Positions 1 through 64,000 of a stretch of 64,000 nt of DNA are shown in pieces. Numbering within the stretch: the stretch's first letter is position 1; each line of letters begins with the position of its first letter. This DNA is from Thermofilales archaeon (GTDB lineage Archaea; Thermoproteota; Thermoprotei; Thermofilales; Thermofilaceae): assembly GCA_028275925.1 (NCBI GenBank), contig JAPWTS010000002.1, positions 1 to 64,000 on the forward strand, in the 5' to 3' direction. A program made the translations under genes and the position numbers. The notes under the pieces were generated by a model that saw only the letters and a list, made by a program, of their open reading frames with translations, did no database searches and had not been told where the DNA came from.

Positions 1-175
1 CTGTGAGGGCTATTCCGATGTTGATGAAGACGCTGCGCGCTTGAGGCGTTGGCGCCTGCCAGGGGTAGCCTCCTATGATGATCCTGCTGTCGCCTAAGGG
101 TATTGAGATTGGGGTCCAGTACAGCACCAGCGCTAGGGCTAGCAAGACGATTACGAGGATCGTGGTCGCGCGCAC
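1..175 (-). CDS. Membrane-anchored or secreted protein, N-terminal fragment cut by the window edge
   Basis: Reading leftwards from a GTG at 175, an open frame runs to the window edge. It begins VRATTILVIVLLALALVLYW, a signal peptide or signal anchor, followed by a polar stretch (TPISIPLGDSRIIIGGYPW) expected outside the membrane. Only about 58 residues are visible, so no family can be named. A GGGGTG purine run lies just upstream of the GTG and may be its ribosome binding site. The hydrophobic pattern and lack of stops make it a believable gene, but the rest lies outside the window. Confidence 0.5.
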   Translation of the reverse strand, partial: MRATTILVIVLLALALVLYWTPISIPLGDSRIIIGGYPWQAPTPQARSVFINIGIALT

Positions 176-522
176 GCAACCACCCCTTCGGGGTCCGCTC
201 GTCGCGAGCCGTTCACCGCTCACGCACCCTGGGACGGCTTCTTCATCCCCCTGTCCGGGAGGATCCGCTCTCTTAAGGGTTACCGCGCGTGCGCGCGCCC
301 CCACATCCCGCCTCTCCCTGGTTGCTGAGGGAGAGGCCCCCCTTCATCGCCGCCGCGGCGTCGCCGACCGCGGCGCTCCAGAGCGTCATGGGGTCGTCCG
401 CCGCCCGCGGCCTCATCCTCACCTCCCCCTCTTCAGCCCCGCGCGCTGGGGCCCCCGGGAGAGCCCTTGGCGGTCCCGGGGGAACGGGGCGGGCAAAACC
501 GTTTTGTCCGCGGGTTGAAGCG
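176..522. other. Gene-free stretch between the edge gene and tnpB, probably the right end of the tnpB element
   Basis: I find no convincing gene in these 347 bases. In tnpB orientation they follow the tnpB stop codon directly. They hold a perfect 10-bp hairpin (310-337), several GC-rich inverted repeats, repeated ccgcggcg words near 355-380, and the quasi-palindrome CAAAACCGTTTTG at 494-506. The position fits the right end and guide-RNA region of an IS200/IS605-type element, but the boundary cannot be fixed from one complete copy. Confidence 0.4.
310..337 (-). ncRNA. Perfect hairpin downstream of tnpB, candidate part of its reRNA (omega RNA) or element end
   Basis: Bases 310-319 and 328-337 are perfectly complementary over 10 bp (GCCTCTCCCT / AGGGAGAGGC) with an 8-nt loop. 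The hairpin lies about 190 nt past the tnpB stop codon, within the distance over which TnpB guide RNAs extend in characterised IS200/IS605 elements. That it is transcribed is inference; it could equally be a transposition hairpin or a terminator. Confidence 0.3.
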
Positions 523-1860
523 CTAGCTCAAGAGAGCTCTCGGGTGCTCGTTGAGCCACTCCAGCAGCACCCTGTAAAGCGCCTCGTTCTCCGTGAGCTT
601 GGCGTAGTTCAGCGCCAGCGCGAACGTCGCCGCCCTGTCGCGGTGCCACTCCAGACCGCATTTTGGGCACTTGAAGATCCGGCGGGCCACCTCCACGCCC
701 ATCGCGCCGCACCTCGGGCAGAGCTTGCCCGAAGCCCTCAAGGGCAGGTACTCTGCCCCCTCGTAGGCGCAAAGGTTCATCAGCTTCCTGCGAACCCTCC
801 TCAGCATGCCGCTCTGCGCGGTCTCCGCGGTCACCTCGTCCACCAGCACCACGGCGCGCGCGTCCGCGTTAGCGCGCACCGTCCTCCTGAGCCACGCGAC
901 CACGCGGTTCCGCCACTCTCTGTTCAACCTGCGCTCCTTGGCGCGCGCCCTGCGGTAAAGCTCGCGCAGGCGGTCTGGAGCAGCGTAGAGCTCCCCGCCC
1001 TCCACCTCGCGCTTCTCGTTCAGCTCCTCGTAGGCTCTCTCGATTAGAGCGCGCAGCTCGCTCGTCGTACCTGTATCGGCGGCGCTCTGCAGCTGGGCAG
1101 CGATCCTGCGCAGGAGCGCGGCGTTCGGCGGCTTGAACGTTGGCCCCCTCGCCACCCTTACTCTTTCGTCGTTGAAGCGTATCAGCGTCGCGTGCAAGCC
1201 GTGCCCGAGGTTCTCGTCCACGCACACCAGCAGCAGCGCGCTTGCGTCCCTCTTCGGCGGCGCGCGCGAGGCGACAAGGCGCAGGAAGCCCCTCCTCGTC
1301 ACCTGCAGAACGAAGTCCGGCCTTGGGTTGAGATTATTCTCTTCAACGAGCGCTCTCACGAGGCTCCTCCGCAGCCTCTGCACAACCCCGTAGCTCGAGA
1401 TCCGCAGCTCGCCCCTCCGCAAATCGACGACGCAGGGAGCGCTCTTGTCGCCGCGCACGCTGCCGTCCGGCATCACGAAGCGTACGGGGATGAGCAACGG
1501 CGGCGTCCTCGGCGGCGTCCGCTTCCCCGCCCTCTTGCGCATCTCCTTCACGTTCTCGTACATTTTCTCCCACTCTTCAGCGTAGTATGTTAAGTATTTA
1601 GGTCCTCTTAACTCACTTGTAACACCAAGCGAGAAGTTTACAATATCGTTATATAATGTCTTCAACTTCTCCCTGTTTGCTTTACTCACCCTCGGCTTCC
1701 ATACTCTGAAGCCCAGCCCGACCCGAGGGCGGTTGTTTTGGGGCTTCCCCACCCCCATAGGCACCGTCCCTCGCTCGAGGCGGGGGATTTCGAGCTCAAG
1801 GGCCCGGGGCTCCGGCCCCCTCACCGCTTGCTCTCCCACCGCGTTTTCCCCGCGGTGCAC
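523..1860 (-). CDS. tnpB: RNA-guided nuclease TnpB (IS200/IS605 family OrfB)
   Basis: 445 residues, a usual TnpB length. The RuvC-like site looks complete: Asp215 in VCVDENLGHG (RuvC-I), Glu342 in VLVDEVTAE (RuvC-II) and Asp408 in HRDRAATFALALNY (RuvC-III). A four-Cys zinc finger (Cys381, Cys384, Cys398, Cys401) sits between RuvC-II and RuvC-III, as in the family. Known TnpB proteins use a guide RNA from the element's right end to cut target DNA. The GTG start at 1860 lies 26 bp from a TATA box (TTTATAAA, 1883-1890), so the message is probably leaderless. The first about 35 residues are Gly/Pro/Arg-rich and may be a translated left-end structure; Met35 is an alternative start, but the N-terminus is conserved in the relic near 45 kb. 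Confidence 0.93.
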   Translation of the reverse strand: MHRGENAVGEQAVRGPEPRALELEIPRLERGTVPMGVGKPQNNRPRVGLGFRVWKPRVSKANREKLKTLYNDIVNFSLGVTSELRGPKYLTYYAEEWEKMYENVKEMRKRAGKRTPPRTPPLLIPVRFVMPDGSVRGDKSAPCVVDLRRGELRISSYGVVQRLRRSLVRALVEENNLNPRPDFVLQVTRRGFLRLVASRAPPKRDASALLLVCVDENLGHGLHATLIRFNDERVRVARGPTFKPPNAALLRRIAAQLQSAADTGTTSELRALIERAYEELNEKREVEGGELYAAPDRLRELYRRARAKERRLNREWRNRVVAWLRRTVRANADARAVVLVDEVTAETAQSGMLRRVRRKLMNLCAYEGAEYLPLRASGKLCPRCGAMGVEVARRIFKCPKCGLEWHRDRAATFALALNYAKLTENEALYRVLLEWLNEHPRALLS

Positions 1861-2138
1861 GGTCTGGAAATTGAGGCGGGGCTTTATAAATTCGATGTTG
1901 AGAAGCCTGAAAGTTATTTTTTCTAATCAAAAAGTTAAAGAAAAAGATAGGGAATACGCAGGTATACTATGGAGAACGCTCCAGCGGAGCTAGGCGGACG
2001 AAAGAGCAAGGGGGCGCGCAAGGGCTACTGCAGCGCGCGGCGCCGGCGGACAAAACCTTTTGGCCACCACCCGCGAATACTTTCGCTGAAGTCTATATTT
2101 CGGTGAGCCTTTTCTCCCTCTCGAGCTCACGCTAGCGC
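1861..2138. other. Intergenic region between tnpB and cdc6: element left end plus cdc6 promoter
   Basis: The tnpB-proximal half is the AT-rich left end of the mobile element. The cdc6-proximal half contains a TATA-like tctatattt near 2090 and an imperfect inverted repeat (CGAGCTCACGC / GCGTGGGCTCG) that ends over the cdc6 start codon. Archaeal replication origins often lie beside cdc6, so this is a candidate origin position. I could not recognise convincing origin recognition boxes by eye. Confidence 0.35.
1883..1890 (-). promoter_or_regulatory. TATA box of tnpB
   Basis: TTTATAAA lies 26 bp upstream of the tnpB GTG at 1860. The same box with the same spacing is kept in the relic copy (about 45002-45010, GTG at 45033), which supports both promoter and start. 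Confidence 0.65.
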
Positions 2139-3275
2139 GTGGGCTCGCTGCTCGTCGACGGGGAGAAGCTGTCGAGCAGGTACGTGCCGCCGAAGCTACC
2201 CTACCGGGACCAGCAGCTGGCTCTGCTGAGAGGCTTCCTCGGCAGCGTGGTGCGGGGGGAGGCGGTGAGCCCACGTGTCGCTCTCCTGATCGGCCCCACG
2301 GGCACGGGCAAAACCTCGAGCGTTCTGCTCCTCCACAAGGCCCTCGCGAACGAGGGGTGGGCTCACGCGTTCGCGCACGTCAACATGAGGATCGCCGGCG
2401 ACACGCCCTTCCAGCTCTTCGCCGCACTCTACGAGAGCGTCGCGGGCGTCCCCGCTTCGCGGAGCATGAGCGCTTACGAGCTGCTGAGGGAGACGGTCGC
2501 CACGCTGAGGCGGGAGGGGCTCCCAGCTTTGCTCGTCTTCGACGAGGTCGAATTCCACGCGAGGACCGCTCTCCGCAGCGCCATCTACGCGCTGACGAGG
2601 CTGCACGAGCTTCAGGCGGCGCAAGTCGCTATGCTGTTCATCGCCAGGAACCTGGACTGGCTGAAGCTCCTAGACCCCGCCGAGCGGAGCACGCTGGGGA
2701 ACGTGGTCGTGAGATACCCGCCTTACACGAGGGAGCAGCTCCTGGGCATTCTCGCGTACAGGGCACAGGAGGCTTTCCGCGCGGGGGCTGTGGGGGAGGA
2801 CGTTCTGAGCTGGCTCGCCGACTACGCGCACACGTACATGCAGAGCGACGTGCGCAGGGCCCTCGACACCCTTTTGCTGGCTGCGCTGATCGCGGAGCAA
2901 GAGGGGGCTTCGAAGGTGGAGATCAGGCACATCGTAGCCGCGCTCAAGCAGACGGAGGTCTTCGTCGCGCCGGCGGAGGTCGAGCAGCTGACGTTGTACG
3001 AGCAGCTGGCGCTGTACGCCGCCCTGCGCGCTTCCAGGGCGAAGCCCTACGCCAGGTTGAGCGAGGTTTGGGAGGAGATGCTTTCGCTGGCCGAGCAGCT
3101 GGCGCTGGAACCTCCCAAGCCCGAGGACTTCGAGGACATCGTGCAGCGGTTAGTGGATCTGGGAGCCCTCCTTTCGGAGGGACCGACGAGGATTGCTCCA
3201 GCTCCAACCCTCAACGTCGAAGCGGTAACATCGGTGCTCAGAGACGCGCTTAAAACGCGCGTTAAAGCTGTATAG
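2139..3275 (+). CDS. cdc6: Orc1/Cdc6 family replication initiator
   Basis: 378 residues, close to the usual archaeal Orc1/Cdc6 length. The N-terminal segment (YVPPKLPYRDQQL) resembles the initiator-specific motif before the AAA+ fold. Walker A is GPTGTGKT (52-59); Walker B is LLVFDEVEF with Asp135-Glu136, where most family members have an Asp or Ala-Asp after DE. A sensor-1-like segment (MLFIARN) follows, and the C-terminal third from about residue 285 should form the DNA-binding winged helix. In archaea this protein binds origin DNA and loads MCM. It heads a run of informational genes with xpf 20 bp downstream. GTG start; a longer version is not supported because the upstream DNA is promoter and element end. 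Confidence 0.85.
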   Translation: MGSLLVDGEKLSSRYVPPKLPYRDQQLALLRGFLGSVVRGEAVSPRVALLIGPTGTGKTSSVLLLHKALANEGWAHAFAHVNMRIAGDTPFQLFAALYESVAGVPASRSMSAYELLRETVATLRREGLPALLVFDEVEFHARTALRSAIYALTRLHELQAAQVAMLFIARNLDWLKLLDPAERSTLGNVVVRYPPYTREQLLGILAYRAQEAFRAGAVGEDVLSWLADYAHTYMQSDVRRALDTLLLAALIAEQEGASKVEIRHIVAALKQTEVFVAPAEVEQLTLYEQLALYAALRASRAKPYARLSEVWEEMLSLAEQLALEPPKPEDFEDIVQRLVDLGALLSEGPTRIAPAPTLNVEAVTSVLRDALKTRVKAV

Positions 3276-3295
3276 TAGCGCGCGGGAGACCTGCT

Positions 3296-3985
3296 ATGAT
3301 AGTCGTCGACTACAGGGAGAAAAACAGCGGTGTGGTGGGGGAGCTTGCCAAGCTGGGTGCCCCCCTGCGCTTCGACAAGCTGGATGTGGGAGACTACCTG
3401 GTCGCGGGGGAGGTGGTAGTCGAGAGGAAGAGCTGCAACGACTTCGTTTCATCGATCATCGACAAGCGCTTGTTCGAGCAAGCCCGCTACATGCTTCAGG
3501 CGCAGCGCAAAGCGGTAGTCATCGTGGAGGGGGACTTCGCGGAAGTGCTGGCCTACAGGAAGATCGGCTACCCCCAGATTTACGGCGCAATAGCGGCGCT
3601 GGTGGACATCGGCGTCTCGGTGCTGCGCACGGGCAGCGCGGTTGAAACCGCTTACGCGATCTTCTACCTTTACAAGCGCTACGCTGACTCGACGAAGAAG
3701 GGGTACCTTCAGCCGGTTAAGATAAAGGTCGTGAAAAGCAACAAGAGCATCGAGAACGTGCAGCTGAACATGATAGCCGCGATACCCGGCATAAGCCGGG
3801 AGCTCGCCCACAGGATCCTGCTGCACTTCAAGACGCCCCGCAGGTTCTTCAAAGCTTCCCCCGCCGAGCTCAGGAGGGTGGAGGGTCTCGGCGAAGCTAG
3901 GATCGCGAAAATAATAGAGGCGCTGGACACCGTCTACCCCCCGGTCTTCCTGAGCGACAGCGGCTCGGGTGCCGATGACCGCTAA
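3296..3985 (+). CDS. xpf: XPF/ERCC4-type structure-specific endonuclease, short crenarchaeal form
   Basis: 229 residues with no helicase domain, as in crenarchaeal XPF. The nuclease core holds GDYLV, then ERKSCNDF with Glu43-Arg44-Lys45, the signature of the ERCC4 active site. The C-terminal half (about 155-225) carries two helix-hairpin-helix motifs (AAIPGISRELAHRIL and VEGLGEARIAKIIEAL). The family cuts 3' flaps, forks and nicked junctions as a dimer, usually with PCNA; no obvious PIP box is visible in the acidic C-terminus (SDSGSGADDR). The ATG start has a GGGAG purine run 8 nt upstream. It overlaps the next gene by a few codons, suggesting co-transcription from cdc6 onwards. Confidence 0.9.
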   Translation: MIVVDYREKNSGVVGELAKLGAPLRFDKLDVGDYLVAGEVVVERKSCNDFVSSIIDKRLFEQARYMLQAQRKAVVIVEGDFAEVLAYRKIGYPQIYGAIAALVDIGVSVLRTGSAVETAYAIFYLYKRYADSTKKGYLQPVKIKVVKSNKSIENVQLNMIAAIPGISRELAHRILLHFKTPRRFFKASPAELRRVEGLGEARIAKIIEALDTVYPPVFLSDSGSGADDR

Positions 3986-4601
3986 CGTGTACCGCGCCGG
4001 AGAGGACACCCTCCTCCTCGCCGAAACCCTCGAGCGCTTAGGCCCCTTCCGCGGGCTAGCTGGGGAAATAGGCTGCGGAAGCGGGCTCGTCACCGAGGTG
4101 CTCGCTTCGCTGGCGGAGGAAGTCGTAGCCTCCGACGTGATGATCGAAGCGGTTCGAGCCACGTGGCTCAGGGTTAAGAGGAAGAAACTGGACTGGAAGG
4201 TGCACGCTGTGTGCTGCGACAGGCTCGAGGCGCTGAGGGAGGGGGAGGTTTTCGGGCTGGTCGCCTTCAACCCTCCCTACCTCCCCGTCGAGGGGGAAGA
4301 CATAACGTACAGCGGGGGGCCTACGGGCGTCGAAGTCCCCCTTTCCTTCGCCGAGTCCGCGGCGAGGAGACTGAGCGAAAGGGGTTTCATCGTGTTCCTA
4401 CTAAGCTCGCTGTCCGACTGGCGCAGGGCCTTGGAGGCGCTCGCCGGAGCGGGCTTCCGCGTCAGCGTGCTGTGCTCGAGGGGTGTAGGGCTCTTCGAAG
4501 AGCTTCTCGTGATCCTGGCCTCGCGCTCAGCCCCCAGCCCCGCTCGCGCGCGAGATCCCGATCCTGACAGCGAGACCGTCAAGGTCCCAGTCTCGCACTA
4601 G
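3975..4601 (+). CDS. HemK2/Mtq2-like release-factor glutamine methyltransferase
   Basis: Class I SAM-dependent methyltransferase of about 208 residues. The opening VYRAGEDTLLL matches the archaeal and eukaryal HemK2 N-terminus, GCGSG (33-37) binds SAM, and NPPY (99-102) is the motif that places Gln or Asn side chains for N-methylation. The expected substrate is the GGQ glutamine of aRF1, normally with the partner Trm112, which is not encoded here. ATG 3975 is chosen over GTG 3969 because the conserved motif begins a few residues later; either way it overlaps xpf. The last 25 codons (Asp/Pro/Ser-rich) overlap the convergent ileS by 75 bp and look like a late C-terminal extension. Confidence 0.82.
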   Translation: MTANVYRAGEDTLLLAETLERLGPFRGLAGEIGCGSGLVTEVLASLAEEVVASDVMIEAVRATWLRVKRKKLDWKVHAVCCDRLEALREGEVFGLVAFNPPYLPVEGEDITYSGGPTGVEVPLSFAESAARRLSERGFIVFLLSSLSDWRRALEALAGAGFRVSVLCSRGVGLFEELLVILASRSAPSPARARDPDPDSETVKVPVSH

Positions 4602-7600
4602 CTCGCCCGCCACCTCCTCGGCCGCTTTCGCGAGCTTCAGCTTAGCGGCCCTCACTTCCCTGACGATGTAGTCGATCTTCCCCTCTATGGTCGCGGCCAC
4701 CTCCTCCGGCGCGTGCACGGTCACCTCGATGAACGCGTCCACGGGCAGCCTCAGCTCCTTCCGCATGAACTGGATCCTCCTAACGATGTCGCGCGCCAGG
4801 CCCTCAGCCGCTTCCTCAGCGCCGAGCTGAAGCTCCAGCGCTACGACCGCTTCCTCCAGCGCTTCCGCCACGAAGCCCTCCTTGACCACCTCCTCGAACT
4901 TCACCATGTCCCTCGTGACCGTGTACTCCTTGCCGTCCGGGGTTCTCACGACCGCGAACCCCCTGCTCTCGAGCTCGAGCTTCAGCTGGAGCGCGTCGAC
5001 GCTCCTCAAAGCTTCAACGACGCGCGGCGTCTCCGAGCGGAATACCGGCCCCAGGGCGCCGTACGCGGGCTTCACCTCGAGCCTGGAGAGAGCTCGCGCT
5101 TCGGACAAGGGCAGGGTGACGACCTTTCTGACGTTCGCCTGAGCCTCGATGACCGGGCGCAGCGCCTCCACCGCTACCCTCAGGTTCTCGCTGTCGGTGA
5201 AGACGTACATGCACGGTAGCGGCACCCTCAGCTTGATCCCCGCCTTCATGCGCGCGGCCCACGCCCGCTCAACGAGCCGTCTCGCGAGCGCCATGCGCCG
5301 CTCGAGCTCCTCATCGATGAAGCGCTCGTTGGGCTGCGGCCACTCGAGCATGTGGACGCTCTCCGGGTCCCCCTCGACCCTGAAGGAGCTCCTGTATATC
5401 CATTCCGCCGCGAAGGGTATGAACGGCGCCGCTAGCACGAGGAACCTTCTCAACGCGTAGTAGAGCACCGAGTATGCCGCGAGCTTGTCCGGTACGTTCT
5501 CCTCGACCCAAACCCTGGGTCTCACCAGCCTGATGTACCACCGGCTCACGTCCTCCACGATGAAGTCCCTCAGCGCCCTAGCCGCCCTGTGCACCTCATA
5601 GCTCTCCAGGTACTTCGTAACCTCGAGCGTGAGCTTCTCGATCCGGGAGAGGAGCCACCTGTCCTCGGGGCGCAGGGCGTCGAGGTACTTTTCCACCGGG
5701 TGCTCCCTCGGGTTGAAGCGGTCGACGCCCATGTACGTGGAGGCGAAGACGTACACGTTCCACAGCACGTTGAGGTCGTCGTAGACCTCCTCGAGCCCCT
5801 TCCACGAGAACCGCAGGTCCTCCCACACCGTGTTCCGCAACACGTACCAGCGCAGCACGTCCCTCCCGCCCTTCTCGAATTCGAGGACCTGGTCAGGCGC
5901 CACATAGTTGCCGAGCGACTTGTGCATCTCCCTCCCCTTCTCGTCCAGCACAAAGCCGTGCATCACGACGCGGACGTACGGTGAGGAGCCGAAGGCCAGC
6001 AGGCCGCACCTCATCAGCGAGAAGAACCAGCCGGCTATCTGGTCGTGGCCCTCCACGATCACGTCCACCGGCTTCAGCCTCTCGTACAGCTCCCCATTCA
6101 GGGGGTAGCCGAGCGACGCGTAGAAAGCCACGCCCGAGTCCAGCCACACATCGAGGACGTCCTCCACCCTCCTCATGGTCCCCCCGCACTGAGGACACCT
6201 CAGCGTCACGCCATCGATCCAGGGCCTGTGCAGGTCGGGGAGTTCGAGCTTCCTCCCAGCGAGCTCCTCCAGCTCCCTTAGAGACCCGACGACGACCCTC
6301 CTTCCACACCGCTCGCAGACCCATATGGGAGCCGGGGTGCCCCAGAACCTCTGCCTCGAGATCACCCAATCCCTCAACCCCTTGATCCACTCCCGGAAGC
6401 GCGCGCTCCCCGCCCACTCCGGCACCCAGACCACCCGCTGAGCCTCCTCCAGGAACCGCTCCTTCAGGTGCGTCACGCGGATGTACCACTGGGGCGTCGC
6501 CCTGAGCAGCAGGGGTGTCTTACACCTCCAGCAAACCGGGTAACGGTGGCTGACCCTCCCCTCGTGGAAGAGCGCACCCTTCGCCCTCAGGTCGGCGATA
6601 ATTTCCGCGTTCGCCTCCCACACGCGCTTCCCGGCGTACTTGCCGGCCTCCCTGGTGAAGAAGCCCCTGTCGTCTACGGGGGACAGCACCGGTAAGCCGT
6701 ACTTCAACCCGACCTCGAAGTCCTCCTCGCCGTGGCCCGGCGCGCAGTGGACGAGACCGGTCCCCTCCTCGGCGCTCACGTACTTGTCGGAGAGGACCAC
6801 AACGTGGGTTACGCCCCTCTGCGCCTCCACCTCCTCCTCGAGCGGGTGCCTGTACCTCAAGCCTTCGAGCTCCCTGCCCACTACGCTGCCGACGACCTTG
6901 TACTCGGTAACCCCAGCCTCCCTCATCACGGCTTCGAGCCTCGACCTAGCCAGGAGGAGCCTCTCGCCGTTCACCTCGACCCACACGTACTCGAAGTCGG
7001 GGTGGGCCATCACCGCCGCGTTCGCCGGCAGCGTCCAGGGGGTTGTCGTCCAGATCAGCAGGTAGTGCCCCGGCTTGCCTTCCACGGGGAACTTGACGTA
7101 GATCGAGGGGTCGGTGAGCACCCTGTACTCGGTCACCTCGTAGTCGGCCAGCGCGGTCTCGCAGCGCGGACACCAGTGGACGACCTTGAGACCTCGCTCG
7201 AGGAGCCCCTGCTCGTCAGCGCGCTTAACCAGCCACCAGGCGGCCTGGATGTATTCCGATGATAGCGTCATGTACGGCCTGCTCCAATCCAGCGAGACGC
7301 CGAACTCCTCGAACCACCTCGTCATCGAGCTCGCGTTCCTGATGGCGAACTCCTTGCACCTCTCTACGAATTTATCTATCCCGAATTTTTCTATGTCTTT
7401 TTTTGTTTTGAACGCCAGCTCCTGCTCGATCTTCACCTCTATCGGAAGCCCGTGGCAGTCGTAACCAGGCTTGTCCACAACCCAGTAGCCGCGCGCCCTC
7501 CTGTAGCGCACGATGACGTCCTTCAGGATCTTGTTCCACAGAGTGCCTATGTGCGGCGTGTCGGATGATGGGTAGGGCGGTCCGTCGAGGAAGTAGAACT

Positions 7601-7736
7601 TCGCCCTCCCTTTCAGCGACTCCCTTATCCTCTCGTACAGCCCGCTCTTCCTCCAGTAGTCGAGAACCTCTCTCTCTAGGATCATGGGCTTGTACTCCTG
7701 CTGAAGGGGGCGCACCCAAAGTTGAGCCTCCTCCAC
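4527..7736 (-). CDS. ileS: Isoleucyl-tRNA synthetase
   Basis: 1069 residues, full length for an archaeal/eukaryal-type IleRS. The class I signature is HIGT (62-65) after GPPYP, the usual archaeal form of HIGH, and the KMSKS-loop is MHKSL (604-608), a slightly unusual variant. Zinc-type pairs CPRCETAL and CPQCGGTM are present, as is the CP1 editing domain with TTTPWTLPAN and GHGEEDF. It charges tRNA-Ile and hydrolyses Val-tRNA. The GTG start lies 26 bp from a TATA-like box (about 7758-7766 on this strand), giving a leaderless mRNA. It is transcribed convergently with the HemK2-like gene, with overlapping 3' ends. Confidence 0.97.
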   Translation of the reverse strand: MEEAQLWVRPLQQEYKPMILEREVLDYWRKSGLYERIRESLKGRAKFYFLDGPPYPSSDTPHIGTLWNKILKDVIVRYRRARGYWVVDKPGYDCHGLPIEVKIEQELAFKTKKDIEKFGIDKFVERCKEFAIRNASSMTRWFEEFGVSLDWSRPYMTLSSEYIQAAWWLVKRADEQGLLERGLKVVHWCPRCETALADYEVTEYRVLTDPSIYVKFPVEGKPGHYLLIWTTTPWTLPANAAVMAHPDFEYVWVEVNGERLLLARSRLEAVMREAGVTEYKVVGSVVGRELEGLRYRHPLEEEVEAQRGVTHVVVLSDKYVSAEEGTGLVHCAPGHGEEDFEVGLKYGLPVLSPVDDRGFFTREAGKYAGKRVWEANAEIIADLRAKGALFHEGRVSHRYPVCWRCKTPLLLRATPQWYIRVTHLKERFLEEAQRVVWVPEWAGSARFREWIKGLRDWVISRQRFWGTPAPIWVCERCGRRVVVGSLRELEELAGRKLELPDLHRPWIDGVTLRCPQCGGTMRRVEDVLDVWLDSGVAFYASLGYPLNGELYERLKPVDVIVEGHDQIAGWFFSLMRCGLLAFGSSPYVRVVMHGFVLDEKGREMHKSLGNYVAPDQVLEFEKGGRDVLRWYVLRNTVWEDLRFSWKGLEEVYDDLNVLWNVYVFASTYMGVDRFNPREHPVEKYLDALRPEDRWLLSRIEKLTLEVTKYLESYEVHRAARALRDFIVEDVSRWYIRLVRPRVWVEENVPDKLAAYSVLYYALRRFLVLAAPFIPFAAEWIYRSSFRVEGDPESVHMLEWPQPNERFIDEELERRMALARRLVERAWAARMKAGIKLRVPLPCMYVFTDSENLRVAVEALRPVIEAQANVRKVVTLPLSEARALSRLEVKPAYGALGPVFRSETPRVVEALRSVDALQLKLELESRGFAVVRTPDGKEYTVTRDMVKFEEVVKEGFVAEALEEAVVALELQLGAEEAAEGLARDIVRRIQFMRKELRLPVDAFIEVTVHAPEEVAATIEGKIDYIVREVRAAKLKLAKAAEEVAGELVRDWDLDGLAVRIGISRASGAGG

Positions 7737-7913
7737 GGTGGAGCCGGGCTCGCTCCCGTTTTTAACCCGTTCGCGAGACCCGACGGATAATGGTGTTCAC
7801 CGCGAACCTCGCGCTTTGCGCGAAATAAACCTTACGCGCTAGCTCCTGGAAGGGAAACCGCGCGAAGATCGACGCTTAGTCGCATAAAGCTTCGCACCTG
7901 GCGAGGGTTCGCG

Positions 7914-7951
7914 AAGAAAAGTATTTACCCCCCTCCGCCCCGCTCCCTCAC
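7914..7951 (+). promoter_or_regulatory. Promoter of tRNA-Ala(CGC), duplicated upstream of tRNA-Ala(TGC)
   Basis: A TATA-like tatttac near 7922 precedes the tRNA 5' end by about 28 bp. The following stretch, ctccgccccgctccctcac, is identical directly upstream of the other tRNA-Ala gene (reverse strand of about 22698-22716), so promoter and gene were copied together. The remaining bases between ileS and this point show nothing else. Confidence 0.6.
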
Positions 7952-8052
7952 GGGCCGGTAGCTCAGCCTGGGAGAGCGCCCGCTTCGCAAGCTCCCACCG
8001 AGGCAGCCGAGAGCGCGGGAGGACCCGGGTTCAAGTCCCGGCCGGTCCACCA
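7952..8052 (+). tRNA. tRNA-Ala(CGC) with a 24-nt intron and encoded CCA
   Basis: The acceptor stem pairs 7952-7958 with 8042-8048, discriminator A8049, and CCA is encoded at 8050-8052. The D-arm reads GCTCAGCCTGGGAGAGC and the T-arm contains GGTTCAAGT. The anticodon stem CCCGC/GCGGG (7979-7983, 8015-8019) encloses TT-CGC-A, then an intron at 7990-8013 and C38 at 8014. The intron falls between positions 37 and 38, the canonical archaeal site, and should be removed by the bulge-helix-bulge endonuclease. Exons match the tRNA-Ala gene near 22.6 kb except at the anticodon and position 32. Confidence 0.93.
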
Positions 8053-8071
8053 CCCTTCTTCAACACCAGCG

Positions 8072-9043
8072 GTGAAGCTGCGCAACCGTTTTTACCCAGC
8101 TGGCAGCGTGCACCGCGTGGACATTAGGAGCCTGAAGGAGGACCCGGGGTTGGCCGGGGCTATCAGGGAGTTGCTCAACCTAACTCTGCACAAAGACTTC
8201 GTGGACCGCAGGTTCTTCAGGAGGATCACTGTGGAGGACCCGAACTTCGACCCAAAGCTCGCTCTCGCCTGCGTCGCGGGGGGCAGGGTTGTCGCGGCCG
8301 CAATAGGGGTGGTAAGGACCAGGGCTCCGGAGCAGGCCGTGGAGCAGCACAAGCACGTTGCGTGGATCAAGGCCCTAGCCGCGAACCCCGGGGCGAGGGA
8401 GGTGCTGCGGGACCTCGTGGGAGTGCTCGAGGGCGAGCTCGCCCGTGAGGGGAGGAGGCACGTGAGGGTTTCAGACTACGCGAGCTGGTACCTGGCTCCG
8501 GGCGTCGACCTGGAGTACGATTGGTTGCTCGCGCTGCTCGCGCAAGCCGGCTACAGGAAGGTGGGGGAAGCGGTCAACTACGAGGTCGACATGAGCGCGT
8601 TCTACTACCCGGAGAGGGTGAGGAGCTTGGCGGCGGAGCTGGAGAGGCGCGGCGTCGAGGTTAGGAAGGCTGGGCCGGAGGACCGCGAGAGGGTCGGGAA
8701 GTGGGTTGAAGAGAAGTTCTCGCCCTTCTGGCGCACGGAGGTTGAAATGGCGCTCGCCGCCGAGGACGGCGGAGTGCTGGTGGCGGAGTCGGGCGGAGCG
8801 ATCCTCGGCTTCTCCGCCTACGGCGCGCTGCGCCCCGACTTCTTCGGCCCCATCGGCGTCGACCCGAGCGCGAGGGGAGGGGGTATCGGAACAGTGCTGT
8901 TATTCGAGACGCTGAAGCTGATGAGGGCTGAAGGGGTTCGCGTGGCGACGATCCCCTGGACGACGCACCTGTCTTTCTACGCGCAGGTGCCCGGCGTATG
9001 CCGGGTGAGACCCTTCGCTATCATGGCGAAGGACCTGGCGTGA
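8072..9043 (+). CDS. Tandem GNAT-fold N-acetyltransferase
   Basis: 323 residues made of two GNAT-like halves. The C-terminal half has a clear acetyl-CoA loop, IGVDPSARGGGIGTVLL (about 258-275), which fits the R/Q-x-x-G-x-G/A motif. The N-terminal half keeps the fold pattern (VAWIKALAANPGA followed by a helix) but lacks a clean loop, so probably only one half is catalytic. Substrate unknown. The GTG start is 20 bp past the tRNA. Its stop overlaps the rnhB start (GTGA), so the two are likely translated together. Confidence 0.75.
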   Translation: MKLRNRFYPAGSVHRVDIRSLKEDPGLAGAIRELLNLTLHKDFVDRRFFRRITVEDPNFDPKLALACVAGGRVVAAAIGVVRTRAPEQAVEQHKHVAWIKALAANPGAREVLRDLVGVLEGELAREGRRHVRVSDYASWYLAPGVDLEYDWLLALLAQAGYRKVGEAVNYEVDMSAFYYPERVRSLAAELERRGVEVRKAGPEDRERVGKWVEEKFSPFWRTEVEMALAAEDGGVLVAESGGAILGFSAYGALRPDFFGPIGVDPSARGGGIGTVLLFETLKLMRAEGVRVATIPWTTHLSFYAQVPGVCRVRPFAIMAKDLA

Positions 9044-9675
9044 GCGAAGCCGGCGTGGACGAGGCGGGTAGGGGGCCGGCGATAGGCCCGCTCGTGGTAG
9101 CCTGCGTCGTCCTCGACAGCGCGGGCTTAGCCTTCCTCCGGGGCTACGTGAAGGATTCGAAGCTGCTCACCCCGCGCGCCCGCTCGCGGATCTACCGGCT
9201 GATAGAGGCGGCAGCCGAGGAGATCAAGCTGAAGGTTCTGGAGCCGCGCGAGGTGGATTGGGCTGTCGAAAACCTCCCCCGCGGGTTGAACGAGCTGGAA
9301 GCCGCTGCGACAGCCGAGCTGATCGACTCCCTCGAAAACCCTGTCGAGGTGGTTTACGTGGATTCGCCCGACCCCTTGCCGGGCAGGTACGCGGAGATGA
9401 TCAAGTCGCGCCTGCGCCGAGCCGGCGTAGAGGTGGTTGCGGCGAACCGCGCCGAGACGCTGTACCCGCACGTGGCAGCCGCGTCGATCGTGGCCAAGGT
9501 CGTGAGAGATGGAATCATCGAGGGGCTCAAAAGGGAGTACGGCGACTTCGGCTCGGGCTACCCCTCCGACCCGAAGACGAGGAGCTTCATCGAGAGGTTC
9601 CTCAGGGAGGGTGCCGAGCTCCCACCCATCGTGAGGAGGAGCTGGAAGACCCTCGACCGGCTCAAGCTGGGCTAG
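9040..9675 (+). CDS. rnhB: Ribonuclease HII
   Basis: 211 residues from GTG 9040, which overlaps the preceding stop codon. The N-terminal GVDEAGRGPAIGP motif supplies Asp7 and Glu8 of the four acidic metal ligands. YVDSPD (near residue 108) and ASIVAKVVRD (near 157) supply the other two, and GSGYPSDPKT is the type 2 signature near the C-terminus. The enzyme cleaves RNA in RNA/DNA hybrids and at single embedded ribonucleotides. A longer start at 8998 would overlap the GNAT gene by 46 bp and add residues before the usual N-terminus, so I reject it. The 3' end overlaps the convergent large gene by 4 bp. Confidence 0.95.
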   Translation: MSEAGVDEAGRGPAIGPLVVACVVLDSAGLAFLRGYVKDSKLLTPRARSRIYRLIEAAAEEIKLKVLEPREVDWAVENLPRGLNELEAAATAELIDSLENPVEVVYVDSPDPLPGRYAEMIKSRLRRAGVEVVAANRAETLYPHVAAASIVAKVVRDGIIEGLKREYGDFGSGYPSDPKTRSFIERFLREGAELPPIVRRSWKTLDRLKLG

Positions 9676-12600
9676 CCAGCCGGGCGAAGGAGCTTGTCCA
9701 CGCTCGCCTCCTCGACGCGCCCGTCCCTCAGGACGGAGACCCTCTTGCCCTCGAGCGCTGCGGCTAGCGCGAGCGCAGCGCTCAGGAGGCCGTCGTCGGA
9801 GTCGAGGGCGACGATGTCAGCTCTGGAAATCGCGGCCCTGACTTCGCTCACGAGCTCGTCGAGCGACGCGCCCTTGAAGGTGACGACCTCTATGGCTGGC
9901 GGCCTGAGGCCGAGGCTCCTAAGCCTGCTCCTGATCTCCCTGACCAAGCCGCCGTCCCCCCTCCTGCTGACGAGGATCACCAGCTGGGGGTGGTAGTGGC
10001 GCACTAGCTCGATCACGCTGCTCACGTCCGCTTTCACGGGAGCCAGCAGCCTGACGCGCGTCGACGCCCACTCGAGGACGATCCCCCTCACGAACGCCGC
10101 CACCTCCTGGACGTAGCTCTGCGAGAAGCGCGCGTAGACGGAAAGGGGTTTCACGAGCAGAGTGATGCCGTAGAATTCGCGGTCCACGGGCCTCAGCAGC
10201 AGGCGGGTTTGGGCGTTGAAGGGCCTCCCCCCTCCCTTGCTGTACGTGAAGCGTACCTCGTAGACCCGCGCCCCTCCTTCCGCGAGCTCGATCAGCGTTG
10301 CGCCGGTCACAGCCCTCTCGATGCCGTGCTCCTCCTCCCGCAGCCTCTCCACCAGGTACTCCGCGAAGTGGAGCGCCTTATCGGCCGGCACTCTGGCGGG
10401 GACCTCGACCTTCCACTCGCCGCCCACGACCTCCGCCTCAAGCCTCCACCTCCTGCTCAGCGACGGCGTCGCGTAGACGGAAGCCCTCAGGGCCGGCGCA
10501 ACCGCCGCTGCCACAGCCGAGAGCGTGGAGAGCGAGACGACGACCGCGAGATCCGCAACCCCGGTCTTCACGTCCACCGGAACCCGCGCGCCGGCGAGCT
10601 GAAGCGCTCGGAACGCCGCGACCCCCGCTAGGTAGCCGAGGGATCCGCCGACGAAGCCCAGCAGGAAGGCCTCGGAGAGGAAGACCAGGAAGATGTGCGT
10701 GGGGTTCATCCCCACCGACGCCATCGTGAAGATCTCCCTCCTCCTCTCGTAGACCGACGCCAGCACGACCGACGCCACGTTGAAGAACGCTAGAGCGATC
10801 GGGAGCAGCGCCTCCCAACCCCTGAACTCGACCCTCGATCCCACGAAGTAGACCCGCAGGAAATCGCCGGCCGGCCTCGCTGCTACCACGTACCCCGCCT
10901 GGAGCACCAGCCTCCTCGCCAAGCTCAGCAGGCTAGCGGGGCTCTCGGTTTTCGCGTAGACCCTCGTCACCCTCCCGCCCAGCTTCAGCGCCGCGCTGAC
11001 GGGTAAGAGCAGGATCTCGTCCGGGTGGGCGGGGCCCGAGCTCCCGTCCGGGTACAAGGCTTGAGGCAGGAAGTCGTAGCCGCCGATATCCCTCAGCCGC
11101 CCCAGCGCTGCCGGGTCGAAGAAGCCGGCGACCTCCAGCTTGACGCCGGACACCTCGATCGTGTCGCCCACGCTGACGCCCGCGCTCTTCCACGAGGCGC
11201 TCACTATCGCGACGTCGCTCCGGCTCGCCAGCGCTTCTAGAGCGCCTTCCGGCTCCACCGCTCCCGAGAGGTCCACGGGGAGGTAGCCGCCGACCGCCAG
11301 GAAGGCTCGAACCGCCCTGCCGGCGACGTAGGCGTAAGGTTCGCTGCGCGGCTGGCTTTCCACCCTCAACCCGAGCGCCTTCACTTCCGGCTGCGAGGAC
11401 ACGAAGAGCGCGTCGGCCAGCCCCATCCCCCTCTGGCTGAACGCTACGAGGGCGTTGTCGACGTTGGGAGGATTCCTAGCCGCCGTCACGAGCTCGCGCG
11501 CCGAGACCACGTAGCTCAGCGATGAGAGGCTGGTGACCGCCGCCGCCATTGCGGCGATCGAGAGGAGGACCAAGCCGGTGCGGAAGCCCCGCCTCCTGAG
11601 GTTCCTCGCGGCTATCGACAGCGCCGACGCAGCGGCGGCGAACACGGGGAGCCCCTTCTCGCTCCTCACCCCCTCGAGCAGGTGCGGGAGGAGGAGCAGC
11701 GCGACGAGAGCGAAGAAGCTCACGTATATGCTGAAGAACAGCTCCATCGCCCCGACCTCCGAGATGCCCGGGTACGTCAGGTAGATTAGGACCCCCAGCG
11801 CGACCAGGAGCGCGGCACCCACCGCCGGCCGCTTAGCGTCATCCTCGACGACAAGCGCCGTCAGGCCCAGGGACGAGAGGAGCACGAGGAGGAACAGGGC
11901 TGGGAGGCTGGCGGCTGCGCCCGCGTAGAGCTCGTTCAGCCGGGCTAGGGCGCTCTGCAGCAGGGAAACGGCTTCCTGCGAAAGGGCGGCGGCGAGCTCA
12001 GGCTGGCTGCTCTCGGCGGCGCTCGCGCTGTCCAGGAGCGCGCGCGCTTCCTCGATAAACTGCCTCGTCAAGCCGGCGTAGAAGCCCCTCCTCTCCACCC
12101 ACGACAGCCTCGCCCTAGCTTGGGACAGCGCTCTCAAGCCGGCCTCCAGCGAGCTCGCCGCAGCTCGCGATGCTAGCTCGGAGTCCACGTACACCTGGTC
12201 GGGGCTGGCGTTCAAGAGGCGCTCCAGCTGGAGGCTCCCGTCAACGTAGCACCTCAGGACGAGGGGGACGCCCGCCGGCACGACGAGCTCGTTCCCCTTC
12301 AAGCCGAGAGCGAGCAGGAGCTCGGGATCGTTCCACGAGTACCTCAGCACGTAGGGCCCCTTCAGCTCCGCGAGCGGCTCGATCTCCACCTCAAGCTTGG
12401 GCAAGCTCGAAGCCCCGGCTCTGGGCATGGGCGTCCTCAGGACGTAAAGCGCCCCCCTCACCAGCCTCAGCGAAAGGGTCGTAGTCCCCGGGGGCAGGGC
12501 GCCGAGATCTAGCAGCACCGGGACGTACACGGCGCCCTCCGCTCTGGGGCCGAGCACGACCGCTCTGGAGCCGGCGGGCAGCGTGAAGCTTAGCGTCGAC

Positions 12601-15083
12601 CCGTTGCTGCGGACGAGGAAGCTCGCCCTATCCGACCTCACGTAGAACGCGAGGGGCTGCCGGGCTCCCTCGAGCGTCACCACGACCCTGCTTGCCGGCT
12701 TCACCACGAACTCGAGCGAGTCCTCGTCGATCACGCGTCCCCCCACGTTTAAGCTGGCTCGCAGCTCGAGGAGGTGGGCGCCGTCGGTGTAGGCGGGAGC
12801 TTTGAACGAGAGCCTGTTCACCAGCACGGCCGGCTCGTCCGCGCGCGGCAGCTGCAGCTCGAGCCGGCCCGCGTCGAGCACCCCGCCCGTGTTGATGTCT
12901 ACGAGCTGCCATTCGACGACCGCGGGGCCCGACGCTTCGGCTGCGTCGTTGACGAGCCAGATCTCAGCCTTCAGGGTGGAGTTCGCTTCGAGGAGCACTC
13001 GGTAGCCGTCCACCGCGAAATCCCCACCCCACAGCAGGAGGACCTTCGTCGGCTTGAGCATTTCAGATGCAACCCGGTAAGCCAGCTTCGGCACGCCGAA
13101 GTAGTCGACGACGGAGAAGGAGACCGCTGGGAAGCAGTCCCTGAAGAGGAAGACCGCGAAGCCCGCGGTCGGGTTGAACTTGAGGGCTCGGTACCTGGCT
13201 ATGGCGGTCTTCAGCAGGAGAGCTTGATAGCGCTGGCTCGCCTCCACGTATTCGCGTAAGCTCGGGTACTCCTCGGGGAGACCGTAGGGGATCTTCACGT
13301 ACCCGCTCGCCCAGTAGAAGCCGTGATACGCCAGCTCGTAGTACCAACTGTCGCCCCTCCTCACCGGCCACTCGGGAGCGCCCACCGCGCTCCAGAAGGG
13401 CGAGTCAAGGGAGGGCAGGGATTGGGCCCCGAACTCCGTCGGGAAAGGCGACGCGTCCTTGAGGAAGTCCGTCCAGGAGCCGCTGAACCAGCCGTAGTAC
13501 ACGTGCTGGTCCTCGTACCCGCTCCCCCTTATCACGGGCCTCCTCTGGGAGTCCAGCGACTCGATGAGCGCCGCCAGCGCGTAGTCGAGGTCGCGGTTCA
13601 CCCCCCTCCTGTAGAGGTCGCCCATCCACTGGCTCGCCCAGGGCGGCTCGTTGTGAACCGCCCAGATCGCGACGCTCGGGTAGTTGTAGAGGAGGAGGAC
13701 CAGCTCCGCGTACTGAACCTGAACCCTCTCCATGAACCGGGCGTAGTCGGCCGGCCCCAGCTTGGACGCGTACGCCCAGATGAGGGGGCCGTCAGCCTGC
13801 ACCAGCAAGCCCATCTCGCTGGCGAGCTCGTAGAACTCGGCGGGCTCCACGTGCGCGTGAACCCTCACGAAGTTCGCACCGGCCTCGACCATCATCCTCA
13901 GGTCGCGCTCGAGGACAGCGCGCGTGGAGCGCACCGGGTAGAAGTCGCTCACGTAGTTGAAGCCCCTGAGGAAAACCCTCCGGCCGTTGAGCACGAAGCG
14001 CGCTTCATTGGGCGCCACGGCGCTGCCCTCGAGGGAGCGCACACCGAAAACCACTGAGCCCCTGCCCTGCAGAACCCCGCCAGCAACAACCTCGTACTCC
14101 AACCGGTAGAGGTGGGGCTTCCCCTGGTCCCACGTCCACCACAGCTCGGCGTCGGGCACGGTGATCGCGGCCTCCACCCACCTCCTCTCACCCCTGTCGA
14201 CCGCGAAGCTGAAGGAGCCCGTAGCGGCGCCCCCCTCGAAGTTGTGGGGTTTGACCGCGTACCGCACTTCGCAGCTGGCGGCTGGACCCCTGTTGGTCAC
14301 GTAGAGCCTCACCCTCAAGCTGGCTGAGCCGGTGGAGCCGTCGTAGCGGCTGTCGACCAGCACGGCGCTGACGGCGACGGGCCCGCTCACCGCGAGCACG
14401 ACGGGCTTCCAGAGCCCTATGGGCACGACCCACTCGTAGCGGGGCGGCAGCTTGCCGAGCGCCCAGCGCGGGTAGGGCTTCACGTCCCAGTCGTTGAATA
14501 TTCCCACAACCCCCTGCTTGTTGTCGAGGTCGAGCTCGACGGGCGTGGACAGGCAGACGACCAAGGTGTTGTTCCCCCCGTAGTTGAGCAGGTCGCCCAC
14601 GTCGAAGTAGAACGGCGCGAAGTACCCCTCGTGCTCGCCCAGGTAGACGCCGTTGAGCCACACGCTAGCCCTGTAGAACGCGCCGAGGAAGGCGAGCCTG
14701 ATCCTGTACCCGCGGAGCTCGCTCGGAACCTCGAAGTCCCTCCTCAACCAGATCGTCGAGTTCCTGGAAGTCGCCGCGAACATGAATGGGACGTCGACCG
14801 CGCTCCAGCCGTCGAGCGGCGCGTCCGGCCTATACAGCTCCTCCAGAACCCCCTCCTCGTAGCCCTTCACGATGTAGCGCCACCGCCCGCTGAGGTCCAG
14901 CGTGCTTAAGGCGAAGAGGTCGGGCTGGGTGAAGCGCTCGAGAGCTTTCGCCACGGCGTCGGGCTCCGCCCGGACGAACCCCTTGTTGAGCTCGGGCAGA
15001 GCCAGCACGAACAGCGCCAGTGCTACTACGGCAGCGCTCGCGAGCGCGCTAGCCCTCAGGGAGATTCCACGCGATTGAGCCAT
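9672..15083 (-). CDS. Giant membrane fusion: glycoside hydrolase family 2 enzyme + FtsX/MacB-type permease + cytosolic domain
   Basis: 1803 residues in one unbroken frame. Order: signal anchor (about 10-30); GH2 sugar-binding jelly roll (WLRRDFEVP, ASVWLNGVYLGEHEGYFAPF), Ig-like domain and TIM barrel, with acid/base Glu479 in VHNEPP and nucleophile Glu550 in FPTEFG, up to about 640; further beta domains (650-960); an Ala-rich helical spacer (965-1060); three membrane segments; then an FtsX/MacB permease core (about 1165-1540) with ERRREIFTMASVGMNP (near 1445) as the ATPase-coupling segment; and a cytosolic C-terminus (1545-1803). Positive-inside charges place the GH2 part outside. GH2 enzymes cleave beta-galactosides, mannosides or glucuronides. 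The ABC ATPase partner is not in the window. ATG 15083 is chosen because a TATA-like ctaaatag lies about 27 bp upstream; a GTG at 15158 would lie upstream of that promoter. 4-bp overlap with rnhB. Confidence 0.85.
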   Translation of the reverse strand: MAQSRGISLRASALASAAVVALALFVLALPELNKGFVRAEPDAVAKALERFTQPDLFALSTLDLSGRWRYIVKGYEEGVLEELYRPDAPLDGWSAVDVPFMFAATSRNSTIWLRRDFEVPSELRGYRIRLAFLGAFYRASVWLNGVYLGEHEGYFAPFYFDVGDLLNYGGNNTLVVCLSTPVELDLDNKQGVVGIFNDWDVKPYPRWALGKLPPRYEWVVPIGLWKPVVLAVSGPVAVSAVLVDSRYDGSTGSASLRVRLYVTNRGPAASCEVRYAVKPHNFEGGAATGSFSFAVDRGERRWVEAAITVPDAELWWTWDQGKPHLYRLEYEVVAGGVLQGRGSVVFGVRSLEGSAVAPNEARFVLNGRRVFLRGFNYVSDFYPVRSTRAVLERDLRMMVEAGANFVRVHAHVEPAEFYELASEMGLLVQADGPLIWAYASKLGPADYARFMERVQVQYAELVLLLYNYPSVAIWAVHNEPPWASQWMGDLYRRGVNRDLDYALAALIESLDSQRRPVIRGSGYEDQHVYYGWFSGSWTDFLKDASPFPTEFGAQSLPSLDSPFWSAVGAPEWPVRRGDSWYYELAYHGFYWASGYVKIPYGLPEEYPSLREYVEASQRYQALLLKTAIARYRALKFNPTAGFAVFLFRDCFPAVSFSVVDYFGVPKLAYRVASEMLKPTKVLLLWGGDFAVDGYRVLLEANSTLKAEIWLVNDAAEASGPAVVEWQLVDINTGGVLDAGRLELQLPRADEPAVLVNRLSFKAPAYTDGAHLLELRASLNVGGRVIDEDSLEFVVKPASRVVVTLEGARQPLAFYVRSDRASFLVRSNGSTLSFTLPAGSRAVVLGPRAEGAVYVPVLLDLGALPPGTTTLSLRLVRGALYVLRTPMPRAGASSLPKLEVEIEPLAELKGPYVLRYSWNDPELLLALGLKGNELVVPAGVPLVLRCYVDGSLQLERLLNASPDQVYVDSELASRAAASSLEAGLRALSQARARLSWVERRGFYAGLTRQFIEEARALLDSASAAESSQPELAAALSQEAVSLLQSALARLNELYAGAAASLPALFLLVLLSSLGLTALVVEDDAKRPAVGAALLVALGVLIYLTYPGISEVGAMELFFSIYVSFFALVALLLLPHLLEGVRSEKGLPVFAAAASALSIAARNLRRRGFRTGLVLLSIAAMAAAVTSLSSLSYVVSARELVTAARNPPNVDNALVAFSQRGMGLADALFVSSQPEVKALGLRVESQPRSEPYAYVAGRAVRAFLAVGGYLPVDLSGAVEPEGALEALASRSDVAIVSASWKSAGVSVGDTIEVSGVKLEVAGFFDPAALGRLRDIGGYDFLPQALYPDGSSGPAHPDEILLLPVSAALKLGGRVTRVYAKTESPASLLSLARRLVLQAGYVVAARPAGDFLRVYFVGSRVEFRGWEALLPIALAFFNVASVVLASVYERRREIFTMASVGMNPTHIFLVFLSEAFLLGFVGGSLGYLAGVAAFRALQLAGARVPVDVKTGVADLAVVVSLSTLSAVAAAVAPALRASVYATPSLSRRWRLEAEVVGGEWKVEVPARVPADKALHFAEYLVERLREEEHGIERAVTGATLIELAEGGARVYEVRFTYSKGGGRPFNAQTRLLLRPVDREFYGITLLVKPLSVYARFSQSYVQEVAAFVRGIVLEWASTRVRLLAPVKADVSSVIELVRHYHPQLVILVSRRGDGGLVREIRSRLRSLGLRPPAIEVVTFKGASLDELVSEVRAAISRADIVALDSDDGLLSAALALAAALEGKRVSVLRDGRVEEASVDKLLRPAG

Positions 15084-15103
15084 CCGCCAGGAGCTCGCGC
15101 GGA

Positions 15104-15143
15104 GCCTATTTAGGGTTCGCGCCCGCGCGCTAGGGTTAAATCC
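15104..15143. promoter_or_regulatory. Divergent promoters of the GH2-FtsX gene and the M20 peptidase gene
   Basis: A ctaaatag box near 15107-15114 lies about 27 bp upstream of ATG 15083 on the minus strand. A gggttaaat box near 15133-15141 lies about 27 bp upstream of GTG 15166 on the plus strand. Both genes would be leaderless. The transcription start regions nearly abut. Confidence 0.55.
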
Positions 15144-15165
15144 TCTCGCGGAGCACACGCTCCGC

Positions 15166-16398
15166 GTGAAAGCGGACCTCGTGGAGGAGCTGGTCCGCCT
15201 GGTGAGGGTGCGCTCCGAGGTCTACGTCACCGAGACGGGTGCTGTGAAGCGGTGCAACTACAGGGAGGCCGCGGAAGCGGTGAAGGGGTTGGCCGAAAGG
15301 CTGGGGCTGAGCGCCGAGCTCGTAGAGCTCGAGGTCGGCGGGGAGAAGGTCCCGGCCGTGATCGCGGGGATCGACGGCGGGGGGCAGAGCTTGGCTTTCG
15401 TGAGCCACTACGACGTGGTCCCCGCCAGGGGTCCCTGGCTCGTTGAGGGGCGAGCCTTCGACCCCTTCGACCCCCTAGTGCTCGGCGGCAGGGTCTACGG
15501 GAGGGGGGCTGCCGACGACAAGTCCGCGATCGTCGCCAGCTTAGCGGCTCTCGCGGAGCTCGCCGAGGAAGGGGGGCCCCTGAAGTACAAGCCCGTGGTC
15601 GTCGTAACGGGGGACGAGGAGGTAGGGGGGCTCGGCGTCAGAGCGCTGCTGGGCAGCGGCTACAGGTGGGATAAGGCCGTGATACTGGACGCCGGCGCCG
15701 AGTACCTGTCGGTGGGCGCCAGCGGCGTCGCGTTCGGTTGGGTGAAGGTGAGGGGTAGGTCCGGCCACGCCGGCTACCCCCACAAAGCGGTGAACCCTGT
15801 GGAGGGGGCGATCAAGCTGGCCTACCACATGCTGGAAACCTACAAGCCGCGCAGAGCCGCGAAGCTGTCTAAGCTCAGCGCGCCGCCCGGCTCCCCGCTG
15901 CCCAAGGTTTGGGGGCGCTTCAGCTTCACGATAATGAAGCTGGCGCCGGGCGAGCCGGAGAAGCACAACAGGATACCCGGCGAGGCGATGCTGGGCTTCG
16001 ATGTCAGGCTGCTGCCCGAGGAGGACCTCGATGAGGCGCTCGCCGAGCTGTACGCCCACTTCTCGGAGGCCGCAGCCAAGCTGGGTTTGGACATCGAGGT
16101 TGCGGCGCAGGGCCAGCGGGGGTGGTACGCTAAGGACGAGGGTTTCGTGCGCGAAGCCCTCGAGGCGGCGCGGGGAGCGTACAGGTCGGTCGGCCTCGAG
16201 GGGGAGGTCGCGGTTGCGGCGGAGCTCGGCGGTAACGATGGCACGTTCTTCGACGCGGCGGGCATACCGGTCGTGGCCTTTGGGGCGATCAGGAGCGAGT
16301 GCAACGTGCACTCCGAGAACGAGTTCGTCTACGCCCGCGACCTCGCGATGCTGAAGGAGTTCGTGAAGCTGCTGGCGAGGGGTGGCAAGCGTGGGTGA
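15166..16398 (+). CDS. M20 family metallopeptidase (ArgE/DapE/acylase-like)
   Basis: 410 residues. Metal ligands are visible in order: His81 and Asp83 in SHYDVVPA, Asp117 in GRGAADDKSA, the catalytic and ligand pair Glu151-Glu152 in GDEEVGG, an Asp in VILDAGAEY, and a final His in NVHSENEF. The lid domain starts near WVKVRGRSGHAGYPH. These dizinc enzymes hydrolyse amide bonds of N-acyl amino acids or dipeptides; the substrate cannot be read from the sequence. In archaea relatives include succinyl- or acetyl-amino acid deacylases. GTG start with a TATA-like box 27 bp upstream; the end overlaps pyrG, suggesting a shared transcript. Confidence 0.85.
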   Translation: MKADLVEELVRLVRVRSEVYVTETGAVKRCNYREAAEAVKGLAERLGLSAELVELEVGGEKVPAVIAGIDGGGQSLAFVSHYDVVPARGPWLVEGRAFDPFDPLVLGGRVYGRGAADDKSAIVASLAALAELAEEGGPLKYKPVVVVTGDEEVGGLGVRALLGSGYRWDKAVILDAGAEYLSVGASGVAFGWVKVRGRSGHAGYPHKAVNPVEGAIKLAYHMLETYKPRRAAKLSKLSAPPGSPLPKVWGRFSFTIMKLAPGEPEKHNRIPGEAMLGFDVRLLPEEDLDEALAELYAHFSEAAAKLGLDIEVAAQGQRGWYAKDEGFVREALEAARGAYRSVGLEGEVAVAAELGGNDGTFFDAAGIPVVAFGAIRSECNVHSENEFVYARDLAMLKEFVKLLARGGKRG

Positions 16399-18121
16399 CG
16401 CGAGGCAGACACGCTACGTTTTCGTCACCGGGGGCGTGCTGAGCGGGATCGGGAAGGGCGTCGTGTCGGCTTCCATCGCCAAGCTGTTCCAGCTGAGGGG
16501 CTACAAGGTCGACATGATAAAGATCGACCCCTACCTGAACGTGGACCCGGGGACTCTCAACCCGATCGAGCACGGCGAGGTCTTCGTCTGCGAGGACGTG
16601 TGGGTCTTCGAGCCGGCTCCCGGCTACCGCTTCACGATCGCCGAGATCGACCAGGACTTCGGCACGTACGAGAGGTTCCTGGACGTGAACATGCACCCCT
16701 CGAACAACATCACGTCGGGCCAGGTGTACCTCACGGTGATCCTGAGGGAGAGGAGCGGCGAGTACCTGGGTAAAACGATTCAAGTGATCCCGCACGTGAC
16801 CGACGAGATCAAGCGCCGGATTAGGATGGTCGCCGAGCGGAGCAAGCCGGACGTGTTGGTCGTCGAAGTCGGCGGTACTGTGGGCGACATAGAGGCTATG
16901 CCGTTCCTCGAGGCGATCAGGCAGTTCAGGCTCGAGTCCCCGCCCGGCGCGACCGCGCTCGTCCACGTGACCCTGGTGCCCTACCTGAAGACCGTGGGGC
17001 AGCAGAAGACGAAGCCCACCCAGCACAGCGTGAGGGAGCTGCAGAGCATGGGCCTCCAGCCCGACGTGATCATCGGGAGGTCGGAAACCTACTTGACGGA
17101 GGACGTCAAACGCAAGATAAGCCTCTTCTGCAACGTGCCCGAGGAAGCCGTTATCTCCGACCCCGACCTCGACGTCGTGTACGAGCTTCCGCTCGTGTTC
17201 GAGAGGCAGGGCCTGGGGCGCTACCTCGTCAGGCTGCTCCGCCTGGAGCGGGAGGACCCGGTACCCCACGCGGTGGAGGAGTGGGAGAACCTGGTTTGGA
17301 GGTACAAGCACCCGGCGGATAAGGTCGTGATAGCGATGCCGGGCAAGTACACGATGATCCAGGACAGCTACATCAGCATCTGCGAGGCGCTGAAGCACGC
17401 GGCCGCCCACCTCGGCTTAGGGGTCGAAATCAGGTACATCGATTCCTCGAAGTTCGAGGAAGATCCCGGCTTGATGGACGAAGAGCTGGGCAGGGCTGAC
17501 GGCATCCTGCTCACGCCGGGCTTCGGGTCAAGGGGCGTGGAGGGCATGATACAAGCCGCCCGCTACGCGATCGAGCACGATAAAGTCTTCCTGGGCATAT
17601 GCTTCGGAGCTCAGCTCCTCTTCATAGCGTTCTGCAGGTACGTCATGGGGCTCAGGGGAGCGCACTCGACCGAGATAGACCCCTCAACCCCCTACCCGGT
17701 CGTCGACCTCCTCCCCGAACAGCGGGGCGTGACGGCGAAAGGGGGCACGATGAGGTTAGGCGCTCACGAGGTGCACATAGCGGAGGGCACGCGGCTCTAC
17801 GAGGCGTACAGCGCGAAGGTCGTGAGGGAGAGGTTCAGGCACCGCTACCACATAATCAAGGACTACGCGCTGATGGGGGAGAAGCACGGCTTGAAAGTGT
17901 CGGCCACCGACGCCGATGGGAGGATAGTCAACGCCATCGAGCTGAGCTCGGCGAGGTGGATCGTCGGCGTCCAGTTCCACCCGGAGTTCAAGAGCAGAGC
18001 CCTCAGACCGTCCCCCGTGTACGTAGCCTTCGTGAGGGCCGCTTACGAGGCGAAGCGCGCGCGCACCCACATCCCGCCCCTCATCCCAGCGTCGGAGCGC
18101 GTGAGCTCAAGCTCGCGCTAG
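16391..18121 (+). CDS. pyrG: CTP synthase
   Basis: 576 residues. The N-terminal synthase domain starts [16 protein letters not shown] and contains the UTP/CTP-binding signatures ([30 protein letters not shown]). The C-terminal class I glutaminase domain has the nucleophile Cys in GICFGAQLL and the His-Glu pair in VQFHPEF. It makes CTP from UTP, ATP and glutamine, the last pyrimidine step. GTG 16391 is chosen to give the standard short N-terminus; GTG 16382 would add three residues. Either overlaps the M20 gene. Confidence 0.97.
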
Positions 18122-18172
18122 CGCAACGTTTAAGCGAGCTTTCCGCGAGGGGCTCGCGGTGGACCCTACATT

Positions 18173-19588
18173 GTGTTGCGGGTATTCAACACGCTGGGTC
18201 GGAAGCTTGAGGTTTTCGAGCCGGTAAACCCCGGTAGGGTTGCGATCTACGTGTGCGGCCCCACGGTTTACGACCACACCCACCTCGGGCACGCTAGAAC
18301 GTACGTCGCGTTCGATGTGATCAAGCGCTACCTGAAGCTGCTCGGTTACGACGTCTTCCACGTCCAGAACATAACCGACATCGACGACAAAATCATCAGG
18401 CGGGCGGCGGAGGAGGGGGTGAGCTGGAGGGACGTCGCCGACGCGTACACGAGGGACTACCTCGACGCTCTCTCGAAGCTGAACATCAGAGTGGACCTCC
18501 ACCCGCGCGTGACCGAGCACATAAGCGAAATCATACGCTTCGTTCAGGCGCTCATCGAGAGGGGGCACGCGTACGTGGCGCCCAGCGGCAGCGTGTACTT
18601 CGACGTGGACAGCTACGAGGGTTACGGCGAGCTCAGCGGTAGGCTAGCGCGCGAGCTGTGGGGTCAGGAGCAGGAGGTTGTGAAGGAGAAGAAGAACCCT
18701 TACGACTTCGCGCTGTGGAAGGCTGCGAAGCCGGGGGAGCCGTGGTGGGAGAGCCCGTGGGGTCCGGGGCGGCCGGGCTGGCACATAGAGTGCAGCGCCA
18801 TGTCGACGCTCTACCTGGGCGAGCAGTTCGACATCCACGGCGGAGGCAGCGACCTCATATTCCCCCACCACGAGAACGAGAGGGCTCAGAGCGAGAGCGC
18901 GCTGGGCAAGCGCCCCTGGGTCAAGTACTGGCTCCACACGGGCATGCTCACGGTGAGGGGCGAGAAGATGTCGAAGAGCTTGGGCAACATCGTGTCCCTG
19001 AAGGAGGCCTTCTCCAAGTGGAAGCCCGAGGTTGTGAGGTTGTGGCTTGCCACCGTCCACTACAGGAGCGTAGTCGATTTCTCCGAGGAAGCGCTCCACC
19101 AAGCGCAGCGAAACTACGAGAGGCTGATCGCGGCGGCGAAGACCCTGCGCGACCTGCTGCGCAAGGGTGAGTACAGCTTCAGGTTGAACGAGGAGGGGCG
19201 CTCGCTGCTCGGCAAGATGGACGAGCTGAGGAGGGGCTTCTACGCCGCGATGGACGACGATTTCAACGTCAGCAAGGCCTTCAGCTACGTGTACGAGCTG
19301 ACATCGCTCGTATTCTCGCGCATCGCCGAGAAGCCCGAGGGCGCGGTCGTCCTCAGGGCTTACGCGCTGATGGAGGAGTTCAACAGGGTCCTCGGCGTGC
19401 TCGACGGCTTGTTCGCGGGAGGTCCGCCGCTGCCCTTCGAGCAGCTGGTGGAGTTGATCGTGGAGGTTAGGAGGAAGCTCAGGCTCTCCAGAAACTACGA
19501 GCTGGCCGACTGGATCCGCGCGGAGATGGCCAAGCTGGGGATAAAACTCTACGACCGGGGCGAAGAAACCGCCTGGCAGCTAGCGTGA
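18173..19588 (+). CDS. cysS: Cysteinyl-tRNA synthetase
   Basis: 471 residues, usual length. Class I signatures are HLGH in THLGHARTY and KMSKS in EKMSKSLGN (near 266-270). Zinc ligands are expected at Cys28 (VCGPTVYDH), the Cys in HIECSAMS and the His/Glu of HHENER. It activates cysteine and charges tRNA-Cys. GTG start; a TATA-like gtttaag near 18127 lies about 40 bp upstream, with a short leader containing GGTGG, so this gene may be leadered rather than leaderless. The 3' end overlaps the convergent ROK kinase by 9 bp. Confidence 0.97.
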
Positions 19589-20566
19589 GCGCTTGATGGG
19601 CAGCTCCTCGAGCCCGAGCGCCAGCGCGATAGCGCCGTAGAGGCCCACGTCGTCGCCGAGCGGCGTAACGGTGATCTCTGGAACCCTGTTCACCGCGTAC
19701 TCGTGGACCATCTTCTTCAACGGCTCCACCACGAGCTCCACGTTGTTAAGCGCTACCGAGCCCCCCACCGTGATGAGCGACGGATCGTAGACGTTGACCA
19801 CGTTGGCTACGCCCATCGCGTTGTACCTCGCCGCCTCCTCCACGACCGCTCTAGCGAACGCGTCCCCCGCCTTCGCCGCGTCGTACACGTCCTTCGACGT
19901 CAGCCTCAGGGGATCGCCCTTACTCGCGAGCACGCTGCGCTCGAAGAGACCGGGGTTCTCCTCCGCCAGCAGCTTGGCCAGCTTCGGGATGCCGGTTCCC
20001 GACGAGTAGGCTTCCCAGTGCCCCCTCCTGCCGCAGCCGCACACAAGCTTGCCTTCGGCGTCCACCACCATGTGCCCGATCTCGTGCGCGTTGCCGTCCT
20101 TACCGAGGAGCACGCGCCCATCGACGTACACGCCCCCGCCTATCCCCGTGCTGATCGTGATGTAGACCAGGTTGTCGTGGTCGCACCCGGCCCCCATGTG
20201 CTTCTCCCCTATGACGGCTGCCACGCAGTCGTTAACTAAGTACGTGGTCACTCCGAACTCGCTCTCCAGCGGCTCGACGATGGGGACGTTCTCCAGCGGG
20301 AGGTTCGCAGCCTTCACGATCACCCCCCGCTTAACGTCAAGGGGGCCTATCGAGCCGACGCCTATGCCTCTCAAATCCCTCTCGGACCCCCCGACCCTTT
20401 TCAGCAGCATCCTAATGGCACTCGCGATCGAGGCGGGCACGGCCTCCCTGCTGCTCCTAGGCGTCTCGAACTTCGCGCGGTCGAGGATCCTACCCTTCTC
20501 GTCCGCGAGCACGACCCGCGTGTACGTGGCTCCTATATCCACGCCGGCTACTAGGCCCGCGCCCAC
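19580..20566 (-). CDS. ROK family sugar kinase (glucokinase-like)
   Basis: 328 residues. The phosphate-binding loop is DIGATYTR (10-17); the second sugar and phosphate site holds [19 protein letters not shown] and the Cys-rich [15 protein letters not shown] are the ROK zinc and signature motifs, and LVNDC supplies the catalytic Asp. Archaeal ROK kinases phosphorylate glucose and often other hexoses or N-acetyl sugars with ATP. With GH1 and GH2 glycosidases in the window, a role in using released hexoses is reasonable inference. GTG start with a TATA-like box (aaaccttaag on the minus strand, about 20590-20600) roughly 30 bp upstream. No HTH domain, so it is an enzyme and not a ROK repressor. 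Confidence 0.9.
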
Positions 20567-20655
20567 GCGCGTGCGTGCCGCCGCGCGCTCTTAAGGTTTA
20601 CCGGTGCAGCGATCGTCGGCGTAAGCGCTATTACACCCCCGTCCCCCTTCACCTC

Positions 20656-21483
20656 GTGGTAGGCAAGATAACGGTCTACGTGTGCCAGGAGCCGGCTCAC
20701 GAGGAGCTGATCGAAACCCTCAAGAGCGTTGTGGACAGCATCAAAGGTAAGAAGCCGAAAATTAAAGTTGTGAGGTTGAAGCTGAGAAGCTCCGAGGACT
20801 TCCCGTACTACCTCAAGACGCTGGAGGAGCTTTACGGAGGAATCGCGACGGCCGAGTACAGGAAGTACGGAGTGCGAAGCTTACCAGCGATAGTTTACAA
20901 CGGGAGAGCGATACTCCAGGGGAAAGTGCCCACGCGGGAGGAGATCGAGGAAGCGTTAGCGTTTGAGGGGCTCAAGGTGGTGAGAAAAACGCCCGCGGTT
21001 CAGCCGGCGCCTCAGCTCGCCACTCAGGTCGTACAGCCCAAGCGGCCGGCGGAGGTCCCGCGCATCGAGCTTCGTATAAAGGACGTGCCGCCGGCCGGCC
21101 GAGCTTCGCCGCGCGCGACCGAGCTCCAAAGGCCGACCAGCGAAGCTCCCGCGCCGGCGATCGCGCAGCGTTTCGAGCAGCCGCTCGCGAAACCGGCTAC
21201 GCAAAGCGCGTCCGAACCGATTCGCCGTGAACCTGAGCGGGCGATCCCCCAGCCGGCGCCGCCTCCTAAACGCGAGGCGGCTGCTGCGCGGTTCCCCCCG
21301 GTCGAGGTGGAGGAGGTCAGCGTCGAGGCGCGCGCCGAGACCGCGAGAGCGGCCCAAGCTCGCCCCATCGCCGGGAAGAGGTGCGACGAGTGCATCTTCT
21401 ACGAAAGAGGGACAATGCGCTGCCTTCTGTACAGGGTTCCGGTCGCGGATCCCTCGAAGCCGCCCTGCTCGCGCCGCCCCTAG
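20656..21483 (+). CDS. Thioredoxin-fold protein with a disordered Pro/Ala linker and a C-terminal four-Cys cluster
   Basis: About 275 residues from GTG 20656, which lies 25 bp after a TATA-like ctattac (about 20628-20634); an upstream start at 20575 would run through both promoters. The N-terminal 90 residues look like a thioredoxin or glutaredoxin fold: KITVYVCQEPAHEE, a helix, then YGVRSLPAIVYNGRAILQGKVP with the cis-Pro loop. The redox Cys pair is missing (CQEPAH). A long low-complexity Pro/Ala/Arg/Glu segment follows. The C-terminus has Cys spaced C-x2-C-x9-C-x14-C (CDECIFYERG...C...C), able to bind zinc or a Fe-S cluster. Function unknown. Confidence 0.7.
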   Translation: MVGKITVYVCQEPAHEELIETLKSVVDSIKGKKPKIKVVRLKLRSSEDFPYYLKTLEELYGGIATAEYRKYGVRSLPAIVYNGRAILQGKVPTREEIEEALAFEGLKVVRKTPAVQPAPQLATQVVQPKRPAEVPRIELRIKDVPPAGRASPRATELQRPTSEAPAPAIAQRFEQPLAKPATQSASEPIRREPERAIPQPAPPPKREAAAARFPPVEVEEVSVEARAETARAAQARPIAGKRCDECIFYERGTMRCLLYRVPVADPSKPPCSRRP

Positions 21484-22547
21484 GAACTCCGTTGAGCTTT
21501 TCGGTGGCAGGCTTCGGCGAGCAGCTGCCTGAGGCTGAACCGGCTTGAAACCGACGGGTCGCGCTCAGCGCAGTGGTGCTCGAAAGTCCACGCGTACTCG
21601 GCGGCGAGATCCAGCTTGCTCTCCCCCACGCCGAGCTCGGGGAGCGTGGGAACCGACGAGAACCCTCCGGTGAACTCCTCGAGCAAAAGCGCCGCCCTGC
21701 GGTACGCGTCAGCCGCGGGTGACCCCTCGACAGCGCGCGAGGCAGCTGTTACCCAGGCTCTGGCGAGCGCGAGCTCGGCAGCGTAGGGGTCTACGCCGAA
21801 GACGGAGAAGAGGGCTCTAGCGAGCGAGGAGAGAGCCGAGCACAGCGAGTGCCCGCGCGCCAGCGCGGCGTAGACCGCCGCCTCGAAGAGGGCTTGGGCG
21901 TCTGCCACCGACGACCCGCGTAACGACCGTTCCAGCCTTTCCACTGCCGCTTCGGCTAGCAGGAGGATGAACCTGTTCCTCCAACCGACGGCCAGGGCCT
22001 CGAGCGTGCTGACGAGCGCTTCTGCGGCGAGAGCTTTCTCGAGATCCCTGCCGAGCGGCAACCCCGTGTCTACGAAGATCGCGGCTGGCGGTTTCAGCGG
22101 CTTCGAGGGGCCCACGTACCCGCGCGGCTGCACGGTCATTCTGCTAAAGGCTTCAGCGAAGCCTGGGGGCGCCGGTACCGCGACGAGCTCGGTTCCGCAG
22201 CGCGCGCTTAAAACCTTGGATAAGGCGAGCGCAGGCCAGCACCCCAGCGCTACCACCGCTCTGGCTCGGCGCGAAAGCCCAACCGCCAGCTCGACCGCCC
22301 CAACCCTGTAGGCTTCGGGGTGGACGAGCAGCATGCCCCACTTCACCCGCGCCGCTGATAAGCTCTCGCAAACCTCGTCCAGCGCGCTCTTCCAAGCGGC
22401 GTCGCTAACCACGAGCAGCGCCTCCCTCACCCCCATCGCCGAAAGCTCGAGACCCAGCGCGCTGACAACCCCCTTGCCGACGGAAACCTTGGCCGGAAAG
22501 TCGATCTCAATCCTTGCCACACGGTTCCAAGCTCCCGACGCTTTCAA
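21480..22547 (-). CDS. Degenerate iron-containing alcohol dehydrogenase-fold protein
   Basis: About 355 residues. The overall pattern follows the Fe-ADH/glycerol dehydrogenase superfamily: an N-terminal FPAKVSVGKGVVSALG strand-turn, a Rossmann-like half, then LKPPAAIFVDTGL and an all-helical C-terminal half with GHSLCSALSSL. The nucleotide-binding GGGS and the usual metal-binding Asp and His residues are absent or changed (VPAPPGFAEAF, AAEALVSTLEALA), so it may be inactive or bind something else. The assignment rests on pattern only. The first candidate start is TTG 22547; GTG 22520 (ARIEIDFP...) is equally possible. The 3' end overlaps the preceding convergent gene by 4 bp. Confidence 0.5.
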   Translation of the reverse strand: MKASGAWNRVARIEIDFPAKVSVGKGVVSALGLELSAMGVREALLVVSDAAWKSALDEVCESLSAARVKWGMLLVHPEAYRVGAVELAVGLSRRARAVVALGCWPALALSKVLSARCGTELVAVPAPPGFAEAFSRMTVQPRGYVGPSKPLKPPAAIFVDTGLPLGRDLEKALAAEALVSTLEALAVGWRNRFILLLAEAAVERLERSLRGSSVADAQALFEAAVYAALARGHSLCSALSSLARALFSVFGVDPYAAELALARAWVTAASRAVEGSPAADAYRRAALLLEEFTGGFSSVPTLPELGVGESKLDLAAEYAWTFEHHCAERDPSVSSRFSLRQLLAEACHRKAQRSS

Positions 22548-22596
22548 TGCATTCTCGTGGGAAGAGGGTCAACCGCAAGCACCTTCCGGAGGAGGG

Positions 22597-22697
22597 TGGT
22601 GGACCGGCCGGGACTTGAACCCGGGTCCTCCCGCGCTCCCGGCGCATTTACGGAGCGCTTGCAAGGCGGGCGCTCTCCCAGGCTGAGCTACCGGCCC
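22597..22697 (-). tRNA. tRNA-Ala(TGC) with a 24-nt intron and encoded CCA
   Basis: On the minus strand, GGGCCGG (22697-22691) pairs with CCGGTCC (22607-22601), the discriminator A is at 22600, and CCA is encoded at 22599-22597. The anticodon stem CCCGC/GCGGG encloses C-T-TGC-A, an intron complementary to 22636-22659, then C38 at 22635. The intron has the same length and position as that of tRNA-Ala(CGC) at 7952 but a different middle. Together the two genes, with wobble, could read all four GCN codons only if a GGC-anticodon gene or modification covers the rest. Confidence 0.93.
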
Positions 22698-22735
22698 GTG
22701 AGGGAGCGGGGCGGAGGGGGGTAAAGAGCTTTCTG
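22698..22735 (-). promoter_or_regulatory. Promoter of tRNA-Ala(TGC)
   Basis: On the minus strand, a ctctttacc box precedes the same ctccgccccgctccctcac block found upstream of tRNA-Ala(CGC). The identity ends a little beyond the TATA-like region, marking the edge of the duplicated unit. Confidence 0.55.
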
Positions 22736-22774
22736 CCGCGCGAGGCTTTTTAACCGCGCTGCGACCGAGCGCGC

Positions 22775-25081
22775 GTGAAGCTCCGCGCAGGGTTGCTGCT
22801 CGAGCTAACGGCGCTGCTCGCCGTGCTAGCCTTCGCCCTGCTTTCGGTCAAAACGTTCTTCAGGGAGGGGATCCCTCCCGGCTGGGACCACCCTCCGCAC
22901 CTCGTGTGCTCCTACCTCACCTCCGAGTTCTTCCTCCCCCAGCTGACGGTCTTGGGGTGGGACCCCTACAACAACTTCGGCTGGGTTTTCAACCAGTTCT
23001 ACAACCCTGGCGCCTACCTCCTGGTCGCGGCGATCCGCTACGCGTCCCTCAAGTTCTTGGACATCGTCTCGTCCTACAAGCTCGCTCTCGTTGTCACGTA
23101 CGTGCTTCCGGCGGTCGGCGCCTTCTATCTGGCCAAGGCGATGGGCGGCGGGCTGCCTGCAGCGGCTTTCGCGGCGTTGTTCTCGGTTGTCGTGACGCCT
23201 TACGAGTCGGAGTGGCTGGACGCCGGGCTCAAGCAGCTCTACTACATCGGAATGTGGCCGGAGAGGCTGGGCATAGGTTTCGCGCTCCTCGCCCTCGCGG
23301 CCGAGTGGACCGCGCTGAGCAGGAGGGGGCGGGCGCGGCTGAGGTTGGCCTCGCTCTCCGCCGTGCTGGGCGCCGCCACCGTCCTGAGCCACCTGATGAC
23401 CGGAATCGCCCTCCTCATGGCCGAAGCGCTCGTAGCCGCGGTCTTCGCTTTGAAGCGGTTCGTAGGCCAGGAGGGCGGTTTAAGGGCTAGCGCGGCTCTC
23501 GTGCTGCCCGCGCTAGCGTGGGACGCGGCGGCTTTCGCGGTGTCCGCTGGGGGCGCGCTGGGGCTCCTCGCCTTCTGGATCGTCCCCCTGTCGTTGACAA
23601 ACTGGGAGTACCACAACCTGCCGACCATCACCTGGTACGTCGGCCCCTGGGGCGTGCGCGCGTTCCTCGGGTCGCTGGGACCCCTCGCCACAGCCCTCCT
23701 CGTGGTCTCGATCGCCGCCTCGTGCGCCTCCGCGAAGCGGGATCGCGCGCCAGTCGCCGCGGCGGCCGCCGCATCGGCGCTGCTCATGTGGGCCGTCTCC
23801 GCCGCGTCCCCGCTGGACGGCTACGTAGGCTTGCGCCTCACGTCAGCTTCGCTTCTCTTCGCGCTAGCGGCCGTGCTCAGCGAGAGACCCGGCGCCGCCG
23901 CCTTAGCTTCGGTCATCTCCCTGCTGCTGGTGGTCGCGACCGGGCCCGACTCCTTCAGGTTCAAGGTGCTGTGGTGGGAGGTGAACCTCGGAAGGCTGCT
24001 GCCCTTCAGCGAAAATTACGCGTACTACAAGTTCGCGGGGTTGGCGAGGTACGCCGCGTTCACGGCGGCGGCTCTGGGAGCGTCCGCCCCCCTGGCGAAA
24101 GCGCACTCCCTCGTGCGGAAGCTCAAGGGCTCGGAAGCCCAGCTCGGCTACGTCGGCGTCGGCGTGGCCGCGCTGCTGCTCGTGGCCGCTACCGTGGAAC
24201 CGCACTTCCGGCTGACCGACTTCTACTACCCCTACTCGGAGACCCTAATCTTCAAGATGGACGCCGACTTCCCGGGGACCGCGAAGCTCGTCAGGATCAT
24301 GGAGTGGGTGCGGGAGAACGTGCCGGAGAACACCTACGTTTTCTACCAAGATACGCTCTGGAAGCTCGGGGACTGGAGCTACCTGCCCGTCTCCCACTAC
24401 TTCTACCTCTCGTCGATGCTCACGGGGAAGCCGCAGGTGGGCGGCGGCTTCGGCACGAGGTACATCACCCACCCGCTAGCCAACACGGAAGCCGACCACC
24501 TGCTCGGCCAACCCATTTCCTGGCTCGCCCAGCGGCCGGAAAGGGTTTACGCCATCGCGAGGGAGCTCGGTATAAGCTACTTCGTGATCTTCGACCAGGC
24601 TCTCGCCGCCGCCATGAGGTCCAGGCCCGACCTATTCGAGGAGGTTTACGCAGAACCCCCCTTCCACGTCTTCAGGACCACCACCTTTAACGCGATAGCG
24701 AGCATCGACTCCGGAGAGGTCCTGCAGGCAAAGTTCGAGCCGAACAGGATCGTCGTCGTGTACAGAGCCAGCAACGCCACCGTCGTCAGGATCCGGCAGG
24801 TGCTCTACCCGGGCTGGCGGGCCTCCGTCGGCGGCCGCGAGGTCCCCCTGGAGCGCTACTACCCAGACATCCCCTCTTACGTGTGGGTTCCCGGGGACGG
24901 CGTGATCGCCAACTACCGCGTACCGTTCATCGCGGTCCGCGTACCGCCCGGCGAGCACGCGCTCGTCCTGACCTACCGGGTGTCCACGTGGGGCGACGCT
25001 GTCAGCGCAACCACGCTAGCGGCGCTGCTCCTCCTCAACGCGGTGCCTGCGGCCTTGAAGTTGGCACGGCGGCGCTTTTAG
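22775..25081 (+). CDS. Polytopic GT-C-like membrane protein (PTPS-related family)
   Basis: 768 residues with about ten or more hydrophobic helices over the first 460 residues and a soluble C-terminal domain ending in another helix (SATTLAALLLLNAVPAALKL). The first extracellular loop after TM1 has GWDHPPHLV, an acidic motif position typical of GT-C fold transferases, followed by YNNFGWVFNQFYNPGAY. The C-terminal half has NVPENTYVFYQ and a beta-rich PGWRASVGG ectodomain, as in archaeal membrane proteins annotated as 6-pyruvoyl-tetrahydropterin synthase related. A role in lipid-linked sugar transfer to proteins is inference. The GTG start lies 26 bp from a TATA-like gcttttta (22745-22752). Confidence 0.7.
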   Translation: MKLRAGLLLELTALLAVLAFALLSVKTFFREGIPPGWDHPPHLVCSYLTSEFFLPQLTVLGWDPYNNFGWVFNQFYNPGAYLLVAAIRYASLKFLDIVSSYKLALVVTYVLPAVGAFYLAKAMGGGLPAAAFAALFSVVVTPYESEWLDAGLKQLYYIGMWPERLGIGFALLALAAEWTALSRRGRARLRLASLSAVLGAATVLSHLMTGIALLMAEALVAAVFALKRFVGQEGGLRASAALVLPALAWDAAAFAVSAGGALGLLAFWIVPLSLTNWEYHNLPTITWYVGPWGVRAFLGSLGPLATALLVVSIAASCASAKRDRAPVAAAAAASALLMWAVSAASPLDGYVGLRLTSASLLFALAAVLSERPGAAALASVISLLLVVATGPDSFRFKVLWWEVNLGRLLPFSENYAYYKFAGLARYAAFTAAALGASAPLAKAHSLVRKLKGSEAQLGYVGVGVAALLLVAATVEPHFRLTDFYYPYSETLIFKMDADFPGTAKLVRIMEWVRENVPENTYVFYQDTLWKLGDWSYLPVSHYFYLSSMLTGKPQVGGGFGTRYITHPLANTEADHLLGQPISWLAQRPERVYAIARELGISYFVIFDQALAAAMRSRPDLFEEVYAEPPFHVFRTTTFNAIASIDSGEVLQAKFEPNRIVVVYRASNATVVRIRQVLYPGWRASVGGREVPLERYYPDIPSYVWVPGDGVIANYRVPFIAVRVPPGEHALVLTYRVSTWGDAVSATTLAALLLLNAVPAALKLARRRF

Positions 25082-25156
25082 GCGCGATCATCGGCGCAGC
25101 TCGCAAACCGCTGGGCGTGGCGCAACCCTTATCAAGGTTGAAGGCGCAGCCGCGCG

Positions 25157-27160
25157 ATGAGGTGTTCCGTAGCAGCGTTGCTCGTCGCCGCCTCTTTGAG
25201 CGCGATCGCGCTGGCTCAACCCCTGGTCACGAGCGCGGGAGCAACCGACGTCACCGCCCTCGGTTCCTCGCTGTTCTTAGCGCTGGAGAACGGTACGGTG
25301 GTTTCCCTAGATGGAGGCCTGAGGTGGAGCTTCAGCACGTCCGACTACGGCTCCCCCGTGCACCTCGAAGCCGCGCCGCCTTACGGCCTGATCGTGCTCA
25401 CGGATAGGGCTTGGCTCGGGCTCCTCGCTCTCGACGGGCGCATCTCCTGGCTCAAGCTCACCCTAGACCCCAACTCGATCAAACCGACAACCTCGGGTTT
25501 GGTTTACGCCAACGGCACAGCTCTGGTGCACGCCGGTGCGAGCGCGGTGCTCGTCAGCGTGCCGGCGCTGAGAGTGGTCTGGACCCGCAGCATCCTTAAC
25601 AGGTTCACAGACTACTCCCTGAGCCCGAGCGGCAGCGCCGCGCTGCTCGCCGGCTTCAACACGCTGTGCTATGTCTGCGTCTCAAACGATGAGAAGATCG
25701 TCGTGGTGCACGACATCAAGAGTGACAGAGATCTCTTCTCGACAACTACGCCCGTACCGCACTTGAAGACTGCATCGGTGCTGTGGCGCAGCAACTGGTT
25801 GGTGCTCGTTCAATGGGACGCCGTCAGGGCATACGATTTGGCTGCAATGAACCTGAGCTCCCCGGTTAAGACCTACACCCTACCGCACCCGCACGATAAG
25901 TGGATCAGCTACGGCTTCTCCCCCAGCGGCGGGCTGTTCCACTACACCTGCGCTGAGGGGGAGGGGCTGAGCGTTTACGTACTGGACATCGAAAGAGGGG
26001 TCTCAAAGCGCGTTGCAATACCCATCCCGGCTGGGAAGAGGGTGGTGTCGCAGCTCGGCGACGATTGGAAGCTGGCTGTTGCCAGCTACGATCCAACGTC
26101 GGGCGTGACCTACTGCGCTCTCGTCGACGCGGCGACGGGAGAGGTGCGCACGGAAAAGCTCGGCCCAACGAGCCCCAGCGTGAGGCTCAAGCTGCTGGGC
26201 GGAACTGCCGCCGTGATCGCTGGCGGCGAGCTGGTGACAGTACCCAGGCAGCAGACCGCGCAGCAAAGCGGGGGGGCGCCGGCAGTGTACTCTGTGACGG
26301 TGAAGGTGGTCGATGACGCTGGCGCTCCCCTGCAGGGGGCGCTCGTGTGCGCGAACTCCACGTGCGCGACGACAGACGCGGGCGGAACCGCGGCGTTTGA
26401 GCTGGCTCGAGGCCTGTACGTGCTGGAGGTGACCCACCAGCTCGCCGAACCCCGCAAGGTCTTGCTCCCCGTTTCGGGCAACCTCACGGTACCCCTGACC
26501 GTAACCAGGCTCTTCGCACTAACCGTAAGCGGAACGCTCGGAGATGGAGGCCGCCCGCCCTCCTGCTACATCGCGCTCGTAGCTGCAAATCGATCGCAGA
26601 ACGTGACGGCGCTCAACTGCACTGCCAGCTTCCGGGTGCCGCGAGGATCCTACAGAGTCGTTCTGCAGCACGGCAGCCAGAGGGTTGAGCGGAGCGTAGA
26701 GGTGAGGGGCGACACGGTCGTGCTCGTCCAGCTGGGAGGGGGGCCGGTGAAGCTTTCGGTAGCGGCGTTTAACGCGAGTGGGAGCCCCCTGCCTAACGCC
26801 GTGATCACGGTGCTCAGCGATGGCGGCGAAAAGGTCGCCTCGCTCTCAGGTAGCGGGGAAATCTCGGTCAAGCCCGGGCGCTACGCAATCCGGGTCGAGG
26901 CCCCAGGCTACGCTAACTGGAGCGCGGTTGTGGAAGTTGTTGGGGACGCGCAGCTGAGAGCCGTACTCGAGCCGACCCCCAACCCCCGCGCTGCACGAGC
27001 ACTAGGGCTGACAGAGCTCATTGCTGCGGTGGCGGCGTCCGGCGCCGCGGGCGCGCTAGCCGGTGCACTCTGCGCAACGCTGGGGTACTGCTCAGCTGCG
27101 CACGCGCAGAAGCTCAGGCGCCTGAAAACGTTCCGGGCCACGAAAAAAGAGAGCGGTTAA
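25157..27160 (+). CDS. Secreted, membrane-tethered protein with a beta-propeller and three Ig-like repeats
   Basis: 667 residues: signal peptide (1-20, AALLVAASLSAIALAQ), a propeller-like N-terminal half (about 25-365; blades such as VTALGSSLFLALENGTVVSL), then three carboxypeptidase-regulatory or Ig-like repeats (about 375-610; YSVTVKVVDDAGAPLQGALV, LFALTVSGTLGDG, VKLSVAAFNASGSPLPNAV), a C-terminal membrane helix and a Lys/Arg-rich cytosolic tail. Cys pairs (CYVC, CANSTC) suggest disulfides. Such proteins are common on crenarchaeal surfaces; binding partner unknown. ATG start about 27 bp after a TATA-like cccttatc. GC content and codon use are somewhat lower than in its neighbours. The stop overlaps prs by 4 bp. 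Confidence 0.7.
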   Translation: MRCSVAALLVAASLSAIALAQPLVTSAGATDVTALGSSLFLALENGTVVSLDGGLRWSFSTSDYGSPVHLEAAPPYGLIVLTDRAWLGLLALDGRISWLKLTLDPNSIKPTTSGLVYANGTALVHAGASAVLVSVPALRVVWTRSILNRFTDYSLSPSGSAALLAGFNTLCYVCVSNDEKIVVVHDIKSDRDLFSTTTPVPHLKTASVLWRSNWLVLVQWDAVRAYDLAAMNLSSPVKTYTLPHPHDKWISYGFSPSGGLFHYTCAEGEGLSVYVLDIERGVSKRVAIPIPAGKRVVSQLGDDWKLAVASYDPTSGVTYCALVDAATGEVRTEKLGPTSPSVRLKLLGGTAAVIAGGELVTVPRQQTAQQSGGAPAVYSVTVKVVDDAGAPLQGALVCANSTCATTDAGGTAAFELARGLYVLEVTHQLAEPRKVLLPVSGNLTVPLTVTRLFALTVSGTLGDGGRPPSCYIALVAANRSQNVTALNCTASFRVPRGSYRVVLQHGSQRVERSVEVRGDTVVLVQLGGGPVKLSVAAFNASGSPLPNAVITVLSDGGEKVASLSGSGEISVKPGRYAIRVEAPGYANWSAVVEVVGDAQLRAVLEPTPNPRAARALGLTELIAAVAASGAAGALAGALCATLGYCSAAHAQKLRRLKTFRATKKESG

Positions 27161-28035
27161 CGCAAGAGCTTGCGCACTACCTCGGCGATGGGCTCGGCCA
27201 CGCTGACGCGCGAGACGGGCGAGGGGACCGTGTCCGTCGCCACAACCTCCTCGACGCCGGCCGCGTACAGCTTGTCGAGGGCCCCCGAAACGAGCAGCGC
27301 GTGAGTGCAAGCGGCGTACACGCGCTTAGCTCCCAGCGCCAGAACCTCCTTCGCCGCTGCAACGAGCGTGCCCCCGGTGCTGATGATGTCGTCGATGAAC
27401 AGCACGTCCCTCCCGTCCACGTCCACGCTCTTCGGCGCGATCTTCACTTCCCCCGTAACCCTGTCGCGCGATTTCTCCAGGTAATCGTACTCGGCGCCGA
27501 GCACCTGCGCGGCCAACTGGGCCCTGTGGAGCGCTCCCTTGTCGGGCGCCAGCACCACCGGGTCGCGCAGCTTGCCCCGGAAGTAGCCGGCCAGCTCCCC
27601 GACCGGGAGCACGTTGAAGTGCGGTATCCTCAACCACTCGTCGAGGGAGGAGGGCTTGTGGATGTCCACTACGGCAAGCGCGTCGGCGCCAGCCGCTTCC
27701 ACGGCTTTGAGCAGAGCGCCGACGCTCACAGGCTCGCCCTCGAGGAACCTCTTGTCCTGGCGAGCGTAAGCGAAGTATGGCACTACCACGATCACCCTCG
27801 ACGCGCCAGCGCCCTTCGCTGCGTCCACCGCGAGCAGCAGCTGCACGAACCGCTCGTCCTGAGGCTGGTGCAGCGAGTGAACGAGGAGGACGTCCCCCTC
27901 CAGCCTCTTCGGGATCCTCAGGTACTTCTCCCCGTCGGGGAAAACCTTCTCCTCGGCTACGAGGAGCTCCCTCGATAGGAGCCGGGAGAGCTTCGCCGCT
28001 AACCCGAGCGAGGAGCTAGTGGCGATTACGGTCAC
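27157..28035 (-). CDS. prs: Ribose-phosphate pyrophosphokinase
   Basis: 292 residues, the length of archaeal PRPP synthases. VDIHKPSS marks the ribose-5-phosphate and ATP region, DKGALHRAQ the middle loop, and VLFIDDIISTGGTL the PRPP-binding motif with the paired Asp residues. It transfers pyrophosphate from ATP to ribose 5-phosphate, feeding nucleotide, His and Trp synthesis and matching the pyr genes elsewhere in the window. The GTG start lies 24 bp from a TATA-like gtttttag (about 28054-28064, minus strand). Confidence 0.95.
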   Translation of the reverse strand: MTVIATSSSLGLAAKLSRLLSRELLVAEEKVFPDGEKYLRIPKRLEGDVLLVHSLHQPQDERFVQLLLAVDAAKGAGASRVIVVVPYFAYARQDKRFLEGEPVSVGALLKAVEAAGADALAVVDIHKPSSLDEWLRIPHFNVLPVGELAGYFRGKLRDPVVLAPDKGALHRAQLAAQVLGAEYDYLEKSRDRVTGEVKIAPKSVDVDGRDVLFIDDIISTGGTLVAAAKEVLALGAKRVYAACTHALLVSGALDKLYAAGVEEVVATDTVPSPVSRVSVAEPIAEVVRKLLR

Positions 28036-28079
28036 GTGGCTTGCGCACCCCCTGTTCTAAAAACGTTTGCCCCCGCCCC

Positions 28080-30359
28080 TCACGTTAGTGAAAGGGCAGC
28101 CGACACCGCCTGCCCCACCGCCAACCCGCCGTCGCCGGCTGGAACTCCTCGGGGGAGGAGCGCGCCGCGTAGGAGGTTGCGTAGCCCCTTCACGATGTAG
28201 TCGTTTACAGCCGCGCCCCCCGAAACCACCGCTGGGAGCTTGAGGTCGCCGAGCTCCTCCTTCACGAGGAGCCCCAGCGCCTCGCCGAGCCTCACCTGAA
28301 CCGTGTACGCGAGGTCCCTCACGCCGTACCTGCTGCGGAGCTCCAGCAGCCTCGGCAGGACCTCGGAGGTCAGAACCACCCCACCCTCCACTTCTAGCTT
28401 GAGCTCCTCCACGAGCTGACCGCCGCGCGCGGCGGCTTCCAGCTTGATAGCCGGCTCCCCCTCGTACGTCCTGGCGCCGCAAACGCCCAGCAAGGCCGAA
28501 ACAGCGTCGAGGAACCTTCCAACGCTCGAAGAGAACGGCGGCTTCGCGAAAGCCCTCGCGGCTAGCTCCAGCTCCCGCGCGCCCCCAGGCAGGCTGCGCT
28601 CGAGACCAAGCGAGAGGCACACCTTCAGCGCTTCCTCCGGGCCAAGCTTCGCGGCGAGCGCGGCAGCGGCGATCCTAGCGGGGTAGAGCGTCGACCTATC
28701 GCCCCCAGGCAGCGGCAGGTACTCGAGGTGCCCGACCCTCTGGTACCCGGTGTACGAGGCGAGAAGCACCTCGCCGCCCCACACCATGCCGTCGTCCCCG
28801 TACCCGACACCGTCGAGCGCGATCCCGGCGACCTCGCTGTCCTTGGGCAGGCTCCGCGAAGCCATCGCCGAGGCGACGTGCGCGTGGTGGTGTTGCACCC
28901 TAACGTGAGGAACGCCCAGCTCCCTTGAAAGCTTGGCTGCCAGCTCGGTTGTCGCGTAGCCGGGGTGCTTATCGCTGACAACGACCTGGGGTTTCACCTT
29001 GTAGCTTTTCGCCAGGAACTCTATCGCTGAGAGCAGGAACTCCAGGTTCTCCAGGTTGTCCATGTCGCCGACGTACTGGGTTGGGACCACCTTGTTCTCG
29101 AACGCCACAGCTCCCGCGTTGTCGAGGTGCGCCCCCAGCGCCACCACTTCCGCGCCGAGGTTGAAGGGCAGCTCGAGCCACGCCGGCGCGTAGCCGCGCG
29201 ACCTCCTCAGCAGCTGGGGCTCGCCGTCGGTCAAGCGGACGACGCTGTCGTCGACGCGGTTCACGATCTCCCGGTTGTGGACGAGGAAGTAGTCGGCGAT
29301 CCCCTCGAGCTCGCGCAGAGCCTCCAACCCCCTGCAGATCGGCAGCCCCTTGCGGTTCCCGCTCGTCATGATGAGGAACTTGTCTCTCGTCTCCGAGAGC
29401 AGCAGGTAGTGCAGCGGCGTGTAGGGGAGCATGACGCCCAGCTCAGAGAGGCCGGGGGCCACCAGCGGCGAGACGGGCGAAGGCAGCTTCTTCGGCACCA
29501 GCACGATCGGCCTCTGGGGCGAGGTGAGGAGCGCCAAGTGGAGCTCGCTCGGCTCCGCGATCCTCGCCACCACCTCCACGTTGAGCGCCATGAGGGCGAA
29601 GGGTTTCTGGGGCCTCCGCTTCCTCCTCCTCAGCTCCCGGACCACTCCGTCGTCGCTCGCCAAAGCGGCTAGGTGGAAGCCGCCGACGCCCTTGACGGCT
29701 ACGATCGCGCCCTCCTCGATCAGCTTAGCCGCCTCAGCTATCGGGTCGTCGCACTCGACGGGTTCGCCGGAGGGGTGGAGGAGCTCTAGCTTCGGGCCGC
29801 ACTTCGGGCAGCTGATCCCCTGCGCGTGGAACCTCCGCTGGTTGCCGGGGTCGGAGTACTCGCTCTCGCACTCGCCGCAGAGCGGGAAGTCCCTCATCGC
29901 CGTGTTTGCCCGGTCGTAGGGCACCGCGTACATCATCGAGAAGCGGGGACCGCACCACGCGCACGAATTGAAGGGGTACCTGTACCAGCGCGAGGAGGGG
30001 TCGAGCACCTCGCGGAGGCAGTCCTCGCAAACGCCGATGTCTGGGGGTATCTGGGACCTCGCGGAGACCTGGGCGCCGCTCTCGAGTATCGTGAAGCTCG
30101 AGTAACCTCGCGGCTCGGCTCGCGCCACGACCACCCGCTCAAGCCTAGCTGGGGGCGGCCTCTCCCTCTCCAGCGCCTCGAGGAACCTCTCGATGGAGCC
30201 GTCGGCCCCCTCAACCCAGATCTCGACCTCCGAGCCGCCGAGGTTCCTCACGTAGCCGCAGAGCCCCAGCTTGACGGCTGTCCGGTACACGAAGGGCCGG
30301 AACCCCACGCCCTGGACCACGCCGGTTACGACGATGCGCGCGGCCGCTCGGGAGACCAC
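28080..30359 (-). CDS. hypF: Carbamoyltransferase HypF (NiFe hydrogenase maturation)
   Basis: 759 residues from GTG 30359. Domains in order: acylphosphatase-like (VVQGVGFRPFVYR), two zinc-finger modules (CEDCLRE, CAWCGPRF, CGECESEY, CPKCGP), a YrdC-like domain (KGVGGFHLAA, RRRKRRPQKPFALMA) and a C-terminal Kae1-like domain with HHHAHVASAM. HypF makes the thiocarbamate on HypE that becomes the cyanide ligands of NiFe hydrogenases. A longer reading from 30497 would overlap thiI and its promoter. The start is 27 bp from the shared AT-rich box at 30382-30389, so the mRNA is probably leaderless. No other hyp or hydrogenase gene is in the window. Confidence 0.95.
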   Translation of the reverse strand: MVSRAAARIVVTGVVQGVGFRPFVYRTAVKLGLCGYVRNLGGSEVEIWVEGADGSIERFLEALERERPPPARLERVVVARAEPRGYSSFTILESGAQVSARSQIPPDIGVCEDCLREVLDPSSRWYRYPFNSCAWCGPRFSMMYAVPYDRANTAMRDFPLCGECESEYSDPGNQRRFHAQGISCPKCGPKLELLHPSGEPVECDDPIAEAAKLIEEGAIVAVKGVGGFHLAALASDDGVVRELRRRKRRPQKPFALMALNVEVVARIAEPSELHLALLTSPQRPIVLVPKKLPSPVSPLVAPGLSELGVMLPYTPLHYLLLSETRDKFLIMTSGNRKGLPICRGLEALRELEGIADYFLVHNREIVNRVDDSVVRLTDGEPQLLRRSRGYAPAWLELPFNLGAEVVALGAHLDNAGAVAFENKVVPTQYVGDMDNLENLEFLLSAIEFLAKSYKVKPQVVVSDKHPGYATTELAAKLSRELGVPHVRVQHHHAHVASAMASRSLPKDSEVAGIALDGVGYGDDGMVWGGEVLLASYTGYQRVGHLEYLPLPGGDRSTLYPARIAAAALAAKLGPEEALKVCLSLGLERSLPGGARELELAARAFAKPPFSSSVGRFLDAVSALLGVCGARTYEGEPAIKLEAAARGGQLVEELKLEVEGGVVLTSEVLPRLLELRSRYGVRDLAYTVQVRLGEALGLLVKEELGDLKLPAVVSGGAAVNDYIVKGLRNLLRGALLPRGVPAGDGGLAVGQAVSAALSLT

Positions 30360-30380
30360 GAGAACCGTGCGAACGCCTCG

Positions 30381-30390
30381 GTTTTTTAAG
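30381..30390. promoter_or_regulatory. Bidirectional TATA box between hypF and thiI
   Basis: The single AT-rich run ttttttaa (30382-30389) lies 27 bp from the hypF GTG (30359) on one side and 26 bp from the thiI GTG (30412) on the other. Read on either strand it fits a TATA box for a leaderless transcript. No second AT-rich element lies between the genes. Confidence 0.6.
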
Positions 30391-30411
30391 GCTGGCCCCG
30401 CCGGACTAGCC

Positions 30412-31878
30412 GTGGTCTTGCTCCTGCGGTTGGGCGAGATAACGATCAAAGGAGCTCGCACGAGAGGGAGGTTCGAGAAGCTGCTACTGAGGAACATTCA
30501 CGACGCCCTGCGCTCGAACGGCATCGCGTACAAAGCGAGGATAGAGGGCGGCCGGATCTTCGTGTACACGGGCGAGGAGGAGCGCGCGGCGCAGGTTCTG
30601 CGGAGGGTCTTCGGGATAAAATCCCTGTCGCCGGCGCAGGAGATCGAGTTTGAGGACCTCAGCGACTTGGCTGAGAGGGCTGCGGCCTACTTCTCAAGCT
30701 ACGTGAAGGGCAGGAGCTTCGCCGTGAGGGCGAGGAGGGCCGGCGCCCACCCTTTCACGTCGCTGGACGTGGAAAGGGAGCTCGGCGCTAGGCTACTCAA
30801 AGAGGGCGGTTCGCGCGTGGACCTGGAGAACCCCGAAGTCACCGCTTACGTTGAGGTGAGGGGGAGGCGAGCTTACCTCTTCACCGAGATCATCGAGGCG
30901 TACGGGGGGCTGCCCGTCGGCAGCGAGGGGAAGGTCATCGCGCTCGTCTCGGGGGGCTTCGACTCCGCCGTCGCCGCGTGGTACATGCTCAGGAGGGGCG
31001 CGGAGGTCCACTACCTCCTCTGCAGCCTGGGAGGTCCCGTCCACGAGGCCGGCGCTCTCCACGTCCTGAAGGTACTGGCCGACAACTGGAGCTACGGCTA
31101 CAGGCCGAAGCTGTACGTGGTCGACTTCGGCGAGATCCTGAGAGAGATCAGGAGGAACTGCGACCCCTCCCTGCTGACGGTCATCCTGAAACGATTCATG
31201 TACAGGGCGGCCGAGGCGGTAGCGAAGAGGGAGGGGGCAGAAGCCATAGTGACTGGCGAGTCGCTAGGTCAGGCGTCCTCGCAGACGCTCACGAACCTAG
31301 CCGTGTCCACGGCGGCCGTAAGCATCCAGGTACTGAGGCCGCTCATCGGCTTCGATAAGGACGACATCATCGCAAAAGCCCGCGAGATCGGTACCTACGA
31401 GGCGTCGGCGAGGGCGAAGGAGTACTGCGGGGCGTTCTCCGAGCACCCGAAGACCAGGGCTAAACTCGAAGAGGTGGAGCGGGAGGAGGCGAAGCTGGAT
31501 CCCTCGCTGCTGGACAAAGCGCTGAGCGGCGCGAGGGTTTACGATTTAAGGAGCGTTTCCGTGGAGGAAAGCTTCGAGGGGCTGGAGGTCGACGAGCCGC
31601 CTGAAGGAGCGGTGATCGTAGATTTGAGAAGCGAGGAGAAGTTCAGGTCTTGGAGCCTCCCAGGCTCCATCAGGGTGGATTTCGACCAGCTCATCGAGGG
31701 GCTCCACGCGCTCGACCCGACCAAAAAATACGTCCTGCTCTGCGACGAGGGGGCTTTAAGCCTAGAAGCGGCCTACGTCTTGAGGAAGCTCGGGATCGAG
31801 GCCTACAGCTTGAGAGGGGGGGCCAGGCGGATCAGGCGGAAAACCCTCAAACGGAGGGGAAGCGAGCCAGTCGCCTAG
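30412..31878 (+). CDS. thiI: tRNA 4-thiouridine sulfurtransferase ThiI with rhodanese domain
   Basis: 488 residues. Order: an N-terminal ferredoxin-like and THUMP RNA-binding region (1-165), a PP-loop ATPase with SGGFDS (from Ser180), and a C-terminal rhodanese domain with catalytic Cys444 in YVLLCDEGAL. A second conserved Cys in KEYCGAF (near 339) fits the disulfide partner known in rhodanese-containing ThiI. The enzyme adenylates U8 of tRNA and delivers sulfur. Many archaeal ThiI proteins lack the rhodanese part, so this is a bacterial-like architecture. GTG 30412 follows the shared bidirectional promoter. Confidence 0.93.
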   Translation: MVLLLRLGEITIKGARTRGRFEKLLLRNIHDALRSNGIAYKARIEGGRIFVYTGEEERAAQVLRRVFGIKSLSPAQEIEFEDLSDLAERAAAYFSSYVKGRSFAVRARRAGAHPFTSLDVERELGARLLKEGGSRVDLENPEVTAYVEVRGRRAYLFTEIIEAYGGLPVGSEGKVIALVSGGFDSAVAAWYMLRRGAEVHYLLCSLGGPVHEAGALHVLKVLADNWSYGYRPKLYVVDFGEILREIRRNCDPSLLTVILKRFMYRAAEAVAKREGAEAIVTGESLGQASSQTLTNLAVSTAAVSIQVLRPLIGFDKDDIIAKAREIGTYEASARAKEYCGAFSEHPKTRAKLEEVEREEAKLDPSLLDKALSGARVYDLRSVSVEESFEGLEVDEPPEGAVIVDLRSEEKFRSWSLPGSIRVDFDQLIEGLHALDPTKKYVLLCDEGALSLEAAYVLRKLGIEAYSLRGGARRIRRKTLKRRGSEPVA

Positions 31879-32018
31879 CAGCTAGCGAGCTACGCGCTCA
31901 AACCTCTGCTCTCGCGCACCCTCGCGCGCGAGCTAACGCTCAACGCCGAAAGGCAGCTCGCGTATCGTCGGGAGTACAAAGCGAACGCTTTTAACAGCTC
32001 CCAAACCGGCAGTTGTCG

Positions 32019-34139
32019 ATGGAGCTGAATAGCGTGGAGAAGCTGCTCCGGCCGCGGAGCGTGGCGGTGATCGGGGCTTCGAGGGACCCGAGCAAGATAG
32101 GCCACCAGGTCCTGAAGAACATCCTCTCTTCCGGTTTCCGCGGCGCTGTCTACCCTGTGAACCCGAACGCGAGCGAGGTTTTGGGTTTGCGGTGCTACGC
32201 GAGCGTCCTGGACGTCCCGGGGCCGGTGGATCTCGCGGTGGTCGCGGTGCCGGCGAAGCTGGTCCCGCAGGTTGTGGAGGAGTGCGGGAGGAAGGGCGTG
32301 GGGGCTGTAGCGGTCATCTCCAGCGGCTTCAAGGAGGTGGGGAACGAGGAGCTCGAGAAGCGGGTGGTGGAGACCGCGAGGAAGCACGGCCTGCGCATCC
32401 TCGGGCCCAACATCGTCGGCATCTGCGACACCGTAGCGCCGATCAACGCGAGCTTCTGCCAAGGCTCGCCGCTGAAGGGCGAGATCGCCTTCATATCCCA
32501 GAGCGGAGCCCTGGCGATCGCGCTGGTCGGCTGGACCGCCTTGAAGGGCGTCGGGCTTTCGGACCTCGTGAGCTTGGGCAACAAGGCGGACCTCAACGAG
32601 GTGGACTTCATCGAGTTCTTCGGCCGAGACCCGCACACAAAGGTGATCACGGCTTACCTCGAGGGCATAGAGAGCGGTAGGCGCTTCATGGAAGTAGTTT
32701 CGAAGGTTTCAACGGTCAAACCGGTGATCGTGCTCAAGGTTGGGAGGGCGGAGAGGGCCCTCGGCGCGATACGCTCGCACACAGGCTCGCTCGCCGGCTC
32801 CGACGCCGTCGTAGACGCCGCGCTGGAGCAGTGCGGGGCTCTAAGGGCGCCCACGTTCATCGAGCTGTTCGACTGGGCCGTCGCCCTCGCGAAGGCGCCG
32901 CTACCCGAGGGCGAGAACGTCCTGGTGATCACGAACGGTGGCGGCGCGGGCGTCATGGCAACCGACGCGGCTGAGCTCTACGGCGTAAAGCTGATGGACG
33001 TACCCCCCGACCTGGCGGAAAAACTCCGGAAGTACATGCCGCCCTTCGGCAGCACCTTCAATCCGATCGACCTGACGGGCATGGCGACGAAGGAGTGGTA
33101 CAAGGGCGCGCTCCTCGAGGCCTTAAGGGACAGCAGGGTTCACGCCGTGGTGGTCCTCTACTGCCACACCGCGATCACGAACCCGAAGGAGGTGGCCGAC
33201 GCCATCCTGGAAGCCAAGCGCGAGGCGGGCGTCAACAAGCCGATCGTCGCGAGCTTGATCGGGGGCAAAGAGTGCTTAGACGAGATCCAGAGGCTGACGA
33301 GCGAAGGCGTGCCCGCCTACGAGTCGCCCGAGAAGGCCGTGGCGGCGATGGGGGCCATATACAGGTACAAGAGGATGAGGGACAAGCTGCTGAGGCCTAA
33401 GACGTACCCCGAGCTGAAGGTCGACATCGCGACCGCCCGGAGGATCGTGGAGAGGGCGCTGGCGGAGGGCAGGAGCGCGCTCACACCCTTCGAAGCGGCG
33501 CAGCTCGCGAAGTGCTACGGCATACCCGTGCTGGAGAAGCGCCTCGTCGCGAGCAGAGAGGAGGCCGTGAAGGTCGCGGAGGAGATAGGCTACCCCGTGG
33601 TGCTCGAGGTGGAATCCCCCCAGATCATACACAAGACGGAGGTCGGGGGCATAATCCTCGACCTGAAGAGCGCGGAGGAGGTCGCCAAGGGCTTCGACGC
33701 GATCATGGCCAACGTCCGGGCGAAGGCCCCCACCGCTGAGGTGAAGGGCGTAATCGTCAGGAGAATGGCGCCGAAGGGCGTCGAAACCCTCATCGGCATG
33801 AACCGCGACCCGTTCTTCGGGCCCGTCATCGCCTTCGGGAGCGGCGGCGTGCTCGTCGAGCTGGTGAGAGACGTCGCCTTCAGGATCGCCCCCGTATCGC
33901 TCGAGGAGGCGAGGGAGATGGTCGAGTCCACGAAGGTGTACGCGATCCTGAGGGGCTACCGCGGGCAGGCGGAGGCCGACGTAGACGCGGTCGTGGACAC
34001 CATACTGCGGGTTTCGAAGCTGGCGATGGACATACCGGAGATCGCGAGCGTCGACATCAACCCCTTCTTCGTGTACGAGAAGGGGAAGGGCGGCTTGGCG
34101 ATCGACGTTAAAGTGCTCCTCTCTGAGCCGGCGCACTAA
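32019..34139 (+). CDS. ADP-forming acetate/acyl-CoA synthetase, fused alpha-beta form
   Basis: 706 residues. The alpha part (about 1-460) has a CoA-binding Rossmann start (RPRSVAVIGASRDPSKIGH) and the phosphohistidine region RSHTGSLAGSDAV. The beta part (about 470-706) is an ATP-grasp domain (GYPVVLEVESPQIIHKTEVGG, FGSGGVLVELVRD). The enzyme turns acyl-CoA, ADP and Pi into acid, CoA and ATP, the main substrate-level ATP step in many peptide- or sugar-fermenting archaea. ATG 32019 lies 24-30 bp after a TATA-like ttttaac (31989-31995); TTG 32013 is the alternative. Acyl specificity cannot be read from the sequence. Confidence 0.93.
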   Translation: MELNSVEKLLRPRSVAVIGASRDPSKIGHQVLKNILSSGFRGAVYPVNPNASEVLGLRCYASVLDVPGPVDLAVVAVPAKLVPQVVEECGRKGVGAVAVISSGFKEVGNEELEKRVVETARKHGLRILGPNIVGICDTVAPINASFCQGSPLKGEIAFISQSGALAIALVGWTALKGVGLSDLVSLGNKADLNEVDFIEFFGRDPHTKVITAYLEGIESGRRFMEVVSKVSTVKPVIVLKVGRAERALGAIRSHTGSLAGSDAVVDAALEQCGALRAPTFIELFDWAVALAKAPLPEGENVLVITNGGGAGVMATDAAELYGVKLMDVPPDLAEKLRKYMPPFGSTFNPIDLTGMATKEWYKGALLEALRDSRVHAVVVLYCHTAITNPKEVADAILEAKREAGVNKPIVASLIGGKECLDEIQRLTSEGVPAYESPEKAVAAMGAIYRYKRMRDKLLRPKTYPELKVDIATARRIVERALAEGRSALTPFEAAQLAKCYGIPVLEKRLVASREEAVKVAEEIGYPVVLEVESPQIIHKTEVGGIILDLKSAEEVAKGFDAIMANVRAKAPTAEVKGVIVRRMAPKGVETLIGMNRDPFFGPVIAFGSGGVLVELVRDVAFRIAPVSLEEAREMVESTKVYAILRGYRGQAEADVDAVVDTILRVSKLAMDIPEIASVDINPFFVYEKGKGGLAIDVKVLLSEPAH

Positions 34140-34573
34140 TCTTTAGGCTTTTCCTCCCTTTTCAACACCCTTTCCACGTACTCCTCGGCGGTCATCAGCT
34201 CCTCCAGCTCCTCCCCGCGCTCGGGTTGGATCTCCGCGATCCAGCCTCTGCCGTAGGGGTCTCGGTTGATCAGGCCGGGGTCGTCGTCGAGCTCCGCGTT
34301 GTAGGCTACGACGGTGCCGGTGAGGGGCGACCGCACCTCCGCCACCGCTTTCACCGACTCGAGCAGCGCCAGGACCCCGCCCCTCTCCACGCGCTCGCCA
34401 ACGCGCGGGGGCTCGACGAAGACGACCGCCCTCAACCTGCCCTGCGCCCAATCCGTCACGCCCACGCGAACCCTCCCACCACCCACCTCCACCACCCACA
34501 CGTGCCAAGCGCTGTACCTGAGCCAGCGCGGGAACGCGAAACCACCGTACGAGACAACACCACACCGACCCAC
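34136..34573 (-). CDS. gcvH: Glycine cleavage H-like lipoyl carrier protein
   Basis: 145 residues. VGVTDWAQGRL and ESVKAVAEVRSPLTGTVV are the H-protein signatures, with lipoylated Lys75. LINRDPYGRGWIAEIQP is the conserved C-terminal part. It carries aminomethyl or other groups on lipoate; no gcvT or gcvP is nearby, and crenarchaea often keep H-proteins apart from them. The GTG start has a TATA-like ataaaagcc (about 34597-34605, minus strand) 25 bp upstream. The 3' end overlaps the convergent acyl-CoA synthetase by 4 bp. Confidence 0.92.
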   Translation of the reverse strand: MGRCGVVSYGGFAFPRWLRYSAWHVWVVEVGGGRVRVGVTDWAQGRLRAVVFVEPPRVGERVERGGVLALLESVKAVAEVRSPLTGTVVAYNAELDDDPGLINRDPYGRGWIAEIQPERGEELEELMTAEEYVERVLKREEKPKD

Positions 34574-34777
34574 GAGGGCCGGAGACCTCGATGGGAATAA
34601 AAGCCGTGCGCGGTTGCGCTTTCGCGCTGCACCGCTACCCCGCCCCTTTCGCGGGGGCTGTCAGGCTCCTCCTTTTTCTTGGATGCTTTGCTGGCGTAAG
34701 CGAGGGTGCTTCGCGCGCTCAGCGCTTTCTCAGCGCGGGCGCGGTAACCATTTTTACCACCGGCGGTCTGCGCGCGC

Positions 34778-36265
34778 GTGAACCTCGAATTCCCGAAGGG
34801 GTTCCTGTGGGGCATCTCGATGGCCGCGTTCCAGTACGAGATGGGCGCCTCGCCCGACTCCGTCGACCCCAACAGCGACTGGTACGTCTGGCTTCACGAC
34901 CGGCAGAACGTCGAGAAGGGGGTCGTGAGCGGCGACGTCCCGGAGAACGGGCCCGGCTACTACGACCTGTTCAGGGTGGACCACGGCTGGGCCTGCTGGC
35001 TGGGGCTGAACGCCTGGAGGGGGAACGTCGAGTGGAGCCGCATCTTCCCGAAGAGCACACGGGATGTTAAGGTCCACGTGGACGCGGAGGGCGGCGCGAT
35101 CAGGAGCGTCGAGGTGAGCGAGGAAGCGCTCAAGCGGCTCGACGAGATGGCTAACAAGGCCGCCGTCAACCGCTACCGGGAGATCTTCGAGGACCTCAAG
35201 TGCAGGGGGTTGAAGCTGATCCTGAACCTCTACCACTGGCCGCTGCCGCTCTGGGTCCACGACCCGATTAAGGTCAGGGATACGGGCGGCAGGGAGGGCC
35301 CGCGCGGCTGGCTCGACGCGGAAACGGTCGTGGAGTTCGCCAAGTTCGCCGCCTACGTCGCCTGGAAGTTCGGCGACCTGGCCGACATGTGGTGCACGAT
35401 GAACGAGCCGAACGTGGTCTGGTCCATCGGCTACACGGGCGGCAACTTCCCGCCAGGTTTGAACGACTACGCGCTTTCTCTAGCAGCCGCAGTGAACCTG
35501 GTTCAAGCGCACGCCAGAGCCTACGACCAACTGAAGGAGCATGCCGGCCGCGACGCGCAGGTGGGGATCATATACGCCGTGACCCCAGCCGAGCCAGCGG
35601 CCGACGAGGACAGGGAGGCCGCCGAAACCGCCAACAGGGTTATGACGCACTGGTACTTCGAGGCGATCACCGAGGGGAGGCTCGCCCCCTTCGGCGTCGG
35701 GGGGGAGCGGAGGGAGGACCTGAAGGGCAGGGTCGACTGGATCGGCGTAAACTACTACAGCAGGCTTCTCGTCAAAGCCGACGAGAGGCCTCCGGGCTAC
35801 CGCGTGCTGCCCGGTTACGGTTTCGCCTGCAAGCCCGCGTCTAAGTCGGAGGCCGGCCTACCCACATCCGACTTCGGGTGGGAGATCTACCCGTGGGGGT
35901 TGAGGAAAGCCGTCAACATGATCAAGAGGTACGGGAAGCCGATGATGATCACCGAGAACGGGATCGCGGACGCCTCCGACAGGCACAGGTCATGGTACAT
36001 CGTCTCCCACCTCTACCAGCTCCTGAAAGCGATAAAGGTCGACGGCGCCGACGTGCGCGGCTACCTGCACTGGAGCCTCATCGACAACCTCGAGTGGGCT
36101 TCCGGCTTCAAGATGCGCTTCGGGCTGATCTACGTGGACATGAAGACGAAGCAGAGGTACCCGAGGCCCAGCGCCTACGTGTTCAGAGACATCGTCTGCA
36201 GCAACGGCATACCGGACTACCTGGCAGCCTACGCCGAGTACCCCAACATCCTATCCGGCGCTTAG
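34778..36265 (+). CDS. Glycoside hydrolase family 1 beta-glycosidase
   Basis: 495 residues, like the beta-glycosidase of Sulfolobus. Acid/base Glu210 is in WCTMNEPNVVW and nucleophile Glu393 in MMITENGIAD. KGFLWGISMAAFQYEMG near the N-terminus and DPNSDWYVWLHD are typical of hyperthermophile members. It hydrolyses beta-glucosides and beta-galactosides in the cytoplasm; no signal peptide is present. GTG start with a TATA-like catttttacc (34749-34758) 25 bp upstream. The 200 bp upstream show nothing else. It is apparently monocistronic. Confidence 0.95.
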   Translation: MNLEFPKGFLWGISMAAFQYEMGASPDSVDPNSDWYVWLHDRQNVEKGVVSGDVPENGPGYYDLFRVDHGWACWLGLNAWRGNVEWSRIFPKSTRDVKVHVDAEGGAIRSVEVSEEALKRLDEMANKAAVNRYREIFEDLKCRGLKLILNLYHWPLPLWVHDPIKVRDTGGREGPRGWLDAETVVEFAKFAAYVAWKFGDLADMWCTMNEPNVVWSIGYTGGNFPPGLNDYALSLAAAVNLVQAHARAYDQLKEHAGRDAQVGIIYAVTPAEPAADEDREAAETANRVMTHWYFEAITEGRLAPFGVGGERREDLKGRVDWIGVNYYSRLLVKADERPPGYRVLPGYGFACKPASKSEAGLPTSDFGWEIYPWGLRKAVNMIKRYGKPMMITENGIADASDRHRSWYIVSHLYQLLKAIKVDGADVRGYLHWSLIDNLEWASGFKMRFGLIYVDMKTKQRYPRPSAYVFRDIVCSNGIPDYLAAYAEYPNILSGA

Positions 36266-36351
36266 CGGCCCGGGTCAACCCCCATCTTTTCCGCTGGCGC
36301 TCTCGATATTTGCGCGTTGAGCATAATTGCCGCCGCCCGAGAGCTACCCGC

Positions 36352-37080
36352 GTGGGTTTAAGCGAGGATATCGACGCTGTGGTTTCGCGGCTCGCCGAGG
36401 GGCTCGAGGGGGGAGCCCGCGTCAGGCTCGAGCAGCTGGGCAGCAGGCTCAAGGAGCTCGCGCTCCGCAAGGTCGTGAGCTCCAACCACACGGTGATGGA
36501 GCTTGTCGTCGCTTCCCACTTGCTCTCGAAGGGATACGAGGTCGACGTCGAGCACGTCCTAGCGCCCGACCTCGTGTGCGACGTGTACGCCTCCCTCAAC
36601 GGGGAGAGCTTGATCGTCGAGGTTGAGACCGGCTTTGTGCCGCCGGAGAACTCCACCGACCCCGTCGCGTACAGGCTTGCTAGGGAGCTGAGCAAGGTGG
36701 CTAGGTACAGCAGGTACTCCGACTACTTCGCGATGGCGGTCCCGCCCTTCCACATACTCCAGCTACCCTACATCATCTTCCTGCCGCCAGAGGAGCGGGC
36801 GCGGTGGGGCATCGAGTACTTCAAGCGCCTCGTTGACGCCTACTACAGGAAACCGCCGGTCAAGCTAGAGGAGCTGCTGGAAGCGAAGCTCCACTACGTG
36901 TACGTGGTGCTCGTGGACACCCTGAAGCTGATCGAGCTAACGGCGAGGGAGTACTTCGTGACCTTCATCGAGCGGCCGGCAGCGCTGCTGTGGCGAGCCG
37001 GCTGGCCGCTGAGCGAGCTCCCCGTCAACGAGGCGCGCGCGGAGGCACTCGGGCTGCAAGCCGGCTACACCGGAGCTTAA
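36352..37080 (+). CDS. Conserved archaeal-type protein with a PD-(D/E)XK nuclease-like core
   Basis: 242 residues from GTG 36352 (TATA-like cataattg about 25 bp upstream). After a helical N-terminus comes ELVVASHLLSKGYEVDVEHV, then APDLVCDVYA and SLIVEVETG. A Glu in the first helix, an Asp (73 or 77) and an E-x-E at 90-92 are spaced as in restriction-endonuclease-like folds, although the final Lys is replaced. The rest is helical (YFKRLVDAYYRKPPVK...). It could be a nuclease, a DNA-binding relative, or an unrelated protein. It stands alone between GH1 and suf. Confidence 0.45.
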   Translation: MGLSEDIDAVVSRLAEGLEGGARVRLEQLGSRLKELALRKVVSSNHTVMELVVASHLLSKGYEVDVEHVLAPDLVCDVYASLNGESLIVEVETGFVPPENSTDPVAYRLARELSKVARYSRYSDYFAMAVPPFHILQLPYIIFLPPEERARWGIEYFKRLVDAYYRKPPVKLEELLEAKLHYVYVVLVDTLKLIELTAREYFVTFIERPAALLWRAGWPLSELPVNEARAEALGLQAGYTGA

Positions 37081-37151
37081 CGCGAAGGACTCAGATGCGA
37101 CGGCCCCTATCACCGGTCAATCCGGGTTACGAATCATCACTCGCGCTTGTG

Positions 37152-37200
37152 GCGCGAGGGGAGCTTTAAGCTTTGTCGCGCGAGGGGAAAAGCTTTAGAG
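37152..37200 (+). promoter_or_regulatory. Direct repeat overlapping the sufCB promoter
   Basis: The word GCGCGAGGGG occurs at 37152-37161 and 37178-37187, each followed within 0-3 bp by AGCTTTA. The copies are 26 bp apart. The second AGCTTTAGAG is the best TATA candidate, about 30 bp before the sufC GTG. The layout would suit a tandem operator, but no regulator is known. Confidence 0.4.
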
Positions 37201-37225
37201 GCGTAATGCCGGTGGCATAGCGCGG

Positions 37226-37942
37226 GTGTCTGGGGTGCTCCTCGAGATCGAGAACGTCAGCGTGGAGGTGGAGGGGAGGTTGGTGGTCCAAGGGGTAAGC
37301 CTCGCGGTGGATAGGGGCGAGGTGCACGTGCTGCTGGGCCCCAACGGCAGCGGCAAAACCACGCTCCTCCGGGCGATCATGGGGCTCCCCGGCTACAGGG
37401 TCGAGGGGAGGCTGCTGTTCGAGGGGAGGGAGCTCAACGGGCTGAAGCCGCACGAGAGGGCGCGGCTCGGCATCGCCCTGATGCACCAGAACCCCCGCCC
37501 GCTCAGCGTAAAGCTCTCCCACCTGGCGAGGGAGATCAGCAGGAGATTCGGCACCCCCCTCGACGTCTTAAGGGACTTCGCGCTCGACAGCCTGATGGAG
37601 AGGGAGGCATTCAAAGGCTTCAGCGGGGGCGAGGCGAAGAAGGCTGAGCTCGCGCTGACGATCCTGCAGCGACCCAAGCTGGCGATGCTCGACGAGCCCG
37701 ACAGCGGCGTCGACCTCGAGAGCCTCAAGGTTGTCGGGAGGGCCATCAATAGGCTGGCTGAGGGTGGCGCCGGCGTCCTCCTCGTGACGCACACGGGCGC
37801 CATCATCGAGTACTTGCGCAGGGTGACGGCGGCTCACGTGATCGTGAGGGGGAGGATCGTGGCCTCGGGGGACGCGGAGACCGTGCTGGAAGCGGTGAAG
37901 CGGAAGGGCTACGAGGTGCTCGCGCGGGGTGGGATCCCGTGA
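37226..37942 (+). CDS. sufC: Fe-S cluster assembly ATPase SufC
   Basis: 238 residues. Walker A is GPNGSGKT (38-45), the ABC signature is FSGGEAKKAEL, and Walker B is LAMLDEPDSGVD, the SufC-specific form with DSGVD. It powers the SufBC scaffold on which Fe-S clusters are built. The GTG start is followed without gap by sufB, whose GTG overlaps the sufC stop (GTGA). It is the only ABC ATPase in the window. Confidence 0.96.
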   Translation: MSGVLLEIENVSVEVEGRLVVQGVSLAVDRGEVHVLLGPNGSGKTTLLRAIMGLPGYRVEGRLLFEGRELNGLKPHERARLGIALMHQNPRPLSVKLSHLAREISRRFGTPLDVLRDFALDSLMEREAFKGFSGGEAKKAELALTILQRPKLAMLDEPDSGVDLESLKVVGRAINRLAEGGAGVLLVTHTGAIIEYLRRVTAAHVIVRGRIVASGDAETVLEAVKRKGYEVLARGGIP

Positions 37943-38970
37943 GCTTCCTCGAAAAGACGGTCGACGCCGGCTCCACCGCGCTCTACCTTCAGCGCAACTA
38001 CGAGATCGTTAGGCAGCTGCTGGCGAAGGGGTTGGCGGAGAGGGGTTTCATCCTGGAACCCCTCAAGAAAGCCGTGGAGCGAGAGTGGGTGAGGAAGCTG
38101 CTGTGGACGGCGCTGCCCGAGAGGGACGTAGGTCTCAGCGGGGCCTTCGTGTACGTGCCCCCCGGCGTCAGCCTGCGCGCGCCTGTGAGCACGTGCTTCG
38201 TCGTCAGCGAGGGCGCCCAGGAGGTCCACAACGTCCTGGTGGTGGGCGAGGGCAGCGAGCTCGTCGTGCTCTCCACGTGCACGTCGGCCGGTAAAGGCTC
38301 GCTGCACGCCGGCTACACCGAGATCTTCCTGGAGCGGGGAGCGAAGCTGGACTACGTGATCGTGCACGCGTGGGCCAAGAACACCGACGTAGTGGCGGAG
38401 ACGGGGGTAGTGGTCGGGGAGGGGGCCAGCCTCAACGACGTGTACATCTCGCTGAGGTCGCCGCGCTCCCTCAGGGAGAGCACGCGGATAACCGTGCGCA
38501 GAGGGGGCAGCGCGCTCGCTTCGTCGCTGTACCTAGCGGGCTCCGGCTCGTCGACGCTCGAAACCATCGTTACGCTGGAGGAGGAGGGGGCGAGCGCGGA
38601 AGTCGACTCCAAGATAGTCGCCGCGAGCGGGAGCTTCGTCTCCAACCCGATAACCATCGAGGCGAAAGCGCCTAACACGAGGGGTCACGTGGAGTGCAGG
38701 GGGCTGCAGCTGAGCCCCGACTCCGTGATCGTGACAGCCCCCGCTCTGCGCTCAGCGCGCGGCGGCGCTCAGCTCACGCACGAGGCGGCGATCGGGAAGA
38801 TCTCGGATGAGGAGCTCGCGTACCTGATGACGAAGGGCTTCAGCGAGGAGGAGGCTGCAAGCATGCTCGTGAGGGGGTTCCTCGAGCTCGGCTTGAAAAG
38901 CGTCCCCGAACCCCTCAAGCCGCAGATCTCCTCCATCCTCGACCTGATGGCCAAATTCGCTACAGGCTAG
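37939..38970 (+). CDS. sufB: SufB/SufD-type Fe-S scaffold protein
   Basis: 343 residues, the short archaeal form. The beta-helix core ends with GHVECRGLQL (Cys253) and LTHEAAIGKI (His281), equivalents of residues essential for cluster assembly in SufB and for the SufB-SufD interface. The C-terminal ISDEELAYLMTKGFSEEEA is typical for the family. With only one SufBD gene here, the complex is probably a SufB2C2 minimal system. Its GTG overlaps the sufC stop, so translation is coupled. Confidence 0.93.
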   Translation: MSFLEKTVDAGSTALYLQRNYEIVRQLLAKGLAERGFILEPLKKAVEREWVRKLLWTALPERDVGLSGAFVYVPPGVSLRAPVSTCFVVSEGAQEVHNVLVVGEGSELVVLSTCTSAGKGSLHAGYTEIFLERGAKLDYVIVHAWAKNTDVVAETGVVVGEGASLNDVYISLRSPRSLRESTRITVRRGGSALASSLYLAGSGSSTLETIVTLEEEGASAEVDSKIVAASGSFVSNPITIEAKAPNTRGHVECRGLQLSPDSVIVTAPALRSARGGAQLTHEAAIGKISDEELAYLMTKGFSEEEAASMLVRGFLELGLKSVPEPLKPQISSILDLMAKFATG

Positions 38971-39040
38971 CGAGCTTCGAGCGCGCAGGGTTCCAGCAAA
39001 ATCGTGCGGGCTCGGCGGAGCGCGCTGAAGCTCTGGGAGA

Positions 39041-39055
39041 GATTTCCGGGAAATC
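39041..39055. promoter_or_regulatory. 15-bp perfect palindrome between sufB and the ASCH gene
   Basis: GATTTCC-G-GGAAATC is a perfect inverted repeat of 7-bp arms around one base. It lies 71 bp past the sufB stop and about 80 bp before the TATA-like taataaaag (39122-39130) of the next gene. It could be an operator or part of a terminator. The rest of the 207-bp gap shows nothing else. Confidence 0.3.
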
Positions 39056-39177
39056 ACGCAAGGACGGGGCGGGCGCACGTTTCCCCGATGGCATTGGGGG
39101 CGGGAGCGCGCTCGCCAAAATTAATAAAAGGTGCCGGCTGAGAGGGCTTAATTCCGCGCTGCAGCGGAGGCGCGAGT

Positions 39178-39759
39178 ATGCCGAGGCCGCTGATGTTTTC
39201 GAAAAAATACCTGAAGGAGCTCCTGAGCGGCTCCAAGCTCACCACGATCAGGGCCGGCAACGTCAGATACAGGCCGGGGGACATCGTCCTAGTGTACTGC
39301 GGGGGCCTAGTCCTAGGTAGAGCGAGGATACTGCGGGTTGAGCGCAAAAAGCTCATCGACTTGACCGAGGAGGACGCCCGGAGGGACGGCTTCAGCAGCT
39401 TGCAGGAGCTCCTGAAAGCTCTGAAGCAGCACTACCCGAACATAAGGCGCGACACCCCGCTGACGTTGATCGAGTTCGAGTGGGTCGAGAGGTTTGAGAC
39501 GCCGCTGAGTGACACGGAGTACAGCTGGAACTACGATAAAGAGCCGCTGGAGGTGGCTAAGCTCGCGCTCGAGAAGCTGAACGACCTCAGCTTCGAGGAG
39601 AGGATCGTCCTCGAAACCTTCGTGAAAACCGGGAGCATCAGGAAAGCCGCCCGCAAGCTCGGTGGTCTCTCCACCAGACCCCTTGTCCGCGGGGTTTTGA
39701 GGAGGGCTGCGGAGCGGCTCGCCTCGATGGGGCTCATCGGGCTGCGCAACTCGAGGTAG
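39178..39759 (+). CDS. ASCH-domain protein with C-terminal helix-turn-helix-like segment
   Basis: 193 residues. The N-terminal half reads as an ASCH (PUA-like) domain: FSKKYLKELLSGSKLTTIR, then YRPGDIVLVYCGG and an alternating beta stretch. The C-terminal third (FEERIVLETFVKTGSIRKAARKLG) resembles a helix-turn-helix. ASCH domains bind RNA or modified nucleotides, so a role in RNA binding or regulation is plausible but unproven. ATG start; TATA-like taataaaag lies about 50 bp upstream and the leader includes a GCGGAGGCG purine run that could serve as a ribosome binding site. Confidence 0.7.
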   Translation: MPRPLMFSKKYLKELLSGSKLTTIRAGNVRYRPGDIVLVYCGGLVLGRARILRVERKKLIDLTEEDARRDGFSSLQELLKALKQHYPNIRRDTPLTLIEFEWVERFETPLSDTEYSWNYDKEPLEVAKLALEKLNDLSFEERIVLETFVKTGSIRKAARKLGGLSTRPLVRGVLRRAAERLASMGLIGLRNSR

Positions 39760-39835
39760 CGGTTGGCGAGCGGCCCTGTTCAACCCCTTTCCGCGCGCTA
39801 GCGATAAAAGCCATCGGTCGAGGGGCGCGGAAGGC

Positions 39836-42490
39836 ATGCTGTCGTACGCCGAGCGGGAGTACAGCAAGGAAGAGGTGCTGAGCCTGCTCCACCCGCTGGT
39901 GGCTGAGTGGTTCAGAGGCAAGTACGAGGACCTCACGCCGCCCCAGAAGCTGGGCGTGGTCCCCATCTACGAGGGTAAGAACGTGCTGATATCGAGTCCG
40001 ACGGGCACCGGCAAGACCCTGACCGCCTTCCTAGTCGTTCTGAGCGAGCTCATCAAGATGGGGTTAGAGGGCAAGCTGAACGACTCGATATACGCCGTCT
40101 ACGTCTCCCCCTTGCGCGCCCTCAACAACGACATCTACCGGAACCTCGAAGAGCCTCTCAGCGAGATCCGGGAGCTGGCAGCGAGGAAAGGCATCGAGCT
40201 GCCGGAGATACGGCACGCGGTCCGCACGGGGGATACCACCCAGAACGAGAGGCAGAAGATGCTTAGGAAGCCGCCCCACATACTGATCACGACGCCCGAG
40301 ACGCTGGCGATCGTGCTCGTGGCCCCGAAGTTCAGGGAGAAGCTGCGCAGCGTGAAGTGGGTGATCGTCGACGAGATCCACAGCCTCGCAGAGAACAAGC
40401 GCGGCGTCCACCTGACGCTCAGCCTGGAGAGGCTGCAGGAGCTCGTGGAGCATCCCTTCGTCCGGATCGGGCTTTCGGCCACTATCAACCCGCTGGAAGA
40501 GGTCGCGCAGTTCCTGGTCGGCTTCGACGACGACGGGACCCCGCGCGACTGCGTGATCGTTGACGCGCGCTACGTGAAGCGCAAGGACATCAGGGTCCTA
40601 GCACCCGCCCCCGACCTGCTGCACACGCCAGCCCAGGAGCTGCAGAGCAAGATGTACGAGCTCGTTTACGACCTCGTGATGAAGCACAGGACCTCCCTCA
40701 TCTTCACGAACACGCGGAGCGGGACGGAGCGCGTCGTCTTCCACTTGAAGGTGCTCGGGAAGGAGAAGGGGGGTCTCGACGAGTCGCAGGTGATGGCTCA
40801 CCACGGCTCGCTCTCGCGGGTGGTGCGCCACGAGGTGGAGGAGAAGCTCAAGGCTGGGCAGCTGAAGGCGGTCGTCAGCTCGACCTCGCTCGAGCTCGGC
40901 ATCGACATCGGCTACATCGACGTCGTGGTGCAGATCGGGTCGCCGAAGTCGGTCACCCGCTGCCTCCAGCGCATCGGCAGGAGCGGCCACAGGCTGCACG
41001 ACACGATCAGGGGCAGGATGGTGTGCGTCGACCGCGACGACCTCGTGGAGGTGGCGGTGATGGTGAAGGAAGCGTACAGGAACCACCTGGACCGGGTTCA
41101 CATACCGAGGAACGCGCTGGACGTCCTCGCCCAGCACATCGTGGGGATGGCGATCGAGCGCAAGTGGAGCGTGGAGGAGGCGTACAGGCTCGTGAGGCGC
41201 AGCTACTGCTACAGGGACCTGCCTATGGAAGATTTCGTCCGCGTGCTCAAGTACCTCTCGGGCCAGTACGGGGAGCTCGAAAGCTACAGAGTCTACGGCA
41301 AGATTTGGTTTGACGAGAAAGAGGGGGTTTTCGGGAGGCGCGGAAAGTACGCTAGGGTGATCTACGCGCTCAACGTCGGCACGATACCCGAGGAGGTGAA
41401 CATCAAGGTCTACACGGTGGGCGGCAAGTACGTGGGTAACATCGAGGAGGAGTTCCTGGAAAGGCTGGTGCCCGGCGACAGGTTCATCCTGGGCGGCAAG
41501 GTGTACGAGTTCGTCGAGGCTAGGGGGGATAGAGCCTTCGTGAAACCGGCTTTCGATATGAAACCGACCGTGCCGAGCTGGTTCTCCGAGATGCTCCCGC
41601 TCAGCTACGACCTCGCGCTCCGCATCGGCGAGTTCAGAGACAAGATGTTCGAGTGGCTGAAGCGGGGTAAGCCGAAAAAGGAGATCGTCGCGTACATCGT
41701 GAGGAACTGCCGTGCGAACCTGGAGGCTGCCGAGGCGATCTACCAGTACTTCGCGGAGATGCACGCTTTCCTCGAAGCTCTCGGGGTCCGCGAACACCCC
41801 TCGCACAAGACCATCCTCGTCGAGAGGTACGTGGACGAGAAAGGCAGGCTGCACCACGTGTTCCACACGCTCTACGGCCGCAGGGTGAACGACGCGCTGT
41901 CGAGGGCCCTCGCCTACCTCGCTTCCGTTAGAGCCGGCGTCAACGTGGGCATCGCGGTCCACGATAACGGTTTCGCGCTCGTGTACCCGCCCGGCGTGAA
42001 GCCCCCCGTCAGCATAACCGACCTCAAGAGCTCCGAGCTCGAGGAGCTCCTCAAGAGGGCGATCTCGAACACGGAGCTGATGAAGAGGAAGTTCAGGCAC
42101 GTGGCGACGAGGGCGCTGATGATCCTAAGGAACTATAAGGGGCACGAGATAAGCGTCGAGCGCCAGCAGATGAACGCGCAGACGCTCCTCAAGGTCGTGA
42201 AGGAGCTGGGGGACGACTTCCCGGTGCTGAAGGAGACTTACCGCGAGATCCTAGAGGACTACATGGACGTCGAGCACGCGAAGGAGGTCTTGAGGGGCAT
42301 CGAGGAGGGGAGGATTAAGGTCGTCGAGCTGCCGGAGCTCGACGTGCCCTCGCCCTTCGCCTACAACATCGTCCTCGAAGGGCTCAGCGACGTGGTGCTC
42401 ATGGAGGACAAGAGGTTGCTAATGCTACGCTTCAGGGAGCGCCTGATGAAGCTCGCGAGGATGGCTAGTCCCGAAGCCCTCGCCGCCTAG
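39836..42490 (+). CDS. Lhr-type superfamily 2 DNA helicase
   Basis: 884 residues. Motif I SPTGTGKT (54-61), motif II VDEIH, motif III LSATI, and motif VI QRIGRSGH are clear, with two RecA domains in the first about 430 residues. A winged-helix and Lhr-core region follows (GKIWFDEKEGVFGRRGKYARVIYALNVGTIPEE and beyond). Length and motifs fit archaeal aLhr helicases, 3'-to-5' enzymes on forks and R-loops involved in repair or recombination. ATG start about 28 bp after TATA-like gataaaag (39802-39809). It ends 43 bp before pyrK. Confidence 0.93.
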   Translation: MLSYAEREYSKEEVLSLLHPLVAEWFRGKYEDLTPPQKLGVVPIYEGKNVLISSPTGTGKTLTAFLVVLSELIKMGLEGKLNDSIYAVYVSPLRALNNDIYRNLEEPLSEIRELAARKGIELPEIRHAVRTGDTTQNERQKMLRKPPHILITTPETLAIVLVAPKFREKLRSVKWVIVDEIHSLAENKRGVHLTLSLERLQELVEHPFVRIGLSATINPLEEVAQFLVGFDDDGTPRDCVIVDARYVKRKDIRVLAPAPDLLHTPAQELQSKMYELVYDLVMKHRTSLIFTNTRSGTERVVFHLKVLGKEKGGLDESQVMAHHGSLSRVVRHEVEEKLKAGQLKAVVSSTSLELGIDIGYIDVVVQIGSPKSVTRCLQRIGRSGHRLHDTIRGRMVCVDRDDLVEVAVMVKEAYRNHLDRVHIPRNALDVLAQHIVGMAIERKWSVEEAYRLVRRSYCYRDLPMEDFVRVLKYLSGQYGELESYRVYGKIWFDEKEGVFGRRGKYARVIYALNVGTIPEEVNIKVYTVGGKYVGNIEEEFLERLVPGDRFILGGKVYEFVEARGDRAFVKPAFDMKPTVPSWFSEMLPLSYDLALRIGEFRDKMFEWLKRGKPKKEIVAYIVRNCRANLEAAEAIYQYFAEMHAFLEALGVREHPSHKTILVERYVDEKGRLHHVFHTLYGRRVNDALSRALAYLASVRAGVNVGIAVHDNGFALVYPPGVKPPVSITDLKSSELEELLKRAISNTELMKRKFRHVATRALMILRNYKGHEISVERQQMNAQTLLKVVKELGDDFPVLKETYREILEDYMDVEHAKEVLRGIEEGRIKVVELPELDVPSPFAYNIVLEGLSDVVLMEDKRLLMLRFRERLMKLARMASPEALAA

Positions 42491-42533
42491 CGAGCGCTTT
42501 TTATACGGCGCAGAGGAGCGCGGGGGAAGGGCT

Positions 42534-43391
42534 TTGGGGCTGGAGCCCAAGAGCGCCGGACCACGCTCAGCGCAGAGCGCGGGCTTTAGGCTGCGGGCCG
42601 GCCACGCGAGGGGCGCCGTCGTCGGAGCCAGAGTGGCGGCGAAGCAGGTGCTCGAGCTGAAGCTGGAGGTAGACTTGGATGAGCCGGAGCCCGGCCAATT
42701 CGTGATGCTCTGGGTGCCGGGGGTGGGGGAGGTTCCGATGAGCATCGCCGACTACGATGGTGGCGTCCTAACGATGTACATTACGAGGAGGGGGAGGGTG
42801 ACCGGCTACTTGCACGACCACGTGAGGGAGGGGGTGAGGCTGTTCGTGAGAGGCCCCTACGGCCGCGGCTTCTCCGCGATCGAAAGGGGGCGCGCGCTCC
42901 TCGTGGGCGGGGGAACCGGCGCAGCCCCGCTCCACTTCCTCGCTAAGCGCCTCCGCGAGAGGGGGGTGGACTGCGTGGCGGCTCTCGGCTTCAGGTCCGC
43001 CGAGCACGCGATCCTCCTCGGCGAGATGGCGAGGCTGTGCCGCGTCGAGGTGGCGACGGACGACGGCAGCATGGGGTTCGGCGGCCCCGTGCACGAGGTC
43101 GCCGCGAAGCTGCTGAGCGAGGAGCGCTTCGACGCGGTTTACGCGTGCGGGCCCGAGCCCATGATAGCCGCGGTCCTCGAGCTGGCGCGATCCAAAGGGG
43201 TGCCTTTCGAGGCGTCGCTCGAGAGGTACATGCGGTGCGCGGTGGGCGTATGCGGCAGCTGCGTGCTCGAGCCGCTCGGCCTCCGCGTGTGCAGGGACGG
43301 ACCCGTGTTCAGCGGCGAAGTGCTCTCTCGGGTTGAGGATTTGGGCAGGTGGTGGCGCGATGCCGACGGCAGGCTGGTTCCGCTCCGGTGA
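42534..43391 (+). CDS. pyrK: Dihydroorotate dehydrogenase electron-transfer subunit
   Basis: 285 residues. A ferredoxin-reductase-like FAD domain (GQFVMLWVPGVGEVPMSIA), an NAD domain (LLVGGGTGAAPLHFLAKRL, ACGPEPMI) and a C-terminal [2Fe-2S] motif C-x4-C-x2-C-x8-C (RCAVGVCGSCVLEP...C) match PyrK. It passes electrons from dihydroorotate oxidised by PyrD to NAD. The first 20 or so residues are variable. TTG 42534 is chosen because TATA-like ctttttatac (42497-42506) sits about 30 bp upstream. Its stop overlaps the pyrC start. Confidence 0.92.
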   Translation: MGLEPKSAGPRSAQSAGFRLRAGHARGAVVGARVAAKQVLELKLEVDLDEPEPGQFVMLWVPGVGEVPMSIADYDGGVLTMYITRRGRVTGYLHDHVREGVRLFVRGPYGRGFSAIERGRALLVGGGTGAAPLHFLAKRLRERGVDCVAALGFRSAEHAILLGEMARLCRVEVATDDGSMGFGGPVHEVAAKLLSEERFDAVYACGPEPMIAAVLELARSKGVPFEASLERYMRCAVGVCGSCVLEPLGLRVCRDGPVFSGEVLSRVEDLGRWWRDADGRLVPLR

Positions 43392-44644
43392 GCGCGGCCG
43401 TGAGCGTTGACGCGGTGTTCGTCGGGAGGGCGTACCTGGGCGGCCGCTTCGAGGAGGTGGCGGTGGCCGTGGAGGGCGACACGATCGCAGCGGTCACGAA
43501 ACCGGCTCTGGCGCCGCGCGGCGAAGAGACCGTGGTGCTGGGCCCGAAGCAGCTGCTGCTGCCGGGGATGGTGGACTTGCACGTGCACATGCGCGAGCCC
43601 GGTCTCGAGCACAAGGAGGATTGGAGGAGCGGTAGCATGTCCGCGGCGAAGGGAGGGGTCACGTGCGTCTTCGACATGCCCAACAACGTCCCCCCCGCTA
43701 ACACGTGCGATAGGTTGCGCGAGAAGGTCGCCAAGGCCTTCTCGAAGTCGATCGTGGACTTCGGCTTGTACGCGGGCTGCAGCGACGAGCCGGAAACGCT
43801 GAAGCCCTGCGCCGACCTCTTCTTCGGCTTCAAGCTGTACCCGGAGGACCTCTACAGCCCGAGAGCGCGGCCCACCTTCAAGCTAGCTGCCGAGCTCGGC
43901 AAGCCCGTGTTCGTTCACGCCGAGGACCCCAGCCTCTTCAGGGATTCGCCACTCCACTCGGAGGCTAGGCCCCCCGAGGCCGAGGCCTCCGCCGTCGAGC
44001 TCGCGCTGGAGCTCGCCCGATCCACCGGGGCGTGGCTGCACCTCACGCACGTCAGCACCAAACCGGCGCTTGAGAGAGTCCTGGCGTCGAAGGCTCTCGG
44101 CAAAGTGACGTTCGACGTGACGCCCCACCACATGCTTTTGAGCGACTCGCTCTACCGCAGCCCCCTCGCCAAGATCGCGAAGGTCAACCCGCCGCTACGG
44201 AGCGAGGAGCACCGCGCGGCGGTCTACGCCGCAGCCCGCAGCGGCGCCGCCGACGCGCTCGTAACCGACCACGCGCCGCACGCGCTCGCGGAGAAGCTCT
44301 CGGAGAACCCGCCGCCGGGCTTCCCAGGGCTCGAGCTGGCCCTCCACCTCCTACTTAAGGAGGTGCTGGAGGGCAGGCTTCCGCCCTCGGCGATCGACCT
44401 TTACAGCTCGAAGCCGGCGCGCCTAGCCGGCCTGAGGAAGGGGGTCATAGCCCCCGGCTTCGACGCCGACCTCGTGATCGTGGAGCTCGCCGAGTGGAGC
44501 GTGAAGGGTAGCGAGCTGGTTTCGAAGGCTAAGTACACTCCCTTCGAGGGCTGGACGATGCGGACCAAGACGGTCGCCACCTACGTGAGGGGCCGCTGCG
44601 TTTACCGGGATGGCGGGTTCGGCGAAGGGGGTGCGCGCGCTTGA
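43388..44644 (+). CDS. pyrC: Dihydroorotase
   Basis: 418 residues from GTG 43388, which overlaps the pyrK stop (GTGA). The amidohydrolase signature DLHVHMREPG gives the first zinc His pair and TDHAPHA the catalytic Asp. HVSTK and FDVTPHH provide further ligands. It closes carbamoyl aspartate to dihydroorotate, just before the PyrDK step. A longer start at 43349 would overlap pyrK by 43 bp and is less likely. Confidence 0.95.
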   Translation: MSAAVSVDAVFVGRAYLGGRFEEVAVAVEGDTIAAVTKPALAPRGEETVVLGPKQLLLPGMVDLHVHMREPGLEHKEDWRSGSMSAAKGGVTCVFDMPNNVPPANTCDRLREKVAKAFSKSIVDFGLYAGCSDEPETLKPCADLFFGFKLYPEDLYSPRARPTFKLAAELGKPVFVHAEDPSLFRDSPLHSEARPPEAEASAVELALELARSTGAWLHLTHVSTKPALERVLASKALGKVTFDVTPHHMLLSDSLYRSPLAKIAKVNPPLRSEEHRAAVYAAARSGAADALVTDHAPHALAEKLSENPPPGFPGLELALHLLLKEVLEGRLPPSAIDLYSSKPARLAGLRKGVIAPGFDADLVIVELAEWSVKGSELVSKAKYTPFEGWTMRTKTVATYVRGRCVYRDGGFGEGGARA

Positions 44645-44747
44645 CTACGAAGCCGGCGGAGCCGCGCTGCTCCACGCGCGCCTCGTGTGGGAGCCGCCCG
44701 CCAGCCTCCTACCCTACTACCACCCCGTGCCGCGCGCTAGACCCTAG
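44631..44747 (+). CDS. Possible 38-residue ORF overlapping the end of pyrC
   Basis: A GTG within the last codons of pyrC opens a 38-codon frame (RALDYEAGGAALLHARL, then WEPPASLLPYYHPVPRARP) with unusually protein-like composition. It overlaps pyrC by 14 bp, as many true genes here do. It matches no family I recognise and may be a leftover N-terminus of a gene broken when the tnpB element landed downstream. Confidence 0.25.
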   Translation: MRALDYEAGGAALLHARLVWEPPASLLPYYHPVPRARP

Positions 44748-44910
44748 CCGGCCATTCTCTCTTTTCACTAGTTCAGCTCCTCCCCCGCCGCTAACCTCAG
44801 TGCGCGTTCGAGGGGTTCCCTCGGCGCTCGGGGCAAAACGGTTTTATCCGCACACTTCCGCGCTCCGCTTTCGCCAGCCTAGCTCCGCCGGCGCCCTCCC
44901 TATAGCTGTC
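44748..44910. other. Gene-free stretch upstream of the relic element
   Basis: No gene is seen. The stretch holds GGGCAAAACGGTTTTATCC (44831-44849), which shares its core with the 3' flank of tnpB (494-506). It also holds a direct repeat CGGCGCCCTCYCT, near 44888 and again near 44910, which may mark the edge of the relic element. Confidence 0.3.
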
Positions 44911-45176
44911 GGCGCCCTCTCTGTAATGTATGTGAGTATTCTCTATCATTTCCTCTAACTTTCAGTTTAGAAAAAATCGCTTTCATGCTTCTTAATATCG
45001 AATTTATAAACCCCCACCTCGCCTTTCGACCCGTGAGTCGCGGGAACGGCGCGGCGGGAGCGAACGCGGTGAAGGGGCTTGAGCCCCGGGCCCCGAGCCC
45101 GGTACTCGCTGACGGGTTGGCGGGGTCGCGCCTCTGGCGCCGCCCCGCTGCCCGTGCGCGCGCCGGGCGCCCCTAG
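44911..45176 (+). mobile_element. Relic of the tnpB element: left end, promoter and truncated tnpB
   Basis: From about 44911 to 45096 the forward strand aligns with the reverse strand of 1793-1980, including the motifs gaaaaaat, atcgaatttataaa and gagccccgggccc with the same spacing. Beyond that point similarity is lost. The element is thus a left-end fragment lying between pyrC and pyrD. A right end could not be recognised; 45177-45230 has GC-rich inverted repeats that may belong to it. Confidence 0.7.
45033..45176 (+). pseudogene. Truncated tnpB remnant
   Basis: A GTG at 45033, 27 bp after a TATA box (about 45002-45010), opens a 47-codon frame. Its first 20 residues (SRGNGAAGANAVKGLEPRA) match the TnpB N-terminus in this window (HRGENAVGEQAVRGPEPRA) at most positions, then it diverges into Arg/Ala-rich sequence and stops. 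No RuvC or zinc-finger part remains, so this is a dead copy. Confidence 0.7.
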
Positions 45177-45313
45177 CGGATGAAGCTCGGGGGCGGAGCC
45201 CGAGACTCGGCGCCGGACCTCGGACGGTGAAGAATTTAACGCCCCCGTGGGCCCGCCGGAGCGGTGACGGGCGGGCCAGAGGGGGCAGAAAAGCGCGGGC
45301 GCGCGCAAAGGGG

Positions 45314-46234
45314 GTGGCAGGCTTGCCGCGCCTGGAGGTTGAGCTGGCGGGCCTCAGGCTGAGGAACCCGACAGTGCTCGCCTCGGGCGTGCTGGGGCTC
45401 AGCGCGGGCTTGGCGAAGAGGGTTGAGGAGGCCGGCGCGGGGGCCTTCACCACGAAAACCGTCACGCGTGAGCCGAGACGCGGCTACCCGAACCCCACGT
45501 TCGTCGTGCTGGAGCACGGATACCTGAACGCCGTGGGGCTCGCGAACCCCGGCATCGACTACTTCTGCCGCGAGCTGCGCGAGATGAGGCAACGCCTCAG
45601 CATCCCCATCATCCTCAGCGCGGGGGGCGGCTCGGCCGAAGAGCTGGTCGAGGTGGCCAAGCGGGGGGTCGAGTGCGGCGCTCAAGCGGTCGAGCTGAAC
45701 GTTTCGTGCCCCCACGTGAGCGGGATGGGCGTGGAGCTGGGCCACCGCGCGGAGGAGGTCGCGAGCGCCGTCGGCGAGATCAAGCGGCTGGGGGTGCCCG
45801 TGTTCGTGAAGCTCTCGGTGCACCACGACTACATCAGGCTCGCCGAGGCTTGCCTCGACGCGGGCGCGAGCGGCTTCACGGCGATAAACACGGTCAGGGG
45901 AATGGCGATCGACATCTACGCTAGGAAACCCGTCCTCTCGAACGTGTACGGGGGCTACAGCGGGCGCGCGATAAAGCCGATAGCGGTCAGGGTGGTGTAC
46001 GAGCTCTACGAGGCTTTCCCCGACGCGCCCATCATCGGCGTCGGCGGCGTGGACGGCTGGGAGGCGGCTCTCGAGTTCATCCTAGCCGGTGCTTCAGCCG
46101 TCGGCGTCGGATCCGAGATCGCGAGGAAGGACCTCGGGCTCTTCAAAGAAATACTAGAGGGGCTAGAGGAGTACATGGAGAGGGAGGGCTTCAACTCGAT
46201 CGAAGAGCTGGTAGGATTGGCACACAGGAGCTGA
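45314..46234 (+). CDS. pyrD: Dihydroorotate dehydrogenase catalytic subunit (class 1B)
   Basis: 306 residues from GTG 45314. The FMN barrel starts with LRLRNPTVLASGVLG, TKTVTREPRRGYPNP is the FMN-binding loop, ELNVSCPHV carries the Cys base typical of class 1 enzymes, and IIGVGGVDGWEAALEFILAGASAVGVGS is the C-terminal phosphate site. With PyrK it oxidises dihydroorotate to orotate. An open frame extends back to 45227 but begins in Arg/Gly-rich non-conserved sequence. A TATA-like gaatttaac (45232-45240) suggests a leader of about 50 nt. It is separated from pyrC by the relic element. Confidence 0.93.
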   Translation: MAGLPRLEVELAGLRLRNPTVLASGVLGLSAGLAKRVEEAGAGAFTTKTVTREPRRGYPNPTFVVLEHGYLNAVGLANPGIDYFCRELREMRQRLSIPIILSAGGGSAEELVEVAKRGVECGAQAVELNVSCPHVSGMGVELGHRAEEVASAVGEIKRLGVPVFVKLSVHHDYIRLAEACLDAGASGFTAINTVRGMAIDIYARKPVLSNVYGGYSGRAIKPIAVRVVYELYEAFPDAPIIGVGGVDGWEAALEFILAGASAVGVGSEIARKDLGLFKEILEGLEEYMEREGFNSIEELVGLAHRS

Positions 46235-46255
46235 AGTAAAAAAGACCGCACGTAC

Positions 46256-47080
46256 TCAAATATGCTTTTCGAGCCACTCCGCAACGTCGCTCAGAACCTT
46301 TTCCCTCTCAACCTCGTTGAAGATCTCGTGCCTTAAGCCCTCGTAGATCTTCAGGGTCTTGTCGGCGGACGCTAGAGCTTCGTAGAGCTTCCTCGAGGCG
46401 TAGGGCAGCACGATGCGGTCGTCGCCGCCGTGCAGTACGAGCGCCGGCACGGTCACCCTCCTTGCCGCGCTCCAGGCCTTAGCGGTGGCCTTGCCGAACT
46501 CTACCAGCAGCTTGACGGTCGGGTCCTTGAAGACCAGCGGGTCGCTCGCGTACTGCTGCACAACGCTCGGGTCCTTCGAAAGCAGCTCCGCCGCGACGGG
46601 CGTGCGAACCCTGGACGTGGGCCTCAGCGCTCCGAGGAGCTGGAGCGTTAACCTAGCCAGCAGCCCCACCTTCACCTCCACGGCCGCGCCGCTCGTGATA
46701 AGCCCCGCCAGCTCGCCGCCCAGCTCGGCTGCGGCCAGCACGGCGATGAGCCCGCCCATGCTGTGGCCCAGCAGGAACGTTTTAGCGCCGGTCTCGCTCT
46801 TAACCAGCTTAGCGAAAGCGACTGTATCCTCCACGAACCGCTCGAACCGGTCCACGTAGCCGCGCGGGCTCTCGCTGCGCCCGTGCCCCCTGAGGTCGTA
46901 CATGTAGAGCGCGAACCCCCGCTCCGACAGGAAGCGTCCCACGTGGTTGTACCTCCCGGCGTGCTCCGCGAAACCGTGCACACCAACAACCACCGCCTTA
47001 ACCGGCCCCGCTGGAAGCCACCTGTAGATAGCGGTCCGCAAACCCGTCGGCAGGGACGCGACCTCGACCCTCGCGCCCAC
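46256..47080 (-). CDS. Alpha/beta hydrolase (monoacylglycerol lipase-like)
   Basis: 274 residues from GTG 47080, which lies 26 bp from TATA-like cttataaat (minus strand, about 47104-47112). The nucleophile elbow is GHSMGG, the oxyanion region VGVHGFAEHAGRYNH, then YDLRGHGRSESPRG, the acid in LHGGDDRIV and the His in GLRHEIFNE. This combination matches serine-aminopeptidase or monoacylglycerol-lipase-like hydrolases. No signal peptide. Substrate likely a lipid or carboxylester. Longer frames to 47302 would run across the promoter. Confidence 0.85.
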   Translation of the reverse strand: MGARVEVASLPTGLRTAIYRWLPAGPVKAVVVGVHGFAEHAGRYNHVGRFLSERGFALYMYDLRGHGRSESPRGYVDRFERFVEDTVAFAKLVKSETGAKTFLLGHSMGGLIAVLAAAELGGELAGLITSGAAVEVKVGLLARLTLQLLGALRPTSRVRTPVAAELLSKDPSVVQQYASDPLVFKDPTVKLLVEFGKATAKAWSAARRVTVPALVLHGGDDRIVLPYASRKLYEALASADKTLKIYEGLRHEIFNEVEREKVLSDVAEWLEKHI

Positions 47081-47208
47081 GAGCGGGGAAGGGTCGGTCC
47101 CCGGATTTATAAGCGCACGTGCTCGCGCCCCCCGGAAGGCTGCAGACGCTAGGTTTTTTAAGACCCCCTTTAAAAGGGCGCGAAAAAGTACGCGCGCCTG
47201 GGGGGGAG

Positions 47209-47595
47209 ATGAGGGGGGTGGGATTAGGTCGGCACGTGATAGCGGAGTTACTTGACTGCGATAGATCCGCGTTGGACGACGCGAAGCTAGTGGAGGCTGC
47301 ACTCCTCGAAGCCGCCAAAGCCACGAAGAGCAAAGTAATTTCGCACTACGTTTACCGCTTCAAGCCGCACGGGGTGAGCGGTTACGTGCTCGTGGCGGAG
47401 TCTCACCTCTCGATCCACACGTGGCCGGAGTACGGCTACGCTGCCGTGGACGTGTTCACGTGCGGCGAGCACACGGACCCCTGGGCTGGGCTCGAGGTAC
47501 TAAAGGAGCGCTTGAAAGCCCGCCGCGTCAGCGTGGTAAGCATGGAGAGAGGAGTGGGAGTGGCAGAAACGGAAAAAGCCGCAACGACAGTTTAG
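47209..47595 (+). CDS. speD: S-adenosylmethionine or arginine decarboxylase, pyruvoyl-dependent (SpeD family)
   Basis: 128 residues. The self-cleavage site is Glu64-Ser65 in AESHLSIHTWPEYG, with His70 and Cys85 (DVFTCG) as the processing and catalytic residues, as in class 1B AdoMetDC. It makes a pyruvoyl cofactor from Ser65. Crenarchaea have paralogues of this family that act on arginine instead, so the substrate is uncertain. ATG 47209 is preceded by a strong GGGGGGGAG ribosome binding site; TATA-like boxes at about 47153 and 47170 sit further upstream, so this gene is leadered. Confidence 0.9.
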   Translation: MRGVGLGRHVIAELLDCDRSALDDAKLVEAALLEAAKATKSKVISHYVYRFKPHGVSGYVLVAESHLSIHTWPEYGYAAVDVFTCGEHTDPWAGLEVLKERLKARRVSVVSMERGVGVAETEKAATTV

Positions 47596-47624
47596 AAAAT
47601 AAAAATTTATATTTTTTATTTTTA
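47592..47624. terminator. AT-rich convergent terminator between speD and the kinase
   Basis: Directly after speD there are about 33 bp of almost pure A/T, with runs of T on both strands (aaaataaaaatttatattttttattttta). In this GC-rich genome the run is striking. It lies between two converging genes and fits the T-rich termination signals of archaea for both directions. Confidence 0.6.
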
Positions 47625-48176
47625 TCACTTCACCATCGACTCCAGCTTCCACTTCATCAGCCTTTCGAGGAGGGCGGCGGCGTCACTGTAGGAGAGGTTC
47701 GTCGTGTCGAGCACCATGTCGTAGAGCGAGGGGTCGGTGAAGTGCTTCTTGTACAGCCTCTCGGTCAGCCTATCCCTATCTTCGTCGCTCCTTTCCACCT
47801 CCCTCATCGCTTCCTCGAGGCTGATCCCCCTGCGCTTAGCCACTCTCTCCGCTCGCACCTTCTTGTCGGCGTAGAGGAATACCTTCAGGAGGACCGGCCT
47901 GTCCAGGAGCATGAGCGCGGTGCGCCCCTCGACTATCACGTTGCCCTCGTTGAGGTAGTCGAGCGCGACGTTCCTAACAAGGTCCTCGAGGTCGATCTCG
48001 CCGTCCCTAGCCATCTGCGCCAGCTCCGCGAACGTCACCCGCTTCTCCGACACGATCTCCCTGATGATCCTCTCGCTGTTGACGACGCTCAACCCGGTCC
48101 GCTTAGCGAGCTCGAAGGCCACGGAGGTGCAGCCGGCACCGAGCATGCCGGGTATGAGGACGACTACCTTCTCCAC
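47625..48176 (-). CDS. Cytidylate kinase-like P-loop kinase
   Basis: 183 residues from GTG 48176 (a GTG at 48197 would sit at the TATA box). The P-loop is PGMLGAGCTS, an unusual form with Cys-Thr-Ser instead of Lys-Ser/Thr. A helix-rich NMP-binding-type region, VEGRTALML and LKVFLYADKKVRAERVAKRRG (lid Arg residues) follow, as in the cytidylate-kinase-like family 2. True substrate unknown. The promoter is the bidirectional box at 48199-48207. It ends at the AT-rich terminator. Confidence 0.75.
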   Translation of the reverse strand: MEKVVVLIPGMLGAGCTSVAFELAKRTGLSVVNSERIIREIVSEKRVTFAELAQMARDGEIDLEDLVRNVALDYLNEGNVIVEGRTALMLLDRPVLLKVFLYADKKVRAERVAKRRGISLEEAMREVERSDEDRDRLTERLYKKHFTDPSLYDMVLDTTNLSYSDAAALLERLMKWKLESMVK

Positions 48177-48198
48177 GCGCGCGCTGCCGAGCGGCACC

Positions 48199-48207
48199 GT
48201 AATATGC
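48199..48207. promoter_or_regulatory. Bidirectional TATA box between the kinase and rhomboid genes
   Basis: The run taatatg (about 48200-48206), read as catatta on the other strand, lies 27 bp from the kinase GTG (48176) and 26 bp from the rhomboid GTG (48229). It repeats the arrangement seen at hypF-thiI. Confidence 0.5.
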
Positions 48208-48228
48208 TTGTCGCCACACCTCGAGCGC

Positions 48229-48891
48229 GTGATCCCTGTCGGCGACGACGTCAGGCGCAGGGCGGCGCCCGCCGCGACTTACACGCTGATCGCTGGCAAC
48301 GTGGCGGCTTTCGCCTACTCGCTGGCGCGAGGCTTCGAGTACGTGGTCTCCAGCTACGGCTTCAAGCCGGCTTACCTCCTGGAGGGGGTTAAGCTGGAGA
48401 CTCTGCTCACCTCGCTGTTCCTGCATGGTGGTTTCGCGCACCTAGCGGGGAACATGCTCTTCCTGTACATCTTCGGTAGGAGCGTGGAAGACCGGCTCGG
48501 CCCCCTCCCCTACTTCCTGCTCTACCTAGCGAGCGGCGTGGCCGGCTGCCTGCTCCACTCGGCTGCCGTCCTCCTGATGCCCCCGAGCTTGGTCGCGGGG
48601 GAGCTCGCGCGCCCCCTCATCGGCGCCTCGGGCGCGATATCCGGCGTTCTCGGCGCGTACGTCGTCTTCTTCCCCGAAGCGCGCGTGCTCACGCTCGTAC
48701 CCTACTACTACATCGTCCTGCTGAGGGTTCCGGCGCGCTTCTACGTCCTCGCGTGGTTCGCCTACCAGCTGGCTCTCGGAGCCGCCGGCTTGGGGTACCC
48801 CCTCGCGGTGGCCGCTTGGGCCCACGTCGGCGGGTTCGCGGCGGGCGCCGCCGCCGCGCTGGCTCTCGAGCGCGTGGCGCGCAGGCCTTAG
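48229..48891 (+). CDS. Rhomboid family intramembrane serine protease
   Basis: 220 residues with six or so membrane helices. The active site is Ser in GASGAISGVLG and His in WAHVGGFAAG; HLAGNMLFLYIFGRSVED is the conserved N-terminal H-x-x-x-N region. Rhomboids cleave membrane proteins near their transmembrane segments. GTG 48229 is 26 bp from the shared TATA; longer frames to 48064 would overlap the kinase gene. The 3' end overlaps the convergent phosphatase by 4 bp. Confidence 0.92.
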   Translation: MIPVGDDVRRRAAPAATYTLIAGNVAAFAYSLARGFEYVVSSYGFKPAYLLEGVKLETLLTSLFLHGGFAHLAGNMLFLYIFGRSVEDRLGPLPYFLLYLASGVAGCLLHSAAVLLMPPSLVAGELARPLIGASGAISGVLGAYVVFFPEARVLTLVPYYYIVLLRVPARFYVLAWFAYQLALGAAGLGYPLAVAAWAHVGGFAAGAAAALALERVARRP

Positions 48892-49721
48892 GTGAGGGCT
48901 ACGAGCCTCCAGGAAGCGCCCTCGAGGAGCGCGGCTTTAGGGCGCGTAGCTGGGTAGTAACGGCACGAGAAGAGGGAGAGCACCATCCCCCCGAAGTACT
49001 CGTGGAAACCCTCCGGGAAGTACTCGTGGGCTCTCACCATCAGCTTGAGGCCGTTCGCCGCGAAGAACTCCTCCACGGCCCTGCGGCCGTAAAGGTTGAT
49101 GCCGGGCCCCCGGGGGCTCGGCGCGAAGTACTCCACGCTCTCATCGGGGTCGTTCCAGAGGAGCTGGAGGGCGATCGGGTTGCTCGGCTCGAGATCCCCC
49201 TTGGGCAGGCCGCGCACCGTTTCGACGCTGCGCAAGCCCTCGGCCACGCCGCCGTGGACCGCGAACACCTCGCCGTTGAGGACTGCGGCATACGGCATGC
49301 TGGAGAACACCTCCGCGTACATCCTGTAGGCACGAGGGCCGTAGCGCCCCACCACTTCCCAGTAGAAGCCGTAACCGTAGTTCATCAGAGGGGACTCGTG
49401 GTTGCCTCTGAGCAGGTAAACGCGCTCCGGCCGCTCGACCTTTTCCGCCAGCAGGAAGTTGACGTTCTTCAGCTGCTCCAAGCCCCTATCGACGTAGTCG
49501 CCGAGGAAGAGGGTGAGCTTCGCTTCCTCCGACAGCGCCCTCCGAGAGGACTCGAAATCCCCGTGCGTGTCGCCGACGACCAGCGCGCTCCCCTCGAGCT
49601 CCAGCAGCTGCGGCTCCGAGCGGAAGACGCTCCGAGCTTCCTCCAGCAGCTCAACCAGCTCCCCGGCGCTCAACCGGTCCGCGAGCTCGGGGTTTCCAAC
49701 AACCTTTCTGGCGACGCTCAT
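48888..49721 (-). CDS. PPP-family serine/threonine protein phosphatase (PP1/PP2A-like)
   Basis: 277 residues with the full PPP motif set: GDTHGD (50-55), GDYVDRG (74-80), RGNHES, VHGG and RAHEY. Two metal ions in the cleft hydrolyse phospho-Ser/Thr. Archaeal members are uncommon but known in crenarchaea. ATG 49721 overlaps the stop of the upstream four-Cys protein gene (ATGA), so the two are translationally coupled. Confidence 0.92.
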   Translation of the reverse strand: MSVARKVVGNPELADRLSAGELVELLEEARSVFRSEPQLLELEGSALVVGDTHGDFESSRRALSEEAKLTLFLGDYVDRGLEQLKNVNFLLAEKVERPERVYLLRGNHESPLMNYGYGFYWEVVGRYGPRAYRMYAEVFSSMPYAAVLNGEVFAVHGGVAEGLRSVETVRGLPKGDLEPSNPIALQLLWNDPDESVEYFAPSPRGPGINLYGRRAVEEFFAANGLKLMVRAHEYFPEGFHEYFGGMVLSLFSCRYYPATRPKAALLEGASWRLVALT

Positions 49722-49957
49722 TGCTGGAGCGGTAAGCCCCGGCAGTGGACGACCCCTTTAACCCTCCTCACGAAGTTGGGACAGAAGTAGCACTGGAGGA
49801 AGGGCACCTCCCTGCCGAGCACAGGGCAATCCACCACCTCCCTCCTCATCTTGGAGACGAACTTGGGGGAGAGCCCCTTTAAGCGCTCCTTCACCTCATC
49901 GGGAACCTTCACCGGTCTCCCAACCTCCCTCACTTCCAGCTCGTACTTCGCGCCCAC
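49718..49957 (-). CDS. Small four-Cys protein coupled to the PPP phosphatase
   Basis: 79 residues. A helical KVPDEVKERLKGLSPKFVSKM region is followed by four Cys: DCPVLGREVPFLQCYFCPNF...VHC. These could bind zinc or a Fe-S cluster. No named family recognised. The GTG start is 27 bp from TATA-like aagtttata (minus strand, about 49980-49988), and the stop overlaps the phosphatase start, so a functional link (regulator or partner) is likely inference. Confidence 0.65.
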   Translation of the reverse strand: MGAKYELEVREVGRPVKVPDEVKERLKGLSPKFVSKMRREVVDCPVLGREVPFLQCYFCPNFVRRVKGVVHCRGLPLQQ

Positions 49958-50042
49958 AGCAGGCCTCCCCAGCGCGCTCCTATAAACTTGAGCGCGGTCG
50001 GCGACCGCTAGTTTAAAAATCGCTTGGCGACGAGCCGGGCTT

Positions 50043-50702
50043 GTGCCGTGGCTGTACGAGGTTGCGAAAGCGGTGGGCGGCTACGCCGGGATTTTCGTCG
50101 TCTCAGCGCTGGGCAACATGATCCCCTTCATCCCGATCCCGTACCTGGCTGCCGTCTACTTCTACTCGATGAGGGTTGGGGCCCACCCGCTGCTGATCGG
50201 GGTGGTGAGCGGGCTCGGCGGCGCTGTGGGCAAGCTCGCGGTCTACGCCCTCGGCAGGGGCTCGAGGATCCTCCTGAAGAGGGAAACGAGGGACCGCTAC
50301 GAGAGGATCGGCAAGCTGTTGAGGAGCTACGGCGCCCTAGCCGCCTTCCTCTTCGCTGTCACGCCCTCCCCCGACGACGTCATCGTCATACCCCTGGGGC
50401 TGATGAAGTACGACGCTCTCAAGCTCTTCCTCGGCCTGGCCGCTGGGAAGATCGTGCTGTCCACGGCGACCGCTTACGCCGGCAGGACCGTAGCGGCGCT
50501 GGCGAGGCACGAGCTGGTGCTCGAGCTCGTCGCCTCTCTTGTGCTTTTCGGGATCGTGATCGCGCTCCTCGTGTTCTTCGACTGGGAGAAGATACTGGAA
50601 ACCTTAGCCGACCGCGGGATCAAGGGGCTCGCGGCAGAGCTGAAGGAGCGGGGGCTCGCAGCCGTAGCAAGACCCAGGGGGGCTAGGGCTTCGCAGCGAT
50701 AG
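50043..50702 (+). CDS. DedA/VTT-like membrane protein
   Basis: 219 residues with about five hydrophobic segments. NMIPFIPIPYLAAVYFYSMRVG and GAVGKLAVYALGRGSR match the VTT (DedA/SNARE-associated) fold with its re-entrant loops; SPDDVIVIPLGLMKYD is the acidic motif of the second half. Relatives move or scramble lipids or act in envelope maintenance. GTG start about 28 bp after TATA-like gtttaaaaatc (50010-50020). The 3' end overlaps convergent ridA by 20 bp. Confidence 0.75.
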   Translation: MPWLYEVAKAVGGYAGIFVVSALGNMIPFIPIPYLAAVYFYSMRVGAHPLLIGVVSGLGGAVGKLAVYALGRGSRILLKRETRDRYERIGKLLRSYGALAAFLFAVTPSPDDVIVIPLGLMKYDALKLFLGLAAGKIVLSTATAYAGRTVAALARHELVLELVASLVLFGIVIALLVFFDWEKILETLADRGIKGLAAELKERGLAAVARPRGARASQR

Positions 50703-51060
50703 CGGCGATCTCCACGAGGGCCCCCGCCGGCAGCCCGCTCACCTCAACCACCGCCCTCGCCGGGTACGTTTTGAAGTACTGCGCGTACACCTCGTTGAAC
50801 TCCCTGTACTGGGAAATGTCGCGGAGGAAAACGATCACGAACACGACGTCCTCCATGGAGAAGCCGGCCGCCTCGATCACCGCCTTCAGGTTCTCCAGGG
50901 CTTGGCGCGCCTGCTCGCGCACACCCCCCTCCACGAGCTTGCCCGTCGCCGGATCTATGCCTATCTGCCCCGACACGAAGAGCAGGTTGCCGACCCTGCG
51001 GGCTTGCGAGTAAGGGCCGATCGGCTTGGGAGCCTTCTCCGTGAATATCACGCTGCTCAC
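50683..51060 (-). CDS. ridA: RidA family enamine/imine deaminase
   Basis: 125 residues. PKPIGPYSQARRVGNLLFVSGQIGIDP, KAVIEAAGFSMEDVV and YPARAVVEVSGLPAGALVEIAAIA are the RidA signatures, including the catalytic Arg (PARA) and the C-terminal Glu. It removes reactive enamines such as 2-aminoacrylate. GTG 51060 is 25 bp from a TATA-like cttatttag (minus strand); an ATG at 51099 lies upstream of the promoter. Confidence 0.93.
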   Translation of the reverse strand: MSSVIFTEKAPKPIGPYSQARRVGNLLFVSGQIGIDPATGKLVEGGVREQARQALENLKAVIEAAGFSMEDVVFVIVFLRDISQYREFNEVYAQYFKTYPARAVVEVSGLPAGALVEIAAIAAKP

Positions 51061-51152
51061 GGGGCGAGCCGCGCTCCGATCTAAATAAGGGTAGCGCATC
51101 GGCTGGGTGCGACCGCAGAAAAAAGGCCTGGTGCACGGCCGCGCGGTCGAGA

Positions 51153-52085
51153 TCATGCGCTTTTCGCTTCTTCGACTTTTGCCTCCTTTATCTGCTCCAG
51201 CAGCCTCTGAGCCCTGCTCCTCACCACCCACCGGTCCCTCAGCCCGTCGAAGCCCTGCCTCTCGACCCTCAGCGAGGCGGCGGCCGCCGCCATCGCTGCC
51301 GCCTCCTCGAGCGGCGTGCCGCGCGCCCGCTCGAGCGCGAAAACCGTGAGGAAGATGTCGCCGGCCCCCGTCGTGTCGACCACCTGCTCTGGTTGCATGG
51401 CGGGCACGTAGAGCAAGCGGCCCTCCGCGGCGACGTACGCGCCGGTGTAGCCCATCGTCACGAGGACCGCCTTCGGGCCGCGGGCTGCCATCCACTCGGC
51501 AGCTCGCTCCGGCTCCATGCCGGTCAGGACGCGAGCTTCCTCGGCGTCGGCGTGCACGATGTCGGCGCTGCCGAGCGCCCTGAGCGCTTGCTCGCTCTTG
51601 ACCAGCTTGACAACCTCCTTCGGCTTCGCCGACCTCAGGTAACCCTGCAGGTCCACCGCGGTCAGCGCCGCTCGGGAGCGTATCGACTCCAGCGCTTCGA
51701 GCGGGACCTCGCCGATCACCGGCCCGACCACCGCCACCTTGCCGCTGAGGTCCACCGCCTCGACGTCGACCAACCCGATGTCCTCCGCCCTCGCTTGGAG
51801 CACGAGCTCCCTCTCGGCGTTCCTGTACGTCAACCTGAAGCGCGTCGTCTTGGTGCCGCGGACCATGCGGAGGTGGGAGATGTCTACGCCGCTCCTCGAG
51901 AGGAAAATTAAGTACTCGTCCGGGAAGTCCTCGCCCACCTTCGAGACGATCGAAGGCTCGAAGCCGTACCTGAGGGCGGTGAGCGCCCCGTAGACGACGG
52001 TCCCGCCCAAGCTCTGCCAGCGCGCGCCGCCCCTCACCACGGTGTCTATCACCACGTGCCCGAAGAACACGGCTTCCGGCGCCAA
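51153..52085 (-). CDS. PfkB family carbohydrate/nucleoside kinase
   Basis: 310 residues. The N-terminal GHVVIDTVV and SLGGTVVYGA and the C-terminal VDTTGAGDIF, with catalytic Asp in the anion hole motif, identify a ribokinase-like kinase. The Lys/Thr-rich lid TKTTRFRLTYRNAERELVL is typical of sugar or nucleoside kinases. Substrate unknown; ribose, adenosine and deoxyribose are possible. The TTG start sits 2 bp past the yjbQ stop, so the two form an operon. Confidence 0.88.
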   Translation of the reverse strand: MAPEAVFFGHVVIDTVVRGGARWQSLGGTVVYGALTALRYGFEPSIVSKVGEDFPDEYLIFLSRSGVDISHLRMVRGTKTTRFRLTYRNAERELVLQARAEDIGLVDVEAVDLSGKVAVVGPVIGEVPLEALESIRSRAALTAVDLQGYLRSAKPKEVVKLVKSEQALRALGSADIVHADAEEARVLTGMEPERAAEWMAARGPKAVLVTMGYTGAYVAAEGRLLYVPAMQPEQVVDTTGAGDIFLTVFALERARGTPLEEAAAMAAAAASLRVERQGFDGLRDRWVVRSRAQRLLEQIKEAKVEEAKSA

Positions 52086-52087
52086 GG

Positions 52088-52510
52088 CTACTCACCTATC
52101 ACCTCGATCACTACCCTCCTCGAGGCGCGGGGGCCGTCGAGCTCTACGAGAAAAATGTTCTGCCAAGTGCCGCGCACGATCCGGCCATCCTTCACGGGGA
52201 AGATCCGGGCGGAGCCCACGAAAGCCGACGCCAGGTGGGCCGCCGCGTTGTCGTCGATCCTGTTGTGCTCCCACGCGCCATCGTCGGGGAACTCCTCGGC
52301 GAACTTCCTCAGGATGTCGTTCATGAGGCCTCTCTCGTGCTCGTTGGCGATGACGGCGGCGGTCGCGTGCGGCGCGAAAACCAGGCACAGCCCGTTCGCT
52401 ACCCCGCTCTCCGCCACCGCCTTCTCGACCTCGTAGGTGATGTCGACGAGCTCTTTGCGGCGCGCTGTCTTAATGCTGAGCTCCTTGAAGTAGATTTTCA
52501 AGGTCGGCAC
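52088..52510 (-). CDS. YjbQ family protein (secondary thiamine-phosphate synthase / UPF0047)
   Basis: 140 residues from GTG 52510, 26 bp from TATA-like gctttataag (minus strand, about 52532-52541). FAPHATAAV, AAAHLASAF and GTWQNIFLVELDGPR are the family motifs, with the His residues forming a metal site. The family has weak thiamine-phosphate synthase activity in bacteria; its main role is unsettled. The upstream residues in the longer frame (to 52558) are promoter. Confidence 0.88.
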   Translation of the reverse strand: MPTLKIYFKELSIKTARRKELVDITYEVEKAVAESGVANGLCLVFAPHATAAVIANEHERGLMNDILRKFAEEFPDDGAWEHNRIDDNAAAHLASAFVGSARIFPVKDGRIVRGTWQNIFLVELDGPRASRRVVIEVIGE

Positions 52511-52589
52511 CGCGCCCACGCACCAGCGCGGCTTATAAAGCACGCGCCCCAGCGCCACGTTTTTAAAGCGGGTGCAGGGCCTCCACGCT

Positions 52590-52832
52590 ATGGCGTCGAG
52601 CGGGGTTAAAGTGGTGGCTTACCTCATCCTAGTCGTTTCGCCGGGCAAGGAGTACGAGATCCTGAGGAAGCTCCTCGAGCTCGAGGCGGTGAGCGAAGCG
52701 CACATCGTGTACGGCGAGTTCGACATCGTGGCCAAGCTGGAGGTGAACGACCTCAGCGAGCTCGAGAGGACCGTCATGGGGGTCAGGAAGATACCGGGCG
52801 TGGAGCGGTCCGTCACGTTGATCGCAGCTTGA
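52590..52832 (+). CDS. Stand-alone Lrp/AsnC ligand-binding (RAM) domain protein
   Basis: 80 residues from ATG 52590, about 26 bp after TATA-like gtttttaaagc (52559-52569). VAYLILVVSPGKEYEILRKLLEL, EAHIVYGEFDIVAKLEV and VMGVRKIPGVERSVTLIA form the alpha/beta RAM fold. There is no DNA-binding domain. Such proteins form decamers or octamers and may modulate full-length Lrp proteins or sense amino acids. Confidence 0.9.
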   Translation: MASSGVKVVAYLILVVSPGKEYEILRKLLELEAVSEAHIVYGEFDIVAKLEVNDLSELERTVMGVRKIPGVERSVTLIAA

Positions 52833-52887
52833 GCGGCCCGGCCGGGCGCTGCTTCGCGCGCCGAGCGGTAACCCCCTTCTCCTCGCC

Positions 52888-53751
52888 TTAAACCCTCTTT
52901 ATCGCGTTGTATGCTAGGTATGCGGCGAGCGCGAGGGCTACAGGGAGCGGGAGGGCTGGAGCATAGCCCCTCTTCTCCGCGAGTTTCAGCGTGAGCGCGA
53001 GGCCGACGATCGCTGCGGGGATTACGAGGAGCATCCTGAGGACGTCGGGCGAGGGGGTTAGGAGGGCCAGCGAGCTCGTAGCCCCGTAGAGCACGACGTC
53101 GCCCATCCCGAGGGCTACGCCGCCGACGTTCACGGTGAAGGGTGTGAGCGGGGAGGGCCTCCTATCGCTCTCGCCCCGGCTGGAGGGGCCTTTGGGGAGG
53201 CCGTCGAGCAGGCGCTTCAGCGGCCCCTTGTAAACCGCGTAGAGGTCGTAAGCTGCTGCGGCGGCGAGCATCGCTACGAGGCTCGCGGGCGGCACCATGG
53301 CCGCTATGATGGAGCCCGTGAGGGAGCCGACGGCGACTTGCGTCAGCACGACCAGCGGTGAGAGGGGGCGGAGGGCGAGGGAAATGGTCGCCGAGAGGGC
53401 GAACGCGAGCGAGGCGAGCGTCGCCGGCGCGGGCTCCACCCCGCAGGCTACAGTGAACGTCTCGCCCACGAGGAAAGCGGCCATGAAGAACGCGAAGTAA
53501 CCTAGGGCCTTCACGAGCGCGAAGCGGATCCTGGTCAAAGCTAGCAGCAGCAGGGCCCCAGCCAGCAGCAGCGACGCGAAAAGCAGCGCGTTGAAGAACG
53601 CCGCGCCGGCCCCCTCCTCCTTCACGAAAGGCCCCTCGATCTCCTCGGCCAGCCCGGTGGCGGCGAGCAACCACCCCCCTAAACCGCCGAGCAGGAGGCA
53701 CAGCACGACCGCTAGGTAAAGCCAGGGCGAAGCGGCTCTCACGGAAGCCAC
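52888..53751 (-). CDS. Presenilin/signal-peptide-peptidase-like aspartyl protease
   Basis: 287 residues with about nine hydrophobic segments. The active-site triad of motifs is Tyr168-Asp169 (AYDLYAVYKGP), Gly215-Met-Gly-Asp218 (ALGMGD) and Pro265-Ala-Leu267 (YAPALPLP), which match the archaeal presenilin homologues almost residue for residue in spacing. The enzyme should cut transmembrane helices of signal peptides or membrane proteins. A hydrophilic loop (SRGESDRRPS) separates the catalytic motifs. GTG start. It stands divergent to idsA with about 70 bp between them. Confidence 0.88.
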   Translation of the reverse strand: MASVRAASPWLYLAVVLCLLLGGLGGWLLAATGLAEEIEGPFVKEEGAGAAFFNALLFASLLLAGALLLLALTRIRFALVKALGYFAFFMAAFLVGETFTVACGVEPAPATLASLAFALSATISLALRPLSPLVVLTQVAVGSLTGSIIAAMVPPASLVAMLAAAAAYDLYAVYKGPLKRLLDGLPKGPSSRGESDRRPSPLTPFTVNVGGVALGMGDVVLYGATSSLALLTPSPDVLRMLLVIPAAIVGLALTLKLAEKRGYAPALPLPVALALAAYLAYNAIKRV

Positions 53752-53819
53752 CGTGCGCGAGGGGGTTTATCGCTTTCGCGCGCGCAAGACCTTTTATACC
53801 TCGAGCCGAGCGGCCGCTC

Positions 53820-54833
53820 GTGGAGCGGCTGGAGAACCTGCTCAAGCTGGGCTCGCTGGTCGACCCCCTGCTCGAGAAGTACGTCCTCAAGGACGCGGAC
53901 CCAGAGTTCCACGAGGCTCTCCTCTACCCGATCAGGACCGGCGGGAAGAGGCTCCGGCCAGCCTTAACGTTGGCCGCTGCCGTAGCGGCAGGCGGCTCGA
54001 TGGAGGACGCCATGCCCGCCGCGGCGGCGGTCGAGCTCGCCCACAACTACTCCCTAGTGCTCGACGACATCATCGACCACAGCGAGCTGAGGCGGGGCAG
54101 GCCGACGGTCTGGAAAAAGTACGGCTTGTCCACCGCGATCCTCGTGGCCGTCCACTACCGCGAGTCGATCGCGCAGGCTCTCAACGACACGAGGGACCCT
54201 AAGCTCTTCAACGAGATCATGGCGAGGACGCTGAAGCTTCTGACGGAGGGCGAGAGGCTGGACATCCTGTTTGAGCAATCCGGCAGGTCCGACGAGCCGT
54301 ACGTGGTCGAGAGGCGGCGCCGGAGCGTGACGCTCGCCGACTACCTTGACATGGTGTACAAGAAGACCGGCGCTTTGATGGAAACATCCTGCGTCTTCGG
54401 GGCCCTTTCGGCGGGCGCCCCGGCACCGGTCGTTGAAGCGCTGGGGAGCTACGGGAGGAGCTTGGGCTACGCGTTCCAGATCGGCGACGACATCATCGAC
54501 ATCTTCGGGCGGGAGGAGGTGACGGGGAAGAGGGTAGGGAAGGACGTTGAAGAGCACAAGCTCGGCAACGTGGTAGTGCTTCTAGCTGCGGAGGAGCTCG
54601 GCGGGCGCGAGCGGGAGGAGCTGCTCGCGATACTGAGGCGCGACGCGGTAGACGCTCCTAGCGTCAAAAGGGCCCTCGAGATCATCTCCTCCACCCGCGC
54701 GAGGGAGAGAGCCGAGGAGCTGAGGCGGCGGTACTCCGAGGAGGCGGTGCGCGCCCTAAGCGTGCTGCCGAGGAACGAGGGCAGGAGCATGCTGGAGACC
54801 CTGGCGGAGTTCGTTGCGACGAGGGAGTTCTGA
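53820..54833 (+). CDS. idsA: Geranylgeranyl/farnesyl diphosphate synthase
   Basis: 337 residues. GGKRLRPALT starts the prenyltransferase core; the first Asp-rich motif is LDDIIDHSELRRG (Asp82, 83, 86) and the second is QIGDDIIDIFG (near 219). It condenses isopentenyl diphosphate units to make the chains of archaeal lipids. The GTG start lies 25 bp from a TATA box (cttttatacc, 53791-53800). The ipk start follows its stop codon directly, so the pair forms an operon. Confidence 0.95.
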   Translation: MERLENLLKLGSLVDPLLEKYVLKDADPEFHEALLYPIRTGGKRLRPALTLAAAVAAGGSMEDAMPAAAAVELAHNYSLVLDDIIDHSELRRGRPTVWKKYGLSTAILVAVHYRESIAQALNDTRDPKLFNEIMARTLKLLTEGERLDILFEQSGRSDEPYVVERRRRSVTLADYLDMVYKKTGALMETSCVFGALSAGAPAPVVEALGSYGRSLGYAFQIGDDIIDIFGREEVTGKRVGKDVEEHKLGNVVVLLAAEELGGREREELLAILRRDAVDAPSVKRALEIISSTRARERAEELRRRYSEEAVRALSVLPRNEGRSMLETLAEFVATREF

Positions 54834-55589
54834 ATGCGCGCCGGAGAGCTGCTGGTGGTGAAGCTCGGGGGCTCCTTGATCACCGACAAGCGGAAGCCGC
54901 TAACACTCAACCGCGAGGGCCTGGAGACAGCCGCGGAAGCTCTCGCGAGGGTCGCGCGGGGCAGAAGGCTCGTGGTCGTGCACGGCGGCGGGAGCTTCGG
55001 CCACTACGCGGTCGTGCAGGCCGGCGGCTCGAGGGAGAGGCTGGTCTCCGACGTCTCCTACTGGATGAGCGCCCTCAACCTCGAGGTGGTGTCGGCTCTA
55101 CGCGCAGCTGGAGTGCCGGCGGTGGGGCTGCCCCCCCTCGCCGTGGCGCGCGTCGATGGCGGGCAGCTCTCTCTCCAGCGGGACGTACTCGAGGCAGCTC
55201 TCGAGGACGGCACCGTGCCGGTCACGCACGGCGGCTTGGTCCTGCAGGACGGTCGGCTTGAGATCCTGTCCGGTGACGTGCTAGCCAGCGAAATCGCCGT
55301 GAAGCTGGCAGCGAGAACCCTCGCGTTCCTCATGGACGTCGACGCAGTGTACACAGCGGATCCGCGCTCCGACCCGCACGCGCGCCCGCTGGAGGTGCTC
55401 AAGAGGTCGCACCTAGAGGCGATAAGGGGCGGTAGCTCGGGAATCGACGTGACAGGGGGCATTCTGCTAAAGCTGAGGGAGGCTCTCCGCGCAGCGGAGG
55501 CCGGAGTCAGGGTCGCGCTGGGCGGCGTGAGCGAGCTCGAAGCCATGGTCGAGGGGCTCAAGGGAAAGTACACGAGGGTGGAGCCGTAG
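54834..55589 (+). CDS. ipk: Isopentenyl phosphate kinase
   Basis: 251 residues of the amino-acid-kinase fold. VVKLGGSLITDK is the phosphate-binding N-terminus, GGGSFGHYAV has His57, the residue diagnostic of isopentenyl phosphate kinase, and MDVDAVYTADPR and GSSGIDVTGGI are the ATP site motifs. It phosphorylates isopentenyl phosphate to the diphosphate in the archaeal mevalonate pathway, feeding idsA just upstream. ATG follows the idsA stop with no gap. Confidence 0.93.
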   Translation: MRAGELLVVKLGGSLITDKRKPLTLNREGLETAAEALARVARGRRLVVVHGGGSFGHYAVVQAGGSRERLVSDVSYWMSALNLEVVSALRAAGVPAVGLPPLAVARVDGGQLSLQRDVLEAALEDGTVPVTHGGLVLQDGRLEILSGDVLASEIAVKLAARTLAFLMDVDAVYTADPRSDPHARPLEVLKRSHLEAIRGGSSGIDVTGGILLKLREALRAAEAGVRVALGGVSELEAMVEGLKGKYTRVEP

Positions 55590-55879
55590 CGCGGCGCCTC
55601 ACCGGGGGATAGCGATCACGCCCCGCAGAACCCAGGCCGTGCCCAGCTCGCTCCGCACCAGCGCTCGCTAGGGTCGCCAGCCTAGCGTTCATCACGGCGC
55701 TCAGGCCTCACACGCTCGCTCATCCCCCGCTCGGGTTCTCGCCTGCCGCACTCTTAAGCCTTGGGGGAACCCTAAAGCGCGCTTTTTCCTCGGCGAGCTC
55801 CAGCGCGCTGCCGCGTGCGACGCCCAGCTGCACGCTGAGCCGTTCAGCTCGTTCTCCGTTAGCTTTTCAGGTCACCACG
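55590..55879. other. Gene-free stretch between two converging genes; weak sRNA and hairpin signals
   Basis: 290 bp with no credible ORF. It contains the palindrome AAAGCGCGCTTT followed by TT (55774-55787), a possible terminator of ipk, and, on the minus strand near 55680-55730, words resembling C box (GGGATGA, GTGATGA) and D box (CTGA) motifs of C/D guide RNAs, with a poor final D box. Confidence 0.3.
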
Positions 55880-56149
55880 CTACGTGAGCTCCAGGCTTTC
55901 CAGCTCGGTGATGAAGAAGCCCTTGCCGAGGTTCAGGAGCAGCCAAGCGCGGAGCTCTTCGCCTCTCTCGGCGTCCAGCTCGACCACGACTCTCTCTCCT
56001 CTTTCCTTCACGGAAGCCGGCTCAAGGGCGCCGAGGTGCCGCGCCACGACCCTCTCGAAGACCGACTTGTGGAAGTCGAAGAGCATCCTCCAGCCCTCCC
56101 TCACGATGAGCACCTCCTCCTCCATCAGCGGAAGCTCCTGCCACTTCAC
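55880..56149 (-). CDS. Small protein of unknown function, 89 residues
   Basis: Starts with GTG (KWQELPLMEEEVLIVREGWRM) and ends FFITELESLELT. Helix-rich and acidic with a coiled or beta-strand middle (GERVVVELDAERGEELRAWL). No family recognised. It lies 72 bp downstream of the VWA gene on the same strand, so it may be the last gene of that operon. Codon use is like that of neighbouring genes. Confidence 0.5.
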   Translation of the reverse strand: MKWQELPLMEEEVLIVREGWRMLFDFHKSVFERVVARHLGALEPASVKERGERVVVELDAERGEELRAWLLLNLGKGFFITELESLELT

Positions 56150-56221
56150 AGGGGCTCGTGCAAGGGGCCTAAAGAAAACTGTAGCGCTTACGCCGCGCCT
56201 GCGGCTTCGCCGTGCAGCGCG

Positions 56222-57244
56222 CTAGCCGACGATGCCCACGTAGTCCCCCTTGGTTATCCTCGCCACCTTGATGAGCAGCTCGGTCCCGCTCATCACCACG
56301 TCGCCGGCGTCAGCCGTGGGCTCCCTGTGCTTCGTGTTCACGACCACCGTTGCGATGCCGCTCTTCGCGATCTGCGCCGCCACGTCCAGGACGGATTGCA
56401 CAGCGGGGTCGAAGATGAAGCGGCCGACCCTGCGGTGCTTCTCGAGCGGTATGTTCGCGTTGCCGTCGCTGACGATCACGAGCACGGGCTCGTAGCCCCT
56501 CCGCCGCTCGGTCAGCGCCATGTTGAAGCCTAAGTACATTCCGGAAGCGAGGGGGGTGAAGTCGTCTAAGCCGATCCGGGATATCTTGCTGAGCACTAGG
56601 TTGAAGTTCGTGGAGGGGTGTTGCACGACCGTCGCCCCAAAGCCCTTGCAGACGACCAGCGCCACCCTGTCCCTGTAGCGGCGAGCCTCCCTCTCCACGG
56701 CTCTGAGGGCCGTGAGTATGCCCCTCACCGAGTACATCATGGAGGCGCTCGAGTCCAGGACCAGTATCAGGGAGACCTTGGACCTCCCCGCCAGCAGCCT
56801 GGCCCTAACGGCGTCCCACTTGAGCGAGGGGAAGGCGCCCATCGCCGCGCTTCGCCTGAGCGTCGCGGGGAAGTGGATCTTGAAGTAGGGGCCCTTGGGC
56901 AGCGTGTAGTCGACGGTCATCGAGGCGCCCAGCATCTTCCTCCTACCGCGGTGGCGCGCCCTCTTCCTCGACACGTTGAGCGCCAGCTCAACGAGCTGGC
57001 TGGGCTCGACCCTGCCGCCGAGTATCTTCATCCCCCGCGACACCTGCAGCAGGGTCTTCCTCAGGTCCGCGCCGCCGGAGAAGCTCGCGTAAACCGCCCT
57101 CTTCGTCTTTATCAGGGCTCGGCGGCCCGAGTACACGCTGTCCCTGCCCAGCAGCATGTTCAGTATGAGCCAGAGCAGGATGGCTAAAGCCGCTAAGCGG
57201 AGGTCCACGAGCGCCAGCAGGACGAACAGCAGCAGCGCGATCAC
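56222..57244 (-). CDS. Membrane-anchored VWA-domain protein, partner of the BchI-like ATPase
   Basis: 340 residues. Two hydrophobic helices at the N-terminus (about 1-32), then a basic linker, and a VWA domain with MIDAS motif LVLDSSASM (near 166) and LDDFTPLASGM. VWA proteins paired with MoxR/BchI ATPases act as chelatase or chaperone subunits that remodel other proteins or insert metals. It follows the ATPase gene by 37 bp. GTG start; the frame is open further upstream but no start codon is found close by. Confidence 0.75.
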   Translation of the reverse strand: MIALLLFVLLALVDLRLAALAILLWLILNMLLGRDSVYSGRRALIKTKRAVYASFSGGADLRKTLLQVSRGMKILGGRVEPSQLVELALNVSRKRARHRGRRKMLGASMTVDYTLPKGPYFKIHFPATLRRSAAMGAFPSLKWDAVRARLLAGRSKVSLILVLDSSASMMYSVRGILTALRAVEREARRYRDRVALVVCKGFGATVVQHPSTNFNLVLSKISRIGLDDFTPLASGMYLGFNMALTERRRGYEPVLVIVSDGNANIPLEKHRRVGRFIFDPAVQSVLDVAAQIAKSGIATVVVNTKHREPTADAGDVVMSGTELLIKVARITKGDYVGIVG

Positions 57245-57281
57245 CGAGATTACGGCGTCCGCCTTGGCCGAGAGCTTCGCT

Positions 57282-58382
57282 CTAGAACGTCCATCGAGGA
57301 AAAAACCTGACCTGGCTCTTCCTTTCAGCGGCCTCCTCCCTGGCCGCGACCGGCGGCCTCTTCCCCAGCGCCTCGCTCAACGCCGCCCGGATCTCCTCCT
57401 TCGTCGGCGGCGGCTTGAGCCCCTCAGCTCGCGTCCTGTGGCTTAGGGCCAGCTCGAGGCCGGTCACAACGTCCTCCTCCGTGACCTCGCTCCTCCCCTC
57501 CAGCGCGGCGATGGCCCTCGCGACCTTGATGGCCACGATGTCGGGCCTGTAGCCGTCCACCTCGAGCCGGGCGCAGACTCTCGCGACGAGCTCGTAAAGC
57601 TCGTCGCCAACCTTGACGCTGGGTAGGAGCCGCCTGGCCTCGATTATCCTCCTCCTCAGCTCCTCCTCCACAGGCCTCCACTTCGCCTCGAAACCCTCCG
57701 GGTCGCTCTCGAACTCCACGTTCCTCTTCACGATCTCCGCCCTCAGCTTGGGGTCTCGGATCGTCTCCACCTTGACCCCGATCGCGAACCTGTCGAGGAG
57801 CTGGGGCCTGAGCTCCCCCTCCTCGGGGTTCATCGTGCCGACGAGGATGAACCTCGCCGGGTGCCTGAGAGAGACACCTTCGCGCTCGACCACGTGCCAC
57901 CCCGAGGCGGCGGCGTCGAGGATCGAGTCCACGATGTGGTCGGGCAGCAGGTTCACCTCGTCTATGTACAGCAAGCCCCTGTTGGCTCTGCCGAGGAGAC
58001 CCGGCTCGAACACGATCCTACCCTCCTTCAAGGTCCTCTCGATGTTGATCGTGCCCAGCACCATGTCCTCGGTAGCCCCGATGGGTAGCTCCACCATCGG
58101 CATCGGCATCTCCGCGACTGGGAGCTTCCCGTTCTCGCCGAGCCTAGCTCTGCAAACGTCGCACATGTCGCGGGGCGAATCCGGGTCGCAGTGGAAGGGG
58201 CAGTCGGCCACAGCCTTTATGGGGGGCAGCAGCCTCGCGAAGCTCCTGACAAGGCTCGACTTACCCGTCCCCTTTGGGCCCATTATGAGGAGACCGCCGA
58301 TGGATGGATCGACGGCTAGCGCGAGCAGAGCGCGCTTGAGATCCTCCATGCCGACGTAAGCCGGGAACGGCAGCAGGCCCAC
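57282..58382 (-). CDS. Magnesium chelatase BchI/MoxR-like AAA+ ATPase
   Basis: 366 residues from GTG 58382. Walker A GPKGTGKS (35-42), Walker B LLYIDEVNLL, sensor 1 LVGTMNPEEGELRPQLLDRF and the BchI lid are clear. An insert with four Cys (DCPFHCDPDSPRDMCDVC, about 57-74) after the P-loop resembles the Cys-rich insert of BchI-like ATPases, which may bind zinc. Together with the VWA protein it forms a two-gene AAA+/VWA unit of the chelatase type; no BchH-type subunit is present. A TATA-like cttttaag lies about 40 bp upstream. Confidence 0.85.
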   Translation of the reverse strand: MGLLPFPAYVGMEDLKRALLALAVDPSIGGLLIMGPKGTGKSSLVRSFARLLPPIKAVADCPFHCDPDSPRDMCDVCRARLGENGKLPVAEMPMPMVELPIGATEDMVLGTINIERTLKEGRIVFEPGLLGRANRGLLYIDEVNLLPDHIVDSILDAAASGWHVVEREGVSLRHPARFILVGTMNPEEGELRPQLLDRFAIGVKVETIRDPKLRAEIVKRNVEFESDPEGFEAKWRPVEEELRRRIIEARRLLPSVKVGDELYELVARVCARLEVDGYRPDIVAIKVARAIAALEGRSEVTEEDVVTGLELALSHRTRAEGLKPPPTKEEIRAALSEALGKRPPVAAREEAAERKSQVRFFPRWTF

Positions 58383-58471
58383 TGCGCCGCACCAACCGGT
58401 GAGAAAGCGGCGGGCGCGCTTAAAAGGGCTTCGCTTGCGTGATCGAACGAAAGCGATTGCGATCGGTCGCT

Positions 58472-59020
58472 TCAGGCGGTGGGGGGAGCCCTTTCGGGCA
58501 GCCTGAAGGTTATCCGCTCGTAGCCAGCGATCCTCTCCCCCTCTCCTACGCGTATGACCACGATGTTTTCCCCAACTATCTCGGGGGCTCCCGAGCACTC
58601 GACCTCCTCGACCTTCGCGCCGGGCGGAAAGAACCAGTACGCCTCGAACGGGTACTCGGCGACCTCCTCCTCGTATATGTTCTCGTAGTAGTTCAAGCCC
58701 CTCCGCGGTCTCCCTCTGAAATGTATGAAGAACACCAGGTAGGGTTCCTCCGGATCGCCGCGGAAGCCGAGGTTTACGCCCAGTACGCGCGGCCTCACGC
58801 GCTCTCCGTTGATCACCACCTCCTCCCGGTCCAGGTACTGCTGCATGTTAAGCGCCGCGCTCGTGAGCTCCCTGTTCAGCTTCTCAAGGTCTTTGGCAAC
58901 GCTTTCGTAGTACCTGTCGTAGTCCAGGTACTCGAACACGACTATCTGGTGCACCTCCAACCTCTCGCTTACGGAAAAGAAGCCGTACGCGTGCAGCGGC
59001 TCTACCCCGCCTTCCCCCAT
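58472..59020 (-). CDS. Protein of unknown function, 182 residues, downstream of PDO
   Basis: ATG 59020 lies 18 bp past the PDO stop codon, so the pair is probably one operon. A mixed alpha/beta protein with a possible coiled-coil (DRYYESVAKDLEKLNRELTS) then a beta-rich half (LGVNLGFRGDPEEPYLVFFIHF). One Cys (VEECSGAP region). No family recognised. Confidence 0.6.
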   Translation of the reverse strand: MGEGGVEPLHAYGFFSVSERLEVHQIVVFEYLDYDRYYESVAKDLEKLNRELTSAALNMQQYLDREEVVINGERVRPRVLGVNLGFRGDPEEPYLVFFIHFRGRPRRGLNYYENIYEEEVAEYPFEAYWFFPPGAKVEEVECSGAPEIVGENIVVIRVGEGERIAGYERITFRLPERAPPTA

Positions 59021-59038
59021 GCCTCCCCCCGGCGAAAG

Positions 59039-59767
59039 CTACGGGCTATCAGCCTCCAGCCCACCCCGCCGCCCCCTCGCCGGCAGGATGCCGACGCTAG
59101 CAGGGTCGACGCCGTTGGCCCTCAGCACCTCTGCCGCGAAGTACGCGTCGGGTACCGCGCCTTCGAACTCCACGCGGTCCTCGCCGTCGACCTCGATCAC
59201 GATCTTCGGGACCGCGTAGACGCCGTACGCGTCTGCCAGCTCCGGGAACTCCAGCGCCTCGATCATGTCGCCGTATATCCTGTCGTTGACCATCGCGAAG
59301 CGGTGGGCAGCCCTCACGGCGAGCGGGCAGTAGGGGCACGTGGGCGTCACGAAGACTTTTATGACGGTCTTACCCGCGACGTGGTCCCTGAGCGCCGCGG
59401 CGACGCGGGGGTTCAGGTTCTTCGGCTCGCCGCGCGACGCGTCGATCACGTCTTCGACTAGCGCTGCGAACTCGTAGCCGGCTGGCGTCCCGAAGAACCT
59501 GATGTTGTACTCCCTGACCCCGTGCACGACGATGGCCGGGTACATGCGCACGTCGAGCCTCTTGGCTTCGACGGAGCCCTTCGTGAGCTCGCTGACGCTC
59601 ACCTTGTCCGACGCGCTGGCCAGCAAGCTCAGGATGCCGCGTATGTCGTCGCAGTGCTCGCACTCGCTCTCGGGGTCCGTGAAGAAGAGCAGCTTCACGG
59701 GGTTTACCAGCGACGCGAAGGCTTTCTTCAGCTCCTCCACGAGCTCCTCGTCGTACTCGACCGGCAC
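59039..59767 (-). CDS. pdo: Protein disulfide oxidoreductase with two thioredoxin folds
   Basis: 242 residues: two thioredoxin-like halves, each with a redox motif, C-E-H-C (36-39) and C-P-Y-C (144-147), and cis-Pro loops (MYPAI, AVPKI). Hyperthermophilic archaea use this enzyme as the main oxidase or isomerase for intracellular disulfides. GTG 59767 with TATA-like ctttttaag (minus strand) 25 bp upstream. Confidence 0.93.
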   Translation of the reverse strand: MPVEYDEELVEELKKAFASLVNPVKLLFFTDPESECEHCDDIRGILSLLASASDKVSVSELTKGSVEAKRLDVRMYPAIVVHGVREYNIRFFGTPAGYEFAALVEDVIDASRGEPKNLNPRVAAALRDHVAGKTVIKVFVTPTCPYCPLAVRAAHRFAMVNDRIYGDMIEALEFPELADAYGVYAVPKIVIEVDGEDRVEFEGAVPDAYFAAEVLRANGVDPASVGILPARGRRGGLEADSP

Positions 59768-59874
59768 AAGCCCGCTGCGGTCGGGGGCTTAAAAAGCGCG
59801 CGTTGAAAAGCGGCTCGCTCAAAGTTTTCCCCGGAAAGCGAGAGGCTATAAGGGGGCTGCTGGGAGCGCACGCT

Positions 59875-60666
59875 GTGAGCTCGCTCGCTGGTTACGCAGC
59901 CGGCTTGGCGGTGCTGGCTCTCGCAGCCGCGCTCGCGAGGAAGCGCGGAGCCCTCGACGCGGGGGGAGTGGCGGCGGCGCTGGCCATCGGCTTGGTCCTC
60001 CTCGCCGCCAGCTGGGTCGCGCTAGCGCTCATGATCGCGTTCTTCGCCTCTTCCACCGCCCTGACGTTCTACAGGTACAGGGAGAAGGAGAGGGTGGGCG
60101 CGGCAGAGAAGAAAGGGGGGAGGAGCGCCGCGCAAGTCCTCTGCAGCGGCGGCGTCCCCGCGGCGGTGGCTGCGGCGTCGCTGCTCGCTCCCGAGCAGGG
60201 GGCCCGGCTCCTCTTCGCTGCCGCTAGCGCCATCGCCTACGCCAACGCTGACACGTGGGCCGCGGAGCTGGGCTCGCTCAGCGGGACGCAGCCCCGCCTC
60301 ATCGTGAAGCCCCGCGTCAGGGTACCCCCGGGCGTGTCGGGAGGGGTCACGCCGCTGGGTGAGGTGGGGGCGGCTAGCGGCTCCGCGCTCATAGCGCTCG
60401 CGTACTACGCGATGACCGGCGGGAACGCGCTCGCTGTGTTCCTGCTGGGGTGGGCTGGCGAGGTGGTGGACGCCGCCCTCGGGGCCCTTTTCCAGGTCAA
60501 GTACGTTTGCCCGAAGTGCGGGGTCTTGTGGGACCACCCGGTTCACGTCTGCGGTAGCGAGACGGCCTACCTCCGAGGGTTCAAGTGGATGAAAAACGAG
60601 GTGGTCAACCTGGTGACCGAGCTCGCGGTCGTGTCCGCGGCGCTGCTCACTTCACTACATCCGTGA
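59875..60666 (+). CDS. DUF92 family membrane protein (VTE6/TMEM19-like)
   Basis: 263 residues from GTG 59875, 26 bp after TATA-like ctataag (59846-59852). SSTALTFYRYREKERVG, YANADTWAAELGSLSGTQPRLI and GGVTPLGEVGAASGS are the family motifs, shared with phytyl-phosphate kinase VTE6, in six or so hydrophobic segments. A C-terminal CPKCGVLWDHPVHVCG segment may bind zinc. Archaeal members may phosphorylate a prenyl phosphate, which would fit lipid recycling; unproven. The 3' end overlaps the next convergent gene by 20 bp. Confidence 0.85.
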   Translation: MSSLAGYAAGLAVLALAAALARKRGALDAGGVAAALAIGLVLLAASWVALALMIAFFASSTALTFYRYREKERVGAAEKKGGRSAAQVLCSGGVPAAVAAASLLAPEQGARLLFAAASAIAYANADTWAAELGSLSGTQPRLIVKPRVRVPPGVSGGVTPLGEVGAASGSALIALAYYAMTGGNALAVFLLGWAGEVVDAALGALFQVKYVCPKCGVLWDHPVHVCGSETAYLRGFKWMKNEVVNLVTELAVVSAALLTSLHP

Positions 60667-61030
60667 AGTCGAAGCCCACGGGCCCCAGCTCCTGGGTGTC
60701 GAGCTCGAGCTCGATCTTGTGCTCGCCTGGCGCGAGGCCCCTCCCCAGCTCCAGCGTTATCGTGATCTCGTCGCCGACGGCCACGTAGAAGCTCTTGTCC
60801 GCCGCTTCGGACGCTTTCATCTTCCACCCCTTGAACTCGATCCAGATCTTGTCGGGCGGCACCTCCTGGTCGTCGACCTTCGCTCTGAGCCTCCCGCGGA
60901 CCGTGCCTCCGCCGAGCGTGTTGCGCAGCTTCAGGCGTACGCCGTCGGGAGCTCCGTCCCCGTTCAGGTCGACGTTCTCGAGGCTCCCCTTGACGTACAG
61001 CTGACGTAGGAGGTACCTCGGGATGAACAT
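60647..61030 (-). CDS. Small beta-rich protein of unknown function with a DxNxDG motif
   Basis: 127 residues. MFIPRYLLRQLYVKGSLENVDLNGDGAPDG opens it; DLNGDGAPDG resembles a Ca-binding EF-hand or dockerin-like loop. The rest alternates short strands (LRNTLGGGTVRGRLRAKV, ITITLELGRGLAPGEHKIELEL). No signal peptide. Conserved-looking but no family recognised. Confidence 0.55.
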   Translation of the reverse strand: MFIPRYLLRQLYVKGSLENVDLNGDGAPDGVRLKLRNTLGGGTVRGRLRAKVDDQEVPPDKIWIEFKGWKMKASEAADKSFYVAVGDEITITLELGRGLAPGEHKIELELDTQELGPVGFDFTDVVK

Positions 61031-61087
61031 TGCCCCCTCGAGGGTTTCCCCATTGTACGTTAAAATGGTTAGCGGCGAGTGGTGGTG

Positions 61088-62023
61088 TTAGCGGCTCGCT
61101 AGTATGCGCTCGATGTACTGCCTGAGCTGGCAAGCCTTGCACACTTCGCCCGAGGACGGCATCCCGCACACGCGGCAGCTCCTGAAGGGGCCGCCCCTAT
61201 CGAGGAGGGGCGCGAGCGCGTTTTTGAGGGCGATGACCCGGTGCTTGACGCCAGGGTCCCGCTCGGCGACCTCGTTGAGCCACCTGCGCAGCGGGTGCCT
61301 CAGCGAGTAGACGATGTAGGGGCATTCCACCGGGGGGCTCTCGATACCGTGCAGCAGCGCGTAAGTGAGCACCTCCTTTTCCGGAATAAAGTAGAAAGGC
61401 TTCACGCGGGGCACCAGCTTCTCGTGAACCCGCTCGCTCCTGGGCCCCTCCCTAGCGATGGACGGCAAGTTGGCCTGGAGAGCGTTCATGAGGAAGGCCT
61501 GAGCCTCGTCGTCCAGGTTGTGGGCTGTCGCGAGCTTGTCGGCGCCCAGCTCTAGAGCCGCGCGGTTGAGCAGGTACCGCCTGAAGACTCCGCACACTGT
61601 GCACGGCTTGTACCTGAGGCCGTCCTCCATCAGCGCCGACACCGCTTCGTCGAGCGTGAAGCCGAGCTCCTCTCTGAACGATTTCACGACGAGCTCGACG
61701 CCCCACCTCTTCGCGTAGGCTTCGGCGGCCCTCGCCTTCTCTTCGCGGTAGCCGCGGATGCCCTCGTCCACGAGCACCGCCACGACCTCTACGCCGAGCG
61801 CGTCCGCGTGCTTCGACATGAGGTACAGGAGGGTGAGGCTGTCCTTCCCCCCGCTCACCGCGACGGCTACGCGCTCGCCCCGCTCGAACATTCGGAGCAG
61901 CCTGGTGGCTTCGAGGAAGCGCCGCTCGAAGTAAGAGGAGAAGTGCTCCTCGCAGAGGTGGACGCCGGCGTAACCTATCCTGATCACCGCTCTTCTGCCG
62001 CACAAGGAGCACTTCACGTTCAC
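61088..62023 (-). CDS. ttuA: tRNA 2-thiolation enzyme TtuA/Ncs6-type
   Basis: 311 residues. N-terminal zinc finger C5-x2-C8 ... HLCEEH, PP-loop SGGKDS (56-61), CTVCG and ECPY Cys residues that hold the [4Fe-4S] cluster, and C-terminal zinc finger CRVCG ... CKAC. It thiolates U54 of tRNA (2-thioribothymidine) in thermophiles using a TtuB-like sulfur carrier. GTG start about 30 bp from the shared TATA at 62051-62060. The AT-rich box between it and yhbY may serve both. Confidence 0.9.
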   Translation of the reverse strand: MNVKCSLCGRRAVIRIGYAGVHLCEEHFSSYFERRFLEATRLLRMFERGERVAVAVSGGKDSLTLLYLMSKHADALGVEVVAVLVDEGIRGYREEKARAAEAYAKRWGVELVVKSFREELGFTLDEAVSALMEDGLRYKPCTVCGVFRRYLLNRAALELGADKLATAHNLDDEAQAFLMNALQANLPSIAREGPRSERVHEKLVPRVKPFYFIPEKEVLTYALLHGIESPPVECPYIVYSLRHPLRRWLNEVAERDPGVKHRVIALKNALAPLLDRGGPFRSCRVCGMPSSGEVCKACQLRQYIERILASR

Positions 62024-62049
62024 AGCTCTCCCGCGCGCGGGGGCGCCGC

Positions 62050-62061
62050 GCTTATATATCG
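62050..62061. promoter_or_regulatory. Bidirectional TATA box between ttuA and yhbY
   Basis: CTTATATATCG (62051-62061), palindromic in its core, lies about 25 bp from the ATG of yhbY (62080) and about 31 bp from the GTG of ttuA (62023). It is a third case of one AT-rich element between divergent genes. Confidence 0.5.
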
Positions 62062-62079
62062 CTCGCGATCGAGAGCCCG

Positions 62080-62358
62080 ATGCGCTCGGCGGAGGCTGGT
62101 GAGGAGATCGTAGTGGTCAGGGTGGGCAAGAAAGGGATCACAGAGGGGCTTCTCGCGGAGCTCGACAACGTCCTGCGGGCTAGAGGGGTCGTCAAGGTGA
62201 AGCTGCTCAGGAACTTCCGCGAAGCGTACGGGGTGGAGAGCGGGAACAAGCGGGAGGTTGCCGCCGAGCTGGCAGAGGCGCTGGGCGCCGAGGTGGTGGA
62301 GGTTCGCGGCTACACGATCGTCCTGAGGCGGCGGAGAGCCCGGGGTGGAGCCAAGTGA
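62080..62358 (+). CDS. YhbY/CRM-domain RNA-binding protein
   Basis: 92 residues. VVVRVGKKGITEGLLAELDNVL, KVKLLRNFREAYGVE and VRGYTIVLRRR are the CRM/YhbY fold motifs, including the GxxG-like RNA loop. It binds ribosomal or other structured RNA. ATG 62080 is 25 bp from a TATA box. Its end overlaps the next gene start. Confidence 0.93.
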   Translation: MRSAEAGEEIVVVRVGKKGITEGLLAELDNVLRARGVVKVKLLRNFREAYGVESGNKREVAAELAEALGAEVVEVRGYTIVLRRRRARGGAK

Positions 62359-62957
62359 GCGGCTACTACGCCCACCCGACCGCGGTGGTTGAGGAGGGCG
62401 CCGAGGTGGGCGAAGGCACGCGCATATGGCACTTCGCCCACGTGAGACGGGGGGCTCGGGTCGGCAGGAACTGCAACATAGGCAAGGGCGTGTACATCGA
62501 CGCCGGCGCGGTCGTCGGGGACGAGGTGAAGATCCAGAACTTCGTGTCCGTGTACAGGGGCGTTACCGTTGGATCCCGCGCGTTCCTCGGGCCGAGCGCG
62601 ACCCTGACGAACGACCTGTACCCCCGCTCCTTCTCCAGCTCCTGGGAGCTGGTGCCCACGGTCATCGAGGAGGGGGCGTCGATCGGGGCCAACGCGACGA
62701 TCGTTTGCGGGGTGAGGATCGGGCGCTACGCGATGGTGGGGGCCGGCTCGGTTGTGACGCGCGACGTCCCGCCGCACGGCCTCGTGTACGGCAACCCCGC
62801 CCGGTTGAGGGGCTTCGTCTGCTACTGCGGCAGGAGGTTGAGGAGGGTCGTGAGGATCACCAGATCGGCCGTAGTCTTCAAGTGCGAGCACTGCGGGAGC
62901 GAGGTTGAGGTCCCGAGGGAGGACTACGAGAGGATGGTCCTCGAGACCTCTCTCTAA
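62355..62957 (+). CDS. Left-handed beta-helix acyltransferase with C-terminal zinc ribbon
   Basis: 200 residues. Hexapeptide repeats (VEEGAEVGEGTRIWHF, VRRGARVGRNCNIGKGVYIDAGAVVG) form a left-handed beta-helix, with the conserved loop TNDLYPRSF. It resembles WbpD/WlbB-type N-acetyltransferases of UDP-sugars. The C-terminus adds a zinc ribbon (CYCGRRL...CEHCGSE) of uncertain role. It overlaps yhbY by 4 bp and the convergent metallophosphoesterase by 4 bp. Confidence 0.85.
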   Translation: MSGYYAHPTAVVEEGAEVGEGTRIWHFAHVRRGARVGRNCNIGKGVYIDAGAVVGDEVKIQNFVSVYRGVTVGSRAFLGPSATLTNDLYPRSFSSSWELVPTVIEEGASIGANATIVCGVRIGRYAMVGAGSVVTRDVPPHGLVYGNPARLRGFVCYCGRRLRRVVRITRSAVVFKCEHCGSEVEVPREDYERMVLETSL

Positions 62958-63751
62958 ACCTCGAGGAGGGCTTTGCTGAGGAGCTCGACCGTCCCGAAGT
63001 CGTAGACGCCGCTGCCGAGCTCGACGACGAAAGCCCTCATCGACGCGACGTCCACCTCCCTGAGGAGGGGGGAGAGGAACTTCGTCCGCGGGACGTTGAC
63101 CTCGGTGCCCGGCATCAGCGGGGACAAGGCTGGGACGACCACCAGCGCCGCCTCCCCGTACGAGCCTACGAGGAAGCTCTTCAGCTTCACGCTCACGCCC
63201 AGCTCGTCGCGCAGCAGGACCGCCGGGTGCTCGTGCCCCATCACCACGCACTCCACGCCCCCGCTCCACGCGTCGAGAGGCATCTCCTTGTGCCCGTGGA
63301 TGAACAGGTAGCGCCCCTCTTTCAGGTAGGGGTCGTGGAGCGGCACCTCGAGGCGCTTCAGGATCGGGATGAGGAAGTTGTCGTGGTTACCGCGCACCAC
63401 GTGCGCTTCGACCCCCCGCTCCTTGAGGGTCGAGAGGAGGTCGAGCGTCTCGCTCCACTCCTGCTTCAGCGCGCTGCCGAACTCGTGCTTCACGTCGCCC
63501 AGGATGATGAGCTTGCGCACGCCGGTCTCCTCCAGCGCCCTCAGGACGAAGCTCTTGATGAACCTGTACTGCACCGGGGGCAGGTGGACGCCCGCCTCCT
63601 CCAGCGCCTGCTCGTAGCCGATGTGGAGGTCGGCGACCACCAGCGCGTCGAGGTCCTCGACTAGGAGGCCTAACCCCACCGCGCGCAAGCCGGGCGCTAG
63701 CGCGGCGCTCGGCAGCCTCTCGAGCTGCTGGAGAGCGCTAACCTCGCTCAT
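62954..63751 (-). CDS. Calcineurin-like metallophosphoesterase
   Basis: 265 residues. ADLHIGYE, ILGDVKHEFG, RGNHDN, FIHGHKE and MGHEHP give the five dimetal motifs. This is the archaeal SbcD/ICC-like branch without the DNA-repair fusion; substrate unknown. The N-terminal ALQQLERLPSAAL is Leu-rich. The ATG start overlaps the stop region of the HTH protein gene, so the two form an operon. Confidence 0.87.
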   Translation of the reverse strand: MSEVSALQQLERLPSAALAPGLRAVGLGLLVEDLDALVVADLHIGYEQALEEAGVHLPPVQYRFIKSFVLRALEETGVRKLIILGDVKHEFGSALKQEWSETLDLLSTLKERGVEAHVVRGNHDNFLIPILKRLEVPLHDPYLKEGRYLFIHGHKEMPLDAWSGGVECVVMGHEHPAVLLRDELGVSVKLKSFLVGSYGEAALVVVPALSPLMPGTEVNVPRTKFLSPLLREVDVASMRAFVVELGSGVYDFGTVELLSKALLEV

Positions 63752-64000
63752 CCCTAGGCCTGATGATGAAGCGAGGGGGATATATCCTCTCGCTCCGGCA
63801 GCGCGGGCACTTCGACGGCTTCTTCAACCTCTTCAAGTCCCTGAACACGTAGCCGCACGACTTGCACGTCGGCGGCTGCACCAGCAGCACGAAGCCGCTG
63901 TTCTTGAGGCTGTGAGCGATGTGCTCCAGATCCTCGTAGATGCTGGCGGCCTCGCGGGGGTCGAGCCCCAGCTCCCTGGCTATCTCCCCGACGTCCATCG
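63738..64000 (-). CDS. HTH/Zn-ribbon transcriptional regulator, cut by the window edge
   Basis: The visible 86 residues are a winged-helix N-terminal piece (DVGEIARELGLDPREAASIYEDLEHI) and a C-terminal zinc ribbon (CKSCGYVF...KCPRCRSE). Family members usually have about 10-15 residues before the visible Met (63998), so it is probably truncated by the window edge. Its 3' end overlaps the metallophosphoesterase gene by 14 bp. Confidence 0.75.
   Translation of the reverse strand, partial: MDVGEIARELGLDPREAASIYEDLEHIAHSLKNSGFVLLVQPPTCKSCGYVFRDLKRLKKPSKCPRCRSERIYPPRFIIRPRDERG

Follow-up and report, generated by a model that had tools for sequence, protein, structure and literature searches.

A conserved archaeal fusion of a GH2 glycosidase domain to a MacB/FtsX-type permease, probably energised in trans

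A GH2 enzyme and a permease in one reading frame

The covalent fusion of a GH2 glycosidase to a permease described here is conserved and apparently undescribed within type VII ABC biology. It is encoded in the window, by which we mean the whole 64,000-nucleotide stretch of Thermofilales DNA that was analysed, in a single uninterrupted frame of 1803 residues (9672–15083), as the first-pass annotation had stated. It is a minus-strand gene, a point left unstated there, and runs from an ATG at 15083 to the stop at 9672, with a longer start possible at the GTG at 15158 (Table 1). A search for homologues with both domains showed that the same full-length fusion is present in independent genomes; hence an assembly chimera, a frameshift or chance can be ruled out, and the two objections raised beforehand, that the genes might be split elsewhere or that an assembly join might lie near 11.6–12.0 kb, are refuted by these orthologues. 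The first reading knew of no characterised example, and in the open-licence papers searched we likewise found no description of a GH2-FtsX or M28-FtsX fusion, nor any earlier description of a covalent enzyme–permease fusion of this kind.

Table 1. Features of the fusion gene and its conserved neighbours (positions in the window)
Feature	Positions	Strand	Basis or remark
GH2-FtsX giant protein, 1803 aa	9672–15083	minus	One open frame; orthologues found
N-terminal hydrophobic segment, residues 14–34, signal peptide or anchor	14982–15044	minus	Read from sequence; kept in orthologues
GH2 sugar-binding domain, about residues 61–230	14394–14903	minus	Pfam PF02837/PF22666 over residues 106–187; PDB match 5n6u
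GH2 Ig-like domain, residues 238–349	14037–14372	minus	Pfam PF00703
GH2 TIM barrel, residues 360–690	13014–14006	minus	Pfam PF02836; alignment to beta-mannosidase 5n6u over barrel
Glu479	13647–13649	minus	In HNEP; residue checked
Glu550	13434–13436	minus	In TEFG; residue checked
Beta-sandwich domains, residues 691–965	12189–13013	minus	AlphaFold model
Helical stalk, residues 969–1058, last helix continuing into first permease-side membrane helix	11910–12179	minus	AlphaFold model
Three extra membrane helices, residues 1059–1138	11670–11909	minus	AlphaFold model and hydrophobic sequence
MacB/FtsX-type permease core with extracellular domain, residues 1147–1553	10425–11645	minus	Pfam FtsX above cut-off, MacB_PCD below; Foldseek MacB/LolCDE/YbbAP
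YERRREIF ATPase-coupling segment, residues 1445–1452	10728–10751	minus	YER-EI conserved in orthologues covering the segment
C-terminal subdomain 1, residues 1540–1680, common to many giant FtsX proteins	10044–10466	minus	Profile search; AlphaFold
CARF-like Rossmann subdomain, residues 1681–1803, SDDG motif at 1762–1765	9675–10043	minus	Foldseek; separate gene in L054
768-aa membrane protein, divergent neighbour of the fusion	22775–25081	plus	Conserved in 11 orthologous loci, the window among them
667-aa probably secreted beta-domain protein	25157–27160	plus	Follows 768-aa gene in closest relatives; weak S-layer SlaB match

The order of parts that had been proposed, a GH2 enzyme, beta domains, a helical spacer and an FtsX/MacB-type permease, is borne out by Pfam, AlphaFold and Foldseek. 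The three GH2 domains follow one another in order as sugar-binding, Ig-like and TIM-barrel units, all above the curated Pfam cut-offs (residues 106–513), the alignment to the closest solved relative, beta-mannosidase 5n6u, spans the barrel, and both catalytic glutamates of the window protein are intact, as first noted. A structure prediction, suggested earlier as a check, now shows the beta domains, the stalk helix and the permease helices (residues 690–1560, mean pLDDT 82.5). In this model three extra membrane helices stand before the standard permease core, and one continuous helix (residues 1028–1078) links the first of them to the stalk.

The permease of the window protein belongs to the MacB/LolCE/FtsX kind. 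Pfam FtsX matches residues 1429–1534 with 55.7 bits against a cut-off of 25.5, and MacB_PCD scores 24.4 bits, below its 27-bit cut-off, and is above it in several relatives. Foldseek with the model of residues 690–1560 ranks MacB best and LolCDE next, with a heme exporter and YbbAP (9ge7) lower. Pfam, the model and Foldseek together reveal the FtsX domain, four-helix core and extracellular domain after the first helix that mark type VII ABC permeases. Moreover, the FtsX core is among the best-conserved regions of the orthologues, and the ATPase-coupling segment, previously read as ERRREIF, is present and retained. No Pfam match to ABC_tran was found on the fusion chain, so that the same-chain N-terminal ATPase of MacB is missing, and the cell-division FtsX equivalog models gave 16 bits against a cut-off of 225, or worse.

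A CARF-like C-terminal domain

The C-terminal domain (residues 1540–1803), absent from the first-pass annotation, is modelled in two parts with a pLDDT of 84 for the whole, and because it comes after the last membrane helix it should be cytosolic. Its first part recurs in many giant FtsX proteins of ~1000 residues and the part at 1681–1803 in a subset of them; G020 encodes the domain as a gene of its own downstream (L054 9854–10669). The top Foldseek matches are mostly CARF proteins, namely Csa3 (E 1.9e-5), Cam1, Can2 and Csm6, these four with probability 1.00, and ring nucleases, with ~125 residues aligned and other Rossmann folds ranking lower. Searches of the C-terminal sequence against Pfam and PDB profiles gave no match to a CARF family, and thus we call the domain CARF-like by fold only. 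Cas10, the cyclase of type III CRISPR systems, was found in 4 of 13 orthologue genomes and was not found in the window's own genome; because it is mostly absent, cyclic oligoadenylate signalling through the tail is not favoured.

Distribution and origin of the fusion

Full-length or near-full-length GH2-FtsX copies number 14, in 13 genomes from four families. Orthologues share 59–63% identity with the window protein in G001, G002, G006 and G007, 40% in G030 and about 31–34% in G086, G094, G101, G115, G122, G129 (two copies) and G148; the G086 copy ends at a contig edge and that of G122 is split over contigs. The spread is patchy even among close relatives, since G003, from the same genus as the window, shows none. 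In the permease tree, counting labelled rows only, all GH2-bearing giants fall on one side of a branch with support 91/82, and all giants that bear an M28 peptidase fall on another branch (99/86). In the GH2-domain tree, the fused domains cluster apart from stand-alone GH2 proteins (99/99), and the single row labelled as stand-alone within the fused clade is the truncated G122 fusion itself. From these two trees, one GH2–permease fusion event is the simplest reading. The fusion is ancient. A scan of genome contigs for bacterial homologues of the whole fusion, run with a few peptide patterns, gave GH2 halves only.

Loss of catalytic residues in distant orthologues

All five copies from the window's family have intact HNEP and TEFG motifs. 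In G030, HERAPW replaces HNEPPW, by which the acid/base residue is lost, and SEFG is kept; in all copies of families f20 and f30 both catalytic glutamates are gone. The GH2 part is still conserved in these copies, with 35–39% identity to the window protein over regions 51–250 and 361–690, which is similar to the C-terminal domain and higher than the extracellular permease domain (26–28%). The GH2 fold is therefore constrained even where catalysis is gone, and glycan binding is the parsimonious choice for the function retained in f20 and f30. Because nearly all stand-alone GH2 proteins in the tree carry the motifs, we take the catalytic form to be the ancestral one.

The first-pass annotation had offered ATP-gated hydrolysis, presentation or release of the enzyme as functions. 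With both glutamates lost in two families and the acid/base residue in a third, while the fold stays conserved, ATP-gated hydrolysis finds no support as a general function and could account for part of it at most. Presentation is a better fit, for a domain that binds or cleaves glycan, and release of the enzyme is unsupported.

A candidate ATPase module encoded elsewhere in the genome

A conserved LolD/MacB-type ATPase gene beside the homologues had been suggested as something to look for; in the loci read, no conserved ATPase neighbours the fusion and none is conserved within its operon. The broader proposal that a cytosolic ABC ATPase drives the permease gains support through co-occurrence, with the ATPase acting in trans and not from a neighbouring gene. 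Among its ABC ATPases, the window's genome has two of MacB/LolD type with a DEPTGNLD motif, for both of which the NCBIfam models rank LolD best and MacB second. One (L114) adjoins a 211-residue FtsX half-permease, and the other (L113) is an orphan between the ABCE1 and THUMP genes. These contexts largely recur in relatives: the former ATPase keeps its half-permease in most loci read, and the latter has ABCE1 or THUMP genes as neighbours and usually lacks a permease.

Among 398 genomes, an ATPase orthologue and a giant FtsX protein were both present in 62, the ATPase only in 5 (two of them less than 50% complete), the giant only in 3 and neither in 328, a count that covers giants as a class and not the GH2 giant alone (Fisher p about 1e-62, over genomes that are related to one another and not independent). 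ATPase orthologues were defined by at least 62% identity, or at least 84% for contig-edge fragments, the threshold being chosen after the identities were seen to be bimodal (62% and above versus 57% and below), and giants by an E-value of at most 1e-13, with a few candidates per genome scored. At family level, with a total of 67 from the labels seen, about 24 families had both, 1 and 1 had one of the two, and 41 had neither. Within f16 and within f1, where genus g7 lacks both, the ATPase and the giant are jointly present or jointly absent. Moreover, giant, ATPase and half-permease are adjacent in G251 and G367, and the half-permease stands in tandem with both ATPases in G119, G213 and G359, in the first two of these no more than about 10 kb from a giant with an M28 peptidase. 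On this comparative evidence, in which the ATPase pair co-occurs with giant FtsX proteins, ATP probably reaches them in trans, from a module that several giants share.

Ten FtsX matches occur in the window's genome, eight of them in long open frames. Giants bearing M28 peptidase were found in L042, L117, L118 and L176, and giants with a transglutaminase core in L052 and G030; further giants have no recognised enzyme domain, and many are without the CARF-like half. It is possible, if short of probable, that a shared motor of two LolD/MacB-type ATPases and the half-permease drives interchangeable giants with GH2, M28, transglutaminase or no enzyme, some with a CARF-like sensor, as an energised surface-enzyme platform.

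Conserved neighbours suggest work on a surface glycan

The 768-residue membrane protein is separated from the fusion in the window by a block at 15166–22547; in G001 both genes touch. Its family has no match among Pfam, NCBIfam or PDB profiles, and a GT-C-type glycosyltransferase is a guess based on a sub-threshold YfhO match (E 0.12). In f20 loci, the gene next after that of the ~770-residue protein encodes a UbiA prenyltransferase similar to decaprenyl-phosphate phosphoribosyltransferase, and by eye the same apparently holds in G030; G101 is without this pair. The conserved membrane-protein neighbour and the frequent UbiA gene together suggest a role of the fusion in surface glycan assembly.

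Proposed mechanism and its alternatives

With moderate confidence, we lean towards the fusion being the large permease subunit of a trans-energised type VII (MacB/LolCDE/FtsEX-like) ABC complex that moves the GH2 exodomain on a surface glycan. MacB/LolD-type ATPases from elsewhere, probably with the ~210-residue FtsX half-permease, would bind the coupling segment, the membrane helices would shift upon ATP binding and hydrolysis, and the continuous helical stalk would relay this motion to the exodomain. The exodomain may bind a glycan, either on the cell surface or lipid-linked, that the neighbouring membrane protein and the prenyltransferase would make; in the window's family it could also cleave this glycan, and in the distant families it would only bind it. 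Through the CARF-like domain in the cytosol, an internal ligand can probably adjust the cycle. The three genomes with giants and no ATPase stand against trans-energisation, and the glycan is proposed from gene neighbours.

The same neighbours could instead point to a permease that pulls a polyprenyl- or lipid-linked glycan from the outer leaflet and hands it to the GH2 domain for trimming or holding. The likeness of the UbiA neighbour to a decaprenyl-phosphate enzyme, the conserved 768-residue protein alongside, the Foldseek matches to LolCDE and YbbAP and the precedent of YbbAP-TesA (PMC12646458) are all consistent with such extraction, but in the window's own genus UbiA does not adjoin the fusion gene, and we regard such extraction as rather unlikely. 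It is improbable that the permease half has become a relic anchor for a GH2 enzyme that feeds on external polysaccharide, because distant orthologues keep the permease and lose the catalytic residues, the strongly conserved FtsX core retains its coupling segment, and giants co-occur with ATPases. Such a nutritional role would agree with the intact catalytic residues of the window's family and with the M28 relatives, which adjoin a DUF6785 membrane protein that we take to be peptide-transporter-like. Thermofilum is moreover reported to have cell-bound glycosidases (PMC6965361). The pseudoenzymes of f20 and f30, the CARF-like domain and its copy as a separate gene in G020 would also suit a glycan receptor whose occupancy is signalled by way of the permease to the CARF-like domain inside the cell, catalysis being incidental; this too we consider quite unlikely, as a downstream effector is not known and the CARF-like half is missing from many giants.

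Relation to known systems and significance

The trans-energised complex that we prefer can be placed among several known systems. GH2 beta-mannosidase-like enzymes (PDB 5n6u, 2je8) share the full set of three GH2 domains and the two catalytic glutamates with the window protein, but they are without a permease fusion, and the distant orthologues of the window protein are pseudoenzymes. MacB and LolCDE match its permease core in fold, and the co-occurring ATPases are closest to LolD and MacB; however, in MacB the ATPase is part of the same polypeptide, LolCDE is without an enzyme domain, and neither has the GH2 domain, the extra three-helix set or the CARF-like tail. In ECF transporters, many membrane subunits are served by a shared energising module, an arrangement similar to the one we infer here, where homology to S or T components is not expected.

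By analogy, the closest working analogues are FtsEX with its hydrolases and YbbAP-TesA. In FtsEX with cell-wall hydrolases (EnvC-AmiA/B, RipC, CwlO, PcsB), an FtsX-type permease is thought to relay ATP-driven movement to a polymer-cleaving enzyme, but the partners are non-covalent, the substrate is bacterial peptidoglycan, and the window protein scores far below the FtsX equivalog cut-off. Type VII ABC systems act on their partner proteins through mechanotransmission, and YbbAP-TesA of E. coli, to which the permease fold also matches (9ge7), likewise pairs a permease with an extracytoplasmic hydrolase (PMC12646458). In that system the lipid hydrolase TesA is a protein of its own and the ATPase is a dedicated partner, whereas here a GH2 glycosidase is fused and the ATPase is encoded elsewhere.

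The strongest new points, around which the mechanism is a proposal, are the trans-encoded and probably shared ATPase module and the lost catalysis in distant orthologues. It is known that type VII ABC machines work on separate partners outside the cytoplasm, and a covalent fusion would fix the coupling geometry. A one-chain fusion, with an enzyme that has sometimes decayed to a pseudoenzyme, would make mechanical coupling testable. For archaeal envelopes, which are poorly understood, the co-occurrence of this ATPase module suggests a single motor that many surface enzymes share.

Neighbourhood of the fusion gene and related enzyme-permease proteins

The fusion gene is separated from its usual neighbour, which encodes a conserved 768-aa membrane protein, by six genes that we named by eye from the sequence as an M20-type peptidase, CTP synthase, CysRS, a ROK-type protein and two others, and this block is not present at the corresponding position in G001, a relative with the full-length fusion. 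Many columns were invariant in an alignment of 11 orthologues of the membrane protein, and no known family was found for it among Pfam, NCBIfam and PDB profiles. The beta-domain protein that follows is probably secreted, and weakly matched S-layer SlaB and carboxypeptidase-regulatory domains. Further along the window, a gene product looks like a GH1 beta-glycosidase, as judged by its N-terminus.

In the second giant of genome G101, GH2 sugar-binding and Ig-like domains were matched, whereas the GH2 TIM barrel, unlike its other GH2 domains, gave no match. The transglutaminase protein of G030 is another enzyme-permease fusion. The M28 peptidase-FtsX fusions tabulated below are about 1480–1640 residues long and are often adjoined by membrane proteins of ~640–700 residues, one of which matched DUF6785. 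An M28-FtsX giant lies near each of the two tabulated tandems of half-permease and ATPase genes.

Coordinates of the features (L numbers, loci read in genomes)
Feature	Location	Basis
Six-gene block between fusion and usual neighbour	window 15166-22547	
768-aa membrane protein, conserved	window 22775-25081	
Beta-domain protein	window 25157-27160	
GH1 beta-glycosidase-like gene	window 34778-36265	N-terminus
Second GH2-FtsX giant of G101, divergent, 1694 aa	L126:6659-11743	
Transglutaminase core domain and FtsX permease, one 1351-residue protein	L052:7447-11502 (G030)	
M28 peptidase-FtsX fusions	L042:10162-15093 and L117:2512-6972 (window's own genome); also L118, L176	
Half-permease and two LolD/MacB-type ATPases in tandem	L176:15505-17570; L177:2770-4834
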